DNA of 64,000 bases from an uncultured Bacteroides sp. (GTDB taxonomy: Bacteria > Bacteroidota > Bacteroidia > Bacteroidales > Bacteroidaceae), in NCBI RefSeq assembly GCF_963675905.1, contig NZ_OY780936.1, forward strand, positions 3,419,946-3,483,945, written 5' to 3'. Under the pieces are notes generated by a model. That model was not told the origin of the DNA. It made no database searches and saw only the letters and a list, made by a program, of their open reading frames with translations. Below, piece after piece: positions 1 through 64,000 of the stretch. The translations under genes were made by a program, and so were the position numbers. The stretch's first letter is position 1, and each line of letters begins with the position of its first letter.

Positions 1-16
1 CTAATTAATAACCATT

Positions 17-2992
17 ATGAAAAACAAGAAAAATCCGAGAACTATTGAAAGTAGGTGGCGGTATGTTTGTATACTGTTTGCTTTGATTTTCAGTGTAAGC
101 GCTGCTGCACAGAAAACGGCTGTGAAAGGTGTTATCATTGATAAGGATAATCAGCCTATTATTGGAGCTAATATTTTGGAGAAAGGAACAGTTAACAGAA
201 CTATCAGTGATGTGAACGGTAACTTTAATCTCTCAGTCAAAAATCCTAAGACTACTTTACTTATTACATATATAGGTTATAAGAATTTAGAAATCCCCGC
301 TTCCGCCAACATGAAAATCGTGATGACAGAAAATAGCGAGATGCTTGAAGATGTGGTTGTCATTGGATATGGCAGCGTGAAGAAATCGGATGCAACGGGT
401 TCTGTAACTGCCATTAAACCGGATGATTTTAATAAAGGGTTGCGCACTACTGCTCAGGATGCCTTGGTAGGTAAAGTACCGGGAGTAAACGTAGTATCCA
501 GTTCTGGTGCTCCAGGCACGGGTGCCACAATCCGTATCAGAAGTGGTGCCTCACTTTCTGCCTCTAATGATCCGTTAATTGTTATTGATGGTGTACCAGT
601 AGATAACTCTACAATCGAAGGCGGTGGCAATGTGATTGGTGGTATTAACCCGAATGATATAGAAACCTTTACAGTGTTGAAGGATGCCTCGGCTACGGCT
701 ATTTACGGTTCTCGAGCTTCAAATGGTGTGATTGTTATCACTACGAAGAAAGGTGCTGATAGCAATTTACGCTTTAATTATTCAACGAACCTTTCGGTAA
801 GTACTGTCACAGAAACGCTTGATATTCTTTCTGCCGATGAATTCCGCAAGTTTGTTCCCACTATCTCCGGAGTACCTAGTTCTGTGACCTTAGGTACTGC
901 AACAACAGATTGGCAGAATGAAATCTACAGAACTGCTTTCGGGCAAGAACACAACTTCTCTGTTTCAGGTAAGGTTAAACAAAATGCTCCTTATCGTCTT
1001 TCGGTTGGATATACCAATCAGAACGGTATTATACGCACCAATAACTATGAGAGATATACATTTAACGGAGGTGTTTCGCCCAAGTTCTTTGATAAACATC
1101 TCACTGCCGACCTGAACCTGAAAGTGTCTTATGAGGATAATAAGAAAGTCGATGAAAGTGTAGTAAATAATGCACTTCGTTTTGATCCTACACGTTCTGT
1201 TAAGACTGAAACTACTACTGCAGCTACCGATCCGGGTTTGGGATATTTTATCTGGATGAACGGTAAATCTCCTATGGCTATTCAAACTGATAATCCCGTA
1301 GCGCAACTTGATTTACTGGATATCTGCAACAAGGTAACACGTTCTATCGGTAATGCATCCTTCAATTATAAGGTGCACCACTTGGAAGACTTGCAGCTGA
1401 ATATGAACTTAGGGTATGATGTACTGACCAGTAAATATTCGAAGAAAGTGCCTGATCTCGCCGGAATGATGTACACCTCTAATATGAAAGACGGTACAGG
1501 ACTTGTCTATGATTCTAAACAGAACAAACGGAATTACCTATTGGATTTATACGCTAACTATTCGCATATCTTCAATGAGAAACATAATTTTAGTGCCATG
1601 GGTGGATACGGCTGGCAGCATTTTTGGAAGAAGTACGATACTACTACTTTATCTCCGGAAGGAAAAGAGTTGTTCTCTCCCAGTCATTATGAATCGGAAT
1701 ATTATTTACTATCGTTTTACGGCCGTCTTAACTATTCGTATGATAACCGCTACATGGTCACTGCTACCTTACGTTCGGACGCTTCATCCCGTTTTGCAAA
1801 AGGTAATCGTTGGGGATTGTTCCCTTCGGTGGCATTAGGTTGGAAAATCAGTCAGGAAGCTTTTCTGAAAGATTCGCGTATTCTATCTGATTTGAAGTTA
1901 CGTTTGAGCTATGGCCAGACAGGACAGCAAGATATTCTGAACGACTATCCTTATATGACCACTTTTACGGTATCCTATCCTGAATCCAGCTATCAGTTTG
2001 GAGATAAATGGTATAAAACATACCGTCCAAATGGTTACGACTCTGATATCAAGTGGGAAACTACCGATACTTATAATATCGGATTGGATTATGGCTTCTT
2101 CAATAATCGCATTTATGGTTCTGTGGACTATTATCAGCGCCATACCAAAGACTTGCTGAATACGATTCCTGTAATATCAGGAACTAACTACTCGTCTGTA
2201 ATTACCACCAACATCGGTGAGATGGATAATAATGGATTTGAGTTTTCCATCAATACAGTGCCGGTACACACGAAAAACTTGAACTGGACAGTAGGCATGA
2301 ACTATACCTGGAACGATTCAAAGATCACAAAACTGAATGTAGTGGATTCGAATGCTAATTTTGTACAGACCGGAGCTATTTCGGGTACCGGTAAAACAGT
2401 ACAAGTGTTTATGGTAGGAGAGCGCCCTTATACTTTCTATCTGGCAAAGCAGGCTTATGATGACAATGGAAAGCCGATTGAAGGTAAATATGTGCAGCCG
2501 GATGGTTCAATATCGGCAACTGAAACAAAGTATGCCACAAAAAAGAGTGCATTGCCGAAATCCTATTTGGGATTAAATACTCAGCTGAGCTATAAAAACT
2601 GGGATTTTGCAGTTAGTGGACACGGAGCTTTCGGGAATTATGTCTATAACTATATAGCAGCCGACCAATATGTGCAGTCTGTTTACAGCGATCAAGGAAA
2701 TTTCTCGAATATCCTGAGCAGTACAAAATCCACAGGTTTTCAGAATCAACAGCTTTATTCGGACTACTTTCTGGAAAAAGGAAACTTCTTTCGGATTGAT
2801 AATATCTCATTGGGCTATACCTTCAAGAAATTGTTGAACCAATCAAGCTCTTTACGGTTGACTCTCGGCGTTCAGAATGTAGCTACCTTTACCAGCTATT
2901 CGGGCATTGATCCGGAAATCTATAGCGGTATCGACAAGAATATATATCCTCGTCCACGAGTATTCTCATTAAGTGCTAATTTAAATTTCTAA
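17..2992 (+). CDS. SusC-like TonB-dependent outer-membrane receptor
   Basis: Outer-membrane channel that imports oligosaccharides, powered by TonB, working with the SusD-like lipoprotein 22 bp downstream. The 991-aa protein starts with a basic stretch and a hydrophobic signal sequence ending near SAAAQ (residue 32). A carboxypeptidase-regulatory-like beta-sandwich follows (about 35-110: GVIIDKDNQPIIGANILEKG), then the SusC-type TonB box region EDVVVIGYG near residue 115, and a plug domain containing DPLIVIDGVPVD and GSRASNGVIVITTKKG. The remainder is a long aromatic-rich beta-barrel ending in LSANLNF, with a terminal Phe as expected for an outer-membrane barrel. Length fits the family. The next genes suggest a pectin-derived ligand, but substrate cannot be read from the receptor. 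The promoter lies outside the window. Confidence 0.95.
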   Translation: MKNKKNPRTIESRWRYVCILFALIFSVSAAAQKTAVKGVIIDKDNQPIIGANILEKGTVNRTISDVNGNFNLSVKNPKTTLLITYIGYKNLEIPASANMKIVMTENSEMLEDVVVIGYGSVKKSDATGSVTAIKPDDFNKGLRTTAQDALVGKVPGVNVVSSSGAPGTGATIRIRSGASLSASNDPLIVIDGVPVDNSTIEGGGNVIGGINPNDIETFTVLKDASATAIYGSRASNGVIVITTKKGADSNLRFNYSTNLSVSTVTETLDILSADEFRKFVPTISGVPSSVTLGTATTDWQNEIYRTAFGQEHNFSVSGKVKQNAPYRLSVGYTNQNGIIRTNNYERYTFNGGVSPKFFDKHLTADLNLKVSYEDNKKVDESVVNNALRFDPTRSVKTETTTAATDPGLGYFIWMNGKSPMAIQTDNPVAQLDLLDICNKVTRSIGNASFNYKVHHLEDLQLNMNLGYDVLTSKYSKKVPDLAGMMYTSNMKDGTGLVYDSKQNKRNYLLDLYANYSHIFNEKHNFSAMGGYGWQHFWKKYDTTTLSPEGKELFSPSHYESEYYLLSFYGRLNYSYDNRYMVTATLRSDASSRFAKGNRWGLFPSVALGWKISQEAFLKDSRILSDLKLRLSYGQTGQQDILNDYPYMTTFTVSYPESSYQFGDKWYKTYRPNGYDSDIKWETTDTYNIGLDYGFFNNRIYGSVDYYQRHTKDLLNTIPVISGTNYSSVITTNIGEMDNNGFEFSINTVPVHTKNLNWTVGMNYTWNDSKITKLNVVDSNANFVQTGAISGTGKTVQVFMVGERPYTFYLAKQAYDDNGKPIEGKYVQPDGSISATETKYATKKSALPKSYLGLNTQLSYKNWDFAVSGHGAFGNYVYNYIAADQYVQSVYSDQGNFSNILSSTKSTGFQNQQLYSDYFLEKGNFFRIDNISLGYTFKKLLNQSSSLRLTLGVQNVATFTSYSGIDPEIYSGIDKNIYPRPRVFSLSANLNF

Positions 2993-3014
2993 TGGATTAA
3001 AAAAACTATGCGAT

Positions 3015-4700
3015 ATGAAAAAGATAATTGTCTATTCATTCATTATATTTTTCCTGGGTACGTTTCTGACTTCGTGCTTGAGTGATCTCAATACTATGCC
3101 GTTGGATAATAACCAGTTAGTAAACAACCAGGTTTATAAGACTAAAGATGGCTATACAGGTGTCCTGGCGAAGTGTTATTCATCCCTGATTCTGACAGGT
3201 CAACAAGGTGGCGATGGTGGTGATGGTGATTTGGAAGGTGCCAATGAAGGATATTCCGGTTATGTACGCTTGTTGTTCTACCTACAGGAATTGAATACTG
3301 ATAATTTCCTTATGCCTTCTTCTTCTAACGGTCTGCGTAAGTGCCTGAATCTACAATGGGATGCCTCCAACGCTTCGGTTATTAACTGGACTTACCAGAG
3401 ACTTTATATGAGCATTGCTTACTGTGACGAACTGTTGCGTGAATGTACAGAAGAAAAGCTAAAAGATAGAGGGCTTTGGGAAGAAATGAAGGACGAATAC
3501 ATCAGTTACAGAGCTGAATCACGATTTATACGTGCATACTGCTATTCCATGCTTTGCGATTTGTTTGGTTCTGTGCCGTATGTTGACGAACATACCGGTG
3601 TAAAGGAAATCCCTGTTCAGAATACCCGTAAGCAAATATTTGAATATGCGGTTAACGAGTTGTTGGCTATTGAAAACGATCTGAAAGCTCCAGGAGAAAA
3701 TGAATACGGACGGATTGACCGTGTAGCCGACTGGTTTTTGTTGGCCCGCATGTATTTGAATGCAGAATCGTGGATTAATGTGAATAAATATCAAGATGCA
3801 TATACGTATGCAAAGAAAGTGCTTACTGACGGACACTATCCGTTGGCCTCAGATTACCGTGAAATCTTCCTTGCCGATAACAAAACCTGCAAGGAGATCA
3901 TTTGGAGATTGGTGCAGGATGGATTGCAAGCCCAAAGTTCAGCTGGAACAAATTTCTATGTGAAAGCTTTTGTAAATGGGCCTATGAATGAGTTGTACAA
4001 TACAGGAGTTGGTTCCAGAGGTTGGGGTAATGTTCGTGCGAAGATGAAGTTGGTAAACGCTTTTGATGCAGACGATCTGCTATTTGATGTCAAAGATCCG
4101 TGGGGTAACGGAAAGAAAGATAAACGTGCCCAGTTTATGACTGCCCTTCCTAATCAAGTGAAAGAAACATGGGATTCGAAATTGAACATGACTAGCACCT
4201 TTACTTGCGGCTATGGTTATATTAAATGGAGAAATGTGACCAAAGACAATCAACTGTGTGCTTCCGGAGATGCTTATACCTCAATTGATTTCCCGTTGTT
4301 CCGTTCTGCCGATGCTTATCTGATGGCTGCCGAAGCTATCTTGCGGGGTGCAAATGCTACAAAAACTGAAGCATTAGGCTATGTCAATGAAGTTCGGTCA
4401 AGAGCTTATATGTCCGGTAAATATGCAAAAAGTGGAGTTCGTTCTGATGTTTCAGGAGAAATCAGTCTTAATGCTCTCTCTTTAGATTTTATTCTAAGTG
4501 AACGTCAAAAAGAACTGGCATCTGAACTGAGCAGACGTACCGACCTTATCCGTTTCGGTAAATACACAAAAGGTAATAATTGGGAATGGAAGAATGGTGT
4601 CCGTTTAGGAGAAGATGTGGATGACAGGTATAAGCTGTTTCCAATTCCTGAAAGTGAATTGAGCAACAATCCGACATTGAAACAGAATGACGGTTATTAA
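3015..4700 (+). CDS. SusD-like glycan-binding lipoprotein (RagB/SusD family)
   Basis: Surface lipoprotein that caps the SusC-like channel and delivers glycan. The 561-aa product has a lipoprotein signal with lipobox LTSC (Cys about residue 21). The helical SusD fold is suggested by the N-terminal region with YKTKDGYTGVLAKCYSSL, the central RAESRFIRAYCYSMLCDLFGS stretch typical of the family, and the C-terminal FILSERQKELASELSRRTDLIRFGK signature (residues about 490-515). It ends with the usual FPIPESELSNNPTLKQNDGY-type tail. Spacing to the SusC gene is 22 bp, so the two are co-transcribed. A Gly/Asp-rich loop (QQGGDGGDGD, about residue 63-72) is unusual and might bind Ca2+ or be a flexible surface loop; that is inference. 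Confidence 0.95.
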   Translation: MKKIIVYSFIIFFLGTFLTSCLSDLNTMPLDNNQLVNNQVYKTKDGYTGVLAKCYSSLILTGQQGGDGGDGDLEGANEGYSGYVRLLFYLQELNTDNFLMPSSSNGLRKCLNLQWDASNASVINWTYQRLYMSIAYCDELLRECTEEKLKDRGLWEEMKDEYISYRAESRFIRAYCYSMLCDLFGSVPYVDEHTGVKEIPVQNTRKQIFEYAVNELLAIENDLKAPGENEYGRIDRVADWFLLARMYLNAESWINVNKYQDAYTYAKKVLTDGHYPLASDYREIFLADNKTCKEIIWRLVQDGLQAQSSAGTNFYVKAFVNGPMNELYNTGVGSRGWGNVRAKMKLVNAFDADDLLFDVKDPWGNGKKDKRAQFMTALPNQVKETWDSKLNMTSTFTCGYGYIKWRNVTKDNQLCASGDAYTSIDFPLFRSADAYLMAAEAILRGANATKTEALGYVNEVRSRAYMSGKYAKSGVRSDVSGEISLNALSLDFILSERQKELASELSRRTDLIRFGKYTKGNNWEWKNGVRLGEDVDDRYKLFPIPESELSNNPTLKQNDGY

Positions 4701-4718
4701 CAATAGATTATAAATAGA

Positions 4719-5996
4719 ATGAGACTGAAACAATTACTAATATGTAGCGTGATTTGGATGTACTGTGTTCCTCTAGGGGCACAGACATCTAAAGAAGAAA
4801 TATTTTCTACCATTGAGAAAACGGGTGGAGTTTATTTGGCTTATCCACTTGATTTTGCTCAACAGACACCGGTTCCGAAAGGATATAAGCCTTTTTACGT
4901 AAGTCACTATGGACGCCATGGTTCCCGCTACCTGATTGCTGACCGTGATTATCAATGGTTGATCGACCTTTTTGGAGAAGCACATCGTGAGAGTGCACTT
5001 TCTGATCTGGGAGAAGATGCTTACCAGCGTTTGCTGAAAGTATGGGAAGAAGCTGAAGGCCATGGTGGTGATCTGACTCCTTTAGGAGTTAGGCAACAGC
5101 ATGGAATAGCAGAAAGAATGTATGCTGCATTTCCTGAGGCTTTTAAGGGCAATCAATCTATTTCTGCCCGTTCTACCGTTGCGTTGCGTTGTGCGATGAG
5201 TATGGTGTCTTTTGGTAACCGTTTGAAAGAACTGAATCCCAACCTGCGAATTTCTTATGAATCCAGTCTCAAGTATATGAATTATCTGAATTACCACACG
5301 GATGAATCCAATCGCTTTACTTCATCTACTAATGGCCCGTGGGTTGAGGAATATAGAAAGTTTGAGGAAGTTCATGTAAATCCCGACCGGTTGATCACTT
5401 CTTTATTTAAAGACAAACGTTTCATTCTGAAGAAAGTGAACCCGAAGGAGGTGATGTGGGGCATGTACTGGGTAGCCAGTGATATGCAAAATACAGAAAC
5501 AAAATTCTCATTCTATGATTTGTTTCAACCGCAGGAATTGTTTGATTTGTGGCAATGCGTAAACTACCGTTTCTATGTGGGCAATGCGAATCATGCGTAT
5601 GGAAAAGGAATTGTTGTAGCTAATGCAAAATCGTTATTGAAGAATATTCTGGATAGTGCCGATGAGGCTGTCCAGAAAGGAGGCATAGCAGCTACTCTAC
5701 GTTTCGGACATGATGGCAATGTGATACCTCTTGTGGCCTTGATGCAGATAGAGAATTGTAATGTTGCTATAGACGATCCTTACGAATTGTATAAAGTATG
5801 GAGTGACTTTAAGGTGGTTCCTATGGCTGCTAATGTGCAGATTGTATTCTTCCGCAATGTAAAAGGAAGTGCGGACGATATTCTTGTTAAGATTCTGCAT
5901 AATGAGCACGAAGTACATATTCCGGTTCAGACGAACATGTTTCCTTTCTATAAATGGAATGATGTGGAGGACTTCTACCGGAACTTATTGAAATAA
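4719..5996 (+). CDS. Secreted histidine acid phosphatase (clade-2; MINPP/phytase-like)
   Basis: A 425-aa periplasmic or secreted phosphomonoesterase of the histidine phosphatase superfamily. A signal peptide ends near PLGAQ (residue 22). The phosphoryl-accepting RHG motif is at residues 66-68 within YGRHGSRY. The second catalytic block GHDGN (H331-D332) matches the HD proton-donor type of the clade-2 branch that includes multiple inositol-polyphosphate phosphatases. It begins 18 bp after the SusD gene, in the same orientation, so it belongs to the same transcription unit; a strong hairpin follows. In plant-cell-wall degraders such enzymes may release phosphate from phytate present with pectin, but the substrate is inferred, not seen. 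Confidence 0.88.
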   Translation: MRLKQLLICSVIWMYCVPLGAQTSKEEIFSTIEKTGGVYLAYPLDFAQQTPVPKGYKPFYVSHYGRHGSRYLIADRDYQWLIDLFGEAHRESALSDLGEDAYQRLLKVWEEAEGHGGDLTPLGVRQQHGIAERMYAAFPEAFKGNQSISARSTVALRCAMSMVSFGNRLKELNPNLRISYESSLKYMNYLNYHTDESNRFTSSTNGPWVEEYRKFEEVHVNPDRLITSLFKDKRFILKKVNPKEVMWGMYWVASDMQNTETKFSFYDLFQPQELFDLWQCVNYRFYVGNANHAYGKGIVVANAKSLLKNILDSADEAVQKGGIAATLRFGHDGNVIPLVALMQIENCNVAIDDPYELYKVWSDFKVVPMAANVQIVFFRNVKGSADDILVKILHNEHEVHIPVQTNMFPFYKWNDVEDFYRNLLK

Positions 5997-6039
5997 AGAA
6001 TAGTTTTTAAAGTTAACAATATTGAGACTATTAATTGGG

Positions 6040-6071
6040 AAGTGTACCGATGTGATATCGGTACACTTTTT
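6040..6071 (+). terminator. Rho-independent terminator after the susCD-phosphatase unit
   Basis: Perfect 12-bp stem AAGTGTACCGAT (6040-6051) and ATCGGTACACTT (6057-6068) with a 5-base loop, running into a T tract. It lies 44 bp after the phosphatase stop and before the convergent lyase gene. Confidence 0.85.
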
Positions 6072-6150
6072 CTGCTAATATAATGTTAATACATTCTTAT
6101 TTATTCTATTTACGTAAGTGAACCAAATTAATAAGCAAGAACAAAGTATC

Positions 6151-7248
6151 TTACATATACTTCTTTTTCCATTGTTCATACTGCTTGTAAAGGCTTGCCG
6201 GTGCTTTGTTATACCAACTATATCCATTGCGTCTTTCGTGCCCTACTTCTGCCAATGTTTTAAGTGGCACACCGTTGCGGTCACAAAACAGAGGCTTTCC
6301 CTGCTCTAAGTCATAATCGCGAGCCCATATTGGTTCGGCTTTTTCGTCATTTACCACACGTGTATCCCACTTGCCGTTTTCGTTAGTGAAACGTTCTACC
6401 CGGATACCAGTCAGTTTATGATTTTCGAACCATTTCATTGCTCCGTTAATGGCAGCTTTAATCCGTTTGTCGGGATTGGGAAGTTCCATCAAAAGGCGCA
6501 CTAACGAAGCGCTTTCTGCCGAACAATAAGATGCCAATTCGTATGCACGGGCAGAAGTGGGCTTTAAAGTCTTGTAATCGTGCTGCTGGCACCATACAGT
6601 TGGTTCGCCGTTTACAATAATTTGCGTGTTGAGTATACATTCTATTCCTTTATCAAAAGCTTCTGTTAAACGAGCTTTCATTGCATTATCCACCAATGAA
6701 TCAAACGGTGCCATACCGTCTCTCAGGTTGCGGATAACCATTAAAGTCTGCACCATTGCGTTGTCGTTATAAGTAATCTGTACCTGGTATCCATGATTCT
6801 CAGGCCAGAATTGTGGCCAGCCTCCATTATCGTACTGTCCACTAAGCATAAACTCCACACCTTGCAAGAAGGCTTTCTTATAGCGCTCTTCCGGAGACTG
6901 TTTGTAAAGTCTGGCCAGATAAGTCATTTCCAGAATAGTTGCGTCGTTGTCGGTTGTAGAGTCATTGCGTTTCTTCTTGTCGCTTAACACAACATCCAGT
7001 TCGTCGCCAAGCGGACGATGAATAGCAATATTCTTAGGCCAGCCACCCGTTTCACGTTGAAATGCTAATACGTTATCAGCAATTCGTTTTGCTTCTTCTG
7101 TCTTGAAGAAGGCATCCGGGCTTTCCCTTACAATTCTTTTCCACTCTCTTGATGAGTATTCGTAATCTTTTGGGTTGAGTTGTTGCTGTGCAAATACAGA
7201 CACTGCCATTGTCATAATTAGGATGAAACAAATAAAATGTTTTTTCAT
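6151..7248 (-). CDS. Pectate lyase, PL10 family type
   Basis: Secreted 365-aa polygalacturonate lyase cutting de-esterified pectin by beta-elimination. The signal peptide ends near SVFAQ (residue 21). The family-typical block WPKNIAIHRPL follows RETGG (about residues 66-80), and blocks TDNDATILEMTYLARLY and YDNGGWPQFWPE fit the alpha/alpha-toroid PL10 lyases. The C-terminal part WARDYDLEQGKPLFCDRNG and ERRNGYSWYNKAPASLY is also typical. It lies 37 bp downstream of the larger lyase on the same strand, so both are probably one unit facing the susCD operon. It lacks the C-terminal extension of its partner and may be periplasmic or a smaller secreted enzyme. Confidence 0.88.
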   Translation of the reverse strand: MKKHFICFILIMTMAVSVFAQQQLNPKDYEYSSREWKRIVRESPDAFFKTEEAKRIADNVLAFQRETGGWPKNIAIHRPLGDELDVVLSDKKKRNDSTTDNDATILEMTYLARLYKQSPEERYKKAFLQGVEFMLSGQYDNGGWPQFWPENHGYQVQITYNDNAMVQTLMVIRNLRDGMAPFDSLVDNAMKARLTEAFDKGIECILNTQIIVNGEPTVWCQQHDYKTLKPTSARAYELASYCSAESASLVRLLMELPNPDKRIKAAINGAMKWFENHKLTGIRVERFTNENGKWDTRVVNDEKAEPIWARDYDLEQGKPLFCDRNGVPLKTLAEVGHERRNGYSWYNKAPASLYKQYEQWKKKYM

Positions 7249-7285
7249 GGTTTTATTAAATTAATGTATTTCTACCTGTTGATAG

Positions 7286-9985
7286 TTATTTTATTACTAT
7301 TTTCTTTGTTACCGTTTTGTCGTTCAGCTTCTTTACGATGTAAATACCGGGAGCAAGAGTTGAGATGTCAGTACTGCTGACCTTTGAGCGAACTTTTATT
7401 CCGGAAACGTTATAGATATCGCTTGCGGTCGAAGCGTCGTCGGTCTGAAGGTTGTTGATACCAGTCGCTTCACTCGATACATAGAAATTGAAGTTACGTG
7501 TCAGCGAACCTACATTGTCATCATCAGTTGCCTTTACCTTAATGTTCAGGAACCCTGTGAACGATGTTGCCGGGGTGAATGTACAGATTCCTTCGTTGCT
7601 ATCGTAGGACATATCCGAACTTCCGGTAATTTCGAATGAAGGATTGTTGTCGTAGCCTGCAAAATATTCTTTCAGGTTTATGCTTATGCCTTTATTAATT
7701 GTGAAGTGAGGTTCCGCAAGCCAGTTAAGATAATCTTCCAGAACGGTGTAACCATCTTTGTCCGGGTCGGCATTATTATCTGCTTCTGCAGAATTTAGTC
7801 CTTTCGCCTTCTCCCACCAATCCGGCATACCGTCATTGTCGGAGTCGAAATCGCTTTCTCTGTGTGCTTCATAGATATTGATACCGTTGAAGCCTTCGCA
7901 TTTGTCATCCTCTTCAGAATCGATAAGACCTTTCTTTCCCGATATGCTACCTACGGTTGTGGTGATGCCTTTAAGAGTTTCGTTCACCATACGTATGTCG
8001 TGGTTGTTGAGCATTGGCATGTTGCAGCCTACGTCGGACAACACATTTTTGTAAGCAGCTTCAGCTGTCTCAATGGTGGTGTATGATTCAAAGAATGGTT
8101 TGTCTTGGAATACAGTCCAGTTCAACACCTGTCCGTTTGATAGCGTATATCTATAAGTATCATCGAGTTTGTCCTGAGTCTTGCTTCCGTCAAGATTTTC
8201 GCGGATGTTTCCGTTCACGTAATAACTTTGTGAACCGGTACCGGTACCTTCAAGGTTTGCGGTGAGCAGTTGTAATATCTTTGAAGATGGTCCCATTTTG
8301 TAGTAGTTGCTTACAAAGTTTCCCTCGTGAGTTCCACCGTCTGTAGTACGTCCGCACCAATTGTAGCACACGTTATTGAATACGTCATGGTGACCGGCAT
8401 AAGCCCCGCTACCGTCCAGGCCGCCGGAGAGACTCCAGTTTCTGCCTTCGTTGTGAGCCATCAGGTTGTGATGATATGACCCAGTGTCTCCACCGATTGT
8501 AGCTGCATAACCATGTGCTGTACCTGAAGGGTAGTTAGGATGGTTGGCAACGTTCAGTGCTTCTGATATCATTGTGCGCTGCAATGTAACGTTCTTTGCA
8601 TTACGACTACTGAAAGCTTCGTCTATAGTCCAGCTTATAGAACAATGGTCCATGATAGCGTGGTTGTTTCCGGCCATACCCAGTCCGTCGCATCCAGTCT
8701 CAGATGTTGCAGCATCATGACCGAGAAACATGTGCAGGAAACGGGTGATGCCTTCAGATGCCATGCCGAAGGGGCACGAGCGGAACATGATTCCGTTACC
8801 AGGAGCGGTTTGTCCTGCAATTGTTACATAGGGATCGCTACAAGCTAAGCGGCTTTTTAACTGGATCACTCCGCCAACATCGAACACGATGGTACGCGGT
8901 CCGCTTACTTTACTAATTCCATAACGGAAAGTACCAGGTTGTGGTGCTAACGCATCGTCATCAAGCGATGTTACATGATACACCGTGCCGCCTCTTCCTC
9001 CGGTGGCATATCGGCCATAGCCCTCTGCACCAGGGAATGCAAGATGTCGTGGACGGAATGACCATGTCTCACCTTTATATGTATTTCCAGTTGCGTCTTC
9101 CTCATCTACTCGCCAATAGTACGTGTTCAGTGAATATGCATCTTTCATTACATAGAATGTATCTGTTTGGATAGCAATTTCACTCATAGCGCCTTCGGAT
9201 GTTCCCATATAGAGATGGTGTTTCACCGCTGTTACTGCTGGCGACCACTTCAGCGTGCAGCTGCCGTTGTCGGCATCGGTATGCATATCTAGATTGTCCG
9301 GGGTTGGATTCAATGCCGTTGTTAGAGGGTTCGGTTCGTCCAGGATGATGGCATTGACAAACACTGTGGTTGTGAAATATTGAGCGGTGTAGTTCACCGT
9401 CGGATCAGGAACAGTGCGGTAAGATATAACCACATCCTTGCCGGCTTCTGCGTTGAACGTAACATACGACTGCCCACTAGCTGAAGGTTTCTGTGCTCTG
9501 TTAGTTTGTAGTGCTCCAGATACCATTTTCACATTGTCCACATATACGTCTACTGGCGGAGCTGTGAATCCATCGGTATTGTTGTGGTATGCAAGAATGG
9601 AATGTTTGCCTGCCGTGAGGCCGCTGATTGTGATGGTGAGTTCAGCCGAACCCGATTGCAACTGCGGTGTGTTGTTGTCAACAAAGTCGTATACGGCTAT
9701 ACCGTCTCCTATCAGTTTCGAGTATTTGCCCACTCCATCTTTCCACCAGTTGCCTTTCAATATTTTGCCCGCCGAATTAGGACCGTTGGCAACAATGATT
9801 TTTAATCCGCTTGTTTCGTCTAATACCAAAGTGTCTTTTAATCCAGTGGTTATGGCCCAGGGAGTGAAGCCGCTTTCGGTAACTTGTTCCGGCTGTCTGC
9901 CTGGCAGATTGAAGTCAATCTTTTGTGCAGAGGCATTAAAGGCAAAAGCCAATGTGAAGTACAATGGAAGTAATCTTTTTTTCAT
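7286..9985 (-). CDS. Multidomain PL1-type pectate lyase with C-terminal sorting-like domain
   Basis: Large secreted polysaccharide lyase, 899 aa from the ATG at 9985. This start is chosen because it gives the signal peptide MKKRLLPLYFTLAFAFNASA; an upstream in-frame ATG at 10048 would spoil it. Order of parts: a beta-rich N-terminal module (about 25-215) with GLTAGKHSILAYHNN; a fibronectin-III-like segment (about 230-310) ending YYWRVDEEDATGNTYKGE; a PL1-like parallel beta-helix from FPGAEGYGRYATGGRGGTVY (about 315-720); a Ca-binding thrombospondin-3-like stretch SDNDGMPDWWEKA; a cadherin-like module; and a C-terminal module (YNVSGIKV ... LAPGIYIVKK ... KKIVIK) of type IX sorting-domain kind. 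Probably acts on pectin together with the adjacent PL10 lyase. Whether a type IX system exists here is unknown. Confidence 0.88.
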   Translation of the reverse strand: MKKRLLPLYFTLAFAFNASAQKIDFNLPGRQPEQVTESGFTPWAITTGLKDTLVLDETSGLKIIVANGPNSAGKILKGNWWKDGVGKYSKLIGDGIAVYDFVDNNTPQLQSGSAELTITISGLTAGKHSILAYHNNTDGFTAPPVDVYVDNVKMVSGALQTNRAQKPSASGQSYVTFNAEAGKDVVISYRTVPDPTVNYTAQYFTTTVFVNAIILDEPNPLTTALNPTPDNLDMHTDADNGSCTLKWSPAVTAVKHHLYMGTSEGAMSEIAIQTDTFYVMKDAYSLNTYYWRVDEEDATGNTYKGETWSFRPRHLAFPGAEGYGRYATGGRGGTVYHVTSLDDDALAPQPGTFRYGISKVSGPRTIVFDVGGVIQLKSRLACSDPYVTIAGQTAPGNGIMFRSCPFGMASEGITRFLHMFLGHDAATSETGCDGLGMAGNNHAIMDHCSISWTIDEAFSSRNAKNVTLQRTMISEALNVANHPNYPSGTAHGYAATIGGDTGSYHHNLMAHNEGRNWSLSGGLDGSGAYAGHHDVFNNVCYNWCGRTTDGGTHEGNFVSNYYKMGPSSKILQLLTANLEGTGTGSQSYYVNGNIRENLDGSKTQDKLDDTYRYTLSNGQVLNWTVFQDKPFFESYTTIETAEAAYKNVLSDVGCNMPMLNNHDIRMVNETLKGITTTVGSISGKKGLIDSEEDDKCEGFNGINIYEAHRESDFDSDNDGMPDWWEKAKGLNSAEADNNADPDKDGYTVLEDYLNWLAEPHFTINKGISINLKEYFAGYDNNPSFEITGSSDMSYDSNEGICTFTPATSFTGFLNIKVKATDDDNVGSLTRNFNFYVSSEATGINNLQTDDASTASDIYNVSGIKVRSKVSSTDISTLAPGIYIVKKLNDKTVTKKIVIK

Positions 9986-10177
9986 ATCTTTTTTGTTAAG
10001 GTTATTTCTTACATAAACGAAATAAAATGAAATATGAATTGATCTCAAATGTTGTTGTGAGAAACCATATCATCTTTCATTTTTTTTATTATAAGTTTCG
10101 TTACGATACAAAATAAGTTGTTTCTTAAACTTAAGAAGTTCATTATTTGGCGTTTTTTTAGTATTTTTTGGTAGGGG

Positions 10178-10209
10178 AGAACATTTTGTTCTATAAAACT
10201 CTATCTTTG
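10178..10209 (+). promoter_or_regulatory. Candidate rnhB promoter with small palindrome
   Basis: TATCTTTG at 10202-10209 fits the Bacteroidetes -7 consensus TAnnTTTG, 20 bp before the rnhB start. Just upstream is the inverted repeat AGAACA-TTT-TGTTCT (10178-10192), a possible operator. No TTTG is found 19 bp upstream of the -7 box, so the call is moderate. Confidence 0.45.
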
Positions 10210-10229
10210 TTCCACATAAATTAGAAATT

Positions 10230-10832
10230 ATGCTATTACCATATCTCAATAAAGACCTTATAGAAGCTGGATGTGATGAGGCCGGACGCGGTTGCCTTGC
10301 AGGTTCAGTCTTTGCCGCTGCCGTAATTCTTCCTCACAATTTTAAGAACGAACTACTGAATGACTCCAAACAGCTCACGGAAAAGCAACGATATGCCCTT
10401 CGGGAAGTGGTTGAAAAGGAAGCAGTGGCATGGGCAGTGGGTATTGTTACACCCGAAGAAATTGATAAAATCAATATTCTTAATGCCTCAATCCTAGCTA
10501 TGCACCGTGCAGTAGATCAGCTGAAAGTTACTCCCGAGCATCTTCTTATTGACGGGAACCGATTCAAAAAGTATAAAGAAATACCTCACACCACAGTTGT
10601 GAAAGGTGATGGTAAATACCTGTCGATAGCAGCGGCATCCATTCTGGCAAAAACCTATAGGGATGATTATATGAACCGTCTGCATGAAGAATTCCCTGTA
10701 TATGACTGGGATCACAACAAAGGCTATCCCACAAAGAAACACCGTGCGGCAATAGCCCTTCACGGCACTACTTCTTATCACAGAATGACTTTTAAATTAC
10801 TGGGCGACGGACAATTATCACTCAACTTCTGA
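10230..10832 (+). CDS. rnhB: Ribonuclease HII
   Basis: Cytoplasmic endonuclease that cuts RNA in RNA-DNA hybrids and removes misincorporated ribonucleotides. The 200-aa protein has the family signature [13 protein letters not shown] with metal ligands D16 and E17. A central LLIDGN supplies a third acidic ligand, and [13 protein letters not shown] carries the fourth. The GYPTKKH motif (KGYPT) and C-terminal SYHRMTFK follow. Length and motif spacing are normal. It is a single-gene unit divergent from the pectate lyases. Confidence 0.97.
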
Positions 10833-10906
10833 TAAGAAAACATCTTTATTAAGTTGTTTAACAAATATCCCGCCGTAAACTAATAAAAACAAAAGGTTAT
10901 CATTTT

Positions 10907-10970
10907 CCAATCATGTACATGTTTGAGTTCAATCTTGTACATGATTGGCTCCGAACATGTACATGTTTGC
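10907..10970. repeat. Intergenic cluster of CATGTACATG palindromes (copy 1)
   Basis: Three near-identical units built on the perfect palindrome CATGTACATG or its one-base variant lie at about 10912-10921, 10935-10944 and 10956-10965, downstream of rnhB. The outer bases CCAATCATGTACA and TGTACATGATTGG form an inverted repeat. Bases 10907-10943 recur exactly, in inverse orientation, at 63331-63367 upstream of folP. No coding potential. Confidence 0.85.
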
Positions 10971-11116
10971 ATCAACCTCCCGCCAATAAATTATTAATGT
11001 TTGCCGAGAGATGTATTAAACTGATTGCGGTTAATCGTTAATATTCTCTTTAGTTGCTTGAATTCATTTTTACTATTTTGTAAAGTGCTGAATGATAGAT
11101 TAATCCGTTTCACTGG

Positions 11117-11251
11117 GGTGGAGAGGGTGGAGAGAAATTGTTCTTTTTTCGTTCTGGAAAATAAAATTTTGAAAATTCTGCATTTTGCGGAATTTTCAAA
11201 ATTAATTTTCTGGAAACCGAAAAGACTCTTTTTTACTCCACCCTCTCCACC
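11117..11251. repeat. Inverted-repeat element B (GGTGGAGA doublet ends)
   Basis: A 135-bp element. The left end has a direct doublet GGTGGAGAGGGTGGAG (11117-11132); the right end has its exact inverse complement (11236-11251). The AT-rich centre contains a second nested palindrome, AATTTTGAAAATTC (11165-11178) with GAATTTTCAAAATT (11190-11203). Element C, 58 bp further on, has the same plan and a related centre but different end words. Both are preceded by a shared TTTTGTAAAG sequence (about 11077 and 11270). No protein is encoded. Confidence 0.85.
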
Positions 11252-11308
11252 CTGATAGACTTATGATGTTTTGTAAAGCGTTGAATAATAAGTATATATG
11301 TTTTTGTA

Positions 11309-11445
11309 GGTGTCAGAGGTGTCAGTAAAATAATACTTTTTCCGATTCTGAAAATAAAAATCTGATAATTCCGCAATTTGCAGTTTTTTCAAAATTTTAT
11401 TTCTGGAAAGGGGAAAAAGGCTTTTTTACTGACACCTCTGACACC
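11309..11445. repeat. Inverted-repeat element C (GGTGTCAG doublet ends)
   Basis: A 137-bp element. The left end is GGTGTCAGAGGTGTCAG (11309-11325) and the right end its perfect 17-bp inverse complement (11429-11445). The centre resembles that of element B: TTCTGAAAATAAAA on the left, TTCTGGAAAG and CTTTTTTACT on the right. Each end is again a direct doublet of an 8-bp word, but the word has changed at both ends together relative to element B. From 11446 to 11715 I see no further structure or gene. Confidence 0.85.
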
Positions 11446-11715
11446 TGAATCTATTATTGATTTATTTATGAGTGGGATGTTGTCTTTGCTTAAATATTGA
11501 TATACATGTTATATATGATTGGAGTCTTTATTTTAATTTAATTATTGGAATGATAATAAATATTCAATACAAATAGCTAAATTTGCCAGATGTGATATTA
11601 TTTACTTAAAAGAATGCCATAGAGCGTCTTATTATTGTGAGGTCGATCAGGCGTTTTTCTTTTTTTATAATGCTATGAGTAAATAGATGTGATAATATTT
11701 GCAAAGGTTGAACTT

Positions 11716-12270
11716 ATGAAAAATTCCAAATTAATGTTTATGTTTTGCTGTTGCATATTTGCCATAATTTCATGTAATAAAAAGCAGAATATATCTATTG
11801 ATAATAATTTAATATTATTGATATCTAAAGATGTTGGACCATCTTTATTCATTGGAGTCCCATTTTATTGTCAAGGAGAAGGTGGCAAGGTAATACAAAT
11901 AGAATCCCGAGATTTGAGGATACTATATAATGAAGGAGCATTTAATTTGGATTATTTGTCTTTCTTAAGAAAAGTCTTAAATCAGCAAATAAAACTTCAA
12001 TCTAATAGAAGTGTTTATACTTTTAAAATAGATAAAGACGTGGATAAAGAATATCAAAGTAAAAATCTTGCCGACTTTATGCATTTATATTGTAAAAGTA
12101 GTGGAACGGGTGAATATATTTTAAAAAAGGGTTTTACAGAGAATCAAAGAAATTCGATATTCTATTTTTTATTTATCAACAACTATTTGTCTGTACTTGA
12201 TGATTATTCCGGCTCTTTTAATATCTTTAGTGTATCTAAATATTCAAGATATCACGCAGTTGATAAATAA
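11716..12270 (+). CDS. Hypothetical lipoprotein
   Basis: Function not recognised. From ATG 11716 the 184-aa product begins MKNSKLMFMFCCCIFAIISC, a lipoprotein signal with lipobox IISC (Cys20). An upstream in-frame ATG at 11689 is rejected because it would put nine extra residues before the signal. The mature part is hydrophilic and rich in Asn, Lys, Ser and Tyr, without recognisable catalytic motifs. It is the first of a run of AT-rich small genes (11.7-13.6 kb) that includes a second lipoprotein and a broken gene, all on +. This looks like a recently acquired or fast-evolving island between rnhB and gpmI. Confidence 0.7.
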   Translation: MKNSKLMFMFCCCIFAIISCNKKQNISIDNNLILLISKDVGPSLFIGVPFYCQGEGGKVIQIESRDLRILYNEGAFNLDYLSFLRKVLNQQIKLQSNRSVYTFKIDKDVDKEYQSKNLADFMHLYCKSSGTGEYILKKGFTENQRNSIFYFLFINNYLSVLDDYSGSFNIFSVSKYSRYHAVDK

Positions 12271-12408
12271 CTAATTGTATAATTTATTGTTGTTGTAATT
12301 ATGATAAAATGCAGTTGAGTGAGATCTAAGATTACAACATGCAAAATGAATTTAACCATGTAACTTATAATGAACAACATTGTAACAAGTTGCACTAATA
12401 CAATAAAT

Positions 12409-12667
12409 ATGAGATCTGATAAAAAACGTTTTCAACATTTGTGTCATTTCTGCTATTTCTCTTGATGCGCATAGAGATAAAAATTATATATTTTATAATA
12501 AGATTTTGCAAGGTGATTCGATCTTTTTATATGAGAATGATGGAAAAATGAATTATAAACTAGGCTGTTTGAAGGATATTAGAATATGCAATAGCTTAGG
12601 TGAATTTGATCCGGATAAAAGTGAAAATATTGCGCTTGTTAATAATATGATAGAAATTTGCAAATAA
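12409..12667 (+). pseudogene. Frameshifted small gene of unknown function
   Basis: An open frame runs without an ATG from 12413 to the TAA at 12665-12667, encoding about 84 residues of plausible protein (ISLDAHRDKNYIFYNK ... NMIEICK). An ATG at 12409 lies one base out of frame. Removing a single A from the A6 run at 12421-12426 would join them into one ORF of about 85 codons. Read as it stands, the ATG frame stops after 18 codons. Either the gene is inactivated, or the A6 run is a sequencing error or a slippage site. It directly abuts the next lipoprotein gene. Family unknown. Confidence 0.5.
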
Positions 12668-12696
12668 TGATCTGGAGGCAATTGCAATTTAGTAGA

Positions 12697-13284
12697 ATGC
12701 ACAAGTTTTTAATAGTAGTAATTATGCTGATGTTTTTTTCTAGTTGTGAGCATGATACGGATAAAAAAACTAGTATTAAAACGATTACACTGTTATATGT
12801 AGGTGATCGCCCTGCTAATCCAGCAAAATTATTCGCTGATAGTATCAGATTTGAGTATACTCAGTTAGATAAATATACACAAAAGGTGAGTAGAATATTT
12901 GTAAATATGGTAGAGAAGAGAACTATGAGCTATACCTTAGTAAAATGTGGGTCATTAGTTTTTTTGAGACCTTTAAATGAAAATGATAAATCAATCTATA
13001 TTAACTTTAAAAGTGCTGAACCAACAGACTTGTTTTTTAAAAATCCTCAAGTATATTTGTTGGGAGGATTAAGATTTATCAAAGAAGAAAAGCTATTGAA
13101 TGAAAATAGGAAGTATGAAAGTTTCTTTATTTTATATGGGAATGATATCGGATTTTTTTTAAGTGACAGTTTATATTATTATTTTGATAAAGATATTCAC
13201 TTAAGAAAGATTTCTGATAAAAAAGGGAAAATTGCATTTATTGATAAAAGATTGTTCAAATATACAAAGGGTGTGCATTTATAG
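12697..13284 (+). CDS. Hypothetical lipoprotein
   Basis: Function not recognised. From ATG 12697 the 195-aa product begins MHKFLIVVIMLMFFSSC, a compact lipoprotein signal with lipobox FSSC. In-frame ATGs at 12658 and 12667 would add a charged extension. The 12667 start overlaps the stop of the preceding broken gene, so it cannot be excluded. The mature part has beta-strand-like alternation (VYLLGGLRFIKEEKLL; YESFFILYGNDIGFFLSD) and ends KRLFKYTKGVHL. Base composition is as AT-rich as the neighbours. Probably anchored to the inner or outer membrane. Confidence 0.68.
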   Translation: MHKFLIVVIMLMFFSSCEHDTDKKTSIKTITLLYVGDRPANPAKLFADSIRFEYTQLDKYTQKVSRIFVNMVEKRTMSYTLVKCGSLVFLRPLNENDKSIYINFKSAEPTDLFFKNPQVYLLGGLRFIKEEKLLNENRKYESFFILYGNDIGFFLSDSLYYYFDKDIHLRKISDKKGKIAFIDKRLFKYTKGVHL

Positions 13285-13319
13285 TGTAGTCTTGGAGTAT
13301 ATAAGTCAATAAATTAGAG

Positions 13320-13571
13320 ATGTTTAGAAAATTTTATTATTGGAAGTACTACTTTTTTTCGAGAGTTAAAACAAATAATGCAACTGAATTTGGTGCATGC
13401 TTATATATTATCATGCTAATGTGTTGTAATATTGCAACAATAATATTATTACTTTGCTCATTAACATTAACTGATTCACCAAAGAGCAATTACATTAGAA
13501 ACATACTTCACGAAATTGTAAAAGAGAAAATAATTGTTTCAAAAGCACGACTATATTTTTTAAGCCGATAA
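13320..13571 (+). CDS. Small hypothetical membrane protein
   Basis: 83-aa protein, basic at the N-terminus (MFRKFYYWKYYFFSRVK), with one strongly hydrophobic segment (about residues 28-49, LYIIMLMCCNIATIILLLC) and a basic amphipathic C-terminal tail. Its last codons run into an 11-bp tandem repeat and its stop codon lies inside the first unit, so the present C-terminus may be the product of repeat expansion or truncation. No family recognised. Confidence 0.45.
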   Translation: MFRKFYYWKYYFFSRVKTNNATEFGACLYIIMLMCCNIATIILLLCSLTLTDSPKSNYIRNILHEIVKEKIIVSKARLYFLSR

Positions 13572-13717
13572 TTAGCCGATAATTAGCCGATAATTAGACG
13601 AAAGTTAGACGATTTTTAGACGAAAGTTAGACGATTATTTGATTATTAATCTGATTTTCAGATATTTGAATTCTGTGATTTAAATATAAGTTAGCCGATT
13701 TTTAAGCCGATTTAGAC
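13563..13717. repeat. 11-bp tandem repeat array (AGCCGATAATT / AGACGAAAGTT)
   Basis: Seven consecutive 11-bp units at 13563-13639: three AGCCGATAATT, then AGACGAAAGTT, AGACGATTTTT, AGACGAAAGTT and AGACGATTATT. Two further related words (TTAGCCGATT, AAGCCGATTT) occur at about 13691-13712. The array starts inside the end of the preceding ORF. The rest of the gap to gpmI (13718-13950) holds only a possible decayed coding fragment. Confidence 0.85.
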
Positions 13718-13962
13718 AAATACAAAGCTGAAATGGTTTACTAAATAAAATAGAATGTAATATCCTATGCCAGTAAAACACAATCATAAAAAAGGATTAA
13801 ACACTTATTAATGATTATCTGCACGACAACAACCAATACGAACAGGGCACAAGCTCCTATTATAATATCAATTCTGCACGTGTCGAAGTATTTCTGCTTG
13901 CCATATTCTTGTATTGTAATGTGAATGAGTACTAAAACTCATCATCTTATTGCTTTTTTTCG

Positions 13963-13970
13963 TACCTTTG
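13963..13970 (+). promoter_or_regulatory. Candidate gpmI promoter -7 box
   Basis: TACCTTTG fits TAnnTTTG and lies 38 bp before the gpmI ATG. No matching TTTG at the -33 position was found. Confidence 0.45.
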
Positions 13971-14008
13971 CGCTCGTAAAATGATGAGTAATTAAAACAA
14001 TTTATAGT

Positions 14009-15523
14009 ATGGCTAAGAAAGCTCTTTTAATGATTCTTGATGGATGGGGAATAGGGAACCATTCTAAAGCAGATGTTATCTTTAACACTCCAACTCCTTA
14101 CTGGGATTACCTGGTAAAAACATATCCAAACTCTCAGCTTCAGGCTAGTGGAGAAAATGTAGGTTTGCCTGATGGTCAGATGGGTAACTCTGAAGTAGGT
14201 CACTTAAATATTGGTGCAGGACGCGTTGTTTACCAGGATTTGGTAAAAATCAACAAGGCTTGTCGTGAAAATACAATCATGCAGAATCCGGAAATTGTTT
14301 CTGCTTTCACTTATGCAAAGGAAAATGGTAAGTCTGTTCACCTTATGGGTTTGACTTCAGACGGTGGTGTGCACAGTTCTCTTGATCACCTTTTCAAGCT
14401 GACTGAAATTGCTAAGGAATATGCAATTGAAAATACATTTATCCACTGTTTTATGGATGGTCGTGATACTGACCCTAGAAGTGGTAAAGGTTTTATTGAA
14501 CAACTTGATGCTCAGTGCAAGAAGACTACTGCTAAGGTTGCTACAATCATTGGTCGCTACTATGCAATGGACCGCGATAAACGTTGGGCTCGTGTGAAAG
14601 AGGCTTATGATTTGTTGGTTAATGGAACTGGTAAAAAGGCTGATTGTATGGTTACTGCTATGCAGGAATCTTATGATGCTGATGTTACTGACGAATTCAT
14701 CAAACCAATTGTAAATGCTGGTGTAGACGGAAGAATTAAGGAAGGTGATGTTGTTATCTTCTTCAACTACCGTAACGACCGTGCAAAGGAACTTACTCTG
14801 GTCCTTACCCAGAAGGATATGCCTGAAGAAGGTATGAAGATTGTACCGGGATTGCAATACTATTGCATGACTCCTTATGATTCTTCTTTCAAGGGTGTTC
14901 ATATTATCTTTGATAAAGACAATGTAGAAAATACATTGGGCGAATATCTTTCTTCTCAGAAGAAAACTCAGCTTCACATTGCTGAAACTGAAAAATATGC
15001 TCACGTTACATTCTTCTTTAACGGTGGACGCGAGGCTCCATACGAAGGTGAAGAACGTATCCTGATTAATTCTCCTAAAGTAGCTACTTACGACTTGAAG
15101 CCTGAAATGAGTGCTTACGAGGTAAAAGATGCTTTAGTTGCTGAAATTAACAAGAGCAAGTTCGATTTTATCGTAGTAAACTTTGCTAATGGTGATATGG
15201 TTGGACACACTGGTGTATACGAAGCTATCGAAAAAGCAGTAATTGCTGTTGATACTTGTGTGAAAGAAACTATTGAAGCTGCTAAAGCAAACGGTTATGA
15301 AGCTATTATTATTGCCGATCACGGTAATGCAGATAACGCTGTAAACGAAGATGGCTCTGTTAACACTGCTCACTCTTTGAACCCTGTTCCATGTGTTTAT
15401 GTAACAGAAAATAAAGATGCTCAGGTTGCTGAAGGTCGTTTGGCTGATATTGCTCCAACTATCCTTAAAATTATGGGATTGGAAGCGCCAAAAGATATGA
15501 CTGGCAACGTATTAATTAAATAA
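14009..15523 (+). CDS. gpmI: 2,3-bisphosphoglycerate-independent phosphoglycerate mutase
   Basis: Cytoplasmic glycolytic enzyme interconverting 3- and 2-phosphoglycerate through a phosphoserine intermediate with two Mn2+ ions. The 504-aa protein begins [16 protein letters not shown], the N-terminal metal-binding block of the alkaline phosphatase superfamily. The catalytic serine lies in [14 protein letters not shown] (about residues 60-73). [21 protein letters not shown] and the C-terminal [12 protein letters not shown] and TAHSLNPVP supply substrate and metal ligands. Length is normal. Codon use is more regular than in the island just upstream, suggesting high expression. The DUF3109 gene follows after 7 bp. 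Confidence 0.97.
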
Positions 15524-15530
15524 TATTCGA

Positions 15531-16112
15531 ATGATTCAAATAGACGATACCATCATCAGCCTTGATGTGTTCAAGGAAAAATTCTTATGCAACCTGGATG
15601 CCTGCAAAGGGGAGTGTTGTATTGAGGGTGATGCCGGTGCGCCTTTGGAAGAAGAAGAAGTTGAACAACTAAAGAAGGTCCTTCCGGTTATCTGGGAGGA
15701 CCTTTCTTCTGAAGCACAGGCTGTAATAGAAAAGCAAGGCGTTTGCTATAAAGATGAGGATGGTGACCTTGTTACTTCCATAGTGAATGGAAAAGATTGT
15801 GTTTTTACCTGCTACGACGAGAAAGGATGTTGTTATTGTGCCATAGAGAAAGCTTATCGTGAAGGGAAAGTGGACTTCTATAAGCCAGTTTCCTGCCATC
15901 TTTATCCTATTCGTGTGCAGAAGTATCCTGAATTTAAAGCTGTAAATTATCACCGCTGGAGTGTGTGTAAGGCTGCTGTTCTTCTTGGAGAAAAAGAGGA
16001 TGTGCCTGTATATAAATTCCTGAAAGAACCGCTTATCCGTAAATTTGGAGAAGATTGGTATACGGAACTTGAGATTGCAGCAGAGGAAATGAAGAATAGA
16101 GGAGTTATCTAA
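15531..16112 (+). CDS. DUF3109 family cysteine-rich protein
   Basis: 193-aa conserved Bacteroidetes protein of unknown biochemical role. Eight or more cysteines are arranged in clusters: CNLDACKGECC near the N-terminus (about 21-31), CVFTCYDEKGCCYCAIEKA (about 85-105), the SCHLYPIR motif and a later VCKAA. This arrangement suggests a bound metal or Fe-S centre, as in the YkgJ-like zinc or iron-chelating families. An acidic stretch EEEEVEQL lies between. Its start is 7 bp after gpmI, so it is co-transcribed with it. A long perfect hairpin follows. Confidence 0.85.
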   Translation: MIQIDDTIISLDVFKEKFLCNLDACKGECCIEGDAGAPLEEEEVEQLKKVLPVIWEDLSSEAQAVIEKQGVCYKDEDGDLVTSIVNGKDCVFTCYDEKGCCYCAIEKAYREGKVDFYKPVSCHLYPIRVQKYPEFKAVNYHRWSVCKAAVLLGEKEDVPVYKFLKEPLIRKFGEDWYTELEIAAEEMKNRGVI

Positions 16113-16226
16113 TCTAAATATTACAGGCCTATGAAAACTGAAATGGTGTATCTTTCTAAATATGATACCACAAAGAAGTTTGCCGGAATGATTAAAGATT
16201 CTCTTTAAAATCATTGATTACTATAT

Positions 16227-16266
16227 AAAAGAAGAAGCTGTGTAGTTTTACACAGCTTCTTCTTTT
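16227..16266. terminator. Bidirectional terminator between DUF3109 gene and gyrB
   Basis: Perfect 18-bp stem AAAAGAAGAAGCTGTGTA (16227-16244) with its complement at 16249-16266 and a 4-base loop. A runs on one side and T runs on the other let it serve both convergent genes. Confidence 0.9.
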
Positions 16267-16283
16267 ATAATATAATGTTTTGT

Positions 16284-18242
16284 TTATGCATCAATATTTG
16301 CATAAGTAGCATTTTCTTCAATAAACTCTCTACGAGGACCTACATCTTCACCCATCAGCATAGAGAAAATATAGTCGGCTTCGGCTGCATTTTCAATATT
16401 CACTTGGCGTAAGGTACGGTTCTCAGGGTCCATTGTTGTGTCCCAAAGTTGTTGGGCGTTCATTTCTCCCAAACCTTTGTATCGTTGAGTATGGATAGCG
16501 TTCTCAGAACCACCACCGTAAGTCTCAATAAACTTCTGGCGTTGAGCTTCTGTCCAGCAATAGTCTTCAACCTTTCCCTTCTTACACAAGTATAATGGAG
16601 GATTGGCAATATAAAGATATCCATTCTGGATAATCTGTGGCATAAAACGGAAGAAGAAAGTCATGATAAGGGTGTCGATGTGAGAACCATCGACGTCGGC
16701 ATCGGTCATGATTATAATCTTCTTATAACGTAGCTTCGTAATGTTAGCTTCCTGAGAGTCATCTTCTGTACCAATACTTACTCCTAATGCTGTGTAAATA
16801 TTACGGATTTCTTCGCTTTCGTAAGCTTTGTGGCGCATTGCTTTCTCCACATTAAGAATCTTACCACGGAGAGGCAAAATTGCCTGAAATGCACGGTTAC
16901 GGCCTTGTTTAGCTGTACCACCTGCAGAATCTCCCTCGACAAGGAAAATTTCGCATCTGTCAGGGTCTTTATCAGAACAGTCAGCCAGTTTACCAGGAAG
17001 TCCCCCACCAGACATTGGTGATTTACGTTGTACCATTTCACGGGCTTTGCGGGCTGCGTGACGAGCTGTAGCAGCTAAAACGACCTTGTCAACAATCATT
17101 CTGGCTTCTTTTGGATGCTCTTCCAGATAATTAGTCAGGGCTTCTCCAACAGCCTGATCAACAGCTCCCATAACCTCGTTATTACCTAACTTGGTTTTTG
17201 TCTGTCCTTCAAACTGAGGTTCTGCTACTTTTATAGAAATAACAGCAGTTAAACCTTCACGGAAGTCATCACCGGAAATCTCAACCTTTACTTTCTCCAG
17301 CATTTTGGAGTCTTCGGCATATTTCTTTAGTGTACGGGTTAGTGCACGACGGAAACCTGCAAGGTGAGTACCTCCTTCTATTGTGTTGATGTTGTTAACG
17401 TATGAGTGGATATTCTCTGTATAAGAAGTGTTATACATTATAGCAACTTCTACAGGGATACCTTGCTTCTCTGTATTGATGTAGATTACATCATTGATAA
17501 GCTTTTCTCGAGAAGAGTCTACAAAACGAACAAATTCTTTTAAGCCTTCTTCTGAATGGAATGTTTCGTTCTTGAAACTTCCGTCTTCGTTCTTAACACG
17601 AAGATCAGTCAGCGTGATAGTAAGTCCGGCATTCAAGTATGCAAGTTCACGCATACGAGTAGCCAAAATATCGTATTTATATTCCGTTGTGGTGAAGATT
17701 GAACCGTCAGGATGGAAAGTTACTTGTGTTCCGGTCTTGTCTGTTGTTCCTACAACCTTAACAGCTTCTTTTGGGATACCGCAGCAATATTCTTGCTGGT
17801 ATAATTCCCCGTTTCTTGCAACCTGAGCAACCAGTAAGGTTGAAAGGGCATTTACACAGGATACACCAACACCGTGCAAACCTCCGGATACTTTGTAAGA
17901 ACCTTTATCGAACTTACCACCAGCATGAAGTACTGTCATTACAACCTCAAGTGCTGATTTCTGCTCTTTTTCGTGGAAGTCAACAGGAATACCTCGTCCG
18001 TTATCCTGAACGGTAATTGAGTTGTCTTCGTTAATAGAAACTTCTATGTGGTCACAATAGCCGGCTAAGGCTTCGTCGATTGAGTTATCAACAACCTCAT
18101 ATACTAAATGGTGCAAACCTTTTACGCCAGTATCTCCAATGTACATTGCGGGGCGCTTTCTAACGGCCTCTAATCCCTCAAGTACCTGAATACTGTCCGC
18201 GGAATACATTGAATCATTATTCGCTATTTGTTCTTCAGTCAT
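16284..18242 (-). CDS. gyrB: DNA gyrase subunit B
   Basis: ATPase subunit of the type IIA topoisomerase that introduces negative supercoils. The 652-aa protein starts at ATG 18242 (MTEEQIANNDSMYSADSIQV); an in-frame ATG at 18272 would add ten residues not expected in the family. N-terminal GHKL ATPase: EGLEAVRKRPAMYIGD, VYEVVDNSIDEA, DNGRGIPVD and GGLHGVGVSCVNALS. Transducer domain in the middle. TOPRIM: EIFLVEGDSAGG and IIMTDADVDGSHI, with QRYKGLGEMN near the C-terminus. It lacks the extra insert of the E. coli protein, as usual for Bacteroidetes. A single-gene unit. Confidence 0.98.
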   Translation of the reverse strand: MTEEQIANNDSMYSADSIQVLEGLEAVRKRPAMYIGDTGVKGLHHLVYEVVDNSIDEALAGYCDHIEVSINEDNSITVQDNGRGIPVDFHEKEQKSALEVVMTVLHAGGKFDKGSYKVSGGLHGVGVSCVNALSTLLVAQVARNGELYQQEYCCGIPKEAVKVVGTTDKTGTQVTFHPDGSIFTTTEYKYDILATRMRELAYLNAGLTITLTDLRVKNEDGSFKNETFHSEEGLKEFVRFVDSSREKLINDVIYINTEKQGIPVEVAIMYNTSYTENIHSYVNNINTIEGGTHLAGFRRALTRTLKKYAEDSKMLEKVKVEISGDDFREGLTAVISIKVAEPQFEGQTKTKLGNNEVMGAVDQAVGEALTNYLEEHPKEARMIVDKVVLAATARHAARKAREMVQRKSPMSGGGLPGKLADCSDKDPDRCEIFLVEGDSAGGTAKQGRNRAFQAILPLRGKILNVEKAMRHKAYESEEIRNIYTALGVSIGTEDDSQEANITKLRYKKIIIMTDADVDGSHIDTLIMTFFFRFMPQIIQNGYLYIANPPLYLCKKGKVEDYCWTEAQRQKFIETYGGGSENAIHTQRYKGLGEMNAQQLWDTTMDPENRTLRQVNIENAAEADYIFSMLMGEDVGPRREFIEENATYANIDA

Positions 18243-18269
18243 ATTTAATTTGTAATTATTTAAACAAAG

Positions 18270-18277
18270 CAAATATA
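18270..18277 (-). promoter_or_regulatory. Candidate gyrB promoter -7 box
   Basis: Read on the minus strand, TATATTTG fits TAnnTTTG, 27 bp before the chosen gyrB start. No exact TTTG at 19-bp spacing. Confidence 0.45.
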
Positions 18278-18371
18278 GTGATTTTAATTGGTTCTGAACA
18301 CTTTAATTTGCCTAAATTTCATATCGTTGCACTTTTTTATAGTACTTGATTTGGGGTAGCTGTAAACACAA

Positions 18372-18397
18372 AAGGCCGGATTAAATAATCCGACCTT
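18372..18397 (-). terminator. Terminator after rpsT
   Basis: Stem AAGGCCGGATT / AATCCGACCTT (one mismatch) with an AAAT loop, 33 bp beyond the rpsT stop; A/T runs flank it. Confidence 0.75.
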
Positions 18398-18429
18398 ATT
18401 ATATAAAGAATGTACTTCAGTTCTTTGTG

Positions 18430-18684
18430 TTAAGCAAGCTTGTTAACGTAGATTGCTAACTTTGACTTCAAGTTGTTAGCTTTATTCTTGTGAATAACGT
18501 TAGTTTTTGCTAACTTATCGATCATTTTAGTAATGCCAGGGTACATAGCTGTAGCTTCTGATTTGTCAGAAGTAGAACGTAACTTTCTAACAGCATTTCT
18601 CATGGTTTTACCATAGTATCTGTTGTGAAGTCTTTTTGTCTCAGCTTGTCTAATTCTCTTGATTGATGATTTGTGATTTGCCAT
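18430..18684 (-). CDS. rpsT: 30S ribosomal protein S20
   Basis: Small 16S rRNA-binding protein, 84 aa, highly basic and helical. [18 protein letters not shown] at the N-terminus and the central [15 protein letters not shown] are the S20 signature; the C-terminus ends [12 protein letters not shown]. It lies 46 bp downstream of tRNA-Glu on the same strand and probably shares its promoter. A hairpin ends the unit. Confidence 0.97.
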
Positions 18685-18730
18685 CTTTTCGACTAATCTT
18701 TTAATTCTTTGAATTTATATTTTAACTTTG

Positions 18731-18802
18731 TAGCCCGTGGGGGAGTCGAACCCCCCTTTCTAGAATGAAAATCTAACGTCCTAACCGATAGACGAACGGG
18801 CC
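18731..18802 (-). tRNA. tRNA-Glu (anticodon TTC)
   Basis: On the minus strand the 72-nt gene folds into a cloverleaf. The acceptor stem is GGCCCGT/ACGGGCT with discriminator A. The anticodon stem-loop is TTAGA-TTTTCAT-TCTAG with anticodon TTC. The T arm is GGGGG-TTCGACT-CCCCC. CCA is not encoded. It precedes rpsT. Confidence 0.95.
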
Positions 18803-18853
18803 ATTGTGGTATCTTTTTTGTTTTGCAATCGCGTTGTTTCTTGATTGCGGATG

Positions 18854-18884
18854 CAAAGATAGGCGCTATTTTTGAAATACCAAA
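18854..18884 (-). promoter_or_regulatory. Promoter of tRNA-Glu/rpsT
   Basis: On the minus strand TTTG (18881-18884), a 19-bp spacer, then TATCTTTG (18854-18861). This matches the Bacteroidetes -33 TTTG and -7 TAnnTTTG pair. It lies about 50 bp before the tRNA. Confidence 0.75.
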
Positions 18885-19017
18885 ATATTCCGGCAAAATT
18901 TTTTCGAGATTTATCTTAAAACTTCTATTATTGCTGTTTTATCGTTTGATTATCAGTAGAATAACATTTGTTATTTTTTTCTTTTTTTCTTCGGATGATT
19001 ATACTTTCGACTATAAA

Positions 19018-19048
19018 TTTGCGGTTATATTCTTTTTTTGTAGCTTTG
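19018..19048 (+). promoter_or_regulatory. Promoter of recO
   Basis: TTTG (19018-19021), a 19-bp spacer, then TAGCTTTG (19041-19048), 36 bp before the recO start; a full -33/-7 match. Confidence 0.75.
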
Positions 19049-19084
19049 TTACTAAAAGTCACAAATAAGGAATAGGAGTAATTT

Positions 19085-19810
19085 ATGCTACAAAAATCTT
19101 TTGGAATTGTTCTTCATTCTATAAAATACAACGATGTTTCTAATATTGTAGATATTTATACTGAGCGTTCAGGAAGGGCTTCTTTTTTGGTAAAACTACC
19201 GCGTTCAAAGAAAGCAACTGTAAAATCAGTACTTTTTCAACCTTTATCAATTATTGAGTTTGAAGCTGATTATCGTACCACTTCAAATCTGCATCGTATA
19301 AAGGAGGCTAAATCTTTTTATCCTTTTTCTTCGCTTCCTTATGATCCATATAAATCGGCTATTGCTCTTTTTATTGCGGAGTTTTTATATCGTGCGGTTC
19401 GTGAAGAGGTTGAAAACAAGCCTCTGTTTGCATATTTGCTCCATTCTATTCAATGGCTTGATGAGCAGGATAAAGGCTTTGCAAATTTTCATTTAGTCTT
19501 TCTTATGCGGCTTTCTCGCTTCCTGGGTCTCTATCCAAACCTGGAGAACTACAATAAAGGTGATTACTTCGATTTACTGAATGCTTGCTTTACAGCAAAT
19601 AAACCGTTTCATAATTCTTTTATTAAGCCTGATGATGCTTCAATATTAGTTAATTTAATGCGTATGAACTATGAAACAATGCATCTGTTTGCAATGAGTA
19701 GGGTAGAACGGAACCGTTGTTTACTTATAATTATTGATTATTATCGTCTTCATCTGCCTGAATTCCCGTCTTTAAAATCATTGGATGTTTTAAAAGAACT
19801 ATTTGATTAG
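19085..19810 (+). CDS. recO: DNA repair protein RecO
   Basis: Recombination mediator that works with RecR and RecF to load RecA on SSB-coated single strands at gaps. The 241-aa protein has the N-terminal OB-fold: [22 protein letters not shown] and an ASFLVK strand. A helical domain follows with [13 protein letters not shown] (about residues 96-108) and [18 protein letters not shown] (about 138-155). The C-terminal [34 protein letters not shown] segment is typical. It lacks the four-Cys zinc finger of some RecO proteins. Single gene with its own promoter. Confidence 0.93.
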
Positions 19811-19857
19811 CGATTGGCTTGATATAAAATCAAGGTGGTTTAGAATGATATATTAAG

Positions 19858-19895
19858 TCTCTGAGAATTGAATTTCTGGAAAATGATCTCAGAGA
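19858..19895 (+). terminator. Stem-loop after recO
   Basis: Nine-bp inverted repeat TCTCTGAGA (19858-19866) and TCTCAGAGA (19887-19895), 48 bp after the recO stop. No strong T run follows, so it could be an RNA-end stabiliser rather than a terminator. Confidence 0.4.
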
Positions 19896-19920
19896 TAGAC
19901 CAGAAGTAAGGATATAAAAG

Positions 19921-19952
19921 AAATGGGGTTATCCAAGTGAACAACCCCATTT
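19921..19952. terminator. Bidirectional terminator between recO and yqeY-like gene
   Basis: Stem AAATGGGGTT (19921-19930) and AACCCCATTT (19943-19952), 12-base loop, between convergent genes. It probably also ends the long dcw transcript. Confidence 0.75.
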
Positions 19953-19978
19953 CCTTTATATGATAAGACTGACTAAAC

Positions 19979-20428
19979 TTATGCCAGCAGTTCTTTAACC
20001 AAGGCAGATATTGCGCGTCCTTCAGCTAATCCGGCAAGCTTCTTTGTTGCTGCGCCCATTACTTTACCCATATCTTTGGCATCGGTAGCACCTGTTTCTG
20101 CAATAATTTCTTTAATTGCAGCTTCCAGTTCTTCTGCGCTCATTTGTTTTGGAAGATAAACTTCCATTGCTTTAACCTGAGCTAATTCTCCGTCTGCAAG
20201 ATCCTGACGATTCTGACTGATATAAATTTCAGCAGAGTCTTTTCCTTGTTTAACCAGTTTCTGAATAATTTTAGTGGCAGCTTCATCTGATAATGTATCA
20301 TTTGCACCTGGAGCTGTTTTAGCTTCAATGAAGTATTTTTTTATATTTCTTAATGCTTCCAGTTTCACTTTATCTTTGGCTTTCATTGCCTCTTTAATGT
20401 CATCGCTGACTTTGTCAAATATACTCAT
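19979..20428 (-). CDS. GatB/YqeY domain protein
   Basis: 149-aa helical protein of the YqeY family, related to the tail of the GatB subunit of glutamyl-tRNA amidotransferase. Visible family features are MKAKDKVKLEALRNIKKYFIEAK at the N-terminus, KLVKQGKDSAEIYISQNRQDLA in the middle, and DAKDMGKVMGAATKKLAG near the C-terminus. A role in tRNA-dependent steps is presumed but not demonstrated for stand-alone members. It follows ftsZ after 13 bp and is the last gene of the dcw transcript. Confidence 0.9.
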   Translation of the reverse strand: MSIFDKVSDDIKEAMKAKDKVKLEALRNIKKYFIEAKTAPGANDTLSDEAATKIIQKLVKQGKDSAEIYISQNRQDLADGELAQVKAMEVYLPKQMSAEELEAAIKEIIAETGATDAKDMGKVMGAATKKLAGLAEGRAISALVKELLA

Positions 20429-20441
20429 AATAGATCTTTTT

Positions 20442-21758
20442 TTAATTAAAACTTATAATATTACTACCATCTTCCGTTTCCGGAGAAGCAACTGTTTCTA
20501 CAGCTGTAGCCTTGGTTTTTATTTTTTCTAAAGTAGCTTTGTCTCGTTGATAGGTAGGAGAGTTTTCAACAGAAGCAATTATTTCATCGTTATCTAAATC
20601 TTCTGGATTGAAGATGTAGACATGACGTCGTCTTTTATGTGCTTTTGCACCTCCTTTGAGTGCTTCCTCACCATAAGCAATAACAATGCGTCGGCGATTT
20701 TCTTCTTCTTTTTCTTCCAGTTGGGCAAGGCGTTCTTCCTCTTCTTGAGTTCTTTTGCTGATAACTTCATCCATACCGGGTATACTTGTCATACCGAAGC
20801 CTGTAGCAAGAACTGTAATTTTGACTTTATTCCCAAGTGCATCATCTACTGCAACCCCCCAGATAACTTCTACACCTTTATCAAACTTACTCATGAATTC
20901 GTGAACTTCGTTCATTTCTTCCATCATAAGCTCTGATTGTTCGCAGAAAGAAACATTAAGCAATACTTTCTTTGCGTTAAAGATATCATTGTTATTTAGT
21001 AATGGAGAGTGAAGTGCATCTTCGATTGCTTTGCTGACACGGTTTTCGCCTTCACCTAAGCCGGTGCTCATAATTGCTACTCCACCGTTCTTCAGAATGG
21101 TATTTACATCTGCAAAGTCAAGATTTACCTTACCTCGCATGGTAATAATCTCAGCAATACTTTTTGCTGCGATTGAAAGAGTATCATCTGCTTTGCCGAA
21201 AGCATTCATGAAGGTTAAATCAGCGTAAATTTCTCTTAACCTTTCATTATTGATAACAAGTAGTGCATCTACATGCCTGCTTATCTGTTCGACACCATCA
21301 AGTGCCTGAATAATTTTCTTTTCACCTTCGAAAAGGAATGGAATAGTAACAATTCCTATAGTCAGAATATCCATCTCCTTAGCTGTTTTAGCAATAACAG
21401 GAGCGGCACCGGTTCCGGTTCCTCCACCCATACCTGCTGTAATGAATACCATCTTGGTTCCATCGCTCAGGAGTGTTTTAATATCTTCGATGCTTTCTTC
21501 AGCTGCAGCTGAAGCACGTTCCGGCTTATTCCCAGCTCCCAGTCCTTCTGTAATGGAACGTCCTAATTGTAACTTAACAGGAACCGGAGATTCTGCTAGA
21601 GCCTGGTTGTCTGTGTTGCACAGAACGAATGTTACATCATGTATGCCTTCCTTATACATGTGATTAACAGCATTTCCACCGCCGCCGCCCACACCGATCA
21701 CCTTGATAATACTTGGGGTGTCTGTTGGGAATTCAAATGGCATTATATCGTCTGTCAT
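20442..21758 (-). CDS. ftsZ: Cell division protein FtsZ
   Basis: Tubulin-like GTPase that assembles the division ring. The 438-aa protein carries VIGVGGGGGNAVNHMY (nucleotide-binding), the tubulin signature GGGTGTGAAPVIAK (about 105-118), and the T7-loop region NLDFADVNTIL. The GTPase core ends near residue 320 (GFGMTSIPGM). A charged linker EEEERLAQLEEKEEENRRR follows, then a basic segment KAHKRRRHVYIFNPEDLDNDE that resembles the partner-binding tail of Bacteroidetes FtsZ. After it comes an extra roughly 40-residue end (ETVASPETEDGSNIISFN). It is 46 bp after ftsA. Confidence 0.97.
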   Translation of the reverse strand: MTDDIMPFEFPTDTPSIIKVIGVGGGGGNAVNHMYKEGIHDVTFVLCNTDNQALAESPVPVKLQLGRSITEGLGAGNKPERASAAAEESIEDIKTLLSDGTKMVFITAGMGGGTGTGAAPVIAKTAKEMDILTIGIVTIPFLFEGEKKIIQALDGVEQISRHVDALLVINNERLREIYADLTFMNAFGKADDTLSIAAKSIAEIITMRGKVNLDFADVNTILKNGGVAIMSTGLGEGENRVSKAIEDALHSPLLNNNDIFNAKKVLLNVSFCEQSELMMEEMNEVHEFMSKFDKGVEVIWGVAVDDALGNKVKITVLATGFGMTSIPGMDEVISKRTQEEEERLAQLEEKEEENRRRIVIAYGEEALKGGAKAHKRRRHVYIFNPEDLDNDEIIASVENSPTYQRDKATLEKIKTKATAVETVASPETEDGSNIISFN

Positions 21759-21804
21759 AACTATATGTTATTTATGTGATGTAATTACTATATTGCTATT
21801 TATA

Positions 21805-23277
21805 TTATTCGCCTTCATCGCTGAACATGTCCTTTGTAAGTCTCTCAAACATGGTCTTGATCTTACTAGGCTCTGCTTTCTTAGCAGCTTTTGCAGCAGC
21901 TTTCGCTGCGGCTTTTTCTTCTTTTCGCTTCTGTTCCAGTCTTTTTCTCTCTAATTCGGCCTCTTCTCTTCTTTTTTTCTCCTCTTCCCTTCTTAGCCTT
22001 TCTTCTTCAGTTCTTAGAGCGTCTTTTTCATCATATTCTTCTTGTTCGTCATTATCTTCCGGGAAGAGTGTCTGTTCAGGAATATCATATTGGATTGATG
22101 TTTCAACCGGTTTAACTTTTTCAAGTAAGCAACAATTTTCTTTTCCTGCATTCAATAAGCCGATAATCGTATTTTGAGTTCCGTCTTTTATCAATAAATC
22201 TGGCCCGTTTGATCTGATTCCGGTTCGTACAAATCTTGCAATTTTTACATTGTTTATTTTTGTCCTGTTCTTAATTGCCTCATCCAGGTTTTTCAGGTTG
22301 GAACCTCCTCCTGTGATTATAATTCCGGCCATCAAATCTCCTTGATAACCTGAAAGTTCTATCTGATTCCAGATATTAGCAATAATCTCCTCAACACGTG
22401 CTTCAATAATCTCGTTTAAGACCTTACGCTCTATAGTACGTTTTTCATCGTCCAAAAGGTGTGTTTTTGGTCCTTCGTCATCATTTGTTTCAAAAATGGC
22501 GTTACCATATTTAACTTTCAGCTTTTCGGCTTCTTCTTCTTCCAATTGCAATGCACAAATATCACGAGTAATATTATTACCTCCCAATGGCAGAACTGAA
22601 AGGTAACGAAGGATATTGTTCTTATAGACAGCAACAGTTGTTGTATCTGCTCCGAAGTCTACCAGAGCACAGCCTGTACGCTTTTCAGTATCAGTGAGAA
22701 TCACATTGGCTGCAGCTAATGGAGAAATATAATAATCTGCAACTTCAATTCTTGCAAGTTCGAAGCATCGTTGCAGGTTCTTTTTTATTGAAGATCGGGC
22801 TACTATATTGAGGAAACGTCCTTCGATATTACTTCCAAGTACACCAACCGGGTCCACCTGTAAGTTAATACCAATCTTGTATTCCTGTGGAACTTCGTCT
22901 AGTATATCCATATCAATCAATGGAATCTGACGATTTTCATCTTTGATGGAATCAACAAGTTCCTCTGTAATAATCTCCTCGGTAGCTAAATGACGGGTTA
23001 CTATATTTTTAACCGTACGGATTGATTGTCCGCCGATGCCTACATATACTTTTGATATTTCATTGTCTAATGCACTCTCTAACTTATTTATGATAGAGGT
23101 CAGGCTTTGAGCTGTTTTATCTATGTTATAGATTACTCCTTTTCTGATGAACGAAGAAGATTCCTCCTTGGCATAAGCAAGGACATGAATACTTCCGTCA
23201 CTTTCTTTTCTCCCTGCTATACCGGTAATCTTAGATGATCCCAGTTCTATAGCTACGATAAAATCTGTTTCTGCCAT
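21805..23277 (-). CDS. ftsA: Cell division protein FtsA
   Basis: Actin-like membrane tether for FtsZ. The 490-aa protein has the ATPase blocks ELGSSKITGIAGRK at the N-terminus, CALVDFGADTTTVAVY (about 197-212) and AGIIITGGGSNLKNL (about 325-339). Before the C-terminal amphipathic helix (KTMFERLTKDMF) sits a highly charged Glu/Arg/Lys then Ala/Lys-rich segment of about 50 residues (for example RREEEKKRREEAELERKR), probably a long helix or flexible linker not found in short FtsA proteins. It is 71 bp downstream of ftsQ. Confidence 0.96.
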   Translation of the reverse strand: MAETDFIVAIELGSSKITGIAGRKESDGSIHVLAYAKEESSSFIRKGVIYNIDKTAQSLTSIINKLESALDNEISKVYVGIGGQSIRTVKNIVTRHLATEEIITEELVDSIKDENRQIPLIDMDILDEVPQEYKIGINLQVDPVGVLGSNIEGRFLNIVARSSIKKNLQRCFELARIEVADYYISPLAAANVILTDTEKRTGCALVDFGADTTTVAVYKNNILRYLSVLPLGGNNITRDICALQLEEEEAEKLKVKYGNAIFETNDDEGPKTHLLDDEKRTIERKVLNEIIEARVEEIIANIWNQIELSGYQGDLMAGIIITGGGSNLKNLDEAIKNRTKINNVKIARFVRTGIRSNGPDLLIKDGTQNTIIGLLNAGKENCCLLEKVKPVETSIQYDIPEQTLFPEDNDEQEEYDEKDALRTEEERLRREEEKKRREEAELERKRLEQKRKEEKAAAKAAAKAAKKAEPSKIKTMFERLTKDMFSDEGE

Positions 23278-23348
23278 ATCTTTCTAATTTTTAATATGTC
23301 AATGTACTAGTCTTTTTTAGAATGTAGTTCTAAACGATTAGCTCTTAA

Positions 23349-24104
23349 TTACACTGGCTTATTAGTTTCTTCTCTTTTTGTGCAAATTATTTGGTTGCTA
23401 AACTCTAAGTTGATGCGTTCGTATTTATTCCATCCCACTTTGTTCAAAGCTTTTTCATAGAAAATTTTTAGTCGTCCAAGTTTTTCTTCGAAATTATCTA
23501 TTTTTCCAAGGAATACTACGTGATCTCCAACTCGTGGAACCAACTCAATTTCTCTTGTTGGTGTTACGTTTATTTGCTCAATCTGAGCATTCCAAAACTT
23601 ATCATTTTGCAAAAATACACCAAACTTATATAAGCTCCTCATAGCAAAGGATTTTTCTGCATATCCTGTTACAATAGCTAAATGTGCTGTGCAATTAGCT
23701 TCAGGAGGAATTATTTTGCCTTGATTATCCAAATAAAAACTCTCCCCCTTGTAATTCATAACCCGAAGGATAGGAAGACGTTGCGAAATTTCCATGCAAA
23801 CTTTTCCACCCGGTGTTTTGTAACACTCAGCCTTGTCTATCAATGGATGTTTTGAAAGCTCTGTCTCCAGTTTTCTAGTCTGGATTCTTTCCATCTTTTT
23901 TCCAACAGGATAAATGCCTTCATCCTTAAGCAAAGAAGCTATCTCTTTTTCTGTGATAAATCCTGCATTTATACTGTCCTTTATGATCAATTCAATATCC
24001 TTGCAAGTCTTATTATCAGACTTGTTATTGAAAGCTGTTATCGCTGTTATAAGATATGCGATAATTAGCAGCATAACGATCAGTAGCAGAATTTTCTTTA
24101 TCAT
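23349..24104 (-). CDS. ftsQ: Cell division protein FtsQ/DivIB
   Basis: Bitopic inner-membrane division protein of 251 aa. One N-terminal membrane segment (MIKKILLLIVMLLIIAYLIT) is followed by a periplasmic part with a POTRA-like domain (about 40-115, RKLETELSKHPLIDKAECYK) and a beta domain (RVGDHVVFLGKIDNFEEKLGRL; YEKALNKVGWNKYERINLEF). It bridges FtsK-type early proteins and the FtsL/FtsW/FtsI synthase complex. Its ATG overlaps the murC stop by 4 bp (ATGA), implying coupled translation. Confidence 0.92.
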   Translation of the reverse strand: MIKKILLLIVMLLIIAYLITAITAFNNKSDNKTCKDIELIIKDSINAGFITEKEIASLLKDEGIYPVGKKMERIQTRKLETELSKHPLIDKAECYKTPGGKVCMEISQRLPILRVMNYKGESFYLDNQGKIIPPEANCTAHLAIVTGYAEKSFAMRSLYKFGVFLQNDKFWNAQIEQINVTPTREIELVPRVGDHVVFLGKIDNFEEKLGRLKIFYEKALNKVGWNKYERINLEFSNQIICTKREETNKPV

Positions 24105-25477
24105 TTGTTCTTCAGTAAATTTTGAATGTCGGTTGTGTAATCTTCAATATCACCTGCACCTAGAGTTATAAGTACCTCTATTTTCTTATCTTTCAATACA
24201 GATAACATGTTTTCTTTAGTGCACATACTCTTTTCCACTCCTTCACTAATATTATCGAAAATCAGTTTGCTTGTAACACCTGGAATAGGGAGTTCACGAG
24301 CTGGATAAATATCAAGTAAGATAACTTCGTCCAATAGTGATAAGCTATCAGCAAAATCTTTATAGAAATCGCGTGTACGAGTATATAAGTGAGGCTGGAA
24401 TATACCTGTTATCTTTTTATCATTGTACAAATCGCGTACAGAGATTATACTTTGCTTAATTTCAGATGGATGATGGGCATAATCGCTTAGGTAGACAACT
24501 TTCTCATTTTTAATTTTAAAATCAAAACGTCTGTCTACTCCTCCAAAACTAGCCATTCCACTCTTAATTTCCTCTGCTGTTACTCCGTTTAGCCAGCATA
24601 GAGCCATTGCGGCTACTCCGTTTTCAATATTGATGCTTACCGGAACACCTAACTGGATATCTTTTATTACTTCATCTGGAGTTACAAAGTCTATGAATAT
24701 TTCTCCGTTGCCAATGCGGATATTTTCTGCATGGAAGTCTCCTTCTTCTTTGGAGTATGTGTAGACTTTAACACCTTCCTGAACTTTTGGCTGTAAAGAG
24801 ACTCCTTTACGGATTATCAGGCATCCACCAGGTTGTATCAGGGAAGTATACTTCTCAAAGCTTTCCAAATAAGCTTCTTCTGTTCCGTAGATATCAAGAT
24901 GATCAGGGTCTGTAGAAGTTATAACAGACATATATGGGTGCAACCAATGAAACGAGCGATCAAATTCATCGGCTTCAATAACAGTAAAGTCACTTTTATC
25001 AGATAGAATCAGATTGCTCTTATAATTCTTTGATATCCCTCCAAGGAAAGCAGTGCAATCAACCTTTGACTGATGCAGAATGTGAGCTGTCATTGTGGAA
25101 GTTGTTGTCTTTCCATGAGTTCCGGCTACACATAATCCTTTGCTTGCTCTTGTAATTGTTCCCAGAACCTGAGCACGTTTCTGAATCTCAAAATTGTTAT
25201 TAATAAAGAAGTTTAGTTCAGCATGTTCTTTCGGAATTGCCGGAGTAAGAACAACAAGAGTTGAATTCTTATCGAGACATTCTTCCGGAATTAACTTTAT
25301 ATCTTCTGAATAATGTATTTTTGCTCCTTCTTTAATGAGTTTTTCTGTGAGTTCGCTAGGAGTACGGTCATAACCTGCTACATTTTTCCCTTTGGAAAGG
25401 AAATAACGTACCAAAGCACTCATGCCTATACCACCAGCACCAATAAAATAAACGGATTTTATCTGATTAATTTCCAT
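24101..25477 (-). CDS. murC: UDP-N-acetylmuramate--L-alanine ligase
   Basis: Cytoplasmic Mur ligase adding L-Ala to UDP-MurNAc. From ATG 25477 (MEINQIKSVYFIGAGGIGMS) it has 458 aa, the usual length; earlier in-frame ATGs at 25495 and 25549 would extend it into the murG coding sequence. The N-terminal Rossmann block is FIGAGGIGMSALVRYF. The ATP loop is GTHGKTTTSTM, and the metal and ligand region is DEFDRSFHWLHP followed by TSTDPDHLDIYG. C-terminal YAHHPSEIKQ and FQPHLYTRTR are MurC signatures. The start overlaps the murG stop by 11 bp. Confidence 0.97.
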   Translation of the reverse strand: MEINQIKSVYFIGAGGIGMSALVRYFLSKGKNVAGYDRTPSELTEKLIKEGAKIHYSEDIKLIPEECLDKNSTLVVLTPAIPKEHAELNFFINNNFEIQKRAQVLGTITRASKGLCVAGTHGKTTTSTMTAHILHQSKVDCTAFLGGISKNYKSNLILSDKSDFTVIEADEFDRSFHWLHPYMSVITSTDPDHLDIYGTEEAYLESFEKYTSLIQPGGCLIIRKGVSLQPKVQEGVKVYTYSKEEGDFHAENIRIGNGEIFIDFVTPDEVIKDIQLGVPVSINIENGVAAMALCWLNGVTAEEIKSGMASFGGVDRRFDFKIKNEKVVYLSDYAHHPSEIKQSIISVRDLYNDKKITGIFQPHLYTRTRDFYKDFADSLSLLDEVILLDIYPARELPIPGVTSKLIFDNISEGVEKSMCTKENMLSVLKDKKIEVLITLGAGDIEDYTTDIQNLLKNK

Positions 25478-26594
25478 GATTCTTTCTATATTCATTTGCC
25501 AACTTAACAACTTCTTTTGCAATAACACTTGCCGAGTTGGTGAAAGCAAGCTTTTTAATATTCATACTAAGATCATTTAAAACACTATCCTGATGAATTG
25601 TTTCAATAGCAATATCTACCAATTTGTCTTCAGCCTCGCTGTCTTTTACGTATAAAGCTGCAGATTTATCAACCAATGCCAAAGCATTTTTTGTTTGATG
25701 ATCCTCTGCTACATTTGGTGATGGAACCAGGATTACAGCTTTACCAAGTAAGCAAAACTCGGATATTGAACCTGCTCCGGCACGAGATATAACTAAGTCG
25801 GCTGCAGCGTATGCATGTTCCATGCTCGAAATAAAATCGGTTACAAACAATGGTAATTCTCCTGCTTTCTTAACTTCCTGCAAAGCTTGTTCGTAATATA
25901 TCTTTCCTGTCTGCCAAACAAACTGAACATCCGAATTTTTAATCTTATCCAGATTATTCATTATACATTGATTAACGGTACGAGCGCCAAGGCTTCCTCC
26001 GATAACCAGAATTGTTTTTTTAGCAGGGTCTAAGTGGAAAAAGTTAATACCTTCTTCACGGGGTATTTTGTTATTCACAAGACCCTGACGAACAGGATTA
26101 CCAGTTAGAATTATTTTGTTCTTCTCAAAGAACTTCTCCATTCCTTCGTAGGCAACACATATCTTTTTTGCCTTTTTAGCCAGAAGTTTATTTGTAACTC
26201 CTGCATAAGAATTCTGCTCCTGTATAAGAGTCGGCACACCCATCATCCCAGCCATCTTCAGTGTAGGACCACTTGCGTATCCACCAACACCAACAGCTGC
26301 ATGAGGCTTAAATTGTTTTATAATGCTATATGCTTTGAATTGACTTTTAGCCAATTTATATAGTACTTCAAAATTCTTAAATAAGTTCTTGCGGTTGAAA
26401 CCACTTACGGGTAAACCTTTTATTTCATATCCTGCAGCAGGAACCCGTTGCATTTCCATTCTTCCTTCGGCTCCAACAAAGAGAATTTCAGCTTCAGGAT
26501 GCTGTTCTTTTATTGCATTGGCTATAGAAACAGCCGGAAAGATATGTCCTCCCGTTCCTCCTCCGCTAATTATTATTCTTAATTTCTCTTCCAT
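25467..26594 (-). CDS. murG: UDP-GlcNAc--MurNAc-(pentapeptide)-PP-undecaprenol transferase
   Basis: Peripheral inner-membrane glycosyltransferase making lipid II from lipid I. From ATG 26594 the protein has 375 aa. It shows the family start IIISGGGTGGHIFPA, VGVGGYASGP, LIQEQNSYAGVTN, VIGGSLGARTVNQ, and the donor-binding ISRAGAGSISE with VPSPNVAEDHQTKNA. An in-frame ATG at 26621 would add nine residues. The gene lies 46 bp after ftsW, in the Bacteroidetes order ftsW-murG-murC. Confidence 0.97.
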   Translation of the reverse strand: MEEKLRIIISGGGTGGHIFPAVSIANAIKEQHPEAEILFVGAEGRMEMQRVPAAGYEIKGLPVSGFNRKNLFKNFEVLYKLAKSQFKAYSIIKQFKPHAAVGVGGYASGPTLKMAGMMGVPTLIQEQNSYAGVTNKLLAKKAKKICVAYEGMEKFFEKNKIILTGNPVRQGLVNNKIPREEGINFFHLDPAKKTILVIGGSLGARTVNQCIMNNLDKIKNSDVQFVWQTGKIYYEQALQEVKKAGELPLFVTDFISSMEHAYAAADLVISRAGAGSISEFCLLGKAVILVPSPNVAEDHQTKNALALVDKSAALYVKDSEAEDKLVDIAIETIHQDSVLNDLSMNIKKLAFTNSASVIAKEVVKLANEYRKNHGN

Positions 26595-26640
26595 AATCTC
26601 AATCTTGTTGATTACCAACAAATATATGAATAAACTTTTT

Positions 26641-27882
26641 TTAAGCTAAACTTTCTTCAGCTATAATTTCTTCTTTATTAATGGTAGTGTCTTCTACCTT
26701 TGTATCTATTGAACTACTATTCTCTTCCAGTTTTGCAGTATATCTGCTTACGCTTAATATCATACCAACATATACGCAATTAATCAAAGTTGAAGTACCT
26801 CCTTTGCTGATCAGTGGAAGTGGTTGTCCGGTTACCGGAATTAGCCCCACTGCCACGCACATGTTCATGATAGCCTGAGATACCAGTAGCAGTGAAATTC
26901 CCATGACCAGGAAAGTAGCAAAGTTCCCTTTTGCCTTTTGGGCTATTCGTCCCGCTCGTATTAACAGCCAGATATAGAGAATTACTACAAATCCACCACC
27001 AATCAACCCTAATTCTTCAACGATAATAGCAAAGATAAAGTCCGAAAAAGCTTGTGAAAGGAAGTCTCTTTCAACACTGTTCCCCGGCATTTTACCAATA
27101 ATATTACTTGTTGCAATGGCAATATTGGCATGAGCTACCTGTGCATCTCCGTCTATGTCAAATTTTGCAGCAGGAATATCCTTCTTTGGACTTGCAAATT
27201 CGAAAACACGATTTTTCCATGTAGTCATACGATGGAGGAACTTAATGTTTGTATTATCAGGTACAAGCATTGTAACCCCAATTGTAAAGATGCCGATGAC
27301 AGCAATACTTCCTACCAGAATTGCTAGTTTCCGGAATGGGATTCGTCCTATAATCATCATCAAAAAAACAACCCCGAATAGAAGAGCTGCGGTAGACAAG
27401 TTTTCAGGGGCTATTAAAGCACAGATAAGTCCTGTTATCCACATAATATACTTAAATGCCCTTGGGTTAGCTTCGTCTTCTTCCTGATTCTTTGCTAAGA
27501 TATATGATACAGCTATAATTACAGCCATTTTAGCAAGTTCCGACGGTTGAAACTGGAGCCCGAAAATATTCATCCAGCGGGCAGCGCCGTTGGTCATGGC
27601 TCCTGTGGCAACTACCAAAACCAGTAAGATTACCGATATAGGTACCAGGAAGACTGGAATGGCCTGAAAATATCTGTAATTAACTTTATGGGTAATCCAT
27701 ACAACCAACACACCGACCAATAAAATAACAGTGTGTTGTGTAATAGGAGCCCAGTGATCTCCTGTTTTGTAGGTTAATGTGCTGGCGGCACTAAAAACCT
27801 CAACAACAGAGATCACACAAAGGAACAGGAAGATAATCCAGATTACCTTGTCTCCTTTGAATAAGTTCTTTAACAGATCCAT
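26641..27882 (-). CDS. ftsW: Lipid II polymerase FtsW (SEDS family)
   Basis: Polytopic peptidoglycan glycosyltransferase of the divisome, 413 aa with about ten hydrophobic helices. SEDS features: RWMNIFGLQFQPSELAKMA (about 100-118), the conserved acidic loop FAIIVEELGLIGG (about 295-307), and the late ISKGGTSTLINCVYVGMILS. The C-terminal 35 residues are a hydrophilic acidic tail ending in EEIIAEESLA. It forms the septal synthase with the FtsI protein encoded upstream in the same operon. Confidence 0.95.
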   Translation of the reverse strand: MDLLKNLFKGDKVIWIIFLFLCVISVVEVFSAASTLTYKTGDHWAPITQHTVILLVGVLVVWITHKVNYRYFQAIPVFLVPISVILLVLVVATGAMTNGAARWMNIFGLQFQPSELAKMAVIIAVSYILAKNQEEDEANPRAFKYIMWITGLICALIAPENLSTAALLFGVVFLMMIIGRIPFRKLAILVGSIAVIGIFTIGVTMLVPDNTNIKFLHRMTTWKNRVFEFASPKKDIPAAKFDIDGDAQVAHANIAIATSNIIGKMPGNSVERDFLSQAFSDFIFAIIVEELGLIGGGFVVILYIWLLIRAGRIAQKAKGNFATFLVMGISLLLVSQAIMNMCVAVGLIPVTGQPLPLISKGGTSTLINCVYVGMILSVSRYTAKLEENSSSIDTKVEDTTINKEEIIAEESLA

Positions 27883-27890
27883 ATACTAAA

Positions 27891-29225
27891 TTATAAATTG
27901 TTGACGCATTCTTTAAATTGACGGCCACGATCTTCGTAACTTTTAAATAAGTCGAAGCTTGCACAGCATGGAGATAGCAATACTGTTTCTCCTTTCTTAG
28001 CCAGCTGAAAAGCTTGCTCAACGCAATCTTTCATTGAAGTAGCGTCAACGATCTTTTCAACTTTACCGTCAAAGAAAGCATGAAGTTTGCTATTGTCCAG
28101 TCCAAGAAAAACTAAAGCAGAAACTTTATCCTTTACAAGCTGTTCTATTTCTGTATAGTCGTTTCCTTTATCTTTTCCTCCAATAATAAGAACCACTTTG
28201 GTTTTCATACTTTCCAGGGCATACCAGCAAGAATTTACATTGGTAGCTTTCGAGTCATTTATAAAGTCAACTCCACGTACACGAGCCACTTTTTCCAAAC
28301 GATGTTCTACTTCCTTAAAGTCACTCAATGCAGTTCTTATATATTCCTTCTTTATTCCTGCAAGATTAGCAGAAATACCAGCGGCCATAGAGTTATAAAG
28401 ATTATGTGTTCCGGTAAGAGCTAACTCTTCCTGCTCCATATTAAAAGCGATTGGTTCATTGAATACAACCTTATCTTTATCAACATAAGCCTTAACTCCA
28501 TCTTCCTTTTCTATAGAGAAAGGATAGAGATGAGCATGTATACCATGTTTCTTTAATTGTTCTTGTATAATTGGATCATCGTTCCAGAAAATGAATGCAT
28601 CTTCATCTGTCTGATTCTGAGTGATGCGGAATTTTGAATCTATATAATTCTGCATATTATGATCATAACGATCCAGATGATCAGGAGTGATATTCATCAA
28701 AATGGCAATATTAGCCCTGAACTCATACATGTTGTCTAATTGGAAACTGCTAAGCTCGATAATGTAATAGTCATAATTACATTCAGCTACCTGAAGAGCC
28801 AGACTTTGACCTATATTCCCAGCTAAACCAACATTCAGTCCGGCACTCTTAAAGATGTGATAAATCAAAGAAGTTGTGGTAGTCTTTCCATTGCTTCCGG
28901 TAATACAGATCATCTTTGCATTCGTATATCTTCCTGCAAATTCTATCTCAGAAATAATAGGAGTGCCTTTTTCAATTAACTTCAGAATCAGTGGAGCATC
29001 ATTAGGAATTCCGGGGCTTTTAATAATCTCGTCGGCATTCAGAATAAGTTCTTCTGTATGTTGTCCTTCTTCCCATTGAATACCTTTTGAGTCTAAAAGC
29101 TCCTTATACTGGTCTTTAATGATAGACATATCCGATACAAAAACATCGAATCCTTCTTTCTTAGCTAAAACAGCTGCACCAGCTCCGCTTTCTCCAGCTC
29201 CTAATATGACAATTCTTTTAGGCAT
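27891..29225 (-). CDS. murD: UDP-N-acetylmuramoylalanine--D-glutamate ligase
   Basis: Cytoplasmic Mur ligase adding D-Glu. 444 aa, beginning MPKRIVILGAGESGAGAAVL, with KSPGIPNDAPL, the ATP loop ITGSNGKTTTTSL (about 109-121), MNITPDHLDRYDHNMQNY, FINDSKATNVNS and IIGGKDKGNDY. The C-terminal LLSPCCASFDLFKSYEDRGRQF is diagnostic for MurD. It begins 1 bp after the mraY stop and is followed by ftsW after 8 bp. Confidence 0.97.
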   Translation of the reverse strand: MPKRIVILGAGESGAGAAVLAKKEGFDVFVSDMSIIKDQYKELLDSKGIQWEEGQHTEELILNADEIIKSPGIPNDAPLILKLIEKGTPIISEIEFAGRYTNAKMICITGSNGKTTTTSLIYHIFKSAGLNVGLAGNIGQSLALQVAECNYDYYIIELSSFQLDNMYEFRANIAILMNITPDHLDRYDHNMQNYIDSKFRITQNQTDEDAFIFWNDDPIIQEQLKKHGIHAHLYPFSIEKEDGVKAYVDKDKVVFNEPIAFNMEQEELALTGTHNLYNSMAAGISANLAGIKKEYIRTALSDFKEVEHRLEKVARVRGVDFINDSKATNVNSCWYALESMKTKVVLIIGGKDKGNDYTEIEQLVKDKVSALVFLGLDNSKLHAFFDGKVEKIVDATSMKDCVEQAFQLAKKGETVLLSPCCASFDLFKSYEDRGRQFKECVNNL

Positions 29226-29226
29226 G

Positions 29227-30495
29227 TTATCTTATCTTTAAAGTTATTATTGTTATGGCAGCCAACAAAATGGTAACAATCCAGAAACGAATCGTTATTT
29301 TGGATTCATGATACACATTGGCTGGCTTTGTGAATCTGTACGTACAAGTTGGGTCAAGCTGAGCTATCGTTGTACGGAAATGGTCGTGTATTGGAGTACG
29401 TTTGAATATTCGTTGGCGAACTCCTTTTTTCTTTCCTCTTTTGAAATAGCTAACCTGCATAATGACAGAGAAATTTTCGCAGAGGAATACACCACATAAT
29501 ATAGGAATTAATAATTCTTTGTGAATAATAATAGCGAATACAGCAATAATACCTCCAATGGTTAAGCTACCTGTATCTCCCATAAAGACTTGTGCCGGAT
29601 ATGCATTGTACCATAAGAAACCGATTAATGCACCGATAAATGCACAAATAAAGATTACAAGTTCTTCACATCCGGGAATATACATAATATTCAGATAACT
29701 GGCGAACTCCAGGTGACTGGACACGTAGGCCAGTATTCCCAGCGTGAGCCCTATAATAGCCGAGTTCCCCGCGGCCATTCCGTCCATCCCGTCGTTCAGG
29801 TTAGCTCCGTTGGATACAGCAGTGACAACAAAGATTGTTACCAATACGAAAATAATCCATCCCACCGGTTGAGCCTTATCTCCCAGAAAACCTACCAAAT
29901 CTGCATAATCAAAGTTGTTTTCCTTGAAGAAAGGAATTGTTGTCTGAGTCGATTTAATGTTGCTTTTGGTATGTATAACATCTATAATCTGCTTTCCTTG
30001 CTTTATTTCAATGTTTTCACGAATAGCTACCTGAGGACTGTAATAAAGAGTAAGTCCCACAATTAATCCCAAACCAATCTGACCTACAATTTTAAATTTT
30101 CCGTGAAGTCCTTCTTTATCTTTCTTGAATATTTTAATATAGTCATCCAGGAATCCGAGAGTACCTAGCCAAACTGTTGTTACCAGCATCAGTATCATAT
30201 ATATATTGGTAAGCTTACCAAGTAACAGGCAAGGAATAAGTATGGCAAAAATAATGATAACGCCACCCATACTTGGTACTCCTACTTTGTTTATATTAAA
30301 CGGATCAATGCTTGCATCTCTTTGAGTCTCGGATATTTGTTTACGTTTCAATGTATCGATAAACTTATTTCCGTATATAGATGAGATAAGCAATGATAGA
30401 ATAAGAGCCATCAATGCACGGAAAGAAATATAACCAAATACTCCTGCTCCCGGAAATCCGAATTTGTGTAAATATTCAAATAAATAGTATAACAT
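29227..30495 (-). CDS. mraY: Phospho-MurNAc-pentapeptide transferase
   Basis: Polytopic inner-membrane enzyme that transfers phospho-MurNAc-pentapeptide to undecaprenyl phosphate, giving lipid I. 422 aa. Catalytic blocks: GVPSMGGVIII, FLDDYIKI with paired aspartates, NDGMDGMAAGNSAI, and the HHH-type region KRTPIHDHF near the C-terminus. Compared with the E. coli enzyme (360 aa) it has an extra periplasmic loop (about 145-190, with IKQGKQIIDVIHTKSN), a known trait of Bacteroidetes MraY. Confidence 0.97.
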   Translation of the reverse strand: MLYYLFEYLHKFGFPGAGVFGYISFRALMALILSLLISSIYGNKFIDTLKRKQISETQRDASIDPFNINKVGVPSMGGVIIIFAILIPCLLLGKLTNIYMILMLVTTVWLGTLGFLDDYIKIFKKDKEGLHGKFKIVGQIGLGLIVGLTLYYSPQVAIRENIEIKQGKQIIDVIHTKSNIKSTQTTIPFFKENNFDYADLVGFLGDKAQPVGWIIFVLVTIFVVTAVSNGANLNDGMDGMAAGNSAIIGLTLGILAYVSSHLEFASYLNIMYIPGCEELVIFICAFIGALIGFLWYNAYPAQVFMGDTGSLTIGGIIAVFAIIIHKELLIPILCGVFLCENFSVIMQVSYFKRGKKKGVRQRIFKRTPIHDHFRTTIAQLDPTCTYRFTKPANVYHESKITIRFWIVTILLAAITIITLKIR

Positions 30496-30516
30496 ATGCT
30501 TTAATGTATTTACTTA

Positions 30517-31968
30517 TTAGTTTCCGAAAACCTCTCTAAGAACTTCTTTATCATCAAAGTGATGTTTCACACCTTTAATTTCCTGATAATTTTCGTGACC
30601 TTTACCTGCAACAAGAATTACATCTCCGGGTTGTGCCAACATGCAAGCTGTGCGAATAGCTTCTTTGCGATCAACAATAGTGATTACATTTTTAAGTTCT
30701 TCTGTATTTAATCCAGCAAGCATATCGTTGATAATATCTTGTGGTTCTTCGTTACGTGGATTATCAGATGTAATAATTACTTTGTCACTTCCTTTTACCG
30801 ATTCCTGAGCCATGATAGGACGTTTACCTTTATCCCGGTTACCTCCTGCACCTACAACAGTGATTACTTTCCCTTTGCCTTCTAGTATTTCATGAATAGC
30901 ACTCAATACATTAACCAATGCATCAGGGGTATGAGCATAATCTACAATAGCGGTGTATCCCTGTGGTGAACGAAGTGAGTCGAAACGACCGGCTACCGGA
31001 CGAAGGGTGCTAAGTGCCAGTAAAACATCTTCTTCTTTCTTTCCTAACAAGCAAGCAGCTCCAAACACAGCTAATAAGTTAGATGCATTGAATTTACCGA
31101 TAAATTGTACTGCAAGTTCTTTTTCGTTGAAACTAAGCAGCATTCCCTCAAAGTGGTTTTCAAGAATTCTACCCTTAAAGTCACAAAGACTTCTCAATGA
31201 GTAAGTATATGTTTTGGCTTTTGTATTCTGTAACATCACCATTCCGTTCTTATCATCAACATTAGTCAAAGCAAATGCATCCTTAGGAAGATCATCAAAG
31301 AATTTTTTCTTTGCTTTCAGATAATTTTCTACTGTTTTGTGATAATCTAAATGGTCTCTTGTCAGATTGGTAAAAATACCTCCGGCATAACGAAGTCCGC
31401 TGATTCTTTTCTGATCGATTGAGTGTGAGCTAACTTCCATAAATACATATTTGCAGCCAGCTTCTGCCATTCTTCCCAATAACTCGTTTAAGCTAATAGG
31501 GTCGGGGGTAGTATGAGTTGCAGGTACAGCTTCATCATCAATGTAGTTGCAAACAGTAGAAAGTAGTCCTGCTTTGTATCCAAAGTGACGGAATATATCA
31601 TATAATAATGTGGCAATTGTTGTTTTTCCGTTTGTTCCGGTAACACCAACTAGCTCTAATTTAGACGTTGGGTCACCATAAAATGCAGTAGCAGCTTTAC
31701 CAACAGCATCTTCTGTATCCTTTACCTGAATGTATGTAACATTCTCAGAAAGCACAGTAGGAAGTTCTTCGCACAAAACTGCGATCGCTCCCTTTTCTAT
31801 AGCTGTTGAGATATAAGAGTGCCCATCAGTCTGCGTGCCTTTTACTGCAACAAAAAGATGACCGGATTCCACTTTTCTGGAATCAGAGTTAATTCCTTTC
31901 AGATCAATATCTGAGTGACCAATAATGTTAGTCACTTGTATATTCTTTATTACTTGATCTAATTTCAT
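30517..31968 (-). CDS. murE: UDP-MurNAc-L-Ala-D-Glu ligase for diaminopimelate
   Basis: Cytoplasmic Mur ligase adding the third stem residue. 483 aa with ATP loop [19 protein letters not shown] (about 108-126), TTPDPISL, and [14 protein letters not shown]. The motif DNPRNEEP (about 407-414) is the meso-diaminopimelate-specific form, so the wall is of DAP type. C-terminal [21 protein letters not shown] completes the signature. It starts 9 bp after the ftsI stop. Confidence 0.97.
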
Positions 31969-31977
31969 AATAATTAT

Positions 31978-34104
31978 TTAATTCAATTGTATGGTTACTG
32001 TTTGTCCTTTTACTATTCTGGTTCCTTGCGGAATACTTTGAGACTGTACCTTACCCATTCCGGACAGAGACACTTTAAGTCCTTTACTTTCCAGCAAATA
32101 TACTGCATCTTTTGCACCCATGCCTATAACACCAGGCATAAAGTTTTTAAGAGTCATTCTTTCTGTAATAATAACGGCATTAGAACTTTGCTGAGCTGTA
32201 CCCCATGTCTTCTTTCCAAAGCCAATAGGAGTGAACTGTTCCCGGTTTTGTACTTTTAAAGCATCGAGTACATATTTTGTTTCATTAACCTCACCTGATT
32301 TTACGTTCGGAATTACCACAGAGTTCGAATCAACAGCCAAAGATAAGTCTGTACTCAGGTTTTTAGCATAAACTCTTTCTGCAATTTTACTGAATACACT
32401 ACCTGCCATCAAACCACCTGATGCAGGAAGACCTGGTTTTTGTATTGCAACGATGCAACTATATTTCGGTGATTCCGAAGGGAAATATCCGCAGAAACTA
32501 ACCAGATAACTTACTTTTCCAGATTTGTATCCGCCTTTTCCCTGAGAGATCTGAGCAGTACCTGTTTTTCCTGAAACATGGAACTGTTTAGAGCCCGCCG
32601 GTTTGGCTAACCCTTCACTTACAACTCTTTGCAAAATAGACTGAATTTGTTTCAGTGTCCGTTCAGAGCAGATTGATGGTTTAATCACTTCAGTAGGAAA
32701 TTCCTGAATCATCTCGCCATTCTTCATCACTCCCTTTACAAATTTAGGAGCTATCATCACTCCATTATTAGCAATAGCATTGTAGAACGCAAGTGTATTG
32801 ATAGGAGGTATCTGACTCTCGTAACCAATAGACATCCATGGCAAAGCTGTATTAGACCAGTTGTCCTTATTCGGTATACGAATATGAGCTTTTCCTGCAC
32901 CCTTTATTGGAATATGAAGATCTGCATTAATACCCACTCTATAGAGTCCCTCAACATATTTTTTAGGATTGTTGAAGTAAGCATTATCAATAATGGTAGA
33001 AACCCCGATGTTTGAAGAAACCATCAATATTTTGGGCACAGTAAGGTATTGATATCCGCCTCTGGTCCAGTTATGATCCTTCATTATGCGTCCGTGCATT
33101 AACTTTTGACCGTTACCTGTATCTACTCCATCTTCAGGTGTTATTTTACCATCTTCCAATGCAACCATTATGGATGCTGTTTTGAATGTAGAACCGGGTT
33201 CCATCATATCAGATACAGCATTATTCTTTATTTCGCGGTAATTGCCATCACTGCATTTAGTCATGTTTACAATGGCCTTCACTTCTCCTGTGGCAACTTC
33301 CATTAGTACAGCAACACCTACATTAGCGTTAATTTCTTTTAGCTTGTCCAATAATGCTTTTTCTGCAATATCCTGCATTCCTACATCGATGGTAGTAACA
33401 ATATCAAGTCCGTCCTGAGGAGCAACATCTGTAATATTCAGATATTTATTCATCACCTTCTGACGGTGAGTTATTCCGTTTTTACCTTTCAGGATAGTAT
33501 CGTAAGCAAGTTCCAGTCCATTCTTTGCACCTTGAGCAGTATCAGCAAAGACATCTCCCAAAGTACGGGTTGCCAGTGAACCGAAAGGTTTTTTACGTTG
33601 GTTGAAAGCTAATTCATGGAAACCACCTTTATACTTGTTCATGTTGAAAACAGGCAACCTCTTTACCTCTTTATATTGTATATAAGATATTCGTTTAGGA
33701 TAAATAAGGTAACTTCTGCTTCCTTTTTTTCTTCCTTTCTGAATATGAGCCTTAAACTCAGCAGCCGACATGTCGGGGAATATCTTGTGAAGTCCCTGAC
33801 AAATCACTTTCATGCTGTCTCTTAGAATGCTGTCTTTTACCTCTCCACCAGCTTTAAAGTCCATGTAAATTTTATATTCCGGCAAGCTGCTGGCCATTAA
33901 TTTGCCATCGGCAGAAATAATATTTCCCCGGCTAGGATGAACAATTACATTCTCCTTAACAAAACGGTCGGCCACATCTTTCCAGTATTGTCTTTCGGCA
34001 AACATAATAATGCCAGCCTTTACAACAATGGCAACACCAACCAGCCCCATCAATAAAATGATGAAGAAGTAACGAGTCATTATGCTTCTTTTATCAACAG
34101 CCAT
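31978..34104 (-). CDS. ftsI: Septal penicillin-binding protein with PASTA domain
   Basis: Class B transpeptidase of the divisome, 708 aa. One N-terminal membrane helix (ITRYFFIILLMGLVGVAIVV-like), then a dimerisation region with NVIVHPSRGNIISADGK. The transpeptidase has SxxK in MEPGSTFKTAS, SxN in MVSSNIGVS, and KTG in HVSGKTGTAQIS. The C-terminal roughly 60 residues form a PASTA module (MPGVIGMGAKDAVYLLESKG ... IVKGQTVTIQL). PASTA on the division PBP is usual in Bacteroidetes. Partner of FtsW from the same operon. Confidence 0.96.
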   Translation of the reverse strand: MAVDKRSIMTRYFFIILLMGLVGVAIVVKAGIIMFAERQYWKDVADRFVKENVIVHPSRGNIISADGKLMASSLPEYKIYMDFKAGGEVKDSILRDSMKVICQGLHKIFPDMSAAEFKAHIQKGRKKGSRSYLIYPKRISYIQYKEVKRLPVFNMNKYKGGFHELAFNQRKKPFGSLATRTLGDVFADTAQGAKNGLELAYDTILKGKNGITHRQKVMNKYLNITDVAPQDGLDIVTTIDVGMQDIAEKALLDKLKEINANVGVAVLMEVATGEVKAIVNMTKCSDGNYREIKNNAVSDMMEPGSTFKTASIMVALEDGKITPEDGVDTGNGQKLMHGRIMKDHNWTRGGYQYLTVPKILMVSSNIGVSTIIDNAYFNNPKKYVEGLYRVGINADLHIPIKGAGKAHIRIPNKDNWSNTALPWMSIGYESQIPPINTLAFYNAIANNGVMIAPKFVKGVMKNGEMIQEFPTEVIKPSICSERTLKQIQSILQRVVSEGLAKPAGSKQFHVSGKTGTAQISQGKGGYKSGKVSYLVSFCGYFPSESPKYSCIVAIQKPGLPASGGLMAGSVFSKIAERVYAKNLSTDLSLAVDSNSVVIPNVKSGEVNETKYVLDALKVQNREQFTPIGFGKKTWGTAQQSSNAVIITERMTLKNFMPGVIGMGAKDAVYLLESKGLKVSLSGMGKVQSQSIPQGTRIVKGQTVTIQLN

Positions 34105-34107
34105 TTT

Positions 34108-34488
34108 TTATTTCTTTATTAAATATGGAGGATTAGTGGCTGTTTGAAGTTCACTTTCCTGAGTTGATACATATTCTTCTATTCTCGATTGCCTGCTTTT
34201 TTCCATTAATTCGGAAGAGCGAGTCAGTGCATCGTATTTAATATCTGTAAGCTGCTTTTCCAAGCGGTCTATTTCAATTAACTGTTGCTGGCATGAGTAA
34301 CGGTTACTGATATAGAAAATCACAAAAACCATGATAAGAACCAGCAATTTTGTCTGGCGACGGAAAAAGTCATTGGCCAGGATATCACCTCCAAGAATAC
34401 TTTTTAGAGACATACCCTTAGCTTTAGCATCCTTACGGTTGCCATTATCCTGAGTCTGTTCTGTTTTAATATCTTCGTTCTCGTTCAT
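34108..34488 (-). CDS. ftsL: FtsL-like division protein
   Basis: 126-aa bitopic protein between rsmH and ftsI, the standard position of ftsL. A hydrophilic cytoplasmic N-terminus of about 48 residues precedes one membrane helix (LLVLIMVFVIFYISNRY). The following periplasmic segment (QQLIEIDRLEKQLTDIKYDALTRSSELMEKSRQ) looks like a coiled coil. The call rests on position and topology, since FtsL sequences diverge strongly. Confidence 0.85.
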   Translation of the reverse strand: MNENEDIKTEQTQDNGNRKDAKAKGMSLKSILGGDILANDFFRRQTKLLVLIMVFVIFYISNRYSCQQQLIEIDRLEKQLTDIKYDALTRSSELMEKSRQSRIEEYVSTQESELQTATNPPYLIKK

Positions 34489-34493
34489 AATTC

Positions 34494-35405
34494 CTATTTC
34501 TTTTCTGCAATTCTTAATTTGGCGCTTCTGGAACGTGGATTGCGTGCAATCTCCTCTTCATTGGGTACAATTACCCTGTTGTTTACAAGTCTGAAAGGGG
34601 TATTCAGATTACCAAAGAAATCCTGATCTTGTTTACCTTCTACATTACCAGTCTTCATTATATTTTTCACCATCCGGTCTTCCAATGAATGATAAGTAAT
34701 TACCACCAGTCTTCCGCCCGGTTTCAATGCTTCGGTAGCAGCAAGCAGCATCTCTTTCAATGTTTCCATCTCCTGATTTACTTCAATTCGCAAAGCCTGA
34801 AAAACCTTTGCCAGTTCTTTCTTTTCTCTTTCTCTTCCGAAAAGCGGTTTTATAATGGAAAGAAAATCTTCAATGGTTTCAATATGCTTTGATGCACGAG
34901 ATCTTACAATAACCGAAGCCAGCTTGCGACTGTTTTTCAGTTCACCGTATAAGTAGAAAATATCGGCCAAACGTTCCTCTTCGTAAGTGTTAACCAGTTC
35001 GGCAGCAGTAATTCCGGCGCGCTTGTTCATTCGCATATCCAGTTTACCGTCGAAACGGAAAGAAAACCCTCTTTCACTGTCGTCAAAGTGATGAGAAGAA
35101 ACGCCCAGATCGGCTAGGATAGAGTCTACCTTGTCGATGTTGTGATAACGCAGAAAATTATGCAGGTAACGAAAGTTACTACGCACAAAGATGAAACGTT
35201 TATCATCCACAATATTCTTTTCGGCATCCTCATCCTGATCAAATCCCAGGAGTGTGCCGTTCTTACCCAGGCGACTTAAAATTTCTTTCGAATGTCCGCC
35301 ACCACCGAAAGTTACGTCTACATACGTTCCTCCGGGCTGGATATTCATCCCGTCTACACTCTCTTTTAGGAGCACCGGTACATGGTATGTTATTTCTTCG
35401 TTCAT
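34494..35405 (-). CDS. rsmH: 16S rRNA (cytosine-1402-N4)-methyltransferase
   Basis: S-adenosylmethionine-dependent methyltransferase modifying C1402 in the ribosomal decoding site. 303 aa with the N-terminal HVPVLLKESVDGM, the SAM-binding TFGGGGHSKEILSRLG (about 33-48), FDQDEDA, ADLGVSSHHFDDSERGFSF and LAKVFQALRIEVN. The catalytic region is VVITYHSLEDRMVK. Its start overlaps the mraZ stop by 4 bp (ATGA). Confidence 0.97.
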   Translation of the reverse strand: MNEEITYHVPVLLKESVDGMNIQPGGTYVDVTFGGGGHSKEILSRLGKNGTLLGFDQDEDAEKNIVDDKRFIFVRSNFRYLHNFLRYHNIDKVDSILADLGVSSHHFDDSERGFSFRFDGKLDMRMNKRAGITAAELVNTYEEERLADIFYLYGELKNSRKLASVIVRSRASKHIETIEDFLSIIKPLFGREREKKELAKVFQALRIEVNQEMETLKEMLLAATEALKPGGRLVVITYHSLEDRMVKNIMKTGNVEGKQDQDFFGNLNTPFRLVNNRVIVPNEEEIARNPRSRSAKLRIAEKK

Positions 35406-35884
35406 TCTGTTGTTGGTGGTTTTAATTCGTTAATAACTTTATTGTTCATTACTTTTTCAAGCTCCCGGCCGAACTCTTCGGGATTCATAAACGGTTTGTC
35501 CGCCTTTGCTTTCGCCCATATTTCGATGGTATTGTCCACTCCAATAAATCTGACATCGATTGTGATGCCGGCCATTTGCATGTAACGTTTTGGAATAAGA
35601 ATTCGTCCGTTACTGTCTGGTGTAATAATTTCCACATCGGAAACAAACTGCCTGAATATTTGCTGGTGAGTAGGATTCCATTTGTTGAGGCGTCCGCGTA
35701 ATTCGTTAAGTTCTTCATTCCAAACACTTTCGGGGTAAAGAACCAAACAGTCCTGATAGGTATCTTTGCGCATAATCAGCCTTTCTTCGGCGGCAGCCTG
35801 GAGCTGTTTCCTGAATAAAGCGGGAATAAAAAGACGACCTTTTACATCCGCTTTGGCTTCAATATTACCCAAAAATCGATCCAT
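35402..35884 (-). CDS. mraZ: Transcriptional regulator MraZ
   Basis: First gene of the dcw cluster and, in other bacteria, a repressor of it. From ATG 35884 it has 160 aa (MDRFLGNIEAKADVKGRLFI), the family start; the longer in-frame ATG at 35941 would begin upstream of the predicted operator. Two SpoVT/AbrB-like DNA-binding repeats carry DVKGRLFIPALFRKQL (about 13-28) and DSNGRILIPKRYMQMAGI (about 92-109). A TGGGG/TGGAG operator lies 32-56 bp upstream. Confidence 0.95.
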   Translation of the reverse strand: MDRFLGNIEAKADVKGRLFIPALFRKQLQAAAEERLIMRKDTYQDCLVLYPESVWNEELNELRGRLNKWNPTHQQIFRQFVSDVEIITPDSNGRILIPKRYMQMAGITIDVRFIGVDNTIEIWAKAKADKPFMNPEEFGRELEKVMNNKVINELKPPTTE

Positions 35885-35915
35885 CAAGTGTACTATATAG
35901 TTTGAGATTGTAAAA

Positions 35916-35940
35916 TTACACATTTCTCCACAATTCCCCA
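35916..35940 (-). promoter_or_regulatory. Probable MraZ operator (10-bp-spaced TGGGG-type repeats)
   Basis: On the minus strand, TGGGG (35936-35940), TGGAG (35926-35930) and TGTAA (35916-35920) lie exactly 10 bp apart, each with a 5-bp spacer. MraZ in other bacteria binds TGGGN direct repeats with 5-bp spacers. A weak -7-like TAATTTTA follows at once, so binding would block the promoter. Inference from known MraZ sites. Confidence 0.65.
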
Positions 35941-36082
35941 CTTTTTTTAAGAAAAATATTTCAGTAAGTTTTCAACAGGTCTTTTTTAACTTAAAATCGG
36001 TCTGTTAATTTTAATATATTGCCATACTACAAGCAATTTTATCCCTCGGGTTTTCTCTCAGAAAAATAAGAAACAGGAAAAT

Positions 36083-36183
36083 GATCTAGCGATCTAGCAG
36101 TCTCCATTTAATGGATTGTAAATGAGTAGAATATAGCTGCTAGATCAACCCAAATTGATCTAGCGGTGATCTGGCAATCTAGC
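36083..36183. repeat. Intergenic GATCTAGC repeat cluster (element E)
   Basis: Two direct GATCTAGC units (36083-36098), one inverted GCTAGATC (36139-36146), one direct GATCTAGC (36157-36164) and two degenerate units to 36183. The cluster lies between mraZ and the IS element. Same design as elements B, C and F: short words in direct and inverted copies around an AT-rich centre. Nothing coding in 35941-36240. Confidence 0.8.
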
Positions 36184-36281
36184 ACTTTTGTATTTCTGGT
36201 ATTATTATTTCAAAGCAAGTGTTTGTTATACAGGAAAGTATGTCTTACCCTAGAAAAAGTTGACTCTAAAAAGATCAAAAA

Positions 36282-36647
36282 ATGAGTCAATCAGAGAAAA
36301 GTCGTTGTCATTTCGATGACGCATTTAAAATGTCGGTGGTCGAAGAGGCCATCCAGGGTACACAGAGCAAGTATTCTTTGTGTCGTAAATATTCCATCGC
36401 CAGTACTAGCACATTACGAAGTTGGATTCGTATCTTTGCACCCGAATATGAATTGAATGATGGTTCCATGAAAAAGAGTCCCGTGAGTGAAAACGAAGAA
36501 ATCTTAGCTCTGCGTCGTATGCTTCAAGAAAAAGAATTGTGCTTGAAACGTGAAAAGATGCGTGCTGATTTCTTAGATGAAATGATCAACGTTGCTGAAG
36601 AGAAGTTTCAGCTTCCCATCCGAAAAAAAGCTGGCACCAAACGGTAA
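36282..36647 (+). CDS. IS3-family transposase OrfA
   Basis: 121-aa DNA-binding half of the transposase. A helix-turn-helix region lies at about 12-50 (HFDDAFKMSVVEEAIQG ... LCRKYSIASTSTLRSWIRIF). A leucine-zipper-like coiled coil follows (ENEEILALRRMLQEKELCLKR). The reading frame ends at 36647 after an A7 run that lets part of the ribosomes shift into OrfB. Confidence 0.9.
   Translation: MSQSEKSRCHFDDAFKMSVVEEAIQGTQSKYSLCRKYSIASTSTLRSWIRIFAPEYELNDGSMKKSPVSENEEILALRRMLQEKELCLKREKMRADFLDEMINVAEEKFQLPIRKKAGTKR
36623..36629 (+). promoter_or_regulatory. Programmed -1 frameshift site (A7 slippery heptamer)
   Basis: A-AAA-AAA followed by G, in phase with the OrfA codons CGA-AAA-AAA-GCT. A -1 slip enters the frame SWHQTVKQLHAKS and continues without a stop into OrfB, giving the OrfAB fusion that is the active enzyme in IS3 elements. 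Confidence 0.75.
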
Positions 36648-36679
36648 AACAGCTTCACGCAAAGAGCCCATCTTATCGG

Positions 36680-37558
36680 GTGGGTGACCTTTGCGCGCTG
36701 TTTGGTGCGTCCAAGCAAGCTTATTACAAACACGAAGACGAGAACATCGAACGCCTTGCCATCCCTCGTTTTATTATTGAGTTCGTAAGATATGTTCGAG
36801 AGGAGGATCCCGCTATCGGCGGCGAAAAGCTATGGGTGATGTATAGTCAATACTTCGGCAAACGTTATAGGATAGGTCGTGATGCTTTTTTAAAAGTGCT
36901 CAAGCGGTACAACCTGATGCTCAAGGCACCCAGAAAAAGTTGTCGTACCACAGACTCCACCCACGACTTGCCGACCTACCCCAATCTAATTAAGGATTTG
37001 GCTATCACCCGTTCTAACCAAGTCTGGGTTAGTGATATTACCTATATCCGCTTGCGGGAAGACGATTTCTGTTTTCTCTCCTTGGTGACAGATGCGTACG
37101 ACCATGAAATCGTAGGTGCTTACGTCGGCCCTACGCTAGCCACTGTCCACACCATAGAAGCCCTTAAACAGGCTTGCAAGAAGAGAAACATACAAAATAC
37201 AGAAGGGCTGACTCATCATTCGGACCGAGGGGTGCAGTATGCCAGCTACATGTACGTAAATGAACTGAAACAAAAAGGAATAAGGATTAGTATGACGGAA
37301 AATGGAGACCCTAAAGAAAATGCAATAGCGGAAAGAGTAAATGGGATTCTCAAAAAGGAATTCCTTAACCAATATTCCTTTGAAACAATCGAACTGGTTA
37401 GGCAAGCAGTGCAGCAGGCTGTCACATTCTACAATACTAGACGCCCCCACAGGAGTTTGGATATGCTTACTCCACAACAGGCTTTTGGAAAGACCGGAAT
37501 AATCAAGAAACGATGGACAAGTTATAAAGATAAATACAGAGAAGCTTGCCTGCAATAA
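36680..37558 (+). CDS. IS3-family transposase OrfB (DDE integrase)
   Basis: 292-aa catalytic half, usually made only as the OrfAB fusion after -1 frameshifting upstream. The open frame extends back to the slippery site at 36623, before this ATG. DDE core: first Asp in QVWVSDITYIRL, second in LTHHSDRGVQYAS, Glu in ENAIAERVNGILKKEFL. The N-terminal helical part and the FYNTRRPHRSLDMLTP end are typical of IS150-like members. It appears intact. Confidence 0.93.
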   Translation: MGDLCALFGASKQAYYKHEDENIERLAIPRFIIEFVRYVREEDPAIGGEKLWVMYSQYFGKRYRIGRDAFLKVLKRYNLMLKAPRKSCRTTDSTHDLPTYPNLIKDLAITRSNQVWVSDITYIRLREDDFCFLSLVTDAYDHEIVGAYVGPTLATVHTIEALKQACKKRNIQNTEGLTHHSDRGVQYASYMYVNELKQKGIRISMTENGDPKENAIAERVNGILKKEFLNQYSFETIELVRQAVQQAVTFYNTRRPHRSLDMLTPQQAFGKTGIIKKRWTSYKDKYREACLQ

Positions 37559-37821
37559 AGAGAAAAAACTATCTTTGCTCTTGAAAGCAAAAAAATGATT
37601 CTACTAAGAATCCGAACGAGATAGGGAGAGAAGGCTGCGGACCTCTCTTCTCGTTTAAATATTTCAAGCTAAAGAAGACCTATCAACCACAATTAGGGAC
37701 TATAGAGAATTTAGTCAACCGAAGTTAGAGATTTAAATATAACCAGTCAACTCCAAAAAGGGGGAAGAACAAATTTAATCAACCTTTATCAGGTTATTAC
37801 AGTAGCTCGGAAATGTATGCC

Positions 37822-37905
37822 TCCACCCGGGTGTAACAAGAGCGTCCACCCGGGTGTACCTTTTGTGTAGATCCGGGTGTAGGAGGTCTGTACACCCGGG
37901 TGGAC
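37822..37905. repeat. Intergenic CACCCGGGTG palindrome cluster (element F)
   Basis: Four units around the palindrome CACCCGGGTG: 37822-37835, 37844-37859, a degenerate unit near 37872-37882, and 37890-37905. Units two and four are perfect 16-bp inverse copies (GTCCACCCGGGTGTAC). A TTTTGTAAAGGTG word about 45 bp further on matches the TTTTGTAAAG flank of elements B and C. GC-rich in an otherwise AT-rich gap just after the IS. No gene from 37559 to 37999. Confidence 0.85.
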
Positions 37906-37999
37906 GGAGAATTCTATAATTGTAAAAAGCAAAAAAAGTATGGAGCGTTTTGTAAAGGTGCGGTTGCTCTGTAATAACCTGCTTAATACTATTATTGAA

Positions 38000-38392
38000 T
38001 TATGATTTTTCCTCAATTATAAAATAATCATCCCATTTGAATACTAAGTAATAGAGTTGTGGTATAAAATATAGAAATACAACTATAAAATTTGTGAAGT
38101 AAGAAAAATAAGATAAAAAAGAAAGACAGAACAATGTGATAAGGCTTACTAAGAATATAATATGGAAAAGATTTGGAATTCTAGTTCTAATAATAATATC
38201 TTCATAATTATCTAACTTGATGTTCTTTTTTGCTTTGGCCCAATCAAGTTCTACATTAATTTCATATGTCCCTGAAGGCAAATTCATTATTTTTTTTTCA
38301 CCTCTTTTTAGATAAAAGATCTCTTTATTAATCATGATCTTGTACTTTCTAAATATGAAATCATTTTTTCTTGCAATTCGTAATTCTGGCAT
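38000..38392 (-). CDS. Hypothetical membrane protein
   Basis: 130-aa protein of unknown function. The first 78 residues are soluble and strand-rich (FYLKRGEKKIMNLPSGTYEI resembles PEGA-like or small beta-sandwich modules). Two membrane helices follow (about 80-98 LFHIIFLVSLITLFCLSF and 100-118). The end KWDDYFIIEEKS is acidic. It lies 84 bp downstream of a double-glycine peptide gene on the same strand and might act in immunity to or transport of that peptide; inference from position only. Confidence 0.6.
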   Translation of the reverse strand: MPELRIARKNDFIFRKYKIMINKEIFYLKRGEKKIMNLPSGTYEINVELDWAKAKKNIKLDNYEDIIIRTRIPNLFHIIFLVSLITLFCLSFLSYFSYFTNFIVVFLYFIPQLYYLVFKWDDYFIIEEKS

Positions 38393-38476
38393 AATTTTTT
38401 AATCTTTTTATATTTACATTCTTGACTTTTAATCAAGAATGTAATATGTTTAGAATAGATAAAGTAGCTCCTTGTG

Positions 38477-38689
38477 TTAGTCTCTATAAGCACAAATTGC
38501 TTCTCCTATAGCTAGTCCAATGGCTGTAGGACCACATATTGCTAGTCCTACAGGGCCAAAACAGCTTCCAATTCCAGCGATAACATTGATTGTAGCAAGT
38601 GCTTGTCTTCTTGTCCATCCGCCATTCACTTCATTCATTTCTTTAATATTCATTTCTTGCAAACCTGCAATATTTTCTAATGATTTCAT
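38477..38689 (-). CDS. Double-glycine leader peptide, class II bacteriocin-like
   Basis: 70-aa precursor. The 24-residue leader ends EMNEVNGG, fitting the GG-leader pattern (hydrophobic at -4, -7 and -12) cut by peptidase-containing ABC exporters. The 46-residue core begins WTRRQALATINVIAGIG. It is hydrophobic and Gly/Ala-rich with GPVGLAICGPTAIGLAIG, several G-x3-G-type spacings, and three Cys (core positions 19, 28 and 42). This resembles class IIb pore-forming bacteriocins. Its upstream region shares a block with that of the CPBP gene at 42.6 kb. No exporter is nearby in this window. Confidence 0.75.
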   Translation of the reverse strand: MKSLENIAGLQEMNIKEMNEVNGGWTRRQALATINVIAGIGSCFGPVGLAICGPTAIGLAIGEAICAYRD

Positions 38690-38704
38690 AATTCTAATGT
38701 TTTA

Positions 38705-38731
38705 CAAAATTAATAATTAAATTTATTCAAA
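38705..38731 (-). promoter_or_regulatory. Promoter region shared with the CPBP operon
   Basis: On the minus strand TTTG (38728-38731), a 15-bp spacer, and TAATTTTG (38705-38712), 16 bp before the peptide ATG. The surrounding roughly 30 bp recur at 42615-42645, where the -7 box TAATTTTG is also kept. A spacer of 15 is short, so the -33 element is doubtful. Confidence 0.45.
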
Positions 38732-38840
38732 TGCAATATAAACCAGTTTTGTTTTGCATTTACAAAGTAACGTTTCTTCAGTGAAATAAAATTGCACTCT
38801 ACAATATTTTATTTCACATTTTTCATCAACAAAAGAAAAC

Positions 38841-38960
38841 TAGTCCTCTTTGCTAACATACTTCTTGTCTACAATGTATAGTTCAGAAATAATATCAATA
38901 GTTGTTTCTGATTTATCTTTCTTAAGCCATCAACAAAATCGTTCTTTCCATTATAAATGT
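38841..38960 (-). pseudogene. Mosaic of fragments copied from two neighbouring genes
   Basis: Bases 38841-38924 match 42821-42904 with one mismatch; that is coding sequence of the 374-aa secreted protein (KSETAIDIISELYIVDKKYV region). Directly joined, 38925-38960 match 41950-41985 with one mismatch, which is part of the 55-aa membrane protein gene (NGKNDFVDG region). The two sources lie about 0.9 kb apart, so this is a rearranged remnant with no intact reading frame. Confidence 0.8.
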
Positions 38961-39004
38961 TTATGTATCATTATACTTTTCATGTCGAATTCAAATTATC
39001 TAGA

Positions 39005-39158
39005 TCATTTATGTCGACTGATTTCACTTTTAGCAGCCTTAATTCGAGCATCTCTTGATGCTGCATCTTTTCCTACTTTGGTAAGATAGATAAGAGGCTA
39101 TCAAAATAAAAAATAGGAATGCCATAAACGTTGAAAAATATTTTTTATCAGATTTCAT
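39005..39158 (-). pseudogene. Frameshifted small membrane-protein gene
   Basis: From ATG 39158 the frame gives MKSDKKYFSTFMAFLFFILI, a basic start and one membrane helix, then stops after 39 codons. The +1 frame continues in a protein-like way, LTKVGKDAASRDARIKAAKS, to a TGA at 39005-39007. A single indel, perhaps in the T/A-rich run, would restore a protein of about 50 aa. It resembles in size and topology the 55-aa protein at 41.9-42.1 kb. Confidence 0.5.
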
Positions 39159-39231
39159 ATTTATTTTATTATAGCAACTTGTTATAAATAAATTCATAAC
39201 AAGTTTCATGGTGATATACTAATAATAATGC

Positions 39232-39336
39232 CTAAAAATAGAGATTGATTCCAATAGCTATTCCAGCTAAGAAGCCTATGGAGAAAAAGAACATGATGGT
39301 ACAGAAGCAAATATTACTTTTAATAAACTCTTTCAT
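39232..39336 (-). CDS. 34-aa single-pass membrane peptide
   Basis: Below usual annotation size. The product MKEFIKSNICFCTIMFFF... is basic at the start, then almost wholly hydrophobic with SIGFLAGIAIGINLYF at the end (Gly zipper-like spacing). Its ATG overlaps the stop of the preceding 90-aa gene (ATGA), which supports real, coupled translation. Function unknown; it may be an accessory or immunity peptide of the island. Confidence 0.5.
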   Translation of the reverse strand: MKEFIKSNICFCTIMFFFSIGFLAGIAIGINLYF

Positions 39337-39605
39337 GGTTGATAAATTTCAGATAAATAGTAGAAACATAATATAACTATTGTTGCGGCGCAAATGCCCA
39401 GAATTGAAAAGTATAGAGTATTTGTTTTCTTCTTCAATAAAAAGTAGGCGAGATTGGTTATTAGAAGCATTACAAGAGGAAATGCAAATAGAAAATATAA
39501 ACTGTTATGGAATATCATTCCCAGAGTAATAAGGGTGATGCAAGGAATAGTTGCAGTGATTGAACCAAGTGTAATGAATTTAGTCTGTTGAGTAGTAGTT
39601 CTCAT
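39333..39605 (-). CDS. Small polytopic membrane protein
   Basis: 90-aa protein with about three membrane helices: residues 10-33 (FITLGSITATIPCITLITLG), 36-57 and 64-84. A short basic LLKKKTNTL loop separates the last two. No family recognised. It starts 24 bp after the end of the 645-aa gene and is coupled to the 34-aa peptide, so it is part of the CPBP-led operon. Confidence 0.6.
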   Translation of the reverse strand: MRTTTQQTKFITLGSITATIPCITLITLGMIFHNSLYFLFAFPLVMLLITNLAYFLLKKKTNTLYFSILGICAATIVILCFYYLSEIYQP

Positions 39606-39629
39606 TTGTTTTTCTGTTGAAGGTATTGG

Positions 39630-41567
39630 TCAAAGCAAGGTTATTGTAATTCCCACCTGAAAACGGTTAATCTTCAATGAATTCCAAATATCCAGTTCGC
39701 TGTTGTTAATTATAGACTGATTGTTCTCAAAACCAGCTGTTGCGCTCTTTCTTGAGACGAAGAATCCGCTTTTTTCTTTTATTCTGAATGCTTTTTTTGT
39801 GTCTAGAGGTATATTATAAGTGCCAAATAACTTTAGACTGGCAAATCGGCTAATCCTTTTTGAGAAAGCGATTTGAGGAGCAATTGTTTTTTGCTGCAAT
39901 CCATAAGCAAATGCAATCCTTCTTGCATCAATCTTCTCCCCTCCAAAGTGAAATGAAGTGGAATTACTATATGTTCCCAGATTTACGAAATAATCTTTAT
40001 AGCAGTATGCAATAGAAGGTTCAAAGAATAGTGGTCGACCGGTACTTTTTAAGTTCTTTCTGTATTGAATGCCGTAATAATGTTCGTTCGATGAAATGTC
40101 ACTGTTAAAGTAATCATCTGTTCCTTTCATAAAGATACTAAGATTTTTACTCAGGCGATATCCTATCAGGCTTTGAATAACTACCGCTTCTTTTCTGGAA
40201 GGCTGTTGCTTATTAATAGTAAACGGTTGCAATCCGCCTCCTGGATTAAAGATAAAATTATAATTGTTGCTGTTGAGGCTTACAGTATTAAAAGACAAGC
40301 CATACTCAAAGTTTAGTTTCAGTAGAATCTTTAGTAACTTATTTGTAAATACTAGCTTCTTAGAACTTTTCGTGTTGAAAATCTGTTCTGCGGTTGATGT
40401 TGAAAATTGGAGTTCACTCTTTTGAGGTAATGCACTGTTCAGCTCATTATAGTCTGTCCAACCTTTTTTGTTGTAATCATCAGTCTTTTGCATAAACGGC
40501 TCAAAGAATCCTAGCCTCCTTTCAAAAGGTATAGGTTTAACAGAATCTAATTTTATATCGGTAGTAATATAATCGATAGTAGAATTAATATTTTTCCCGT
40601 TCAATAGATTTTTTTCAATGTTATTATTTTCATATTGCTTAAGGTAATATTTATCATTCTGCTTTTCATATGTAATTTTTGAATGAGACTCAACTCCTTT
40701 AATCCTAAGATTTGTAGTCTGATAATTCTCAAGATCTCTCTCAAAATAAACATAAGCCAAGCTTTGTTTATCTATTAGTGTTCTTCCTTTGAACACTGTT
40801 GAGTCACTTTTTGCGCTGGTATAAGAGATATCATAAAATTCATGTCCTTCAGATTCCTTTATGCCGTTGAATTTATATTTGTATGCTTTGAAATGCTGAG
40901 GATTAATGTAATCTTTTCGTTGTAAAACGGCATCACCATTTATAGGAACAAATGGCCCGCCATAATACAGAAGTCCACTGCTGCTGATCTCTTTTTTTCT
41001 TGATTTCAGAATTTCAACTTCTCCGGGTTCTGCTTTCTTTTTGATATAAGAGTCTTTGTAGATAGAAAGCATTGCTTCCGCAAGATATATTTGCTGATAC
41101 TTTTCGTCTTGCACACTTTCTCTATAAAAACCTGTATATAATGATGGCTTTGCAGGATAGTTTTCCGGTATTCTAAGATATGCCTTTCGCAAAAGAGTAA
41201 GTAGCGTACTGTCTGGCATAATATAGATCTCCTTCAAAGTATATGCTTGGGGCAGCAGCTTTATATTTAATGACGAACTACCAGAAATGAGTATACTGTC
41301 TTTTTGAAAGCCGACTCCGGTGAAATACAGATACTTGTTTGTGCAGGAGGAGGGGAGACTGATTCTGAAATATCCTTTGCTGTCGGAGATTGTTCCAATC
41401 TTGGGACGTTTGGTAAAAACGCTGATATTAGTTGCTTTTGTTCCTTTCTCTGCATTGGTTATTGTGCCGGAGATAGTGATTGATTGTGCACAGATATTGG
41501 TATATCCACAGATAGTTATATAAAGTAAAAAGAGTATTGTACGTTTTATAGAGATACGGTCATTCAT
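39630..41567 (-). CDS. Carboxypeptidase-regulatory-like domain protein with predicted barrel
   Basis: 645 aa from ATG 41567 (MNDRISIKRTILFLLYITIC signal, cut near NICAQ). An in-frame ATG at 41639 would overlap the preceding gene and hide the signal. N-terminal CarboxypepD_reg-like module (about 30-110, ITISGTITNAEKGTKATNIS). Then a region with YTGFYRESVQDEKYQQIYLAEA and GRTLIDKQSLAYVYFERDL, typical of large Bacteroidetes surface proteins of the DUF5686 kind. The C-terminal part alternates strands and ends RFQVGITITLL, as outer-membrane barrels do. Possibly a surface component of the peptide system; role not known. Confidence 0.7.
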   Translation of the reverse strand: MNDRISIKRTILFLLYITICGYTNICAQSITISGTITNAEKGTKATNISVFTKRPKIGTISDSKGYFRISLPSSCTNKYLYFTGVGFQKDSILISGSSSLNIKLLPQAYTLKEIYIMPDSTLLTLLRKAYLRIPENYPAKPSLYTGFYRESVQDEKYQQIYLAEAMLSIYKDSYIKKKAEPGEVEILKSRKKEISSSGLLYYGGPFVPINGDAVLQRKDYINPQHFKAYKYKFNGIKESEGHEFYDISYTSAKSDSTVFKGRTLIDKQSLAYVYFERDLENYQTTNLRIKGVESHSKITYEKQNDKYYLKQYENNNIEKNLLNGKNINSTIDYITTDIKLDSVKPIPFERRLGFFEPFMQKTDDYNKKGWTDYNELNSALPQKSELQFSTSTAEQIFNTKSSKKLVFTNKLLKILLKLNFEYGLSFNTVSLNSNNYNFIFNPGGGLQPFTINKQQPSRKEAVVIQSLIGYRLSKNLSIFMKGTDDYFNSDISSNEHYYGIQYRKNLKSTGRPLFFEPSIAYCYKDYFVNLGTYSNSTSFHFGGEKIDARRIAFAYGLQQKTIAPQIAFSKRISRFASLKLFGTYNIPLDTKKAFRIKEKSGFFVSRKSATAGFENNQSIINNSELDIWNSLKINRFQVGITITLL

Positions 41568-41575
41568 CACGTTTC

Positions 41576-41908
41576 TTACTTGTATTTTAGCTTTCTGGTA
41601 ATGCTCCATGTTATTAATGCTCCAACAATAGTTGCACAAGCTTTATAGATCCAAATATTATCTGATAAATGGATACCTAGTGCTATTGATATTATAACTC
41701 CAAAGGTACTTCCGCAAATAATACTTAATGGATTAATTTTATCGGGCTTCAGAAAGAATACAGCATAGCAGAAAATCATTGGAACGATAAAGAGATAATC
41801 TCCCCATTCTGTTATATTATGTTTGAAGTTGGGGATGAAGTAGAATTCCCACACAATAAGTAAAATTGTAAGAGTAAATCCGATTAGTAAAAATAGTTTC
41901 TTTTTCAT
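41576..41908 (-). CDS. Hypothetical membrane protein (four predicted helices)
   Basis: 110 aa: MKKKLFLLIGFTLTILLIVW, then about 37-53 (LFIVPMIFCYAVFFL), 60-79 (LSIICGSTFGVIISIALGI) and 87-104, ending in a basic SITRKLKYK tail. Unrecognised family. It starts 3 bp after the 55-aa gene and ends 8 bp before the 645-aa gene, so it is tightly placed in the operon. Confidence 0.6.
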   Translation of the reverse strand: MKKKLFLLIGFTLTILLIVWEFYFIPNFKHNITEWGDYLFIVPMIFCYAVFFLKPDKINPLSIICGSTFGVIISIALGIHLSDNIWIYKACATIVGALITWSITRKLKYK

Positions 41909-41911
41909 GTG

Positions 41912-42079
41912 TTATTTCATTTTCAGACCTTCCTGATAACCTTTATTGAAGCCATCAACAAAATCGTTCTTTCCGTTATAAATGTCAATGATGAATAACC
42001 CGATTATAATTGTTATCATAATTCCAGCTAAGATAGTAATAATCTTTTTTCTTTGTTTTTTTGTCTTAATTTTGTTCAT
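41912..42079 (-). CDS. 55-aa single-pass membrane protein
   Basis: Basic N-terminus MNKIKTKKQRKK, one membrane helix (IITILAGIMITIIIGLFII), then a short outer tail DIYNGKNDFVDGFNKGYQEG. The tail pattern FVDGFNKGY recalls the G-rich ends of small bacteriocin-associated proteins. Part of the gene is duplicated in the remnant at 38.9 kb. It lies 13 bp after the CPBP gene and 3 bp before the next, inside an operon; small size kept it from standard calling. Confidence 0.6.
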   Translation of the reverse strand: MNKIKTKKQRKKIITILAGIMITIIIGLFIIDIYNGKNDFVDGFNKGYQEGLKMK

Positions 42080-42092
42080 GATCTTTAAATAT

Positions 42093-42581
42093 TTAGTTTG
42101 TTAACTTGAATATTAGTGCTATAATATTGCATATTAAATGAATTGAATAGACGCTTAAAAAAGCATCATTCTTCTTTTGTCGAACAATATACGCATACAT
42201 AAGTATCATGCCTGCAGGTATAACTGATATTATGTAAATAATATTATATGCATGAGAGAGCCCGAAAATTAATCCTCCGATAAGTACTATTCTATTGTTA
42301 TAATCTCGGAAGAAAGGGATAGTATTCAATAAATGATATATTCCAGCTTGAAAAATGATTGTCTCAATTATAGGGGCAAACAAAATACCCAAAATTAAGA
42401 TATCAAGCCAACTTTGATTGTTGAAATTGATAATATATCCCATTTTTTTAGATATTATAACAGCCGAGTGTGCTAAAAGTGTAGAACTAATTTTGCAAAT
42501 CAAAGCCAATAATGTGATGAAATAGAAGAAATTCAATTTCTCTATTTTGTTTGATAAAGCTTCTTGTATTACTTTAAGCAT
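42093..42581 (-). CDS. CPBP (Abi-like) family membrane protein
   Basis: 162-aa polytopic protein related to the CAAX-protease/bacteriocin-processing family. Motif one reads IETIIFQ, where the canonical form is EExxxR; motif two is FGLSH (F-x3-H); motif three HLICN. The loss of one Glu and of Arg suggests altered or absent protease activity. In Gram-positive bacteria such proteins often give immunity to class II bacteriocins, fitting the nearby GG-leader peptides. First gene of the operon running to 39.2 kb. Confidence 0.8.
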   Translation of the reverse strand: MLKVIQEALSNKIEKLNFFYFITLLALICKISSTLLAHSAVIISKKMGYIINFNNQSWLDILILGILFAPIIETIIFQAGIYHLLNTIPFFRDYNNRIVLIGGLIFGLSHAYNIIYIISVIPAGMILMYAYIVRQKKNDAFLSVYSIHLICNIIALIFKLTN

Positions 42582-42616
42582 TGCATTTGAAATATTTTTT
42601 AGAATGAAATATTTTG

Positions 42617-42624
42617 CAAAATTA
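42617..42624 (-). promoter_or_regulatory. -7 box of the CPBP-led operon
   Basis: TAATTTTG on the minus strand, 36 bp before the CPBP ATG, within a block (42615-42645) resembling the promoter region of the peptide gene at 38.7 kb. Confidence 0.5.
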
Positions 42625-42678
42625 CTAATTAAATTTATTCTTATGCAAGAAAACTAATCCTCTTTATCCTAATTCACT

Positions 42679-43803
42679 TTATTCTTTAATCAACTTATTG
42701 TCAAGTAGCAATTTGATTGGCTCACTTAACTGTGGAATATTATATCTAGATAAATCATTCCAATATTCATTAGAGAATACAGAAGAATACGATTGATCAG
42801 AAACTTTCTTTTTCTTTGAGTAGTCCTCTTTGCTAACATACTTCTTGTCTACAATGTATAGTTCAGAAATAATATCAATAGCTGTTTCTGATTTATCTTT
42901 CTTATGTTTAAAGAAAAGCTTTCGATATTCTTTTTTACTTTCCAAATCTGATTTAGAAAATGAAGAGATTTCTCCACTCCAATAGTTTTCGGAAATATTA
43001 ATATTTGTGATTCTTGAGGTGTAATTAAATAGATTATGTATCTCTTCATTTTGTGGAGCGATTAAATCTACATAAATGTTTATAAGCCCTCTGGAACTAT
43101 CAGGCCTGAGTGTTCCGACCACTGAGTCAGATCTAAGAATCAATTTTGCTCCTTGATATTCTTTGGTGGTGTATTGTTTTCCTAACTCATCAAGGATTGA
43201 ACCTTGGTTTAGATTGGGAATTACAGTTCCGTTTATATTAACCATGAATTTCCTTGTTTTTTGCTGCTCTATCAATTCTTTATTAAGGAAATATCTGCTG
43301 TTTAATACTATTCTTTTGATATTTTTCCCTTTTTTAGGAATATAAAATTCTACAATTCCGTCCTTATAATATTTAGTAATGCTGTCTTCTAATTGATAAC
43401 ATCTATAATACCCAGTAATAACGATATAATCATAAACTTTTTTATTTTCAGGTATTGCGGTAACTTCTGGTAATAAGTTCTGGCGTTTATTCATTTTTAA
43501 AGTATCAGCATCTTTAAAACTCTCCACTGATATATTGTAATTATTATAAGAAAGGTGTTGTATAATCAACTTGTTGCTTTTTTCTTTTAAGCTTTTTAGT
43601 ATTTTATTTTTGTTGATATTTCCATTAATGTTAGATAAACCAACTAACTTCCCATCACTAGAAATGATATTAGCAAAAGGAATGCCCCTTCCTGTTAGGC
43701 TATCTTTTAAAAATAGGTCTTGGCTGGATATTGGTTGTATGCAGAATAGGGACAGTGCCAGGCAATAAAGCTTTATGATTTTATTTATATTAGTATATTT
43801 CAC
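42679..43803 (-). CDS. Secreted protein with carboxypeptidase-regulatory-like N-terminus
   Basis: 374 aa. The signal peptide ends near ISSQ (residue 27). A degenerate CarboxypepD_reg-like module follows (about 28-105, LTGRGIPFANIISSDGKLVGL). The rest is of unknown fold, with VYDYIVITGYYRCYQLEDS and KYVSKEDYSKKKKVSDQSYS. It resembles the N-terminal half of the 645-aa neighbour in general plan. An 84-bp piece of its 3' part is duplicated at 38.84 kb. Located between two peptide-related units on the same strand. Confidence 0.6.
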   Translation of the reverse strand: MKYTNINKIIKLYCLALSLFCIQPISSQDLFLKDSLTGRGIPFANIISSDGKLVGLSNINGNINKNKILKSLKEKSNKLIIQHLSYNNYNISVESFKDADTLKMNKRQNLLPEVTAIPENKKVYDYIVITGYYRCYQLEDSITKYYKDGIVEFYIPKKGKNIKRIVLNSRYFLNKELIEQQKTRKFMVNINGTVIPNLNQGSILDELGKQYTTKEYQGAKLILRSDSVVGTLRPDSSRGLINIYVDLIAPQNEEIHNLFNYTSRITNINISENYWSGEISSFSKSDLESKKEYRKLFFKHKKDKSETAIDIISELYIVDKKYVSKEDYSKKKKVSDQSYSSVFSNEYWNDLSRYNIPQLSEPIKLLLDNKLIKE

Positions 43804-43841
43804 GGATATAGTTGAATTTCTTAATTATAACGTTTATTTAA

Positions 43842-43876
43842 TTGCCTAAAGACTTTTTTTTATAGTCTTTAGGCAA
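43842..43876 (-). terminator. Terminator after the 37-aa GG-peptide gene
   Basis: Perfect 13-bp stem TTGCCTAAAGACT (43842-43854) and AGTCTTTAGGCAA (43864-43876), loop TTTTTTTAT, 77 bp beyond the peptide stop. Confidence 0.7.
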
Positions 43877-43952
43877 CATTGATAAACCTAACCAGTTTAT
43901 GTAAGATTTAGAAATAAGAAATGTAAAGTAAAGTTTTAAAAGAGCACTTCTA

Positions 43953-44066
43953 TTAAATACATATCCATTCAATAGAAATTTTCCCGTTAGAATCTTTTCG
44001 ATAAACAGCGATGTATCTTCTTCCCCCGTTTGTATTAATCATCTCTTCTTTTGTTAGTTCTGTCAT
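43953..44066 (-). CDS. 37-aa double-glycine leader peptide
   Basis: From ATG 44066 the precursor is MTELTKEEMINTNGG, a short GG leader, then a 22-residue core RRYIAVYRKDSNGKISIEW plus ICI. The in-frame codons just upstream read KNIKALK after an ATA, so a non-ATG start could lengthen the leader. It is divergent from the histidine kinase gene across a shared control region, the typical place for a signal or inducer peptide. The charged, small core is less pore-like than the others, which suits a pheromone; inference. Confidence 0.6.
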   Translation of the reverse strand: MTELTKEEMINTNGGRRYIAVYRKDSNGKISIEWICI

Positions 44067-44095
44067 TTTTAGAGCTTTTATGTTTTTTATATCTG

Positions 44096-44170
44096 CGAAA
44101 GTAGATTTTCTTAAAGGAAAATAATGTTATCGGAATGTTATACAATCTTATCTGATTGTTATTATCTTTG
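44096..44170. promoter_or_regulatory. Divergent control region with TGTTA boxes at 11-bp spacing
   Basis: Between the 37-aa peptide (minus) and kinase (plus). TGTTA at 44125-44129 and 44136-44140 are 11 bp apart; a third is at 44157-44161. On + the -7 box TATCTTTG is at 44163-44170. On - a one-mismatch box TACTTTCG is at 44096-44103. The paired boxes sit about 21-22 bp from each -7 box, where an OmpR/PhoB-type activator would bind. Confidence 0.55.
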
Positions 44171-44186
44171 TAGCAAATTCTTGTTT

Positions 44187-45509
44187 ATGAAGGGTAAATA
44201 TACTAAACTGGCAACGGGAATTGCCATTCTTTTTATTTTATTGTTGCAAGGCATGTGGCTTTATAATGCTTATAAACTAGCCGGTGCTGAAATTGTAAAT
44301 AAAGTGAATGATTGTTTAAATGAATCGGTTCAAAAAGATATATTCAGGAGACTTGATTCATCATTGAGCCGTTTACCAAAAGAATCAACTATTAGTACGG
44401 ATACTCTATCTGGTGGAAATTCAGCTTTTATTCCTGGAAATGTAGATTTGCAAGAATCTTTGGCTCGTTTTAAGCAACCGTTAATGCTACGTGGATTAAA
44501 CCGGATATTGTCTGCATCTCTTTGCCGAAAAGAAATATTTATTGAATATTCTTTATGCAGAGTAAATACTAAAACAGGAGAAACTTTGGAATCAACAGTT
44601 CCCGGTTTTAATAAAAGTAATGTGCTTCGCACAAAGATTTTTCCAGTTAGGAAATCTGAGCCAATAGGGGTTCAGGTTTTATTTGAGCCTCCATATAAAG
44701 CAATCTTTCAACAGATGACTTTGCTTCTTGTCGGCTCTGCTCTGATGATTGTAATTGTTGCTTTTTGTGTTTTCTATCAAATCAGAATCATTATTCGTCA
44801 GAATAAAATAGCTCAGTTGAGGCAGGACTTCACTTATGCTATGATACATGATATGAAAACTCCTCTTTCTTCTATTTATATGGGTATTAATATGCTAAAA
44901 AGTGGAAGGCTTGACAATAAACCTGATAAGAAAGAGAAATACTTTGATATATGTATGCAGGAGAGTGAGCATTTGCTTGCAATAACGAATCGTATTCTGA
45001 CTATTGCAAAACTTGAACAAGGTGAACTGAACTTAAATAAACAGATCATTGATTTACCAAAACTGATAAATTCTTTAATAGATAAGTTTTCAATAAATCA
45101 GTCAAAAGAGGTTGTGTTCACTACTTCTTTTTCTGAGAACCTGATTTCTGTTGTTGCTGATTATGATTATCTGAAAGAAGCTATTTCTAATTTGATAGAC
45201 AATTCCATAAAATATTCTCATGCAAAAGTATGTATCAATATTGATTGCATAAATGATGGCAACTGTATTTTGATTAAGGTTAAAGATAACGGATTTGGTA
45301 TAGCTCATAAAGACCAGACAAAGATATTTGAGAAGTTTGAAAGAGCTGCAGCTACAGGAAAGAAAAAGGGTGCAACCGGATTTGGTTTGGGATTGAATTA
45401 TGTACTTAGGGTTATTACAGCGCATGGAGGCAATGTGATAGTATCGAGTATAGAAGGAGAATTTAGCGAATTTACTATTAGTTTACCAATGTTAATAGAG
45501 GAAATATGA
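44187..45509 (+). CDS. Sensor histidine kinase
   Basis: 440-aa inner-membrane kinase from ATG 44187 (MKGKYTKLATGIAILFILLL); an in-frame ATG at 44124 would overlap the TGTTA boxes. Topology: helix at about 8-26, a periplasmic sensing part of about 150 residues, and a second helix at about 175-198 (LLVGSALMIVIVAFCVFY). No HAMP is evident. Phospho-acceptor His221 lies in MIHDMKTPLSSIYMG. The ATPase has NLIDNSIKYSH, DNGFGIAHKD, FEKFERA and GFGLGLNYV. Its stop overlaps the regulator start by 4 bp. Confidence 0.95.
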   Translation: MKGKYTKLATGIAILFILLLQGMWLYNAYKLAGAEIVNKVNDCLNESVQKDIFRRLDSSLSRLPKESTISTDTLSGGNSAFIPGNVDLQESLARFKQPLMLRGLNRILSASLCRKEIFIEYSLCRVNTKTGETLESTVPGFNKSNVLRTKIFPVRKSEPIGVQVLFEPPYKAIFQQMTLLLVGSALMIVIVAFCVFYQIRIIIRQNKIAQLRQDFTYAMIHDMKTPLSSIYMGINMLKSGRLDNKPDKKEKYFDICMQESEHLLAITNRILTIAKLEQGELNLNKQIIDLPKLINSLIDKFSINQSKEVVFTTSFSENLISVVADYDYLKEAISNLIDNSIKYSHAKVCINIDCINDGNCILIKVKDNGFGIAHKDQTKIFEKFERAAATGKKKGATGFGLGLNYVLRVITAHGGNVIVSSIEGEFSEFTISLPMLIEEI

Positions 45510-46192
45510 TTAAGCTTTTGTTGGTAGAAGATGATGAAAATCTAAATTACATTATAAAAGGTAGTTTAGAGGATATGATTGGTGGGTATGAAGTTCTGTC
45601 TGTTTTGAATGGTGAAGAGGGATTAAAAGTATGGAGAGACTTTAAACCTGATATTATTGTTTCAGATGTAGAAATGCCTGTGATGGATGGCAATGAAATG
45701 GTAAGGGCAATACGTGAAATCGACGGGGATATTCCTATTGTATTCGCTACAGCCAAAGGTTCTCCCAAAGATGTTACAATAGGTTATCACTCGGGAGTGA
45801 ACAACTATATTAAGAAACCATTTTTGCCCGAAGAGCTGGATGCTCATATTCAGGCATTGCTGAAACTGAAGAATGGCTCTCGAACAAGAAGTGAGAGCAA
45901 TATCTTCAAGCTTGGATCTTATTATTTTGATTCTGATCATTTTTTACTTAAAACTGGCGAGCAATGCTCCACTCTGACAGCCCGCGAAGCAAAGATTCTT
46001 CAGATGCTTTGTAGGAGTAAAGGAGAAATAGTTAAGCGTGACGTGATTCTTGAAAATATATGGGGAACAAATGATTTTTATACATCTCGCAGCTTGGACG
46101 TTTTTATAAAGAAGTTACGTACTTATCTTTCTGCTGATACTTCCGTTTCTATACGTACTGTCAAAGGAGTGGGACTTATTCTCAATGATTAG
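45506..46192 (+). CDS. Response regulator, OmpR/PhoB family
   Basis: 228 aa. The receiver domain begins MIKLLLVEDDENL, with the phospho-acceptor Asp54 in IIVSDVEMPVMDG and conserved T/K positions in FATAKGSPKD and IKKPF. The winged-helix output domain (about 140-228) has LTAREAKILQMLCRSKGEIV, LENIWG, SRSLDVFIKKLR and RTVKGVGL. This output class binds direct repeats about 11 bp apart, like the TGTTA pairs at 44.13 and 47.42 kb. The last 216 bp are duplicated at 47.5 kb. Confidence 0.95.
   Translation: MIKLLLVEDDENLNYIIKGSLEDMIGGYEVLSVLNGEEGLKVWRDFKPDIIVSDVEMPVMDGNEMVRAIREIDGDIPIVFATAKGSPKDVTIGYHSGVNNYIKKPFLPEELDAHIQALLKLKNGSRTRSESNIFKLGSYYFDSDHFLLKTGEQCSTLTAREAKILQMLCRSKGEIVKRDVILENIWGTNDFYTSRSLDVFIKKLRTYLSADTSVSIRTVKGVGLILND
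45977..46192 (+). repeat. 216-bp direct repeat, copy 1 (3' end of the response regulator)
   Basis: Matches 47499-47714 over the full 216 bp without gaps and with about eight base differences, ending exactly at the TAG stop. The two copies bracket a 1.3-kb block containing the CPBP gene, the two tandem GG-peptides and their control region. Confidence 0.9.
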
Positions 46193-46320
46193 AAATATTG
46201 TGTATACAATTTTTACAGTGTGGTGACAAACTTCAAATAAAACTTCTTTTATATGTCTCGTGCTAAAATTTGCCCTCCAAAAAACTGCTAAAGGATTTCA
46301 GAAAGGATGTCTTTGTTACT

Positions 46321-46330
46321 CCCCCCCCCC
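46321..46330. repeat. C10 homopolymer tract
   Basis: Ten consecutive C within a strongly AT-rich gap between the response regulator and the CPBP gene. No convincing ORF covers 46193-46429. Such tracts are slippage-prone. Confidence 0.8.
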
Positions 46331-46429
46331 TTCAAAAACTTCCTTTATGTTTTATTCGGGCAACAGTTGTTTAAAATGGAATCTGATAAATGAGGCCAGT
46401 ATTGCTAGAAATACTCTTGATAATAAATA

Positions 46430-46900
46430 CTATAGACTGAGTAATTTTGATATTTCTGCTATAAAATTTAAGAGTAGATGAATACTGGCAACTAATTTGA
46501 ATCCGCTAATTAAACCTTCTTTTATATATTCAGCATATGCAAATGTAATCGCTAAATATAAACCAATAACTCCTGCATATATGGTATATGCAATATTGTA
46601 TTGATGCTGAAAAGTAAATAGTATTGTTGAAATTAAAATAAGAAATGTAATTGAATACTTGTTGATCTTTAATATATTTAAAGAAAATGGAATTTTAAAA
46701 ACAATATATTGGAATATGAATGTCTCAATAAAAGGTGCAATTAAGACTGAAAGTATAAAGAATGTGTAATCTTTTTCTTTGTCAAAAGTATTAAAGTTTC
46801 CAAATATTAATTTTAATAATTGACTTGTAATATATGCTAATAATATTCCTATTAAAATCAACAAACTATATGTTTTTACTTTTTTATTCATTAGTTTCAA
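46430..46900 (-). CDS. CPBP (Abi-like) family membrane protein, second copy
   Basis: 156-aa polytopic protein with the same altered motifs as the copy at 42.1-42.6 kb: IETFIFQ in place of EExxxR, FTFQH, and HLLLN. Hydrophobic helices occupy most of the chain. Sequence identity to the other copy is modest away from the motifs. It lies 65 bp downstream of the tandem GG-peptide genes, after a hairpin, on the same strand, so is a good candidate for their immunity protein; inference from family and position. Confidence 0.78.
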   Translation of the reverse strand: MKLMNKKVKTYSLLILIGILLAYITSQLLKLIFGNFNTFDKEKDYTFFILSVLIAPFIETFIFQYIVFKIPFSLNILKINKYSITFLILISTILFTFQHQYNIAYTIYAGVIGLYLAITFAYAEYIKEGLISGFKLVASIHLLLNFIAEISKLLSL

Positions 46901-46906
46901 AATTCA

Positions 46907-46944
46907 AAGCTAAAAAGAGAAAATATGATATCTCTTTTTAGCTT
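46907..46944 (-). terminator. Hairpin between the tandem peptide genes and the CPBP gene
   Basis: Perfect 14-bp stem AAGCTAAAAAGAGA (46907-46920) and TCTCTTTTTAGCTT (46931-46944) with a 10-base loop, just after the second peptide stop. It may attenuate, giving more peptide than CPBP transcript. Confidence 0.7.
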
Positions 46945-46965
46945 AGTTTATTATGTTTGAATTAG

Positions 46966-47139
46966 TTAGCCCTTTATAGCAGAAGCACCTTCTCCTGCTG
47001 CTATAAGAACTGAAAGCAAGCACCATATAACATCATAAGCTAGAGATGTTTTTAATGTTGGACTTCCTCCTTCTATACTACTAAGTTGCGAATCTGTCAG
47101 AACTTCGATATCTATTTTTTTTAAAGAATCATTATTCAT
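46966..47139 (-). CDS. 57-aa double-glycine leader peptide (second of a pair)
   Basis: Below usual calling size. The 25-residue leader begins MNNDSLKKIDIEVLTDSQ and ends LSSIEGG. The 32-residue core begins SPTLKTSLAYDVIWCLLSVL and ends IAAGEGASAIKG, amphipathic with a GEGAS G-x-x-x motif. Leader and core lengths equal those of the peptide encoded 11 bp upstream, suggesting a two-component class IIb bacteriocin. A hairpin follows, then the CPBP gene. Confidence 0.7.
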   Translation of the reverse strand: MNNDSLKKIDIEVLTDSQLSSIEGGSPTLKTSLAYDVIWCLLSVLIAAGEGASAIKG

Positions 47140-47150
47140 ACTTTTATATT

Positions 47151-47324
47151 TTATTTGTAATTATACTCATGCACTGCATCATAAGCAGCTTTTTTGATGT
47201 CACTCCATTCTGATATAAGGTAAGCCGCTATCACTTCTGGCCACCAACCTCCTCCATGAACTTCTAATAATTGTTTAGAATCCATTTCTTTAACTCCGCA
47301 ATTTTCTAAATTGAAATCATTCAT
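47151..47324 (-). CDS. 57-aa double-glycine leader peptide (first of a pair)
   Basis: From ATG 47324 the 25-residue leader MNDFNLENCGVKEMDSKQLL ends EVHGG. The 32-residue core begins GWWPEVIAAYLISEWSDIKK, with an aromatic start and an amphipathic helix, and ends YDAVHEYNYK. An in-frame ATG at 47366 would add 14 residues and is less likely. The leader pattern (LENCGVKEM) is that of Bacteroidetes GG-type bacteriocin precursors. It forms a tandem with the following 57-mer. Confidence 0.75.
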   Translation of the reverse strand: MNDFNLENCGVKEMDSKQLLEVHGGGWWPEVIAAYLISEWSDIKKAAYDAVHEYNYK

Positions 47325-47395
47325 AATTGATAAATTATTATTAATTAAATAAATTTTCTGTTTCATATTGTAATATGAAGCTTTAATTCAGATTA

Positions 47396-47435
47396 CAAAT
47401 AAATAATAACTTGCGAACTTGTTAAGTTATTGTTA
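47396..47435. promoter_or_regulatory. TGTTA boxes upstream of the tandem peptide operon
   Basis: Direct repeats TTGTTAAGTTA at 47419-47429 and 47430-47440, so TGTTA words at 47420 and 47431, exactly 11 bp apart. On the minus strand a one-mismatch -7-like box TTTATTTG lies at 47396-47403, 16 bp away. The arrangement parallels the kinase/peptide control region at 44.1 kb. A further TGTTA at 47457 precedes the regulator fragment. Confidence 0.5.
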
Positions 47436-47471
47436 AGTTATATAAGGTTATTAAAATGTTATTTTTAGAAT

Positions 47472-47714
47472 ATGACTTATAACACTTTTATGATTTTAAC
47501 AGTCCGTGAAACAAAGATTCTTCAGATGCTTTGTGAGAGTAAAGGAGAAATAGTTAAGCGTGACGTGATTCTTGAAAATATATGGGGAACAAATGATTTT
47601 TATACATCTCGCAGTTTGGACGTTTTTATAAAGAAGTTACGTACTTATCTTTCTGCTGATACTTCTGTTTCTATACGTACAGTCAAAGGAGTGGGACTTA
47701 TTCTCAATGATTAG
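47472..47714 (+). pseudogene. Response-regulator DNA-binding-domain fragment (duplicate)
   Basis: An 80-codon ORF starting with nine unrelated residues (MTYNTFMIL), then TVRETKILQMLCESKGEIVK and the rest of a winged-helix output domain. It is nearly identical to the C-terminus of the regulator ending at 46192. There is no receiver domain. Bases 47499-47714 are copy 2 of the 216-bp repeat. Most differences are silent, so the frame is kept. It may be a remnant, or a small protein able to occupy the same DNA sites. Confidence 0.75.
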
Positions 47715-47735
47715 AATTTGCTGATACTAAAACAA

Positions 47736-47770
47736 AAAGCGGAAACAATGTTTAGCACTGTCTCCGCTTT
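47736..47770. terminator. Bidirectional terminator before the Flx-Hdr operon end
   Basis: Stem AAAGCGGAAACA (47736-47747) and TGTCTCCGCTTT (47759-47770), one mismatch, 11-base loop, with A and T runs. It separates the peptide island from the convergent redox operon. Confidence 0.8.
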
Positions 47771-47796
47771 GTTGCTTATAAGGAATCGTAAAACGA

Positions 47797-48639
47797 TTAA
47801 TATTCTTCAGCAGGAATGTTGTTTAATTGCTCTTTGCTGAATACAGGACCGTCTTTGCATACGTAAAGTTTGCCTACATTGCAACGGCCGCATTTACCTA
47901 CGCCGCACTTCATACGATTTTCCAATGTAGTGTAAATCTGATCATCCTTAAAGCCTAGCTTCTCTAATACAGGGAAGGTAAACTTAATCATGATAGGAGG
48001 ACCACATACAATAGCAATGGTATTCTCTGGTGATGGAGCAGTCTTTTCAACTACAGAAGGAACAAAGCCAATTTCACCTTTCCAATCAGGAGTTTCGCCT
48101 CCCGGGTCTACTGTAGTTACAAGATTTACATCCGGACGGTCGGCCCATTCCTTTAGTTCGTCTTTATAAACAAGGTCGTTCACAGATTTTGCACCGTAAA
48201 CGATAGTAATGTCCTTAAAGTTTTCACGAAGGTCGAGTGCGTTCTGGATTACACAACGCATTGGTGGCAAGGCGATACCTCCGGCAATAAATACCAGGCT
48301 CTTTCCTTTCCATTCGTCCATTGGGAATGTGTTACCAAAAGGTCCGCGAAATCCCATGGTACTACCTTCTTCAAGGTTGGCAAGTCCCGAGGTTACCTTT
48401 CCTGTTTCACGGAAAGTACATTCAATATATCCCTTACGAGTAGGGGATGAGGCTATACAGAAAGTAGATTCTCCCTCACCGAAAGCAGAATATTCACCAA
48501 ACTGTCCGGCTTTGAAATTAAATGCATTAGCCTCTTCTTCGTTTTGAAATTTCAATTTGAAAGTTCTCACACCCGGAGCTTCATTGGTTATCTTATCAAT
48601 GGTCATCAGGTATGGAAGATATATATTTTGTTCGCTCAT
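47797..48639 (-). CDS. FAD/NAD(P)-binding reductase subunit (FlxA/HydG-like)
   Basis: 280 aa, last gene of the operon. A ferredoxin-NADP reductase fold: FAD part with GQFGEYSAFGEGESTFCIAS, then MGFRGPFGNTF, and an NAD part with LVFIAGGIALPPMRCVI and VYGAKSVNDLVY. The C-terminal CGVGKCGRCNVGKLYVCKDG has four Cys for a 2Fe-2S cluster, as in the gamma subunits of sulfhydrogenases and anaerobic sulfite reductase. It should carry NADH electrons into the complex. ATGA overlap with the gene before it. Confidence 0.88.
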   Translation of the reverse strand: MSEQNIYLPYLMTIDKITNEAPGVRTFKLKFQNEEEANAFNFKAGQFGEYSAFGEGESTFCIASSPTRKGYIECTFRETGKVTSGLANLEEGSTMGFRGPFGNTFPMDEWKGKSLVFIAGGIALPPMRCVIQNALDLRENFKDITIVYGAKSVNDLVYKDELKEWADRPDVNLVTTVDPGGETPDWKGEIGFVPSVVEKTAPSPENTIAIVCGPPIMIKFTFPVLEKLGFKDDQIYTTLENRMKCGVGKCGRCNVGKLYVCKDGPVFSKEQLNNIPAEEY

Positions 48640-49646
48640 TTTTTTGCAATTGAAGTTATGTGTTCAAGTATATTCATATCTACCGGACAAGCGCGTGAAC
48701 AGCGTCCACAGCCTGTACAACCAAATACGCTGAGGCGATCGGGCATATAAGAGAACTTATGCAAAATGCGTTGACGCCAGCGTTGACTTTGCACGGCACG
48801 AGGATTGTGTCCTGATGTATGCAAAGTGAATAAAGAGAATCCGCATGAATCCCAGCAACGAATGCGCTTTCCTTTAGAGCCGTGGGCATCTTCCTGAATA
48901 TCGAAACAAGCACAGGTTGGACAAACAAATGCACATGCACCGCAACCAAGACAACGTTCTGATTGTTCTTTCCATACAGGGCTGTCGAATGCTGTAGCAA
49001 GACGTGCTCTTACCTCTTCTATATCGAATGCCTGAGGTACATCAGCTAAATATTTAGATTTATCTTCGCCTTTATCATTCTCAAATGCTGAGGCTGCAAG
49101 TTGCACCAATGCTTCGCCTTTAGGAGTAAGAATCTCAACGATAGCTCCTCCGTCTGGAAGCATAGTCAGCAGAACATCACTTCCGGTAGTATTACCTGGT
49201 CCACCATTCACACTTGTACAGAAGCAGCTCTTGTCTGCTTTGGCACAGCTAAATGTAACAAGAGTAGTTTTTTCCAGGTGGGCGTTGTATAATTTGTCTG
49301 TATAATCCCAGTTAAAGATAGCAGTCAATGGTTTGAATCCTGCTGCATCGCATGGATGAACCTTCCAGAGAACAGTTTCTTTTACTGCATCAGGATTAAA
49401 GTCTTCTACCTTTACCTTGCCATTTTCTTTCTCGTATGAAAATAAAACTTCGGCACGAGGGAATACAGCCGATTTTATAGACTGTGTAGTCTGAATATAT
49501 TCTTCGGCAACTTCGCTGAGAGCCTGAACTTTCTTAAATTCTACTTTTCCGCGCTCCTCAACCGGTGCATAAACACGTTTTTCGCTTTTTACAATCTGGC
49601 TGAACCATTCATTCAGTCCGTTTTTACTGATATATTTTGTTTCCAT
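48636..49646 (-). CDS. 4Fe-4S dicluster subunit (FlxB/HydB/AsrA-like)
   Basis: 336 aa. The N-terminal roughly 220 residues resemble the beta subunit of sulfhydrogenase and anaerobic sulfite reductase A, including VLWKVHPCDAAGF and CAKADKSCFC. Two C-terminal 4Fe-4S motifs follow: CLGCGACAFVCPTCACFD and CTGCGRCSRACPVDMNILEH. It probably relays electrons between the NAD-binding subunit and the HdrA/MvhD part. Co-transcribed and overlapping. Confidence 0.87.
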   Translation of the reverse strand: METKYISKNGLNEWFSQIVKSEKRVYAPVEERGKVEFKKVQALSEVAEEYIQTTQSIKSAVFPRAEVLFSYEKENGKVKVEDFNPDAVKETVLWKVHPCDAAGFKPLTAIFNWDYTDKLYNAHLEKTTLVTFSCAKADKSCFCTSVNGGPGNTTGSDVLLTMLPDGGAIVEILTPKGEALVQLAASAFENDKGEDKSKYLADVPQAFDIEEVRARLATAFDSPVWKEQSERCLGCGACAFVCPTCACFDIQEDAHGSKGKRIRCWDSCGFSLFTLHTSGHNPRAVQSQRWRQRILHKFSYMPDRLSVFGCTGCGRCSRACPVDMNILEHITSIAKK

Positions 49647-49652
49647 GGCTCC

Positions 49653-50453
49653 TTATCGTATAAAGTTTTCTTTATCGTCTGCTTTCCATGTGGAAAGAGC
49701 GTTTCCATTCTTTGATGGCTGACCAGGTGTGAAACCAAATTCCGGTGCAAGGTCTTCTATCATCTTGCGGGTAAGCAAATGAATAGGAATACCTACCGGA
49801 CAAGCATCACCACATGCTCCACAACCGGTACAACGTCCGGCCATGTGCATTGCACGGTTAATCTGCCATTCCATATTTGCCAAAGGTGAAGCCCATGGGT
49901 TAATCCATTGTGGGCGGTTCTCTTCAACAATACATTTTGTACAGTAGCAAAGCGGACAAGCTGCACGACAGGCATAACATTTAAAGCAGTGAGACATCTC
50001 TTCCATCCAGAACTTGAAACGTTCTTCACGGCTCATGCCTTCAAGCTTGTTAATAATTTCCTGCTCTTTACCTTCAAGTTTCAACTCGAAATTGGCAATA
50101 TATGCTTCTATCTCTGCGAAGTTTGCAAACTGCTTTACCTCGTCTTTATCTGTTACAGTTATAACCAGAAGGTTTTCTTCGTTTAACTGGTTCTCAACAG
50201 ATAGTTGAAGAATACTTCTAAGAGTTGGGATAGTTGCAATAACAGCTACTTTACCAGCGCCCATAATATCTTTCTTAGTGAGATAAACGGCCAGGTTGTT
50301 TATACATTGGCTGCTGTATACCAGTTTAGAAGCTTGTTCTGCTGTGTGGCAGAATACAGGACGAGGTTTATTGGTTCCTTCTTCGTAACCTAAAACCATA
50401 GTTACGGTTCCGTTGGCAAGTAATGCGGCGGCTTTTTCTCTCAACTTATCCAT
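49653..50453 (-). CDS. 4Fe-4S ferredoxin-type subunit (FlxC-like)
   Basis: 266 aa. A soluble N-terminal domain (about 1-140) precedes a first Cys cluster, CFKCYACRAACPLCYCTKC, and a second, CTGCGACGDACPVGIPIH, both ligating 4Fe-4S centres. The end EFGFTPGQPSKNGNALSTW is family-typical. It overlaps the MvhD-like gene by 8 bp and precedes the HydB-like gene by 6 bp. Role inferred as an electron wire in the Flx module. Confidence 0.83.
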   Translation of the reverse strand: MDKLREKAAALLANGTVTMVLGYEEGTNKPRPVFCHTAEQASKLVYSSQCINNLAVYLTKKDIMGAGKVAVIATIPTLRSILQLSVENQLNEENLLVITVTDKDEVKQFANFAEIEAYIANFELKLEGKEQEIINKLEGMSREERFKFWMEEMSHCFKCYACRAACPLCYCTKCIVEENRPQWINPWASPLANMEWQINRAMHMAGRCTGCGACGDACPVGIPIHLLTRKMIEDLAPEFGFTPGQPSKNGNALSTWKADDKENFIR

Positions 50454-50907
50454 TGTATTCCTCCTTATCTAAATATTCGGCAACTTTTTGATATTCTGTG
50501 TAAGGACCCAGCTCACGGATATTGGCAACGGTAGTATTAACTACATCTGCCCATTTAGCACCTTCGGCAGCAGAAACCCATGAGTACTGAATTCTACTTA
50601 CATCAATACCCATAAAATCTAGCAATCCGCGGAATGTAATCCAACGACGGCGAGCGTGGAAGTTACCACTTGTATAGTGACAGTCGTTAGGGTGGCAGCC
50701 GGAAACGATTACCCCGTCGGCTCCCTGAGCAAATGCTTTAAGTAGGAGCATAAAGTCAATACGTCCGGTACATGGGAAACGAACGATTTTCACGTTCGTA
50801 GCATATTTTAATCGGCTTGTACCCGTTAAGTCGGCTCCTGCATAAGTACACCAGTTGCATACAAAAGCTACGATTTTGGGTTCAAATTCTGAATTATTAT
50901 TGTTCAT
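50446..50907 (-). CDS. MvhD-like hydrogenase iron-sulfur subunit (FlxD-like)
   Basis: 153 aa, single-domain protein of the MvhD/FlxD family that docks on HdrA. Conserved Cys in AFVCNWCTYAGADLTG, VRFPCTGRID and VSGCHPNDCHY would bind a 2Fe-2S cluster. In methanogens MvhD links a hydrogenase to heterodisulfide reductase; here no hydrogenase gene is adjacent and the NAD(P)-binding subunit takes that place. It lies 10 bp after hdrA. Confidence 0.88.
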   Translation of the reverse strand: MNNNNSEFEPKIVAFVCNWCTYAGADLTGTSRLKYATNVKIVRFPCTGRIDFMLLLKAFAQGADGVIVSGCHPNDCHYTSGNFHARRRWITFRGLLDFMGIDVSRIQYSWVSAAEGAKWADVVNTTVANIRELGPYTEYQKVAEYLDKEEYNG

Positions 50908-50917
50908 GGTTTATCTG

Positions 50918-52918
50918 TTAATGATTCAATAAAGACATCACTTCAGCGAACATCTGTTCGTTTGAGTAACCTTGGATATCGATTGATTTAGAACGGCAGA
51001 AAGCAACGCAAGTTCCGCAACCCTGACAAAGTCCCGGGTTAACCTTGGCAACTGTTTTTATTACTTTTCCATCTCTACCTTTGATCTCTTCGCGCTCAAT
51101 TGCATTGTAAGGACAAGCAGTCTGGCACATAAAGCAACCCACGCAAGTACTAAATTGTGGAGGTGCACAACGGTTAACCACTGCAATAAGCGGTTCACGT
51201 ACCAGTTCATTGTTTGAGAAGAGTCCGGCAACTTTTACCGCTGCACCCGATGCCATACCTACAGTTTCAGGAATATCCTTTGGTGCCTGACAAGCTCCGG
51301 CAAGGAAAATACCCGCAGTATTTGTTTCAACAGGCTTCAACTTTGGGTGAGCTTCTGCAAAGAAATGATAAGGATCATAAGAGATGTGCATTTTTTGTGC
51401 CAGCTGTTCTGCTCCACAATTAGATACACCGGCAGTAGCAAGCACTACCATGTCTGCTTCAATCTCCACTTGTTGTCCGCTAAGCAAAGTGTCTACACCT
51501 TTAACGATTAGTTTACCATTCTTTTCATATACTCTGGCAACACGACCACGAACATAGTTTACATGATCTTCTTCAATGGCACGGCGTACAAACTCTTCAT
51601 AGTTCTTACCACCGGCACGGATGTCCATATAGAATACAGTCGATTCACCATCGTGAACCTTATGCTGATAAAGCATTGCATGTTTAGCTGTGTACATACA
51701 GCAAATCTTTGAGCAATAAGGAATGCCTTTGGCTTCGTCACGTGAACCGGCACAAGCTATGAAGACAATCTTCTTAGGAATTGTACCATCTGATGGACGG
51801 CGGATTTCTCCTAAAGTTGGTCCAGAAGCAGATGCTAGACGCTCAAACTGCAAACCTGTGAGCACGTCTTTGTATTGACCGTAGCCGTATTCAGGGAAGA
51901 AATCTGCTCCTTTTACATTGAACCCTGTAGTTACAACAATTGCTCCTACTTGTTCGGTGATAATCTCATCCTCCTTATCCCATTCAATTGCTCCGGTAGG
52001 ACAAGTTGCTTCACAAATTTTACATTTACCGCGTTTGTAATAGTTACAGTGTTCACGGTCAATTACAGGTTTATTAGGCACAGCTTGTGGAAACGGAACA
52101 TAAATAGCAGTACGGTTACCTAGTCCGGCATTAAATTCACTTGGGATTCTTTTTTGCGGGCACTTTTGAAAACAAGCTCCACAACCGGTACATTTTTTAT
52201 GGTCTACACTTTTTGCTTTTAATCTGATTTTAGCAGTAAAATTACCAATAAATCCTTCAAGACTTTCAAGTTCAGCATAAGTATATAGGGTGATGTTTGG
52301 ATGCTGCGCAACCTCCACCATTCTTGGAGTAAGAATACATTGTGAGCAGTCCAGGGTAGGGAATGTTTCAGATAGCTGAGACATGTGTCCACCTATAGAA
52401 GGATCTTTTTCGATTAAGATTACCTGATGACCAGTATTGGCAATGTCTAAACTAGCTTGTATACCAGCAATACCACCACCAATAACCAAAGCCTTCTTAG
52501 TGATAGGTACTTTGATGGAATCTAATGGTTTATTGCGCTTTACCTTTTCCACCAGCATTTTTACAAGGTCAAATGCTTTCTCTGTTGTAGCTTCACCTTT
52601 TTCGTGCACCCATGAACAGTGCTCGCGAAGGTTGGCCATTTCACATAAAAAAGGATTCAGGCCAGCTTCTGCACATGCTTTCCTAAAGGTTGGCTCGTGC
52701 ATACGAGGAGAGCAGGAACCTACAACTACACCATCTAAGTGATGCTCTTTGATAGCATCCTTTATAAGCGTTTGTCCCGGATCGGAACACATATATTTAT
52801 AGTCAATGGCATATTCTACGCCCTCCACTTTACGGATATCTTGTGCTACTTTCTCGCAATCGACGGTAGCACTGATATTTTCACCGCAGTGGCAGATAAA
52901 AACTCCTATCTTTGACAT
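50918..52918 (-). CDS. hdrA: Heterodisulfide reductase subunit A-like flavoprotein
   Basis: 666 aa, the likely electron-bifurcating flavin subunit. N-terminal GVFICHCGENI and a CSDPGQ region bind Fe-S. The FAD Rossmann motif is VIGGGIAGIQASLDIANTG (about 149-167), with the HdrA block SQCILTPRMVE. Ferredoxin motifs are CTGCGACFQKCPQKRIPSE, CKICEATCPTG, CVGCFMCQTACPYNA and CQGCGTCVAFCRS. It sits between hdrB and the mvhD-like gene. Family is certain; bifurcation and the electron acceptor are inference. Confidence 0.93.
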   Translation of the reverse strand: MSKIGVFICHCGENISATVDCEKVAQDIRKVEGVEYAIDYKYMCSDPGQTLIKDAIKEHHLDGVVVGSCSPRMHEPTFRKACAEAGLNPFLCEMANLREHCSWVHEKGEATTEKAFDLVKMLVEKVKRNKPLDSIKVPITKKALVIGGGIAGIQASLDIANTGHQVILIEKDPSIGGHMSQLSETFPTLDCSQCILTPRMVEVAQHPNITLYTYAELESLEGFIGNFTAKIRLKAKSVDHKKCTGCGACFQKCPQKRIPSEFNAGLGNRTAIYVPFPQAVPNKPVIDREHCNYYKRGKCKICEATCPTGAIEWDKEDEIITEQVGAIVVTTGFNVKGADFFPEYGYGQYKDVLTGLQFERLASASGPTLGEIRRPSDGTIPKKIVFIACAGSRDEAKGIPYCSKICCMYTAKHAMLYQHKVHDGESTVFYMDIRAGGKNYEEFVRRAIEEDHVNYVRGRVARVYEKNGKLIVKGVDTLLSGQQVEIEADMVVLATAGVSNCGAEQLAQKMHISYDPYHFFAEAHPKLKPVETNTAGIFLAGACQAPKDIPETVGMASGAAVKVAGLFSNNELVREPLIAVVNRCAPPQFSTCVGCFMCQTACPYNAIEREEIKGRDGKVIKTVAKVNPGLCQGCGTCVAFCRSKSIDIQGYSNEQMFAEVMSLLNH

Positions 52919-52922
52919 ACTA

Positions 52923-53762
52923 TTACAATTTTACATTTACAAAATGACGTTCCAATCCTAATTCTTTCGGGTTGAGGCCTAAAGCAAGACCAATAGCCTG
53001 AGTGATAAAGATTACAGGAACATCAGAAGGGTTACTTAAAGTTTCGTTGATAGCTCCGCGACGCATATCCAGGTTAGACTGGCACATAGGGCAAGCTACA
53101 ATAATAGCCTTTGCATCGCGTTCAGTTGCATCTTTCAGAATATTTCCGGATAGTTTTGCAACAAGATCAGTGCGTGAAACCGATAATCCAGCGCCACAAC
53201 ATTCTGTTTTGAAAGCCCAGTTAATAGGAGTTCCACCTATTAGTTTAACCATCGTATCCATGCTTTGCGGATCTTCAACGCGGTCAAATTGTAATATTTT
53301 ATGTGGACGTATCAATAAACATCCATAATAACAAGCTACTTTGTGCGCAAATGGTTTGGTTACTTTTTCCTGGATTTTGTCCATTGCGTAAGTTTCCAAC
53401 ATTTGCAGTACATTGATAATCTTAAGATCTCCACTATATGGCATCTTTATAATATCAGTAACTCGTTCTCTTTTATTATTATCTTTCAGTTCATGCTGAG
53501 TAACCATTAATCGGTTATAACAAGCAGCACAAGGCACAACGACTTCTTTTAATCCCTGAGCTTCAGCAAGAGCTAATATTCTGGCAGGAAGTGAAAGTGA
53601 GAGTTCTTCATTCATTGAATGGGCAGCTGTGGCACCGCAACAGTTCCAGTCTTTAATTTCAACCAATTCAAGATCTAAAGCTTTGACAATCGCTACTACC
53701 GATTCATTGTATTCACGGGATGATCCTTTGAGTGAACAACCCGGATAAAAACCTATTTTCAT
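52923..53762 (-). CDS. hdrB: Heterodisulfide reductase subunit B-like protein
   Basis: 279 aa with the two CCG domains that hold the noncubane 4Fe-4S active-site clusters. The first has PGCSLKG, then WNCCGATAAHS and VVPCAACYNRL; the second has ACYYGCLL, TECCGAGLS and VACPMCQSNLD. All expected Cys are present, so disulfide or heterodisulfide reduction is plausible. ATGA overlap with the hdrC stop. The physiological disulfide in a Bacteroidales cell is unknown. Confidence 0.93.
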   Translation of the reverse strand: MKIGFYPGCSLKGSSREYNESVVAIVKALDLELVEIKDWNCCGATAAHSMNEELSLSLPARILALAEAQGLKEVVVPCAACYNRLMVTQHELKDNNKRERVTDIIKMPYSGDLKIINVLQMLETYAMDKIQEKVTKPFAHKVACYYGCLLIRPHKILQFDRVEDPQSMDTMVKLIGGTPINWAFKTECCGAGLSVSRTDLVAKLSGNILKDATERDAKAIIVACPMCQSNLDMRRGAINETLSNPSDVPVIFITQAIGLALGLNPKELGLERHFVNVKL

Positions 53763-54322
53763 TTATTTTTAGTCTTAGGGTTATCAATCGTCTTAGAAAA
53801 AATTTCTCTAATGCCTTTCTTATCTTTTATCATTTCTGGCATTAGATTTAATTTCCCGTTCAAATACATCTTAGGAGCTAGTTTTACGTCTTGAGTCAGG
53901 CGGAATGTGCGAGCCTTAAATGCTGCAATTAAACCAACTTCATAAAGCCGACCGGTGTACTTAATGGAATCAAGGAATGACTTGTGAAAAGAAACAATCG
54001 GATTTGCATCGCGATTAACTTTTTTCTTGTTGAGCGATTGCTCACGAAGATAATCCATAATTTTAGGAATGTCGATCTCCATCGGACATCGACCTAAACA
54101 GTTTTCGCAGTTCAGACAAAGCCAAATCGTATTGGAACGAAGTATTCTGTCATAGTTTTCCTCTGTTCCTGTCTGTAACAGTCGCATCAAATAACTTGGC
54201 GGAAAGTTCATTTCTGAAGCAAGAACACACCCGGCTGTACACTTACCACATTGATAACAGCGCGAAACTTCTACGCCTGTATGTGTGTGTATTTCCCCGG
54301 AAATCTTGTTTTTGTTTTCCAT
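53759..54322 (-). CDS. hdrC: Heterodisulfide reductase subunit C-like protein
   Basis: 187 aa, first gene of the seven-gene unit. Two 4Fe-4S motifs: CYQCGKCTAGCVLA (about 21-34) and CLNCENCLGRCPMEIDIPK (about 69-87). A basic tail follows. It passes electrons from HdrA to the HdrB active site. The absence of a membrane helix makes the complex soluble. A 13-bp hairpin separates it from asd upstream. Confidence 0.92.
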   Translation of the reverse strand: MENKNKISGEIHTHTGVEVSRCYQCGKCTAGCVLASEMNFPPSYLMRLLQTGTEENYDRILRSNTIWLCLNCENCLGRCPMEIDIPKIMDYLREQSLNKKKVNRDANPIVSFHKSFLDSIKYTGRLYEVGLIAAFKARTFRLTQDVKLAPKMYLNGKLNLMPEMIKDKKGIREIFSKTIDNPKTKNK

Positions 54323-54417
54323 GTTTACTTGAAAATATGATTAATTAATAGTAAGGCCGTTATTTATAACAAAGAAATTCATGGCGGTCTTTAGATGCAA
54401 ATGTATGCAGAAAAAAA

Positions 54418-54459
54418 AGAAATTTGTGTAGAAGGATTGACCTTTTTACACAAATTTCT
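54418..54459 (-). terminator. Terminator after asd
   Basis: Perfect 13-bp stem AGAAATTTGTGTA (54418-54430) and TACACAAATTTCT (54447-54459), 46 bp past the asd stop, with A/T runs on the correct sides for both directions. Confidence 0.8.
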
Positions 54460-54504
54460 GATGTTTTTAATATTAAATATGATACTTTTGTATCTGATTA
54501 TCAA

Positions 54505-55512
54505 TTAAATATTTTTTTCTTTAATTAAATATTCAGCAATTTGTACAGCATTTAATGCAGCTCCTTTTTTGATCTGGTCACTTACAGTCCAAAAGGTCAG
54601 ACCATTCTCATTTGTCAGGTCTTTGCGAATACGGCCCACATATACTGGATCTTTTCCTGCAATAAATAAAGGCATAGGATATTCTTTCTTTGCAGGGTTG
54701 TCTTGTAATACCAATCCTTCTCCATTTGCAAATGCTTCGCGTGCTTCTTCTATTGAAATAGGACGTTCTGTTTCAATCCAGGTACTTTCAGAGTGAGCTC
54801 TTAAAGATGGTACACGAACGCAAGTTGCACTTACCTCTATGTCAGAGTGCATAATCTTGCGAGTTTCATTATACATCTTCATTTCTTCCTTAGTATATCC
54901 ATTGTCTGTAAATACATCAACCTGAGGAATTAAGTTGAATGCCAACTGATATGCAAATTTATCAACTGTGACTTCTTCACCAGCTAATACCTGACGATAT
55001 TGTTCATATAGCTCGTCCATAGCAGCAGCACCGGCACCACTAGCAGCCTGATAAGTGGATACATGTACTTTTTTAATATGAGAGATATTCTCAATAGCTT
55101 TTAGGGCTACTACCATCTGAATTGTTGTACAGTTTGGATTTGCAATAATGCCACGTGGACGATCTTTTGCATCTTCCGGATTCACTTCAGGAACTACTAA
55201 AGGAACATCTTTTTCCATACGGAAAGCGCTGGAGTTATCAATCATCACAGCACCATATTTAGTTATAGTTTCTGCAAATTCCAATGAAGTGCCCCCACCG
55301 GCAGAAGTAAAGGCTATATCTACACCTTTAAAATCGTCGTTGTGTTGTAATAGTTTAACCTCGATCTGTTTATCGCGGAAAGTGTATTTACTTCCGGCGC
55401 TACGTTTGGAACCGAACAATACTAACTCATCCATAGGGAAATTTCTTTCATCGAGGACACGTAGGAACTCTTGACCTACTGCGCCGCTTACACCAACGAT
55501 AGCTACTTTCAT
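54505..55512 (-). CDS. asd: Aspartate-semialdehyde dehydrogenase
   Basis: 335-aa cytoplasmic enzyme reducing aspartyl phosphate, on the route to Lys, Met, Thr and diaminopimelate. NADP-binding start [34 protein letters not shown] and [20 protein letters not shown] follow. Catalytic Cys in [16 protein letters not shown] (about 129), [11 protein letters not shown], and the substrate-binding [10 protein letters not shown] with its His. Length normal. It supplies DAP for the MurE of this window. Confidence 0.96.
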
Positions 55513-55581
55513 CTTTTCTTTTCTTTAGTTGTAATTAATACCTTTTTTATCATACCTTTACAGCTGGTATGAATTCAGCTG

Positions 55582-55589
55582 CAAAAATA
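55582..55589 (-). promoter_or_regulatory. Candidate asd promoter -7 box
   Basis: TATTTTTG on the minus strand fits TAnnTTTG, 69 bp before asd, in the divergent gap to the lamin-tail gene. Adjacent CAGCTG words at 55561 and 55577 form a small inverted repeat. Confidence 0.4.
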
Positions 55590-55618
55590 TAACATTTTGC
55601 AATATTAGATGAGATAAA

Positions 55619-56857
55619 ATGAAAAGAATTGCATTTATTATTTGTTTTTTATACTCTTTTTGTTGCTTTACATTCGCAAACAAGAACTTTTTTAATGAAA
55701 TTTTAAATAAAAGCTCTGTTTGTGAGGAGAATACTATAAAGTTTGGCTCTATTATTATCAATGAGATAATGGCTAATCCAAAGGGAATAAACGTACTACC
55801 CGAATCTGAATATATTGAGCTGTACAACCGAACAGATAATGTGATTTCTCTTAAAAAATGCACTCTTAATTATGGGGGTAAGAAATATCTTTTGCCGGAT
55901 ATAACGGTTGATACCAAAAACTATATAGTTCTTTGTAATCAAAAATACAAGGATTTATGGACTGCAAACGGAATTTTAGTTACCGGAGTATCTTCATTCC
56001 CTGCTTTGTTAAATACGGGTAAACTTCTTTGGCTGGAGGATGAGTACGGTAATCTTATTTCCTGGGTAGAGTATACAGACTCCTGGTATAAAGATAATAA
56101 AAAGAAGGATGGGGGATATTCTTTGGAATGTATTGACCCCGATAACCTTTCTAATGATGCACTAAACTGGTGTGCAACAACTGATTCAAAAGGCGGAACT
56201 CCGGGGAAAGCTAATTCTTTAAAAAAGAGTTTGCCTGATAAAGCAAAGATTGATGTTCTTTCTTCTTTTATACAATCTTCAGATACATTGGCGATAAATT
56301 TTAGTAAACCGATGAACGTTATCTCTCTTGGTCGGTTAGATAATTATACTAGTTTAAACTCTGCCATTTCTTTTAATAATGCTATTCCTGATTATCCTTG
56401 CGGTAGGAATGTGAAACTGATTCTAAACAGTTCATTAAAAGTTGGTGAAAAAGTAGAAATTAAGTTGCATGATTTGATTGATGTTTCAGGAAATACTCTT
56501 ATGGCTCCTATTGCATTGGAGGTTTCTATTCCCGAACAGGTTGAAACTGATGCTGAGTTTTGGTTAGAAAAAAAATCTTTTTCACCAGAAAGTAGTGAAA
56601 GCAATAAATTACAGATTCGCTATTTACTTTCTGAAGAGAGAGCTATTGCTAATATTAAAATATTTGAGGCCTCAGGTCGTGAGGTCTGTTCTTTAGGCAA
56701 AAATATAGAACTCTCAGCTGAAGGAATGATTGAATGGGATGGGAAACAAGAAGATAAAAGTACTTGCCGGGTAGGCTTATATTTAGCGTACGTTGAGATG
56801 CACAGTTTAGCTGGCGCTATGAGAAAGTATAAACTTCCTTTCGCTGTGATAAGATAA
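55619..56857 (+). CDS. Secreted lamin-tail-domain protein
   Basis: 412 aa with a signal peptide (MKRIAFIICFLYSFCCFTFA). A lamin-tail domain lies at about 42-200: IINEIMANPKGIN, YIELYNRTDNVISLKKCTL, and the conserved end GGTPGKANS. It is an Ig-like fold used in secreted Bacteroidetes proteins. A middle Big-like strand region follows. The C-terminal roughly 80 residues (ANIKIFEASGREVCSLG ... EWDGKQEDKSTCRVGLYLAY) resemble FlgD-Ig-like modules. Function unknown, probably envelope or extracellular structural. Divergent from asd. Confidence 0.82.
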   Translation: MKRIAFIICFLYSFCCFTFANKNFFNEILNKSSVCEENTIKFGSIIINEIMANPKGINVLPESEYIELYNRTDNVISLKKCTLNYGGKKYLLPDITVDTKNYIVLCNQKYKDLWTANGILVTGVSSFPALLNTGKLLWLEDEYGNLISWVEYTDSWYKDNKKKDGGYSLECIDPDNLSNDALNWCATTDSKGGTPGKANSLKKSLPDKAKIDVLSSFIQSSDTLAINFSKPMNVISLGRLDNYTSLNSAISFNNAIPDYPCGRNVKLILNSSLKVGEKVEIKLHDLIDVSGNTLMAPIALEVSIPEQVETDAEFWLEKKSFSPESSESNKLQIRYLLSEERAIANIKIFEASGREVCSLGKNIELSAEGMIEWDGKQEDKSTCRVGLYLAYVEMHSLAGAMRKYKLPFAVIR

Positions 56858-56977
56858 AGGCATTGCTCTTATCATCAGAAATCGGCATGCGCGATTCTTT
56901 TTACTAACTCTTTTTTGTAATCTCCTCTTTTTTTTGTTTTTTTGTGCGAGGAATAAGAATTTAATAATATATATCTT

Positions 56978-59110
56978 ATGTATTTGTTTGACTTTAGCTT
57001 ACAATTACCCATAACAGACCCCACCTGGATCTTCTTTTTAGTACTGGCAATAATCCTTTTTGCCCCAATATTACTGGACCGGCTGCATATACCTCATATT
57101 ATCGGCATGATTCTGGCCGGAGTATTAATTGGAGGGCATGGTTTTAATATTCTGGAGCGTGATAGCAGTTTTGAATTGTTTGGGAAAGTTGGCCTATATT
57201 ATATAATGTTCCTTGCCGGTCTTGAAATGGATATGGCTGATTTTAAGAAAAATAAGAAAAAAGCATTTGTTTTTGGCTTAATAACTTTTACCATACCAAC
57301 TGTATTGGGAATATTTAGCAATATGACGATATTAAATTATGGTATAGTTACTTCCGTATTATTAGCCAGTATGTTTGCTTCGCATACTTTGGTTTCATAC
57401 CCAATTATCAGCCGTTATGGACTTAGCCGGCAAAAAAGTGTAAATATTACGGTTGGTGGTACTGCGATAACTGTAGTTCTTGCATTATTTGTTTTGGTAA
57501 TAATTGCAGGAATGTTTAAACGTGAAGTAGATCAACTTTTTTGGTTCTTACTTATTGCTAAAATAGCCTTGGCTTGTTTTGTGATTATTTTCTTCTTCCC
57601 TCGCATAGGTAGATTGTTCTTCCGCCGGTATCAGGATAATGTAATGCAGTTCGTTTTTGTTCTTGCCATGCTTTTTCTCGGTGCTGGTATTATGGAATTA
57701 GCCGGATTTGAAGGAATTTTAGGAGCATTTTTGGTGGGATTGGTATTCAATCGCCTGATTCCTCATGTTTCTCCGCTAATGAATCATGTGGAATTTGTTG
57801 GTAATGCCCTCTTTATACCTTATTTCCTTATTGGAGTGGGGATGATTATTGATGTGAAAAGCTTCTTCTTGGAAGGCAAAGCATTTGAGGTAGCTATTGT
57901 TATGACATTAGTTCCTTTAGTAAGTAAGTGGATTGCGGCTTTTATTACTCAGAAACTTTATAGAATGAACGCTAACGAGAGAAGAATCATATTCGGATTG
58001 AGTAGCGCAAAGGTGGCTGTTTCACTAGCTGCAGTTTTGATTGGGCATGATATTATTATGAATAATGGAGAACGCTTGCTAAATGATGATGTGTTGAATG
58101 GAACCGTAATGATGATTCTAATAACTACTATTGTAAGTTCTTTTGTAACCGAACGTGCATCAAGGAAAATAGCAATCAATAATGAGGCCCAGGAAAAAGT
58201 TGGAGAAACAAAAGGTGAAGAAAATATATTGATTCCAATATCTAATCCGGATAATATTGTAAATCTGGTGAACCTTGCTTTGATTATTAAAAATCCCAAA
58301 AGGAAAGATGGACTGGTTGCTTTAAATGTTGTAAATGACCATCATGGATCTACTGTAAAGCAGGTTCAAGGCGAGAAATATCTTGAGAAATCGGCAATGA
58401 TATCTGCAGCTGCAAATGTAGAGATGCATACTGTAAGCCGGTATGATTTGAATATTGCTGCGGGTATAATCCATACAATTAAAGAATATAATGTTTCTGA
58501 TGTGGTGATTGGTCTTCACCGCAAGATAAACTTAGTGGATTCTTTCTGGGGCGGGACTGCAGAGAGCTTGCTGAAAGGTACTCATCGCCAGATTATGATC
58601 GCTAAATGTTTAATGCCTGTTAATACCCTTCGCCGGATTATAGTAGCTGTTCCTCAAAAGGCTGAATATGAAGCGGGATTTACAAAATGGGTGAATCAGT
58701 TGTGTCGCATGGGAGAGCAGTTGGGGTGCAGAGTGCATTTCTTTGCACATCCCGAGACATTAGATCGCCTAAAAGTTCTAATCAGTAAGAAGTTTAAAGG
58801 TTTGAGAAGTGAGTTTTCAGAATTAGTTGATTGGGATGAATTACTGTTGTTGACCGGACAGGTTAACTTCGACCATCTACTAGTTATTATAAGTGCCCGT
58901 AAGGGTTCAATATCTTATGATACTTCATTTGAAAGGTTACCATCTCAACTCTCTAAATATTTTTCGAATAATAGTTTGCTGGTTATTTATCCTGACCAGT
59001 ATGGAGAACCTCAGGATAATGTTACATTCTCTGATCCTCGTGGGCATAATGAGTCTTTGAATTATGACAAAATGGGACAGTGGTTTTATAAATGGTTTAA
59101 GAAGAATTGA
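56978..59110 (+). CDS. Kef-type cation:proton antiporter with C-terminal regulatory domains
   Basis: 710 aa. The N-terminal roughly 390 residues contain a CPA2 Na+/H+ or K+/H+ exchanger with about 12 helices: DRLHIPHIIGMILAGVLIGG, FLAGLEMDMADFKKNKKK, MFASHTLVSYPIISRYG, and the FEGILGAFLVGLVFNRLIP region. Residues from about 415 form soluble USP-like parts (ILIPISNPDNIVNLVNLAL; GLHRKINLVDSFWGGTAESLL). Probably pH or cation homeostasis; ion not deducible. tcdA overlaps its stop (TGATG). Confidence 0.9.
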   Translation: MYLFDFSLQLPITDPTWIFFLVLAIILFAPILLDRLHIPHIIGMILAGVLIGGHGFNILERDSSFELFGKVGLYYIMFLAGLEMDMADFKKNKKKAFVFGLITFTIPTVLGIFSNMTILNYGIVTSVLLASMFASHTLVSYPIISRYGLSRQKSVNITVGGTAITVVLALFVLVIIAGMFKREVDQLFWFLLIAKIALACFVIIFFFPRIGRLFFRRYQDNVMQFVFVLAMLFLGAGIMELAGFEGILGAFLVGLVFNRLIPHVSPLMNHVEFVGNALFIPYFLIGVGMIIDVKSFFLEGKAFEVAIVMTLVPLVSKWIAAFITQKLYRMNANERRIIFGLSSAKVAVSLAAVLIGHDIIMNNGERLLNDDVLNGTVMMILITTIVSSFVTERASRKIAINNEAQEKVGETKGEENILIPISNPDNIVNLVNLALIIKNPKRKDGLVALNVVNDHHGSTVKQVQGEKYLEKSAMISAAANVEMHTVSRYDLNIAAGIIHTIKEYNVSDVVIGLHRKINLVDSFWGGTAESLLKGTHRQIMIAKCLMPVNTLRRIIVAVPQKAEYEAGFTKWVNQLCRMGEQLGCRVHFFAHPETLDRLKVLISKKFKGLRSEFSELVDWDELLLLTGQVNFDHLLVIISARKGSISYDTSFERLPSQLSKYFSNNSLLVIYPDQYGEPQDNVTFSDPRGHNESLNYDKMGQWFYKWFKKN

Positions 59111-59820
59111 TGGAAGAAAGAGAACAGCGAACACAGCTCTTGCTGGGCGAGGATAAAATGAATCGTTTGCGCAATGCCCATGTATTGGTTGTTGGATTAG
59201 GTGGTGTTGGTGCTTATGCTGCAGAAATGATTTGTCGTGCGGGTGTGGGACAAATGACTATTGTTGATGCTGATGTTATTCAACCATCGAATATTAATCG
59301 CCAACTTCCAGCTTTAAATTCCACTATAGGTAAACTGAAAGCGGATGTAGTGGCTGCCAGATTGAAAGATATCAATCCCGACTTAAAACTTACGGTGTAT
59401 CCTATATATCTTAAGGATGAAAATATTCCTGAATTATTAGATTCTGCAAAGTTTGACTTTGTGGTGGATGCCATTGATACGATTAGTCCAAAGTGTTTTT
59501 TGATATTTAATTCCATGAAGCGCGGACTAAAAATTGTTTCCAGTATGGGAGCAGGAGCGAAAAGCGATATTACTAAAGTTTGTTTTGCCGATCTTTGGGA
59601 TACTTACCATTGTGGATTAAGTAAGGCTGTTAGGAAACGGTTACAAAAAATGGGTATGAAACGGAAGCTACCTGTTGTTTTCAGTACAGAACAAGCCGAT
59701 TCAAATGCAATTCTCTTAACTGATACCGAGCAGAATAAAAAGTCTACAACTGGAACTGTAAGTTATATGCCAGCCGTTTTTGGATGTTATCTGGCTGAAT
59801 ACGTAATAAAACGAATTTAA
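59110..59820 (+). CDS. tcdA: tRNA threonylcarbamoyladenosine dehydratase
   Basis: 236-aa E1-like enzyme that cyclises t6A37 of tRNA in an ATP-dependent step. From ATG 59110 (MEEREQRTQLLLGEDKM); a TTG three bases earlier is unlikely to be used. ATP-binding VLVVGLGGVGAYAAEMICRA (about 24-43), DADVIQPSNINRQLPA, and the family pattern VDAIDTISPK. C-terminal VSYMPAVFGCYLAEYVI. The start codon overlaps the antiporter stop, so the two are coupled although functionally unrelated. Confidence 0.93.
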   Translation: MEEREQRTQLLLGEDKMNRLRNAHVLVVGLGGVGAYAAEMICRAGVGQMTIVDADVIQPSNINRQLPALNSTIGKLKADVVAARLKDINPDLKLTVYPIYLKDENIPELLDSAKFDFVVDAIDTISPKCFLIFNSMKRGLKIVSSMGAGAKSDITKVCFADLWDTYHCGLSKAVRKRLQKMGMKRKLPVVFSTEQADSNAILLTDTEQNKKSTTGTVSYMPAVFGCYLAEYVIKRI

Positions 59821-59823
59821 ACA

Positions 59824-60474
59824 ATGATAAAATTAGAGGGAATTACAAAAAGTTTTGGCGATTTGCAGGTCTTAAAAGGAATTGACCTTGAGATATCCAA
59901 AGGTGAGGTAGTAAGTATTGTTGGACCAAGTGGAGCCGGAAAAACAACTCTACTTCAGATTATGGGAACATTGGACAAACCGGATGCGGGGACGATCAAT
60001 ATGAATGGTCAGGAGATAAACCGGATGAAAGATAGAGATCTTGCTGTTTTCCGTAATAAGCATATAGGATTTGTTTTTCAGTTTCATCAGCTGTTACCTG
60101 AGTTTACAGCTCTTGAAAATGTGATGATTCCTGCATTTATAGCCGGAACTTCTACTAAAGAAGCAACAAAAAGGGCGAAAGAAATATTAAACTTCATGGG
60201 ACTGACCGAACGTTCCTCTCATAAGCCAAACGAACTTTCAGGAGGAGAGAAGCAACGAGTGGCTGTTGCCCGTGCCTTGGTTAATAATCCTTCTGTGATT
60301 CTAGCCGATGAACCTTCCGGAAGTCTGGATACACATAATAAGGATGAATTGCATCAACTGTTCTTTGATCTTCGCGATAAGTTTGAGCAGACATTTGTAA
60401 TTGTTACTCATGACGAAGGACTTGCTAAGATTACTGATAGAACTATTCATATGATAGACGGACAGATTATTTAG
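59824..60474 (+). CDS. lolD: ABC transporter ATP-binding protein, LolD type
   Basis: 216 aa. Walker [13 protein letters not shown] (about 35-46), Q-loop [18 protein letters not shown], signature [15 protein letters not shown], Walker [13 protein letters not shown], and H-loop IVTHDEG. The [11 protein letters not shown] stretch and length are typical of LolD/MacB-class ATPases that work with FtsX-like permeases in lipoprotein release. No permease gene is adjacent. It starts 3 bp after tcdA and overlaps the convergent neighbour by 4 bp. Confidence 0.87.
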
Positions 60475-61373
60475 AAACAGATATAAGGGGCTAACCGCTC
60501 AAAGTCTTTTGAACTGAATTCTTCAAATAAAGATAAATCTCTAAGACTTTTTATAGCTCCTTTTTTCTTTCTATATTCTGTTATTACTTTTGCCTGATAA
60601 AAGTTGATATAAGGATGAGCAGTCAAGCGTTCAATGCTAAACTTGTTTATATTTAATCGATGGATTGGCTCTTTTTTAATAGTAAACCATTTGTTTAGTT
60701 CGGGCGCAATATGAGATATTTCTTGTAGCTGACCTACCTTGTAGAAACCACCTAAAAGCTGTCGGTAAGCAATAATTCGTTTGGCAGTTCCAATCCCGAT
60801 TCCTGGAACTTTTTTGAGTTCGGTTGTATCTGCTTCATCCAGACTAATAACTGTCCCTTCGGGATATTTATAAAATTTCAGTGTGTCGCGGTCTGCTTTG
60901 GCAGAGAATTGCTGAAGAGAATCTATTTTCTTTAAATATTTATCACCAATATAAATGTAAGGTGCAAGCAATTTGTACTGGTCGGGCGAAAGGCCATAAA
61001 CTTTGGCAAAAGATTCCGGAGTTCGAAACTTTCCACCTTTAGCTCTATAACGAAGAATGTTTCTTGCAATATAAGGTGGTAATCCTAAACGGGTGAATGT
61101 AATAGAATCCGCTGTATTCGGATCGAATGGGGCAAGAATTATTTCTTTTTTCTTATGAACGTAATAGTCATTGAAATCCCAGTCTTTCTCTCTTTGATGA
61201 ACGGATGTTATAAATCTATTATATGCTTCTTCATCCATTTCGCAGTTAATCTGTGCTGATGGATTAATATAAGGAACCGACCAGTAAATTAGTAATGCTA
61301 CAAAAATTAGAATGATAAGTGCGTAGAATCCAATACGTTCTGTCTTTGTAAAGTAGAAAAAGTCTTTCCACAT
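60471..61373 (-). CDS. Helix-hairpin-helix (ComEA-like) membrane-anchored protein
   Basis: 300 aa with one N-terminal helix ([20 protein letters not shown]), then an outer part with three helix-hairpin-helix repeats. They are [20 protein letters not shown] (about 83-102), [20 protein letters not shown] (about 177-196), and [19 protein letters not shown] (about 241-259). The repeats resemble ComEA DNA-binding modules but are multiplied. A role in DNA uptake or periplasmic DNA binding is possible; unproven in Bacteroidales. Confidence 0.87.
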
Positions 61374-61474
61374 CTTGCGTTTTTCTTAGAGGGTTTTTAG
61401 TTAGATTTATTTTTCCGAATAATGAAATATATAAAATGTTTTGTAATTTTGCATGTCTTCAAAATTAATTGAAT

Positions 61475-61858
61475 ATGATAAATCTTATTAGGAAATATCC
61501 ATTTTCTATACTCATAGTGCTGACCGTCGTTTATCTGTCATTTTTTAAGCCGCCAAGCACTCCTTTAGATCAGGTTACAAATTTTGATAAAGTAGCTCAT
61601 GTCTGCATGTATTTTGGTATGTCTGGCGTGTTTTGGCTTGAATATATGAGAAGCCATCGTGGCAGGTTTAAATTCATGCATATTTTTATAGGGGCGGTGA
61701 TTCTTCCAATAGTATTTAGTGGTTGTATTGAACTCCTGCAAGAATACTGCACCTCATATAGAGGAGGAGATTGGCTCGACTTTACAGCTAATTCTGTTGG
61801 CGTTATTCTTGCAGGAGTTATTGCATATTTCTTAGTCAGACCGAAATTCTTTTTATAA
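61475..61858 (+). CDS. VanZ-like family membrane protein
   Basis: 127 aa from ATG 61475; a TTG at 61469 is less likely. Four hydrophobic segments: about 8-24, 43-58, 70-86 and 103-121. The VanZ-like pattern is NFDKVAHVCMYFGMSG, then SGCIELLQEYCTSYRGGDWLDFTANSVGVIL. A -7-like TAATTTTG lies at 61444-61451. The function of stand-alone VanZ-like proteins is unknown; this is not evidence for glycopeptide resistance. Confidence 0.85.
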   Translation: MINLIRKYPFSILIVLTVVYLSFFKPPSTPLDQVTNFDKVAHVCMYFGMSGVFWLEYMRSHRGRFKFMHIFIGAVILPIVFSGCIELLQEYCTSYRGGDWLDFTANSVGVILAGVIAYFLVRPKFFL

Positions 61859-61871
61859 GAAGTTTGCTCTG

Positions 61872-63170
61872 CTATAAGTCTTCAACAATTTGTCCCATCT
61901 TCATGCTGTTCGATCCTTTGATAAGAATATAGCATCCTTTAGGTTTATCATCCTTGATAACTTTAACTACATCCAAAATGTTTGTAAAACAGTCATAAGA
62001 GTGAGCTGTCTGTTCAAACTGATCTCCCACAAGAATAACCTTTTCAAACTCGCAGGTATCGATGAAATCGACTATCTTTTGGTGTTCTTCAATGCTTGTA
62101 TCTCCTAATTCTTTCATATCTCCCAGGATAACAACCTTGTGTTTCGCTTCCATTCTTTTGAAATTCTTCAAGGCTGCCATCATACTTGTAGGATTAGCAT
62201 TGTAAGCATCAATAATAAGTTTGTTGTCCTCAGTCTCTTTTAATTGAGAACGGTTGTTTTGAGGTGTATAGTTTGTTAATGCATGATCTATCTTGGCAGG
62301 TTCTACACCAAAGAAGCGCCCAATAGCAACAGCTGCTAATGCATTATCAAAATTATATTCACCAATTAACTTAGTTTGAATATGATGAATATTTCCATCT
62401 TTTCCCGCTTTCCAGTCAAAAGCAAGGTATGGAGAACATGAAGTGACTTTTCCGTTCACATAAAGATTCTCAGTTGTTCCGTAATTGATGAGGTTTAATC
62501 CTTCTGCGATATCCATCAGGAAAGGATTCTCATTCTGAATAAATACGATTGAATTCTCTTTTTGACGCAAATAATCGTAAAGCTCTCCTTTTGTTTTAAT
62601 TACGCCTTCAAAAGAACCGAATCCTTCCAAATGAGCCTTTCCCACATTGGTAATAATACCATAATCAGGTTCTGCAATATCAACTAAAGTTTTAATTTCA
62701 CCGGGGTGATTGGCTCCCATTTCAATAACAGCCAAATCATGATGACCGCGGAGTTTTAATAGAGTAATTGGCACTCCGATATGATTGTTCAGATTTCCCT
62801 GAGTATAAAGTACATTATGAACTTCGGAAAGTACGGCAGCTATCAGCTCTTTAGTTGTTGTTTTACCGTTAGTTCCGGTAATTCCTATAACTTTAGTTCC
62901 TAGTTTCTTACGGTGATAATTGGCAAGTTGCTGAAGAGTTTTCAAGCAATCGTCAACTAAGATAATATGATTGTTTTCCGGATCAGCATATTCAGCTTCG
63001 TCCACAACTGCATAAGCACAGCCTTCTGTTAAAGCCTTTTTTGCAAAAGAATTACCATTAAAATTGTCGCCTTTCAGAGCGAAAAAAATAGAATCGTCAG
63101 GGCAGTTGCGACTATCGGTGGTCACAACAGGGTATTGCAGATAGATTTGGTAAAGAGCAGCTATTGTCAT
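61872..63170 (-). CDS. murF: UDP-MurNAc-tripeptide--D-alanyl-D-alanine ligase
   Basis: 432-aa cytoplasmic Mur ligase finishing the pentapeptide. ATP loop [16 protein letters not shown] (about 95-110), NLNNHIGVP, EMGANHPGEI and NVGKAHLEGFGS. C-terminal DAYNANPTSMMAAL is the MurF signature. Located far from the dcw cluster, as is usual in Bacteroidetes. Its stop is 13 bp from the convergent VanZ-like gene. Confidence 0.96.
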   Translation of the reverse strand: MTIAALYQIYLQYPVVTTDSRNCPDDSIFFALKGDNFNGNSFAKKALTEGCAYAVVDEAEYADPENNHIILVDDCLKTLQQLANYHRKKLGTKVIGITGTNGKTTTKELIAAVLSEVHNVLYTQGNLNNHIGVPITLLKLRGHHDLAVIEMGANHPGEIKTLVDIAEPDYGIITNVGKAHLEGFGSFEGVIKTKGELYDYLRQKENSIVFIQNENPFLMDIAEGLNLINYGTTENLYVNGKVTSCSPYLAFDWKAGKDGNIHHIQTKLIGEYNFDNALAAVAIGRFFGVEPAKIDHALTNYTPQNNRSQLKETEDNKLIIDAYNANPTSMMAALKNFKRMEAKHKVVILGDMKELGDTSIEEHQKIVDFIDTCEFEKVILVGDQFEQTAHSYDCFTNILDVVKVIKDDKPKGCYILIKGSNSMKMGQIVEDL

Positions 63171-63330
63171 ATCAATAATATTTGGAAATTTCTGTATGCA
63201 AAATTAGACAAAATATTGTTATATATAAGTGCGTGCAATAAAAAATACTTCAATTTACTTTTTCTTTGCTTATAAACTATTATAGCCTTGAGGATGAATT
63301 AGTAATTTATTGACCAGCTTTCGTTTTAAA

Positions 63331-63390
63331 CATGTACAAGATTGAACTCAAACATGTACATGATTGGCGGCAAACATGTACATGTTTTGC
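63331..63390. repeat. Intergenic cluster of CATGTACATG palindromes (copy 2)
   Basis: Three units based on CATGTACATG in the murF-folP divergent gap. Bases 63331-63367 equal the inverse complement of 10907-10943 exactly (37 bp), and a third unit follows at 63373-63384 in both copies. The rest of the gap (63171-63330, 63391-63490) shows nothing else. Confidence 0.85.
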
Positions 63391-63499
63391 AAAAGACTTC
63401 CTTATTAAATGATTAGTTTATAAGGTTATGTCAGATAGTATAAACTTATTATTGTGGAAAAGATATAAAGATTTAAAAAGAAGAATGAAAAATATTATG

Positions 63500-63507
63500 T
63501 ATTTTTG
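63500..63507 (+). promoter_or_regulatory. Candidate folP promoter -7 box
   Basis: TATTTTTG fits TAnnTTTG, 26 bp before the folP ATG. Confidence 0.4.
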
Positions 63508-63533
63508 CCATAAACAAATTGTAATAAACAACA

Positions 63534-64000
63534 ATGATTAGTCAGTCTCTTTCGAAATATATAAATGTGAATGGAAGACTTTTAGATCTTTCAACTCCGC
63601 AGGTGATGGGTGTTCTTAATGTAACTCCCGATTCTTTTTATTCTGAATGCCGTGCACAGACAGACGAAGCTATAGCCGACCGTGCCCGACAGATATTGGA
63701 AGAAGGCGCTTCTATTATAGATATCGGAGCTTACTCATCGCGCCCCAATTGTGTAGATATATCTCCCGAGGAAGAATTGAACAGGTTACGATATGCATTG
63801 AAGATTTTGAATGAAGTTCATCCCGATGCAATTATATCTGTTGATACATTTCGTGCAAGCGTGGCAGAAGTCTGCGTTAAAGAATATGGAGTTGCCATCA
63901 TAAATGATATTTCAGGCGGTGAAATGGATAAAAATATGTTCGATACCGTTATAGATTTACAGGTTCCATATATCATGCAACACATGCAAGGCACTCCTCA
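63534..64000 (+). CDS. folP: Dihydropteroate synthase (partial, runs off the window)
   Basis: First 155 codons, no stop before the window end. The enzyme joins dihydropterin pyrophosphate with p-aminobenzoate in folate synthesis and is the sulfonamide target. VMGVLNVTPDSFYSE (about 24-38) is the first DHPS signature. ILEEGASIIDIGAYSSRP is the second (usually DIGGESTRP; here GAYSSRP, as often in Bacteroidetes). ISVDTFRASVAE, INDISGGEMD and YIMQHMQGTP follow in the expected order. Confidence 0.95.
   Translation, partial: MISQSLSKYINVNGRLLDLSTPQVMGVLNVTPDSFYSECRAQTDEAIADRARQILEEGASIIDIGAYSSRPNCVDISPEEELNRLRYALKILNEVHPDAIISVDTFRASVAEVCVKEYGVAIINDISGGEMDKNMFDTVIDLQVPYIMQHMQGTP

Follow-up and report, generated by a model that had tools for sequence, protein, structure and literature searches.

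Peptide quorum sensing is textbook knowledge in Gram-positive bacteria, and precursors with a double-glycine (GG) leader are recognizable by hydrophobic residues at positions −4, −7, and −12, glycines at −2 and −1, and a short core. In the pneumococcal blp locus, which comprises the pheromone BlpC, BlpHR, the exporter BlpAB, and CAAX-type immunity proteins, the exporter is often broken while the peptides stay; the accessible part of one survey reports intact blpAB in 23.5 % of genomes and bacteriocins with few signs of decay (PMC4860687). For the Bacteroidales, the accessible part of another study describes bacteroidetocins, encoded in a four-gene region with a transmembrane protein, a thiol oxidoreductase, and a C39-peptidase exporter (PCAT) (PMC6671954). 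A family of GG peptides encoded divergently from sensor kinases was not found described for this order in the literature searched, as far as the available portions of these sources go.

A variable island of approximately 9.8 kb (37926..47728) is located between mraZ/rsmH and an Fe-S (hdr-like) operon in an uncultured Bacteroides sp.; the window is the whole stretch of 64,000 nucleotides that was analyzed. It combines four GG-leader ORFs, two CPBP proteins, and a kinase/regulator pair. Its flanks align at 93–96 % to those of B. luti and of the related genome G026, and the gene contents between the flanks differ. We consider it probable that the island is an exporter-less form of a Bacteroidales peptide-signaling, class II-type bacteriocin locus, whose host would respond and be protected but could not send or attack in the usual way. 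The initial annotation had likened the island to quorum-regulated class II bacteriocin loci, which holds in part: a shared promoter grammar, kinase relatives at PCAT loci, a candidate pheromone, and an apparent two-peptide/CPBP cassette speak for it, whereas no exporter was found. All four GG-leader ORFs that it proposed are present on the minus strand, translated free of stops, and of its two surface-type proteins, the secreted CarboxypepD_reg protein at 39630..41639 (minus strand; PF13715, 36.9 bits, above cut-off; 87 % in G174, 79 % in G026), probably an outer-membrane barrel, is clear, while the CarboxypepD_reg-like secreted protein at 42679..43803 (minus strand; 70 % in G174, 64 % in G026) matches PF13715 more weakly, below cut-off. 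The frame at 47472–47714 is not an independent gene; it is open because it runs through a copy of the regulator 3′ end (218 nt, 96 %; 47499..47716, plus strand), which flanks the two-peptide cassette. The remaining small genes, all on the minus strand, encode a protein of 130 amino acids that by eye is probably membrane-bound and has no Pfam match (38000..38392), a hydrophobic ORF of 34 amino acids (39232..39336), two hydrophobic, probably membrane-bound proteins of 90 (39333..39605) and 110 amino acids (41576..41908; relatives in G174, 83 %, and at loci L029, 51 %, and L067, 35 %), and a probably single-TM protein of 55 amino acids (41912..42079; relatives in G174 and G026, a fragment in G081).

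The island precursors follow the GG-leader pattern, with Thr at −4 in the peptide at 43953..44066. In a genome scan with the leader model TIGR01847, a check that the initial annotation had suggested, three of the four matches at E≤10 were island ORFs; those starting at 38477 and 46966 exceeded the curated cut-off of 15.7 bits (16.7 and 15.8 bits), and 43953 scored below it. At the protein level, only 46966 passed (17.1), with 38477 at 14.9. The ORF at 47151 is absent from the genome matches and weakly matches BlpC/ComC leader models. The precursor at 38477..38689 (minus strand) has a 24-residue leader, resembled at loci L023, L028, and L070, and a 46-residue core with three cysteines and a Gly-rich hydrophobic run that has no other match at E≤1 among the 18,447 small ORFs compared.

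The two other precursors, 47151..47324 (frame extendable to 47366, no cysteine in the core) and 46966..47139 (one cysteine), form a pair on the minus strand, in this order, each with a 25-residue leader and a 32-residue core. The pair was found again, in order, in Hallella mizrahii, and the order recurs at L104 and L035, where the cores alone give weak matches (E=0.0087 and 0.0012 at L104; 0.24 and 0.094 at L035; 18,447 ORFs); two adjacent GG precursors recurring in order are what is expected of class IIb (two-peptide) bacteriocins. At L104, the pair and a CPBP gene stand in the same order, that CPBP being of another subclass, and at L035 the pair is followed by a subtilase gene. With the CPBP gene at 46430..46900 (minus strand) as partner and third member, 47151/46966 resembles a bacteriocin cassette of the two-peptide type, and the island peptides may act as bacteriocins.

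The kinase/regulator pair is clear from its domains. The sensor histidine kinase (HisKA, HATPase_c; plus strand) probably starts at 44187 and ends at 45509, because a promoter box overlaps the longer frame, open from 44124; the OmpR-type regulator (Response_reg, Trans_reg_C) follows at 45506..46192 on the same strand. Divergent from the kinase lies the candidate pheromone precursor (43953..44066, minus strand), a 15-residue GG leader with a 22-residue core containing SNGK. It has no Pfam match and a single NCBIfam match, below cut-off; ten relatives reach cut-offs only for TIGR01847 (three) and L_biotic_typeA (one), and the curated cut-offs of the ComC/BlpC families proper are not passed by the candidate pheromone peptides. 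Relatives of the kinase stand beside PCAT and HlyD in B. luti and G026 (60–61 %) as well as in G108 (51 %). Among 79 Bacteroidota loci with a PCAT, including those of B. luti, Phocaeicola massiliensis, Segatella copri, and Hoylesella timonensis, 25 hold a related kinase no more than 6 kb away from the exporter, and 24 of the 25 encode a short GG peptide in divergent orientation to this kinase. A hidden Markov model trained on 23 of the 24 peptides matched all held-out cases, namely L073, L034, L035, and the window (E=8.7e-6 among 14,638 small ORFs), the cores alone ranking 29, 20, 24, and 25 of 459. When a fixed motif was applied, 21 of 26 kinase genes tested positive (L061 on a different peptide), as compared to 6 of 265 control ORFs.

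A short GG peptide gene fixed beside its kinase, as found here, characterizes peptide-pheromone three-component systems. The kinase could instead sense an envelope cue, with the divergent GG peptide being another effector that shares the promoter region of the regulator by chance. We regard this as rather unlikely, given that the divergent placement is near-fixed where a PCAT is present and that the covariation of sensor and peptide exceeds what the kinase domain accounts for (peptide-core versus sensor similarity, r=0.31 with a permutation p=0.0002; r=0.20 and p=0.009 after controlling for the kinase domain; n=20). From these comparisons, we infer a pheromone–kinase pairing and peptide signaling.

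The promoters of the kinase/PCAT relatives share the grammar TAAC-N7-TAAC-N22-TAnnTTTG, with 42 full copies in exporter direction versus one against it; the simple box occurs 38 versus 5 times by strand (1.4 expected), and 26 −7 elements lie within 70 nt behind the 38 forward boxes, beginning at 21 nt (19), 32 nt (6), or 47 nt (1). The window holds two one-mismatch matches (0.05 expected; none of 100 shuffles reaches two), each a predicted regulator box with its −7 element on the minus strand, at 44096..44140 and at 47396..47440, the latter preceding the cassette of two GG peptides and CPBP. At the promoters of 38477 and of the CPBP gene at 42093, no grammar was found at up to two mismatches; the promoter region at 38696..38741 (minus strand) is 85 % like that of CPBP 42093. 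A relative of the protein at 42679..43803 sits behind boxes at L083. As only two promoters carry the grammar, the two-component regulation initially proposed for the island is supported for a part of it only, where the regulator would bind the box.

No exporter adjoins the island, as the initial annotation had noted, and a C39 exporter was found neither nearby nor elsewhere in the genome; the locus is thus no PCAT-exported class II bacteriocin locus in the strict sense. The only trace is a C39 stump, a sub-threshold, 36-position match to PF03412 in a short frame at G000:C1:3842859, and none of the three PF00664 transporters has a C39 domain. B. luti and a closer relative have PCAT, HlyD, peptide, kinase, and regulator genes at a site that is empty in this genome. 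A C39-free genome was among the findings jointly named beforehand as speaking against the bacteriocin reading; that joint refutation nevertheless fails since the leaders are conserved in relatives.

The island might, following loss of the exporter, be a functionless relic that is yet to decay, and besides the missing PCAT, gene fragments and repeats within it (for example, 84 nt at 38841..38924 that duplicate the 3′ part of gene 42679–43803 at 99 %) and the one mismatch in each box point this way. However, none of the seven genes with a full-length relative for comparison is truncated, and the cassette repeats of 96 % and 99 % suggest recent remodeling. Moreover, in G174, which likewise has no C39 match, the peptide, CPBP, and surface-protein genes have remained open (dN/dS 0.13–0.52 versus the window, although the divergence may predate exporter loss); over the island genes, pairwise dN/dS is 0.05–0.54 where finite, with several dS near saturation. 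A wholly dead island therefore appears unlikely to us.

Both CPBP proteins, the first at 42093..42581 (minus strand; ETxxFQ, FxxxH, HxxxN), exceed the PF02517 cut-off of 22.4 bits (38.1 and 24.8 bits) and have the E/H/H/N motifs of CPBP glutamic intramembrane proteases. The canonical first motif is EExxxR; here it is ETxxxQ, which, like FxxxH and HxxxN, is invariant in nine of nine aligned proteins. A same-strand GG ORF lies within 1.5 kb of 19 of 29 CPBP genes (110 of 574 control ORFs), and in G082 and G112, for which no C39 match is listed, a grammar match is followed by GG peptides at a distance of approximately 1.8 kb downstream. That CPBPs with these catalytic residues cleave the leaders, with export of the peptides left to another carrier, would fit this, the leader retained in G174, and the streptococcal CAAX protease SilX, which according to the available part of PMC9298176 is required to produce bacteriocin and may process the signal peptide, but is quite improbable, since CPBPs accompany PCAT in complete loci and are thus no substitute there, such a CPBP is seen at only 11 of 79 PCAT loci (flanks vary), and a putative immunity function accounts equally well for the pairing.

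In the complete form of the preferred exporter-less locus, PCAT-HlyD(-TolC) would cut and export the short GG peptide encoded divergently from the kinase, whose extracytoplasmic domain would sense it as a pheromone. The regulator would then bind a pair of direct TAAC repeats, 11 bp apart and located upstream of a −7 element of the Bacteroidetes type, and activate the genes for GG peptides, exporter, and CPBP partners. Of this, the window retains sensor, regulator, candidate pheromone gene, boxes, and the two-peptide cassette with CPBP (47151, 46966, 46430), as well as another set of peptide and CPBP, the exporter having presumably been lost from this genome. Most likely, the strain would respond to its neighbors' pheromone, with CPBP and the small membrane proteins protecting it, and would lack the usual route for sending or attack. 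Relatives in which the pump persists suggest an apparent family of signaling peptides in this bacterial group. There is about an even chance that Bacteroidales of several genera run their own peptide quorum sensing, in which GG peptides (mostly with 16–25-residue cores), each divergent from its own sensor kinase, drive class II-type bacteriocin regulons via this grammar, the window being a naturally exporter-less listener. With the peptide–kinase pairs and the promoter code, synthetic peptides allow the signaling question to be addressed directly in the named survey species.

Among known systems, the colicin V-type secretion set PCAT-HlyD-TolC occurs in exactly this composition in an island relative (L028/L060), whose exporter set is complete, and was not found in this genome. 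Bacteroidetocins, in the accessible part of PMC6671954, share the order Bacteroidales, the GG leader, and class II-like peptides; unlike here, no pheromone or two-component system is described for them there, and the gene content of the island does not match their four-gene region. S. anginosus Sil/angicin with SilX likewise unites peptide signal, bacteriocin, and a CPBP-family protease in one region, but is Gram-positive, and the likeness drawn here is one of gene content (PMC9298176, accessible part). From blp, which is Gram-positive, the window differs in lacking the exporter instead of carrying a truncated one in place, in having an OmpR-type regulator and a Bacteroidetes promoter, and in pheromone sequences that pass no BlpC/ComC cut-off. 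Yet blp shares with it the GG pheromone, kinase/regulator, CAAX/CPBP genes, and GG bacteriocins thought to work in pairs, and the window adds a case of signal and CPBP parts kept without an exporter, as in many pneumococcal blp loci.

Translation of the ORFs and scans against Pfam and NCBIfam recovered the four double-glycine-leader (GG) precursors and both CPBP proteins of the island (37926..47728) where the initial annotation had placed them, together with its small hydrophobic proteins, two secreted proteins and kinase/regulator pair. A generic GG-leader model run genome-wide gave four matches at E <= 10, three of them inside the island. The host, a Bacteroides near B. luti (G081, taken to be B. 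luti DSM 26991) with a genome of 4,166,832 bases in one contig, aligns to B. luti at 92.9-94.3 % identity in the island flanks. Between mraZ and the island lies an element (36241-37800; ORFs 36282-36647 and 36680-37558) that we take to be of IS3 type and that B. luti and the closer relative G026 lack at the same site. The left edge of the island (37801-37925) carries CACCCGGGTG direct and inverted repeats, which are retained in both.

The exporter had been left to a genome-wide search by the initial annotation, and profile searches with PF03412 and PF00664 found no C39-peptidase exporter (PCAT) in the genome. The sole PF03412 match was sub-threshold (20.7 bits, model positions 2-37) and sits in a short, interrupted reading frame that follows a gene for an outer-membrane protein. 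This stump (L007:10887-11021; G000:C1:3842859) is perhaps a remnant of another PCAT locus; a similar short C39 match occurs in genome G001. PF00664 returned three transporters, with ABC_membrane and ABC_tran as notable Pfam domains and C39 in none. The genus is commonly without C39, a match being present in 88 of 158 genomes, the window's remnant included. Moreover, the site that in G026 holds a PCAT-HlyD-peptide-kinase-regulator locus is empty in the window's genome, both flanks (94.3 % vs. G026) joining at G000:C1:2265152/2265154, and the locus has the same neighbours in G026 and B. luti. Since the window's genome resembles G026 most (95.6-96.0 %; B. luti vs. either 92.9-94.6 %), yet G026 and B. 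luti both keep the locus, loss in the window's lineage would be the shorter account on the basis of these three genomes. The window's kinase and regulator represent a different, older allele (synonymous distance about 2) and therefore arrived by another route.

The best relatives of the window's kinase (44187..45509) are those of B. luti and G026 (60-61 %) and of G108 (51 %), which adjoin HlyD and PCAT, with a GG peptide divergent from each kinase; the genes of G108 run regulator, kinase, divergent GG peptide, HlyD, PCAT, TolC, CPBP, and two GG peptides. A contig scan with five PCAT queries yielded 79 distinct loci among the best 80 of 357 matches, and in 25 of these 79 a related kinase (33-61 %) lies within 6 kb of PCAT. 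By eye and HMM, a short GG peptide was recognised on the strand opposite the kinase in 24 of these 25 kinase loci, its start at -14 to 394 nt relative to the kinase 5′ end, a count that is not independent because 23 of the 24 peptides trained the HMM. The exception is L067 (Bacteroides sp. 519), where no divergent GG peptide was recognised; at 3367-7057 of this locus and in L037 of the same genome, kinase copies stand in tandem with no recognisable pheromone peptide. As evidence independent of this training, a fixed motif test scored 21 of 26 kinase genes as positive vs. 6 of 265 control ORFs from the same loci, the signal at L061 falling on a neighbouring peptide. When built without the window and B. 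luti and run on 14,638 small ORFs, the HMM recovered the window's candidate pheromone precursor (43953-44066) at E=8.7e-6, well ahead of any other ORF of the window (best E 1.1), and it also found the held-out peptides of L073, L034, and L035. Ranked by core only, these three and the window's peptide came 29th, 20th, 24th, and 25th of 459, with two further non-training ORFs among the first 29. The divergent peptides form a family with beta-former-rich cores of 16-25 residues (33 in L081) that may adopt a hairpin; N-G or D-G occurs mid-core in 16 of 24 (counted by eye) and likewise in the window's peptide. No Pfam or NCBIfam family covers the ten members searched, apart from leader-type matches. 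Core similarity tracks sensor-domain similarity, also with the kinase domain allowed for (r=0.20, p=0.009, n=20). The divergent peptide would be the ligand of the kinase.

The 25 kinase loci hold 38 copies of the simple box TAACA-N6-TAACA in exporter direction vs. 5 against (1.4 expected on both strands), and the other 54 PCAT loci 25 vs. 2 (3.1 expected). Of 43 simple boxes, 27 are located <=250 nt upstream of, or <=60 nt inside, a GG-peptide, HlyD, PCAT, or related frame. Up to 70 nt behind the 38 forward boxes, 26 TAnnTTTG -7 elements were counted, and a given element can belong to more than one overlapping box. Measured from the box to the start of the element, the distance is 21 nt in 19 cases, 32 nt in 6, and 47 nt in 1, where 32 nt equals 21 plus one 11-nt repeat. 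The full grammar (TAAC-N7-TAAC-N22-TAnnTTTG) gave 42 forward matches and 1 backward in the kinase loci, and 21 forward and none backward in the remaining 54, these 21 confined to eight loci, of which several lie on short or truncated contigs. Exact matches occur once apiece in G026 and B. luti, at the PCAT locus. A second cluster in G135:C1:1611282-1622353 holds four, away from the PCAT locus. Presumably, the regulator binds the TAAC repeats. With one mismatch, the grammar is found in the window at 44096-44140, ahead of 43953, and at 47396-47440, ahead of 47151, vs. 0.05 expected, and two were reached in 0 of 100 shuffles. Genome-wide, there are five matches of this kind; because a reversed-pattern control also gave five, chance probably accounts for the three outside the island, and the pair within it rests on position and local expectation. 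The promoters of 38477 and the first CPBP gene (42093) are alike and contain no grammar match up to two mismatches.

A single box precedes the two-peptide pair 47151 and 46966 and the second CPBP gene (46430). In Hallella mizrahii (L104), 3 kb downstream of PCAT, a WSDIK-core peptide is followed after 12 nt by a TSFAYD-core peptide and then by a CPBP gene; the pair is also present in G135 (L035), there followed by a subtilase gene. The core matches are individually weak (E 0.0012 to 0.24, 18,447 ORFs), the order identical. Two further GG families recur in loci L070, L074, L090, L092, L098 and L061, L101, one with cores starting YAPP or YREP and ending W or Y, the other with VAPGPxGExCTEHGLPDFL cores. 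Across the loci covered, a same-strand GG ORF lies within 1.5 kb of 19 of 29 CPBP genes vs. 110 of 574 control ORFs, some of these GG matches being chance. That the CPBP proteins cut the GG leaders of the island appears improbable, and the H. mizrahii CPBP, of another subclass (EExxFR), would be slightly easier to reconcile with an exchangeable immunity gene than with a dedicated protease; leader cutting nevertheless keeps some probability, because the example of SilX points to a possible additional role of a CAAX protease in signal maturation (PMC9298176). We favour protection by the CPBP proteins against island GG peptides that would kill.

A 218-nt repeat of the regulator 3′ end (96 %) flanks the cassette, and 38477 adjoins copies of the end of 42679 and of the CPBP promoter; from such copies, the island appears to have expanded recently as cassettes were captured or duplicated. 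As profile queries, the two CPBP proteins matched 7 of 158 genus and 8 of 393 order genomes, own genome counted in each. In the closest of these (G174), the mraZ site bears relatives of 42679 and 39630, of the 110-aa and the 55-aa protein, and of the first CPBP, as well as a GG peptide, with IS66- and IS110-type transposases interspersed; this peptide is like 38477 in 21 of 24 leader residues and different in its core, and the genome has no C39 match. At the same site, G026 has four island genes, and B. luti has the CPBP gene plus part of the gene for the 55-aa protein.

Nine loci were read in kinase-matching genomes, several of them incomplete, without C39 among the matches listed. None has a candidate pheromone beside the kinase; four also lack grammar matches, and five have them, a GG peptide lying some 1.8 kb further downstream in two of these (G082 and G112). 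Across these loci the candidate pheromone thus accompanies PCAT, so the window, with pheromone and without PCAT, looks like a recent exporter loss, and the strain may listen without sending. Loci L172, L173, and L174, likewise from genomes without C39 among the matches listed, carry the kinase/regulator/box module with the box upstream of other genes, the regulator perhaps having been put to other use.

Our literature search, thin on subscription papers and preprints, found no report of the peptide-kinase family. The nearest published idea it found is in a Bacteroidales mining study, which describes BGC5, a radical-SAM type cluster with kinase and regulator and without PCAT, and notes that signalling proteins nearby could point to a signalling role of the peptides (PMC10352776). 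A parallel to the window is pneumococcal blp, whose exporter is often not intact while bacteriocin genes persist: blpAB is intact in only 23.5 % of pneumococci, the bacteriocin genes show little decay, and BlpC export is also possible via ComAB (PMC4860687).
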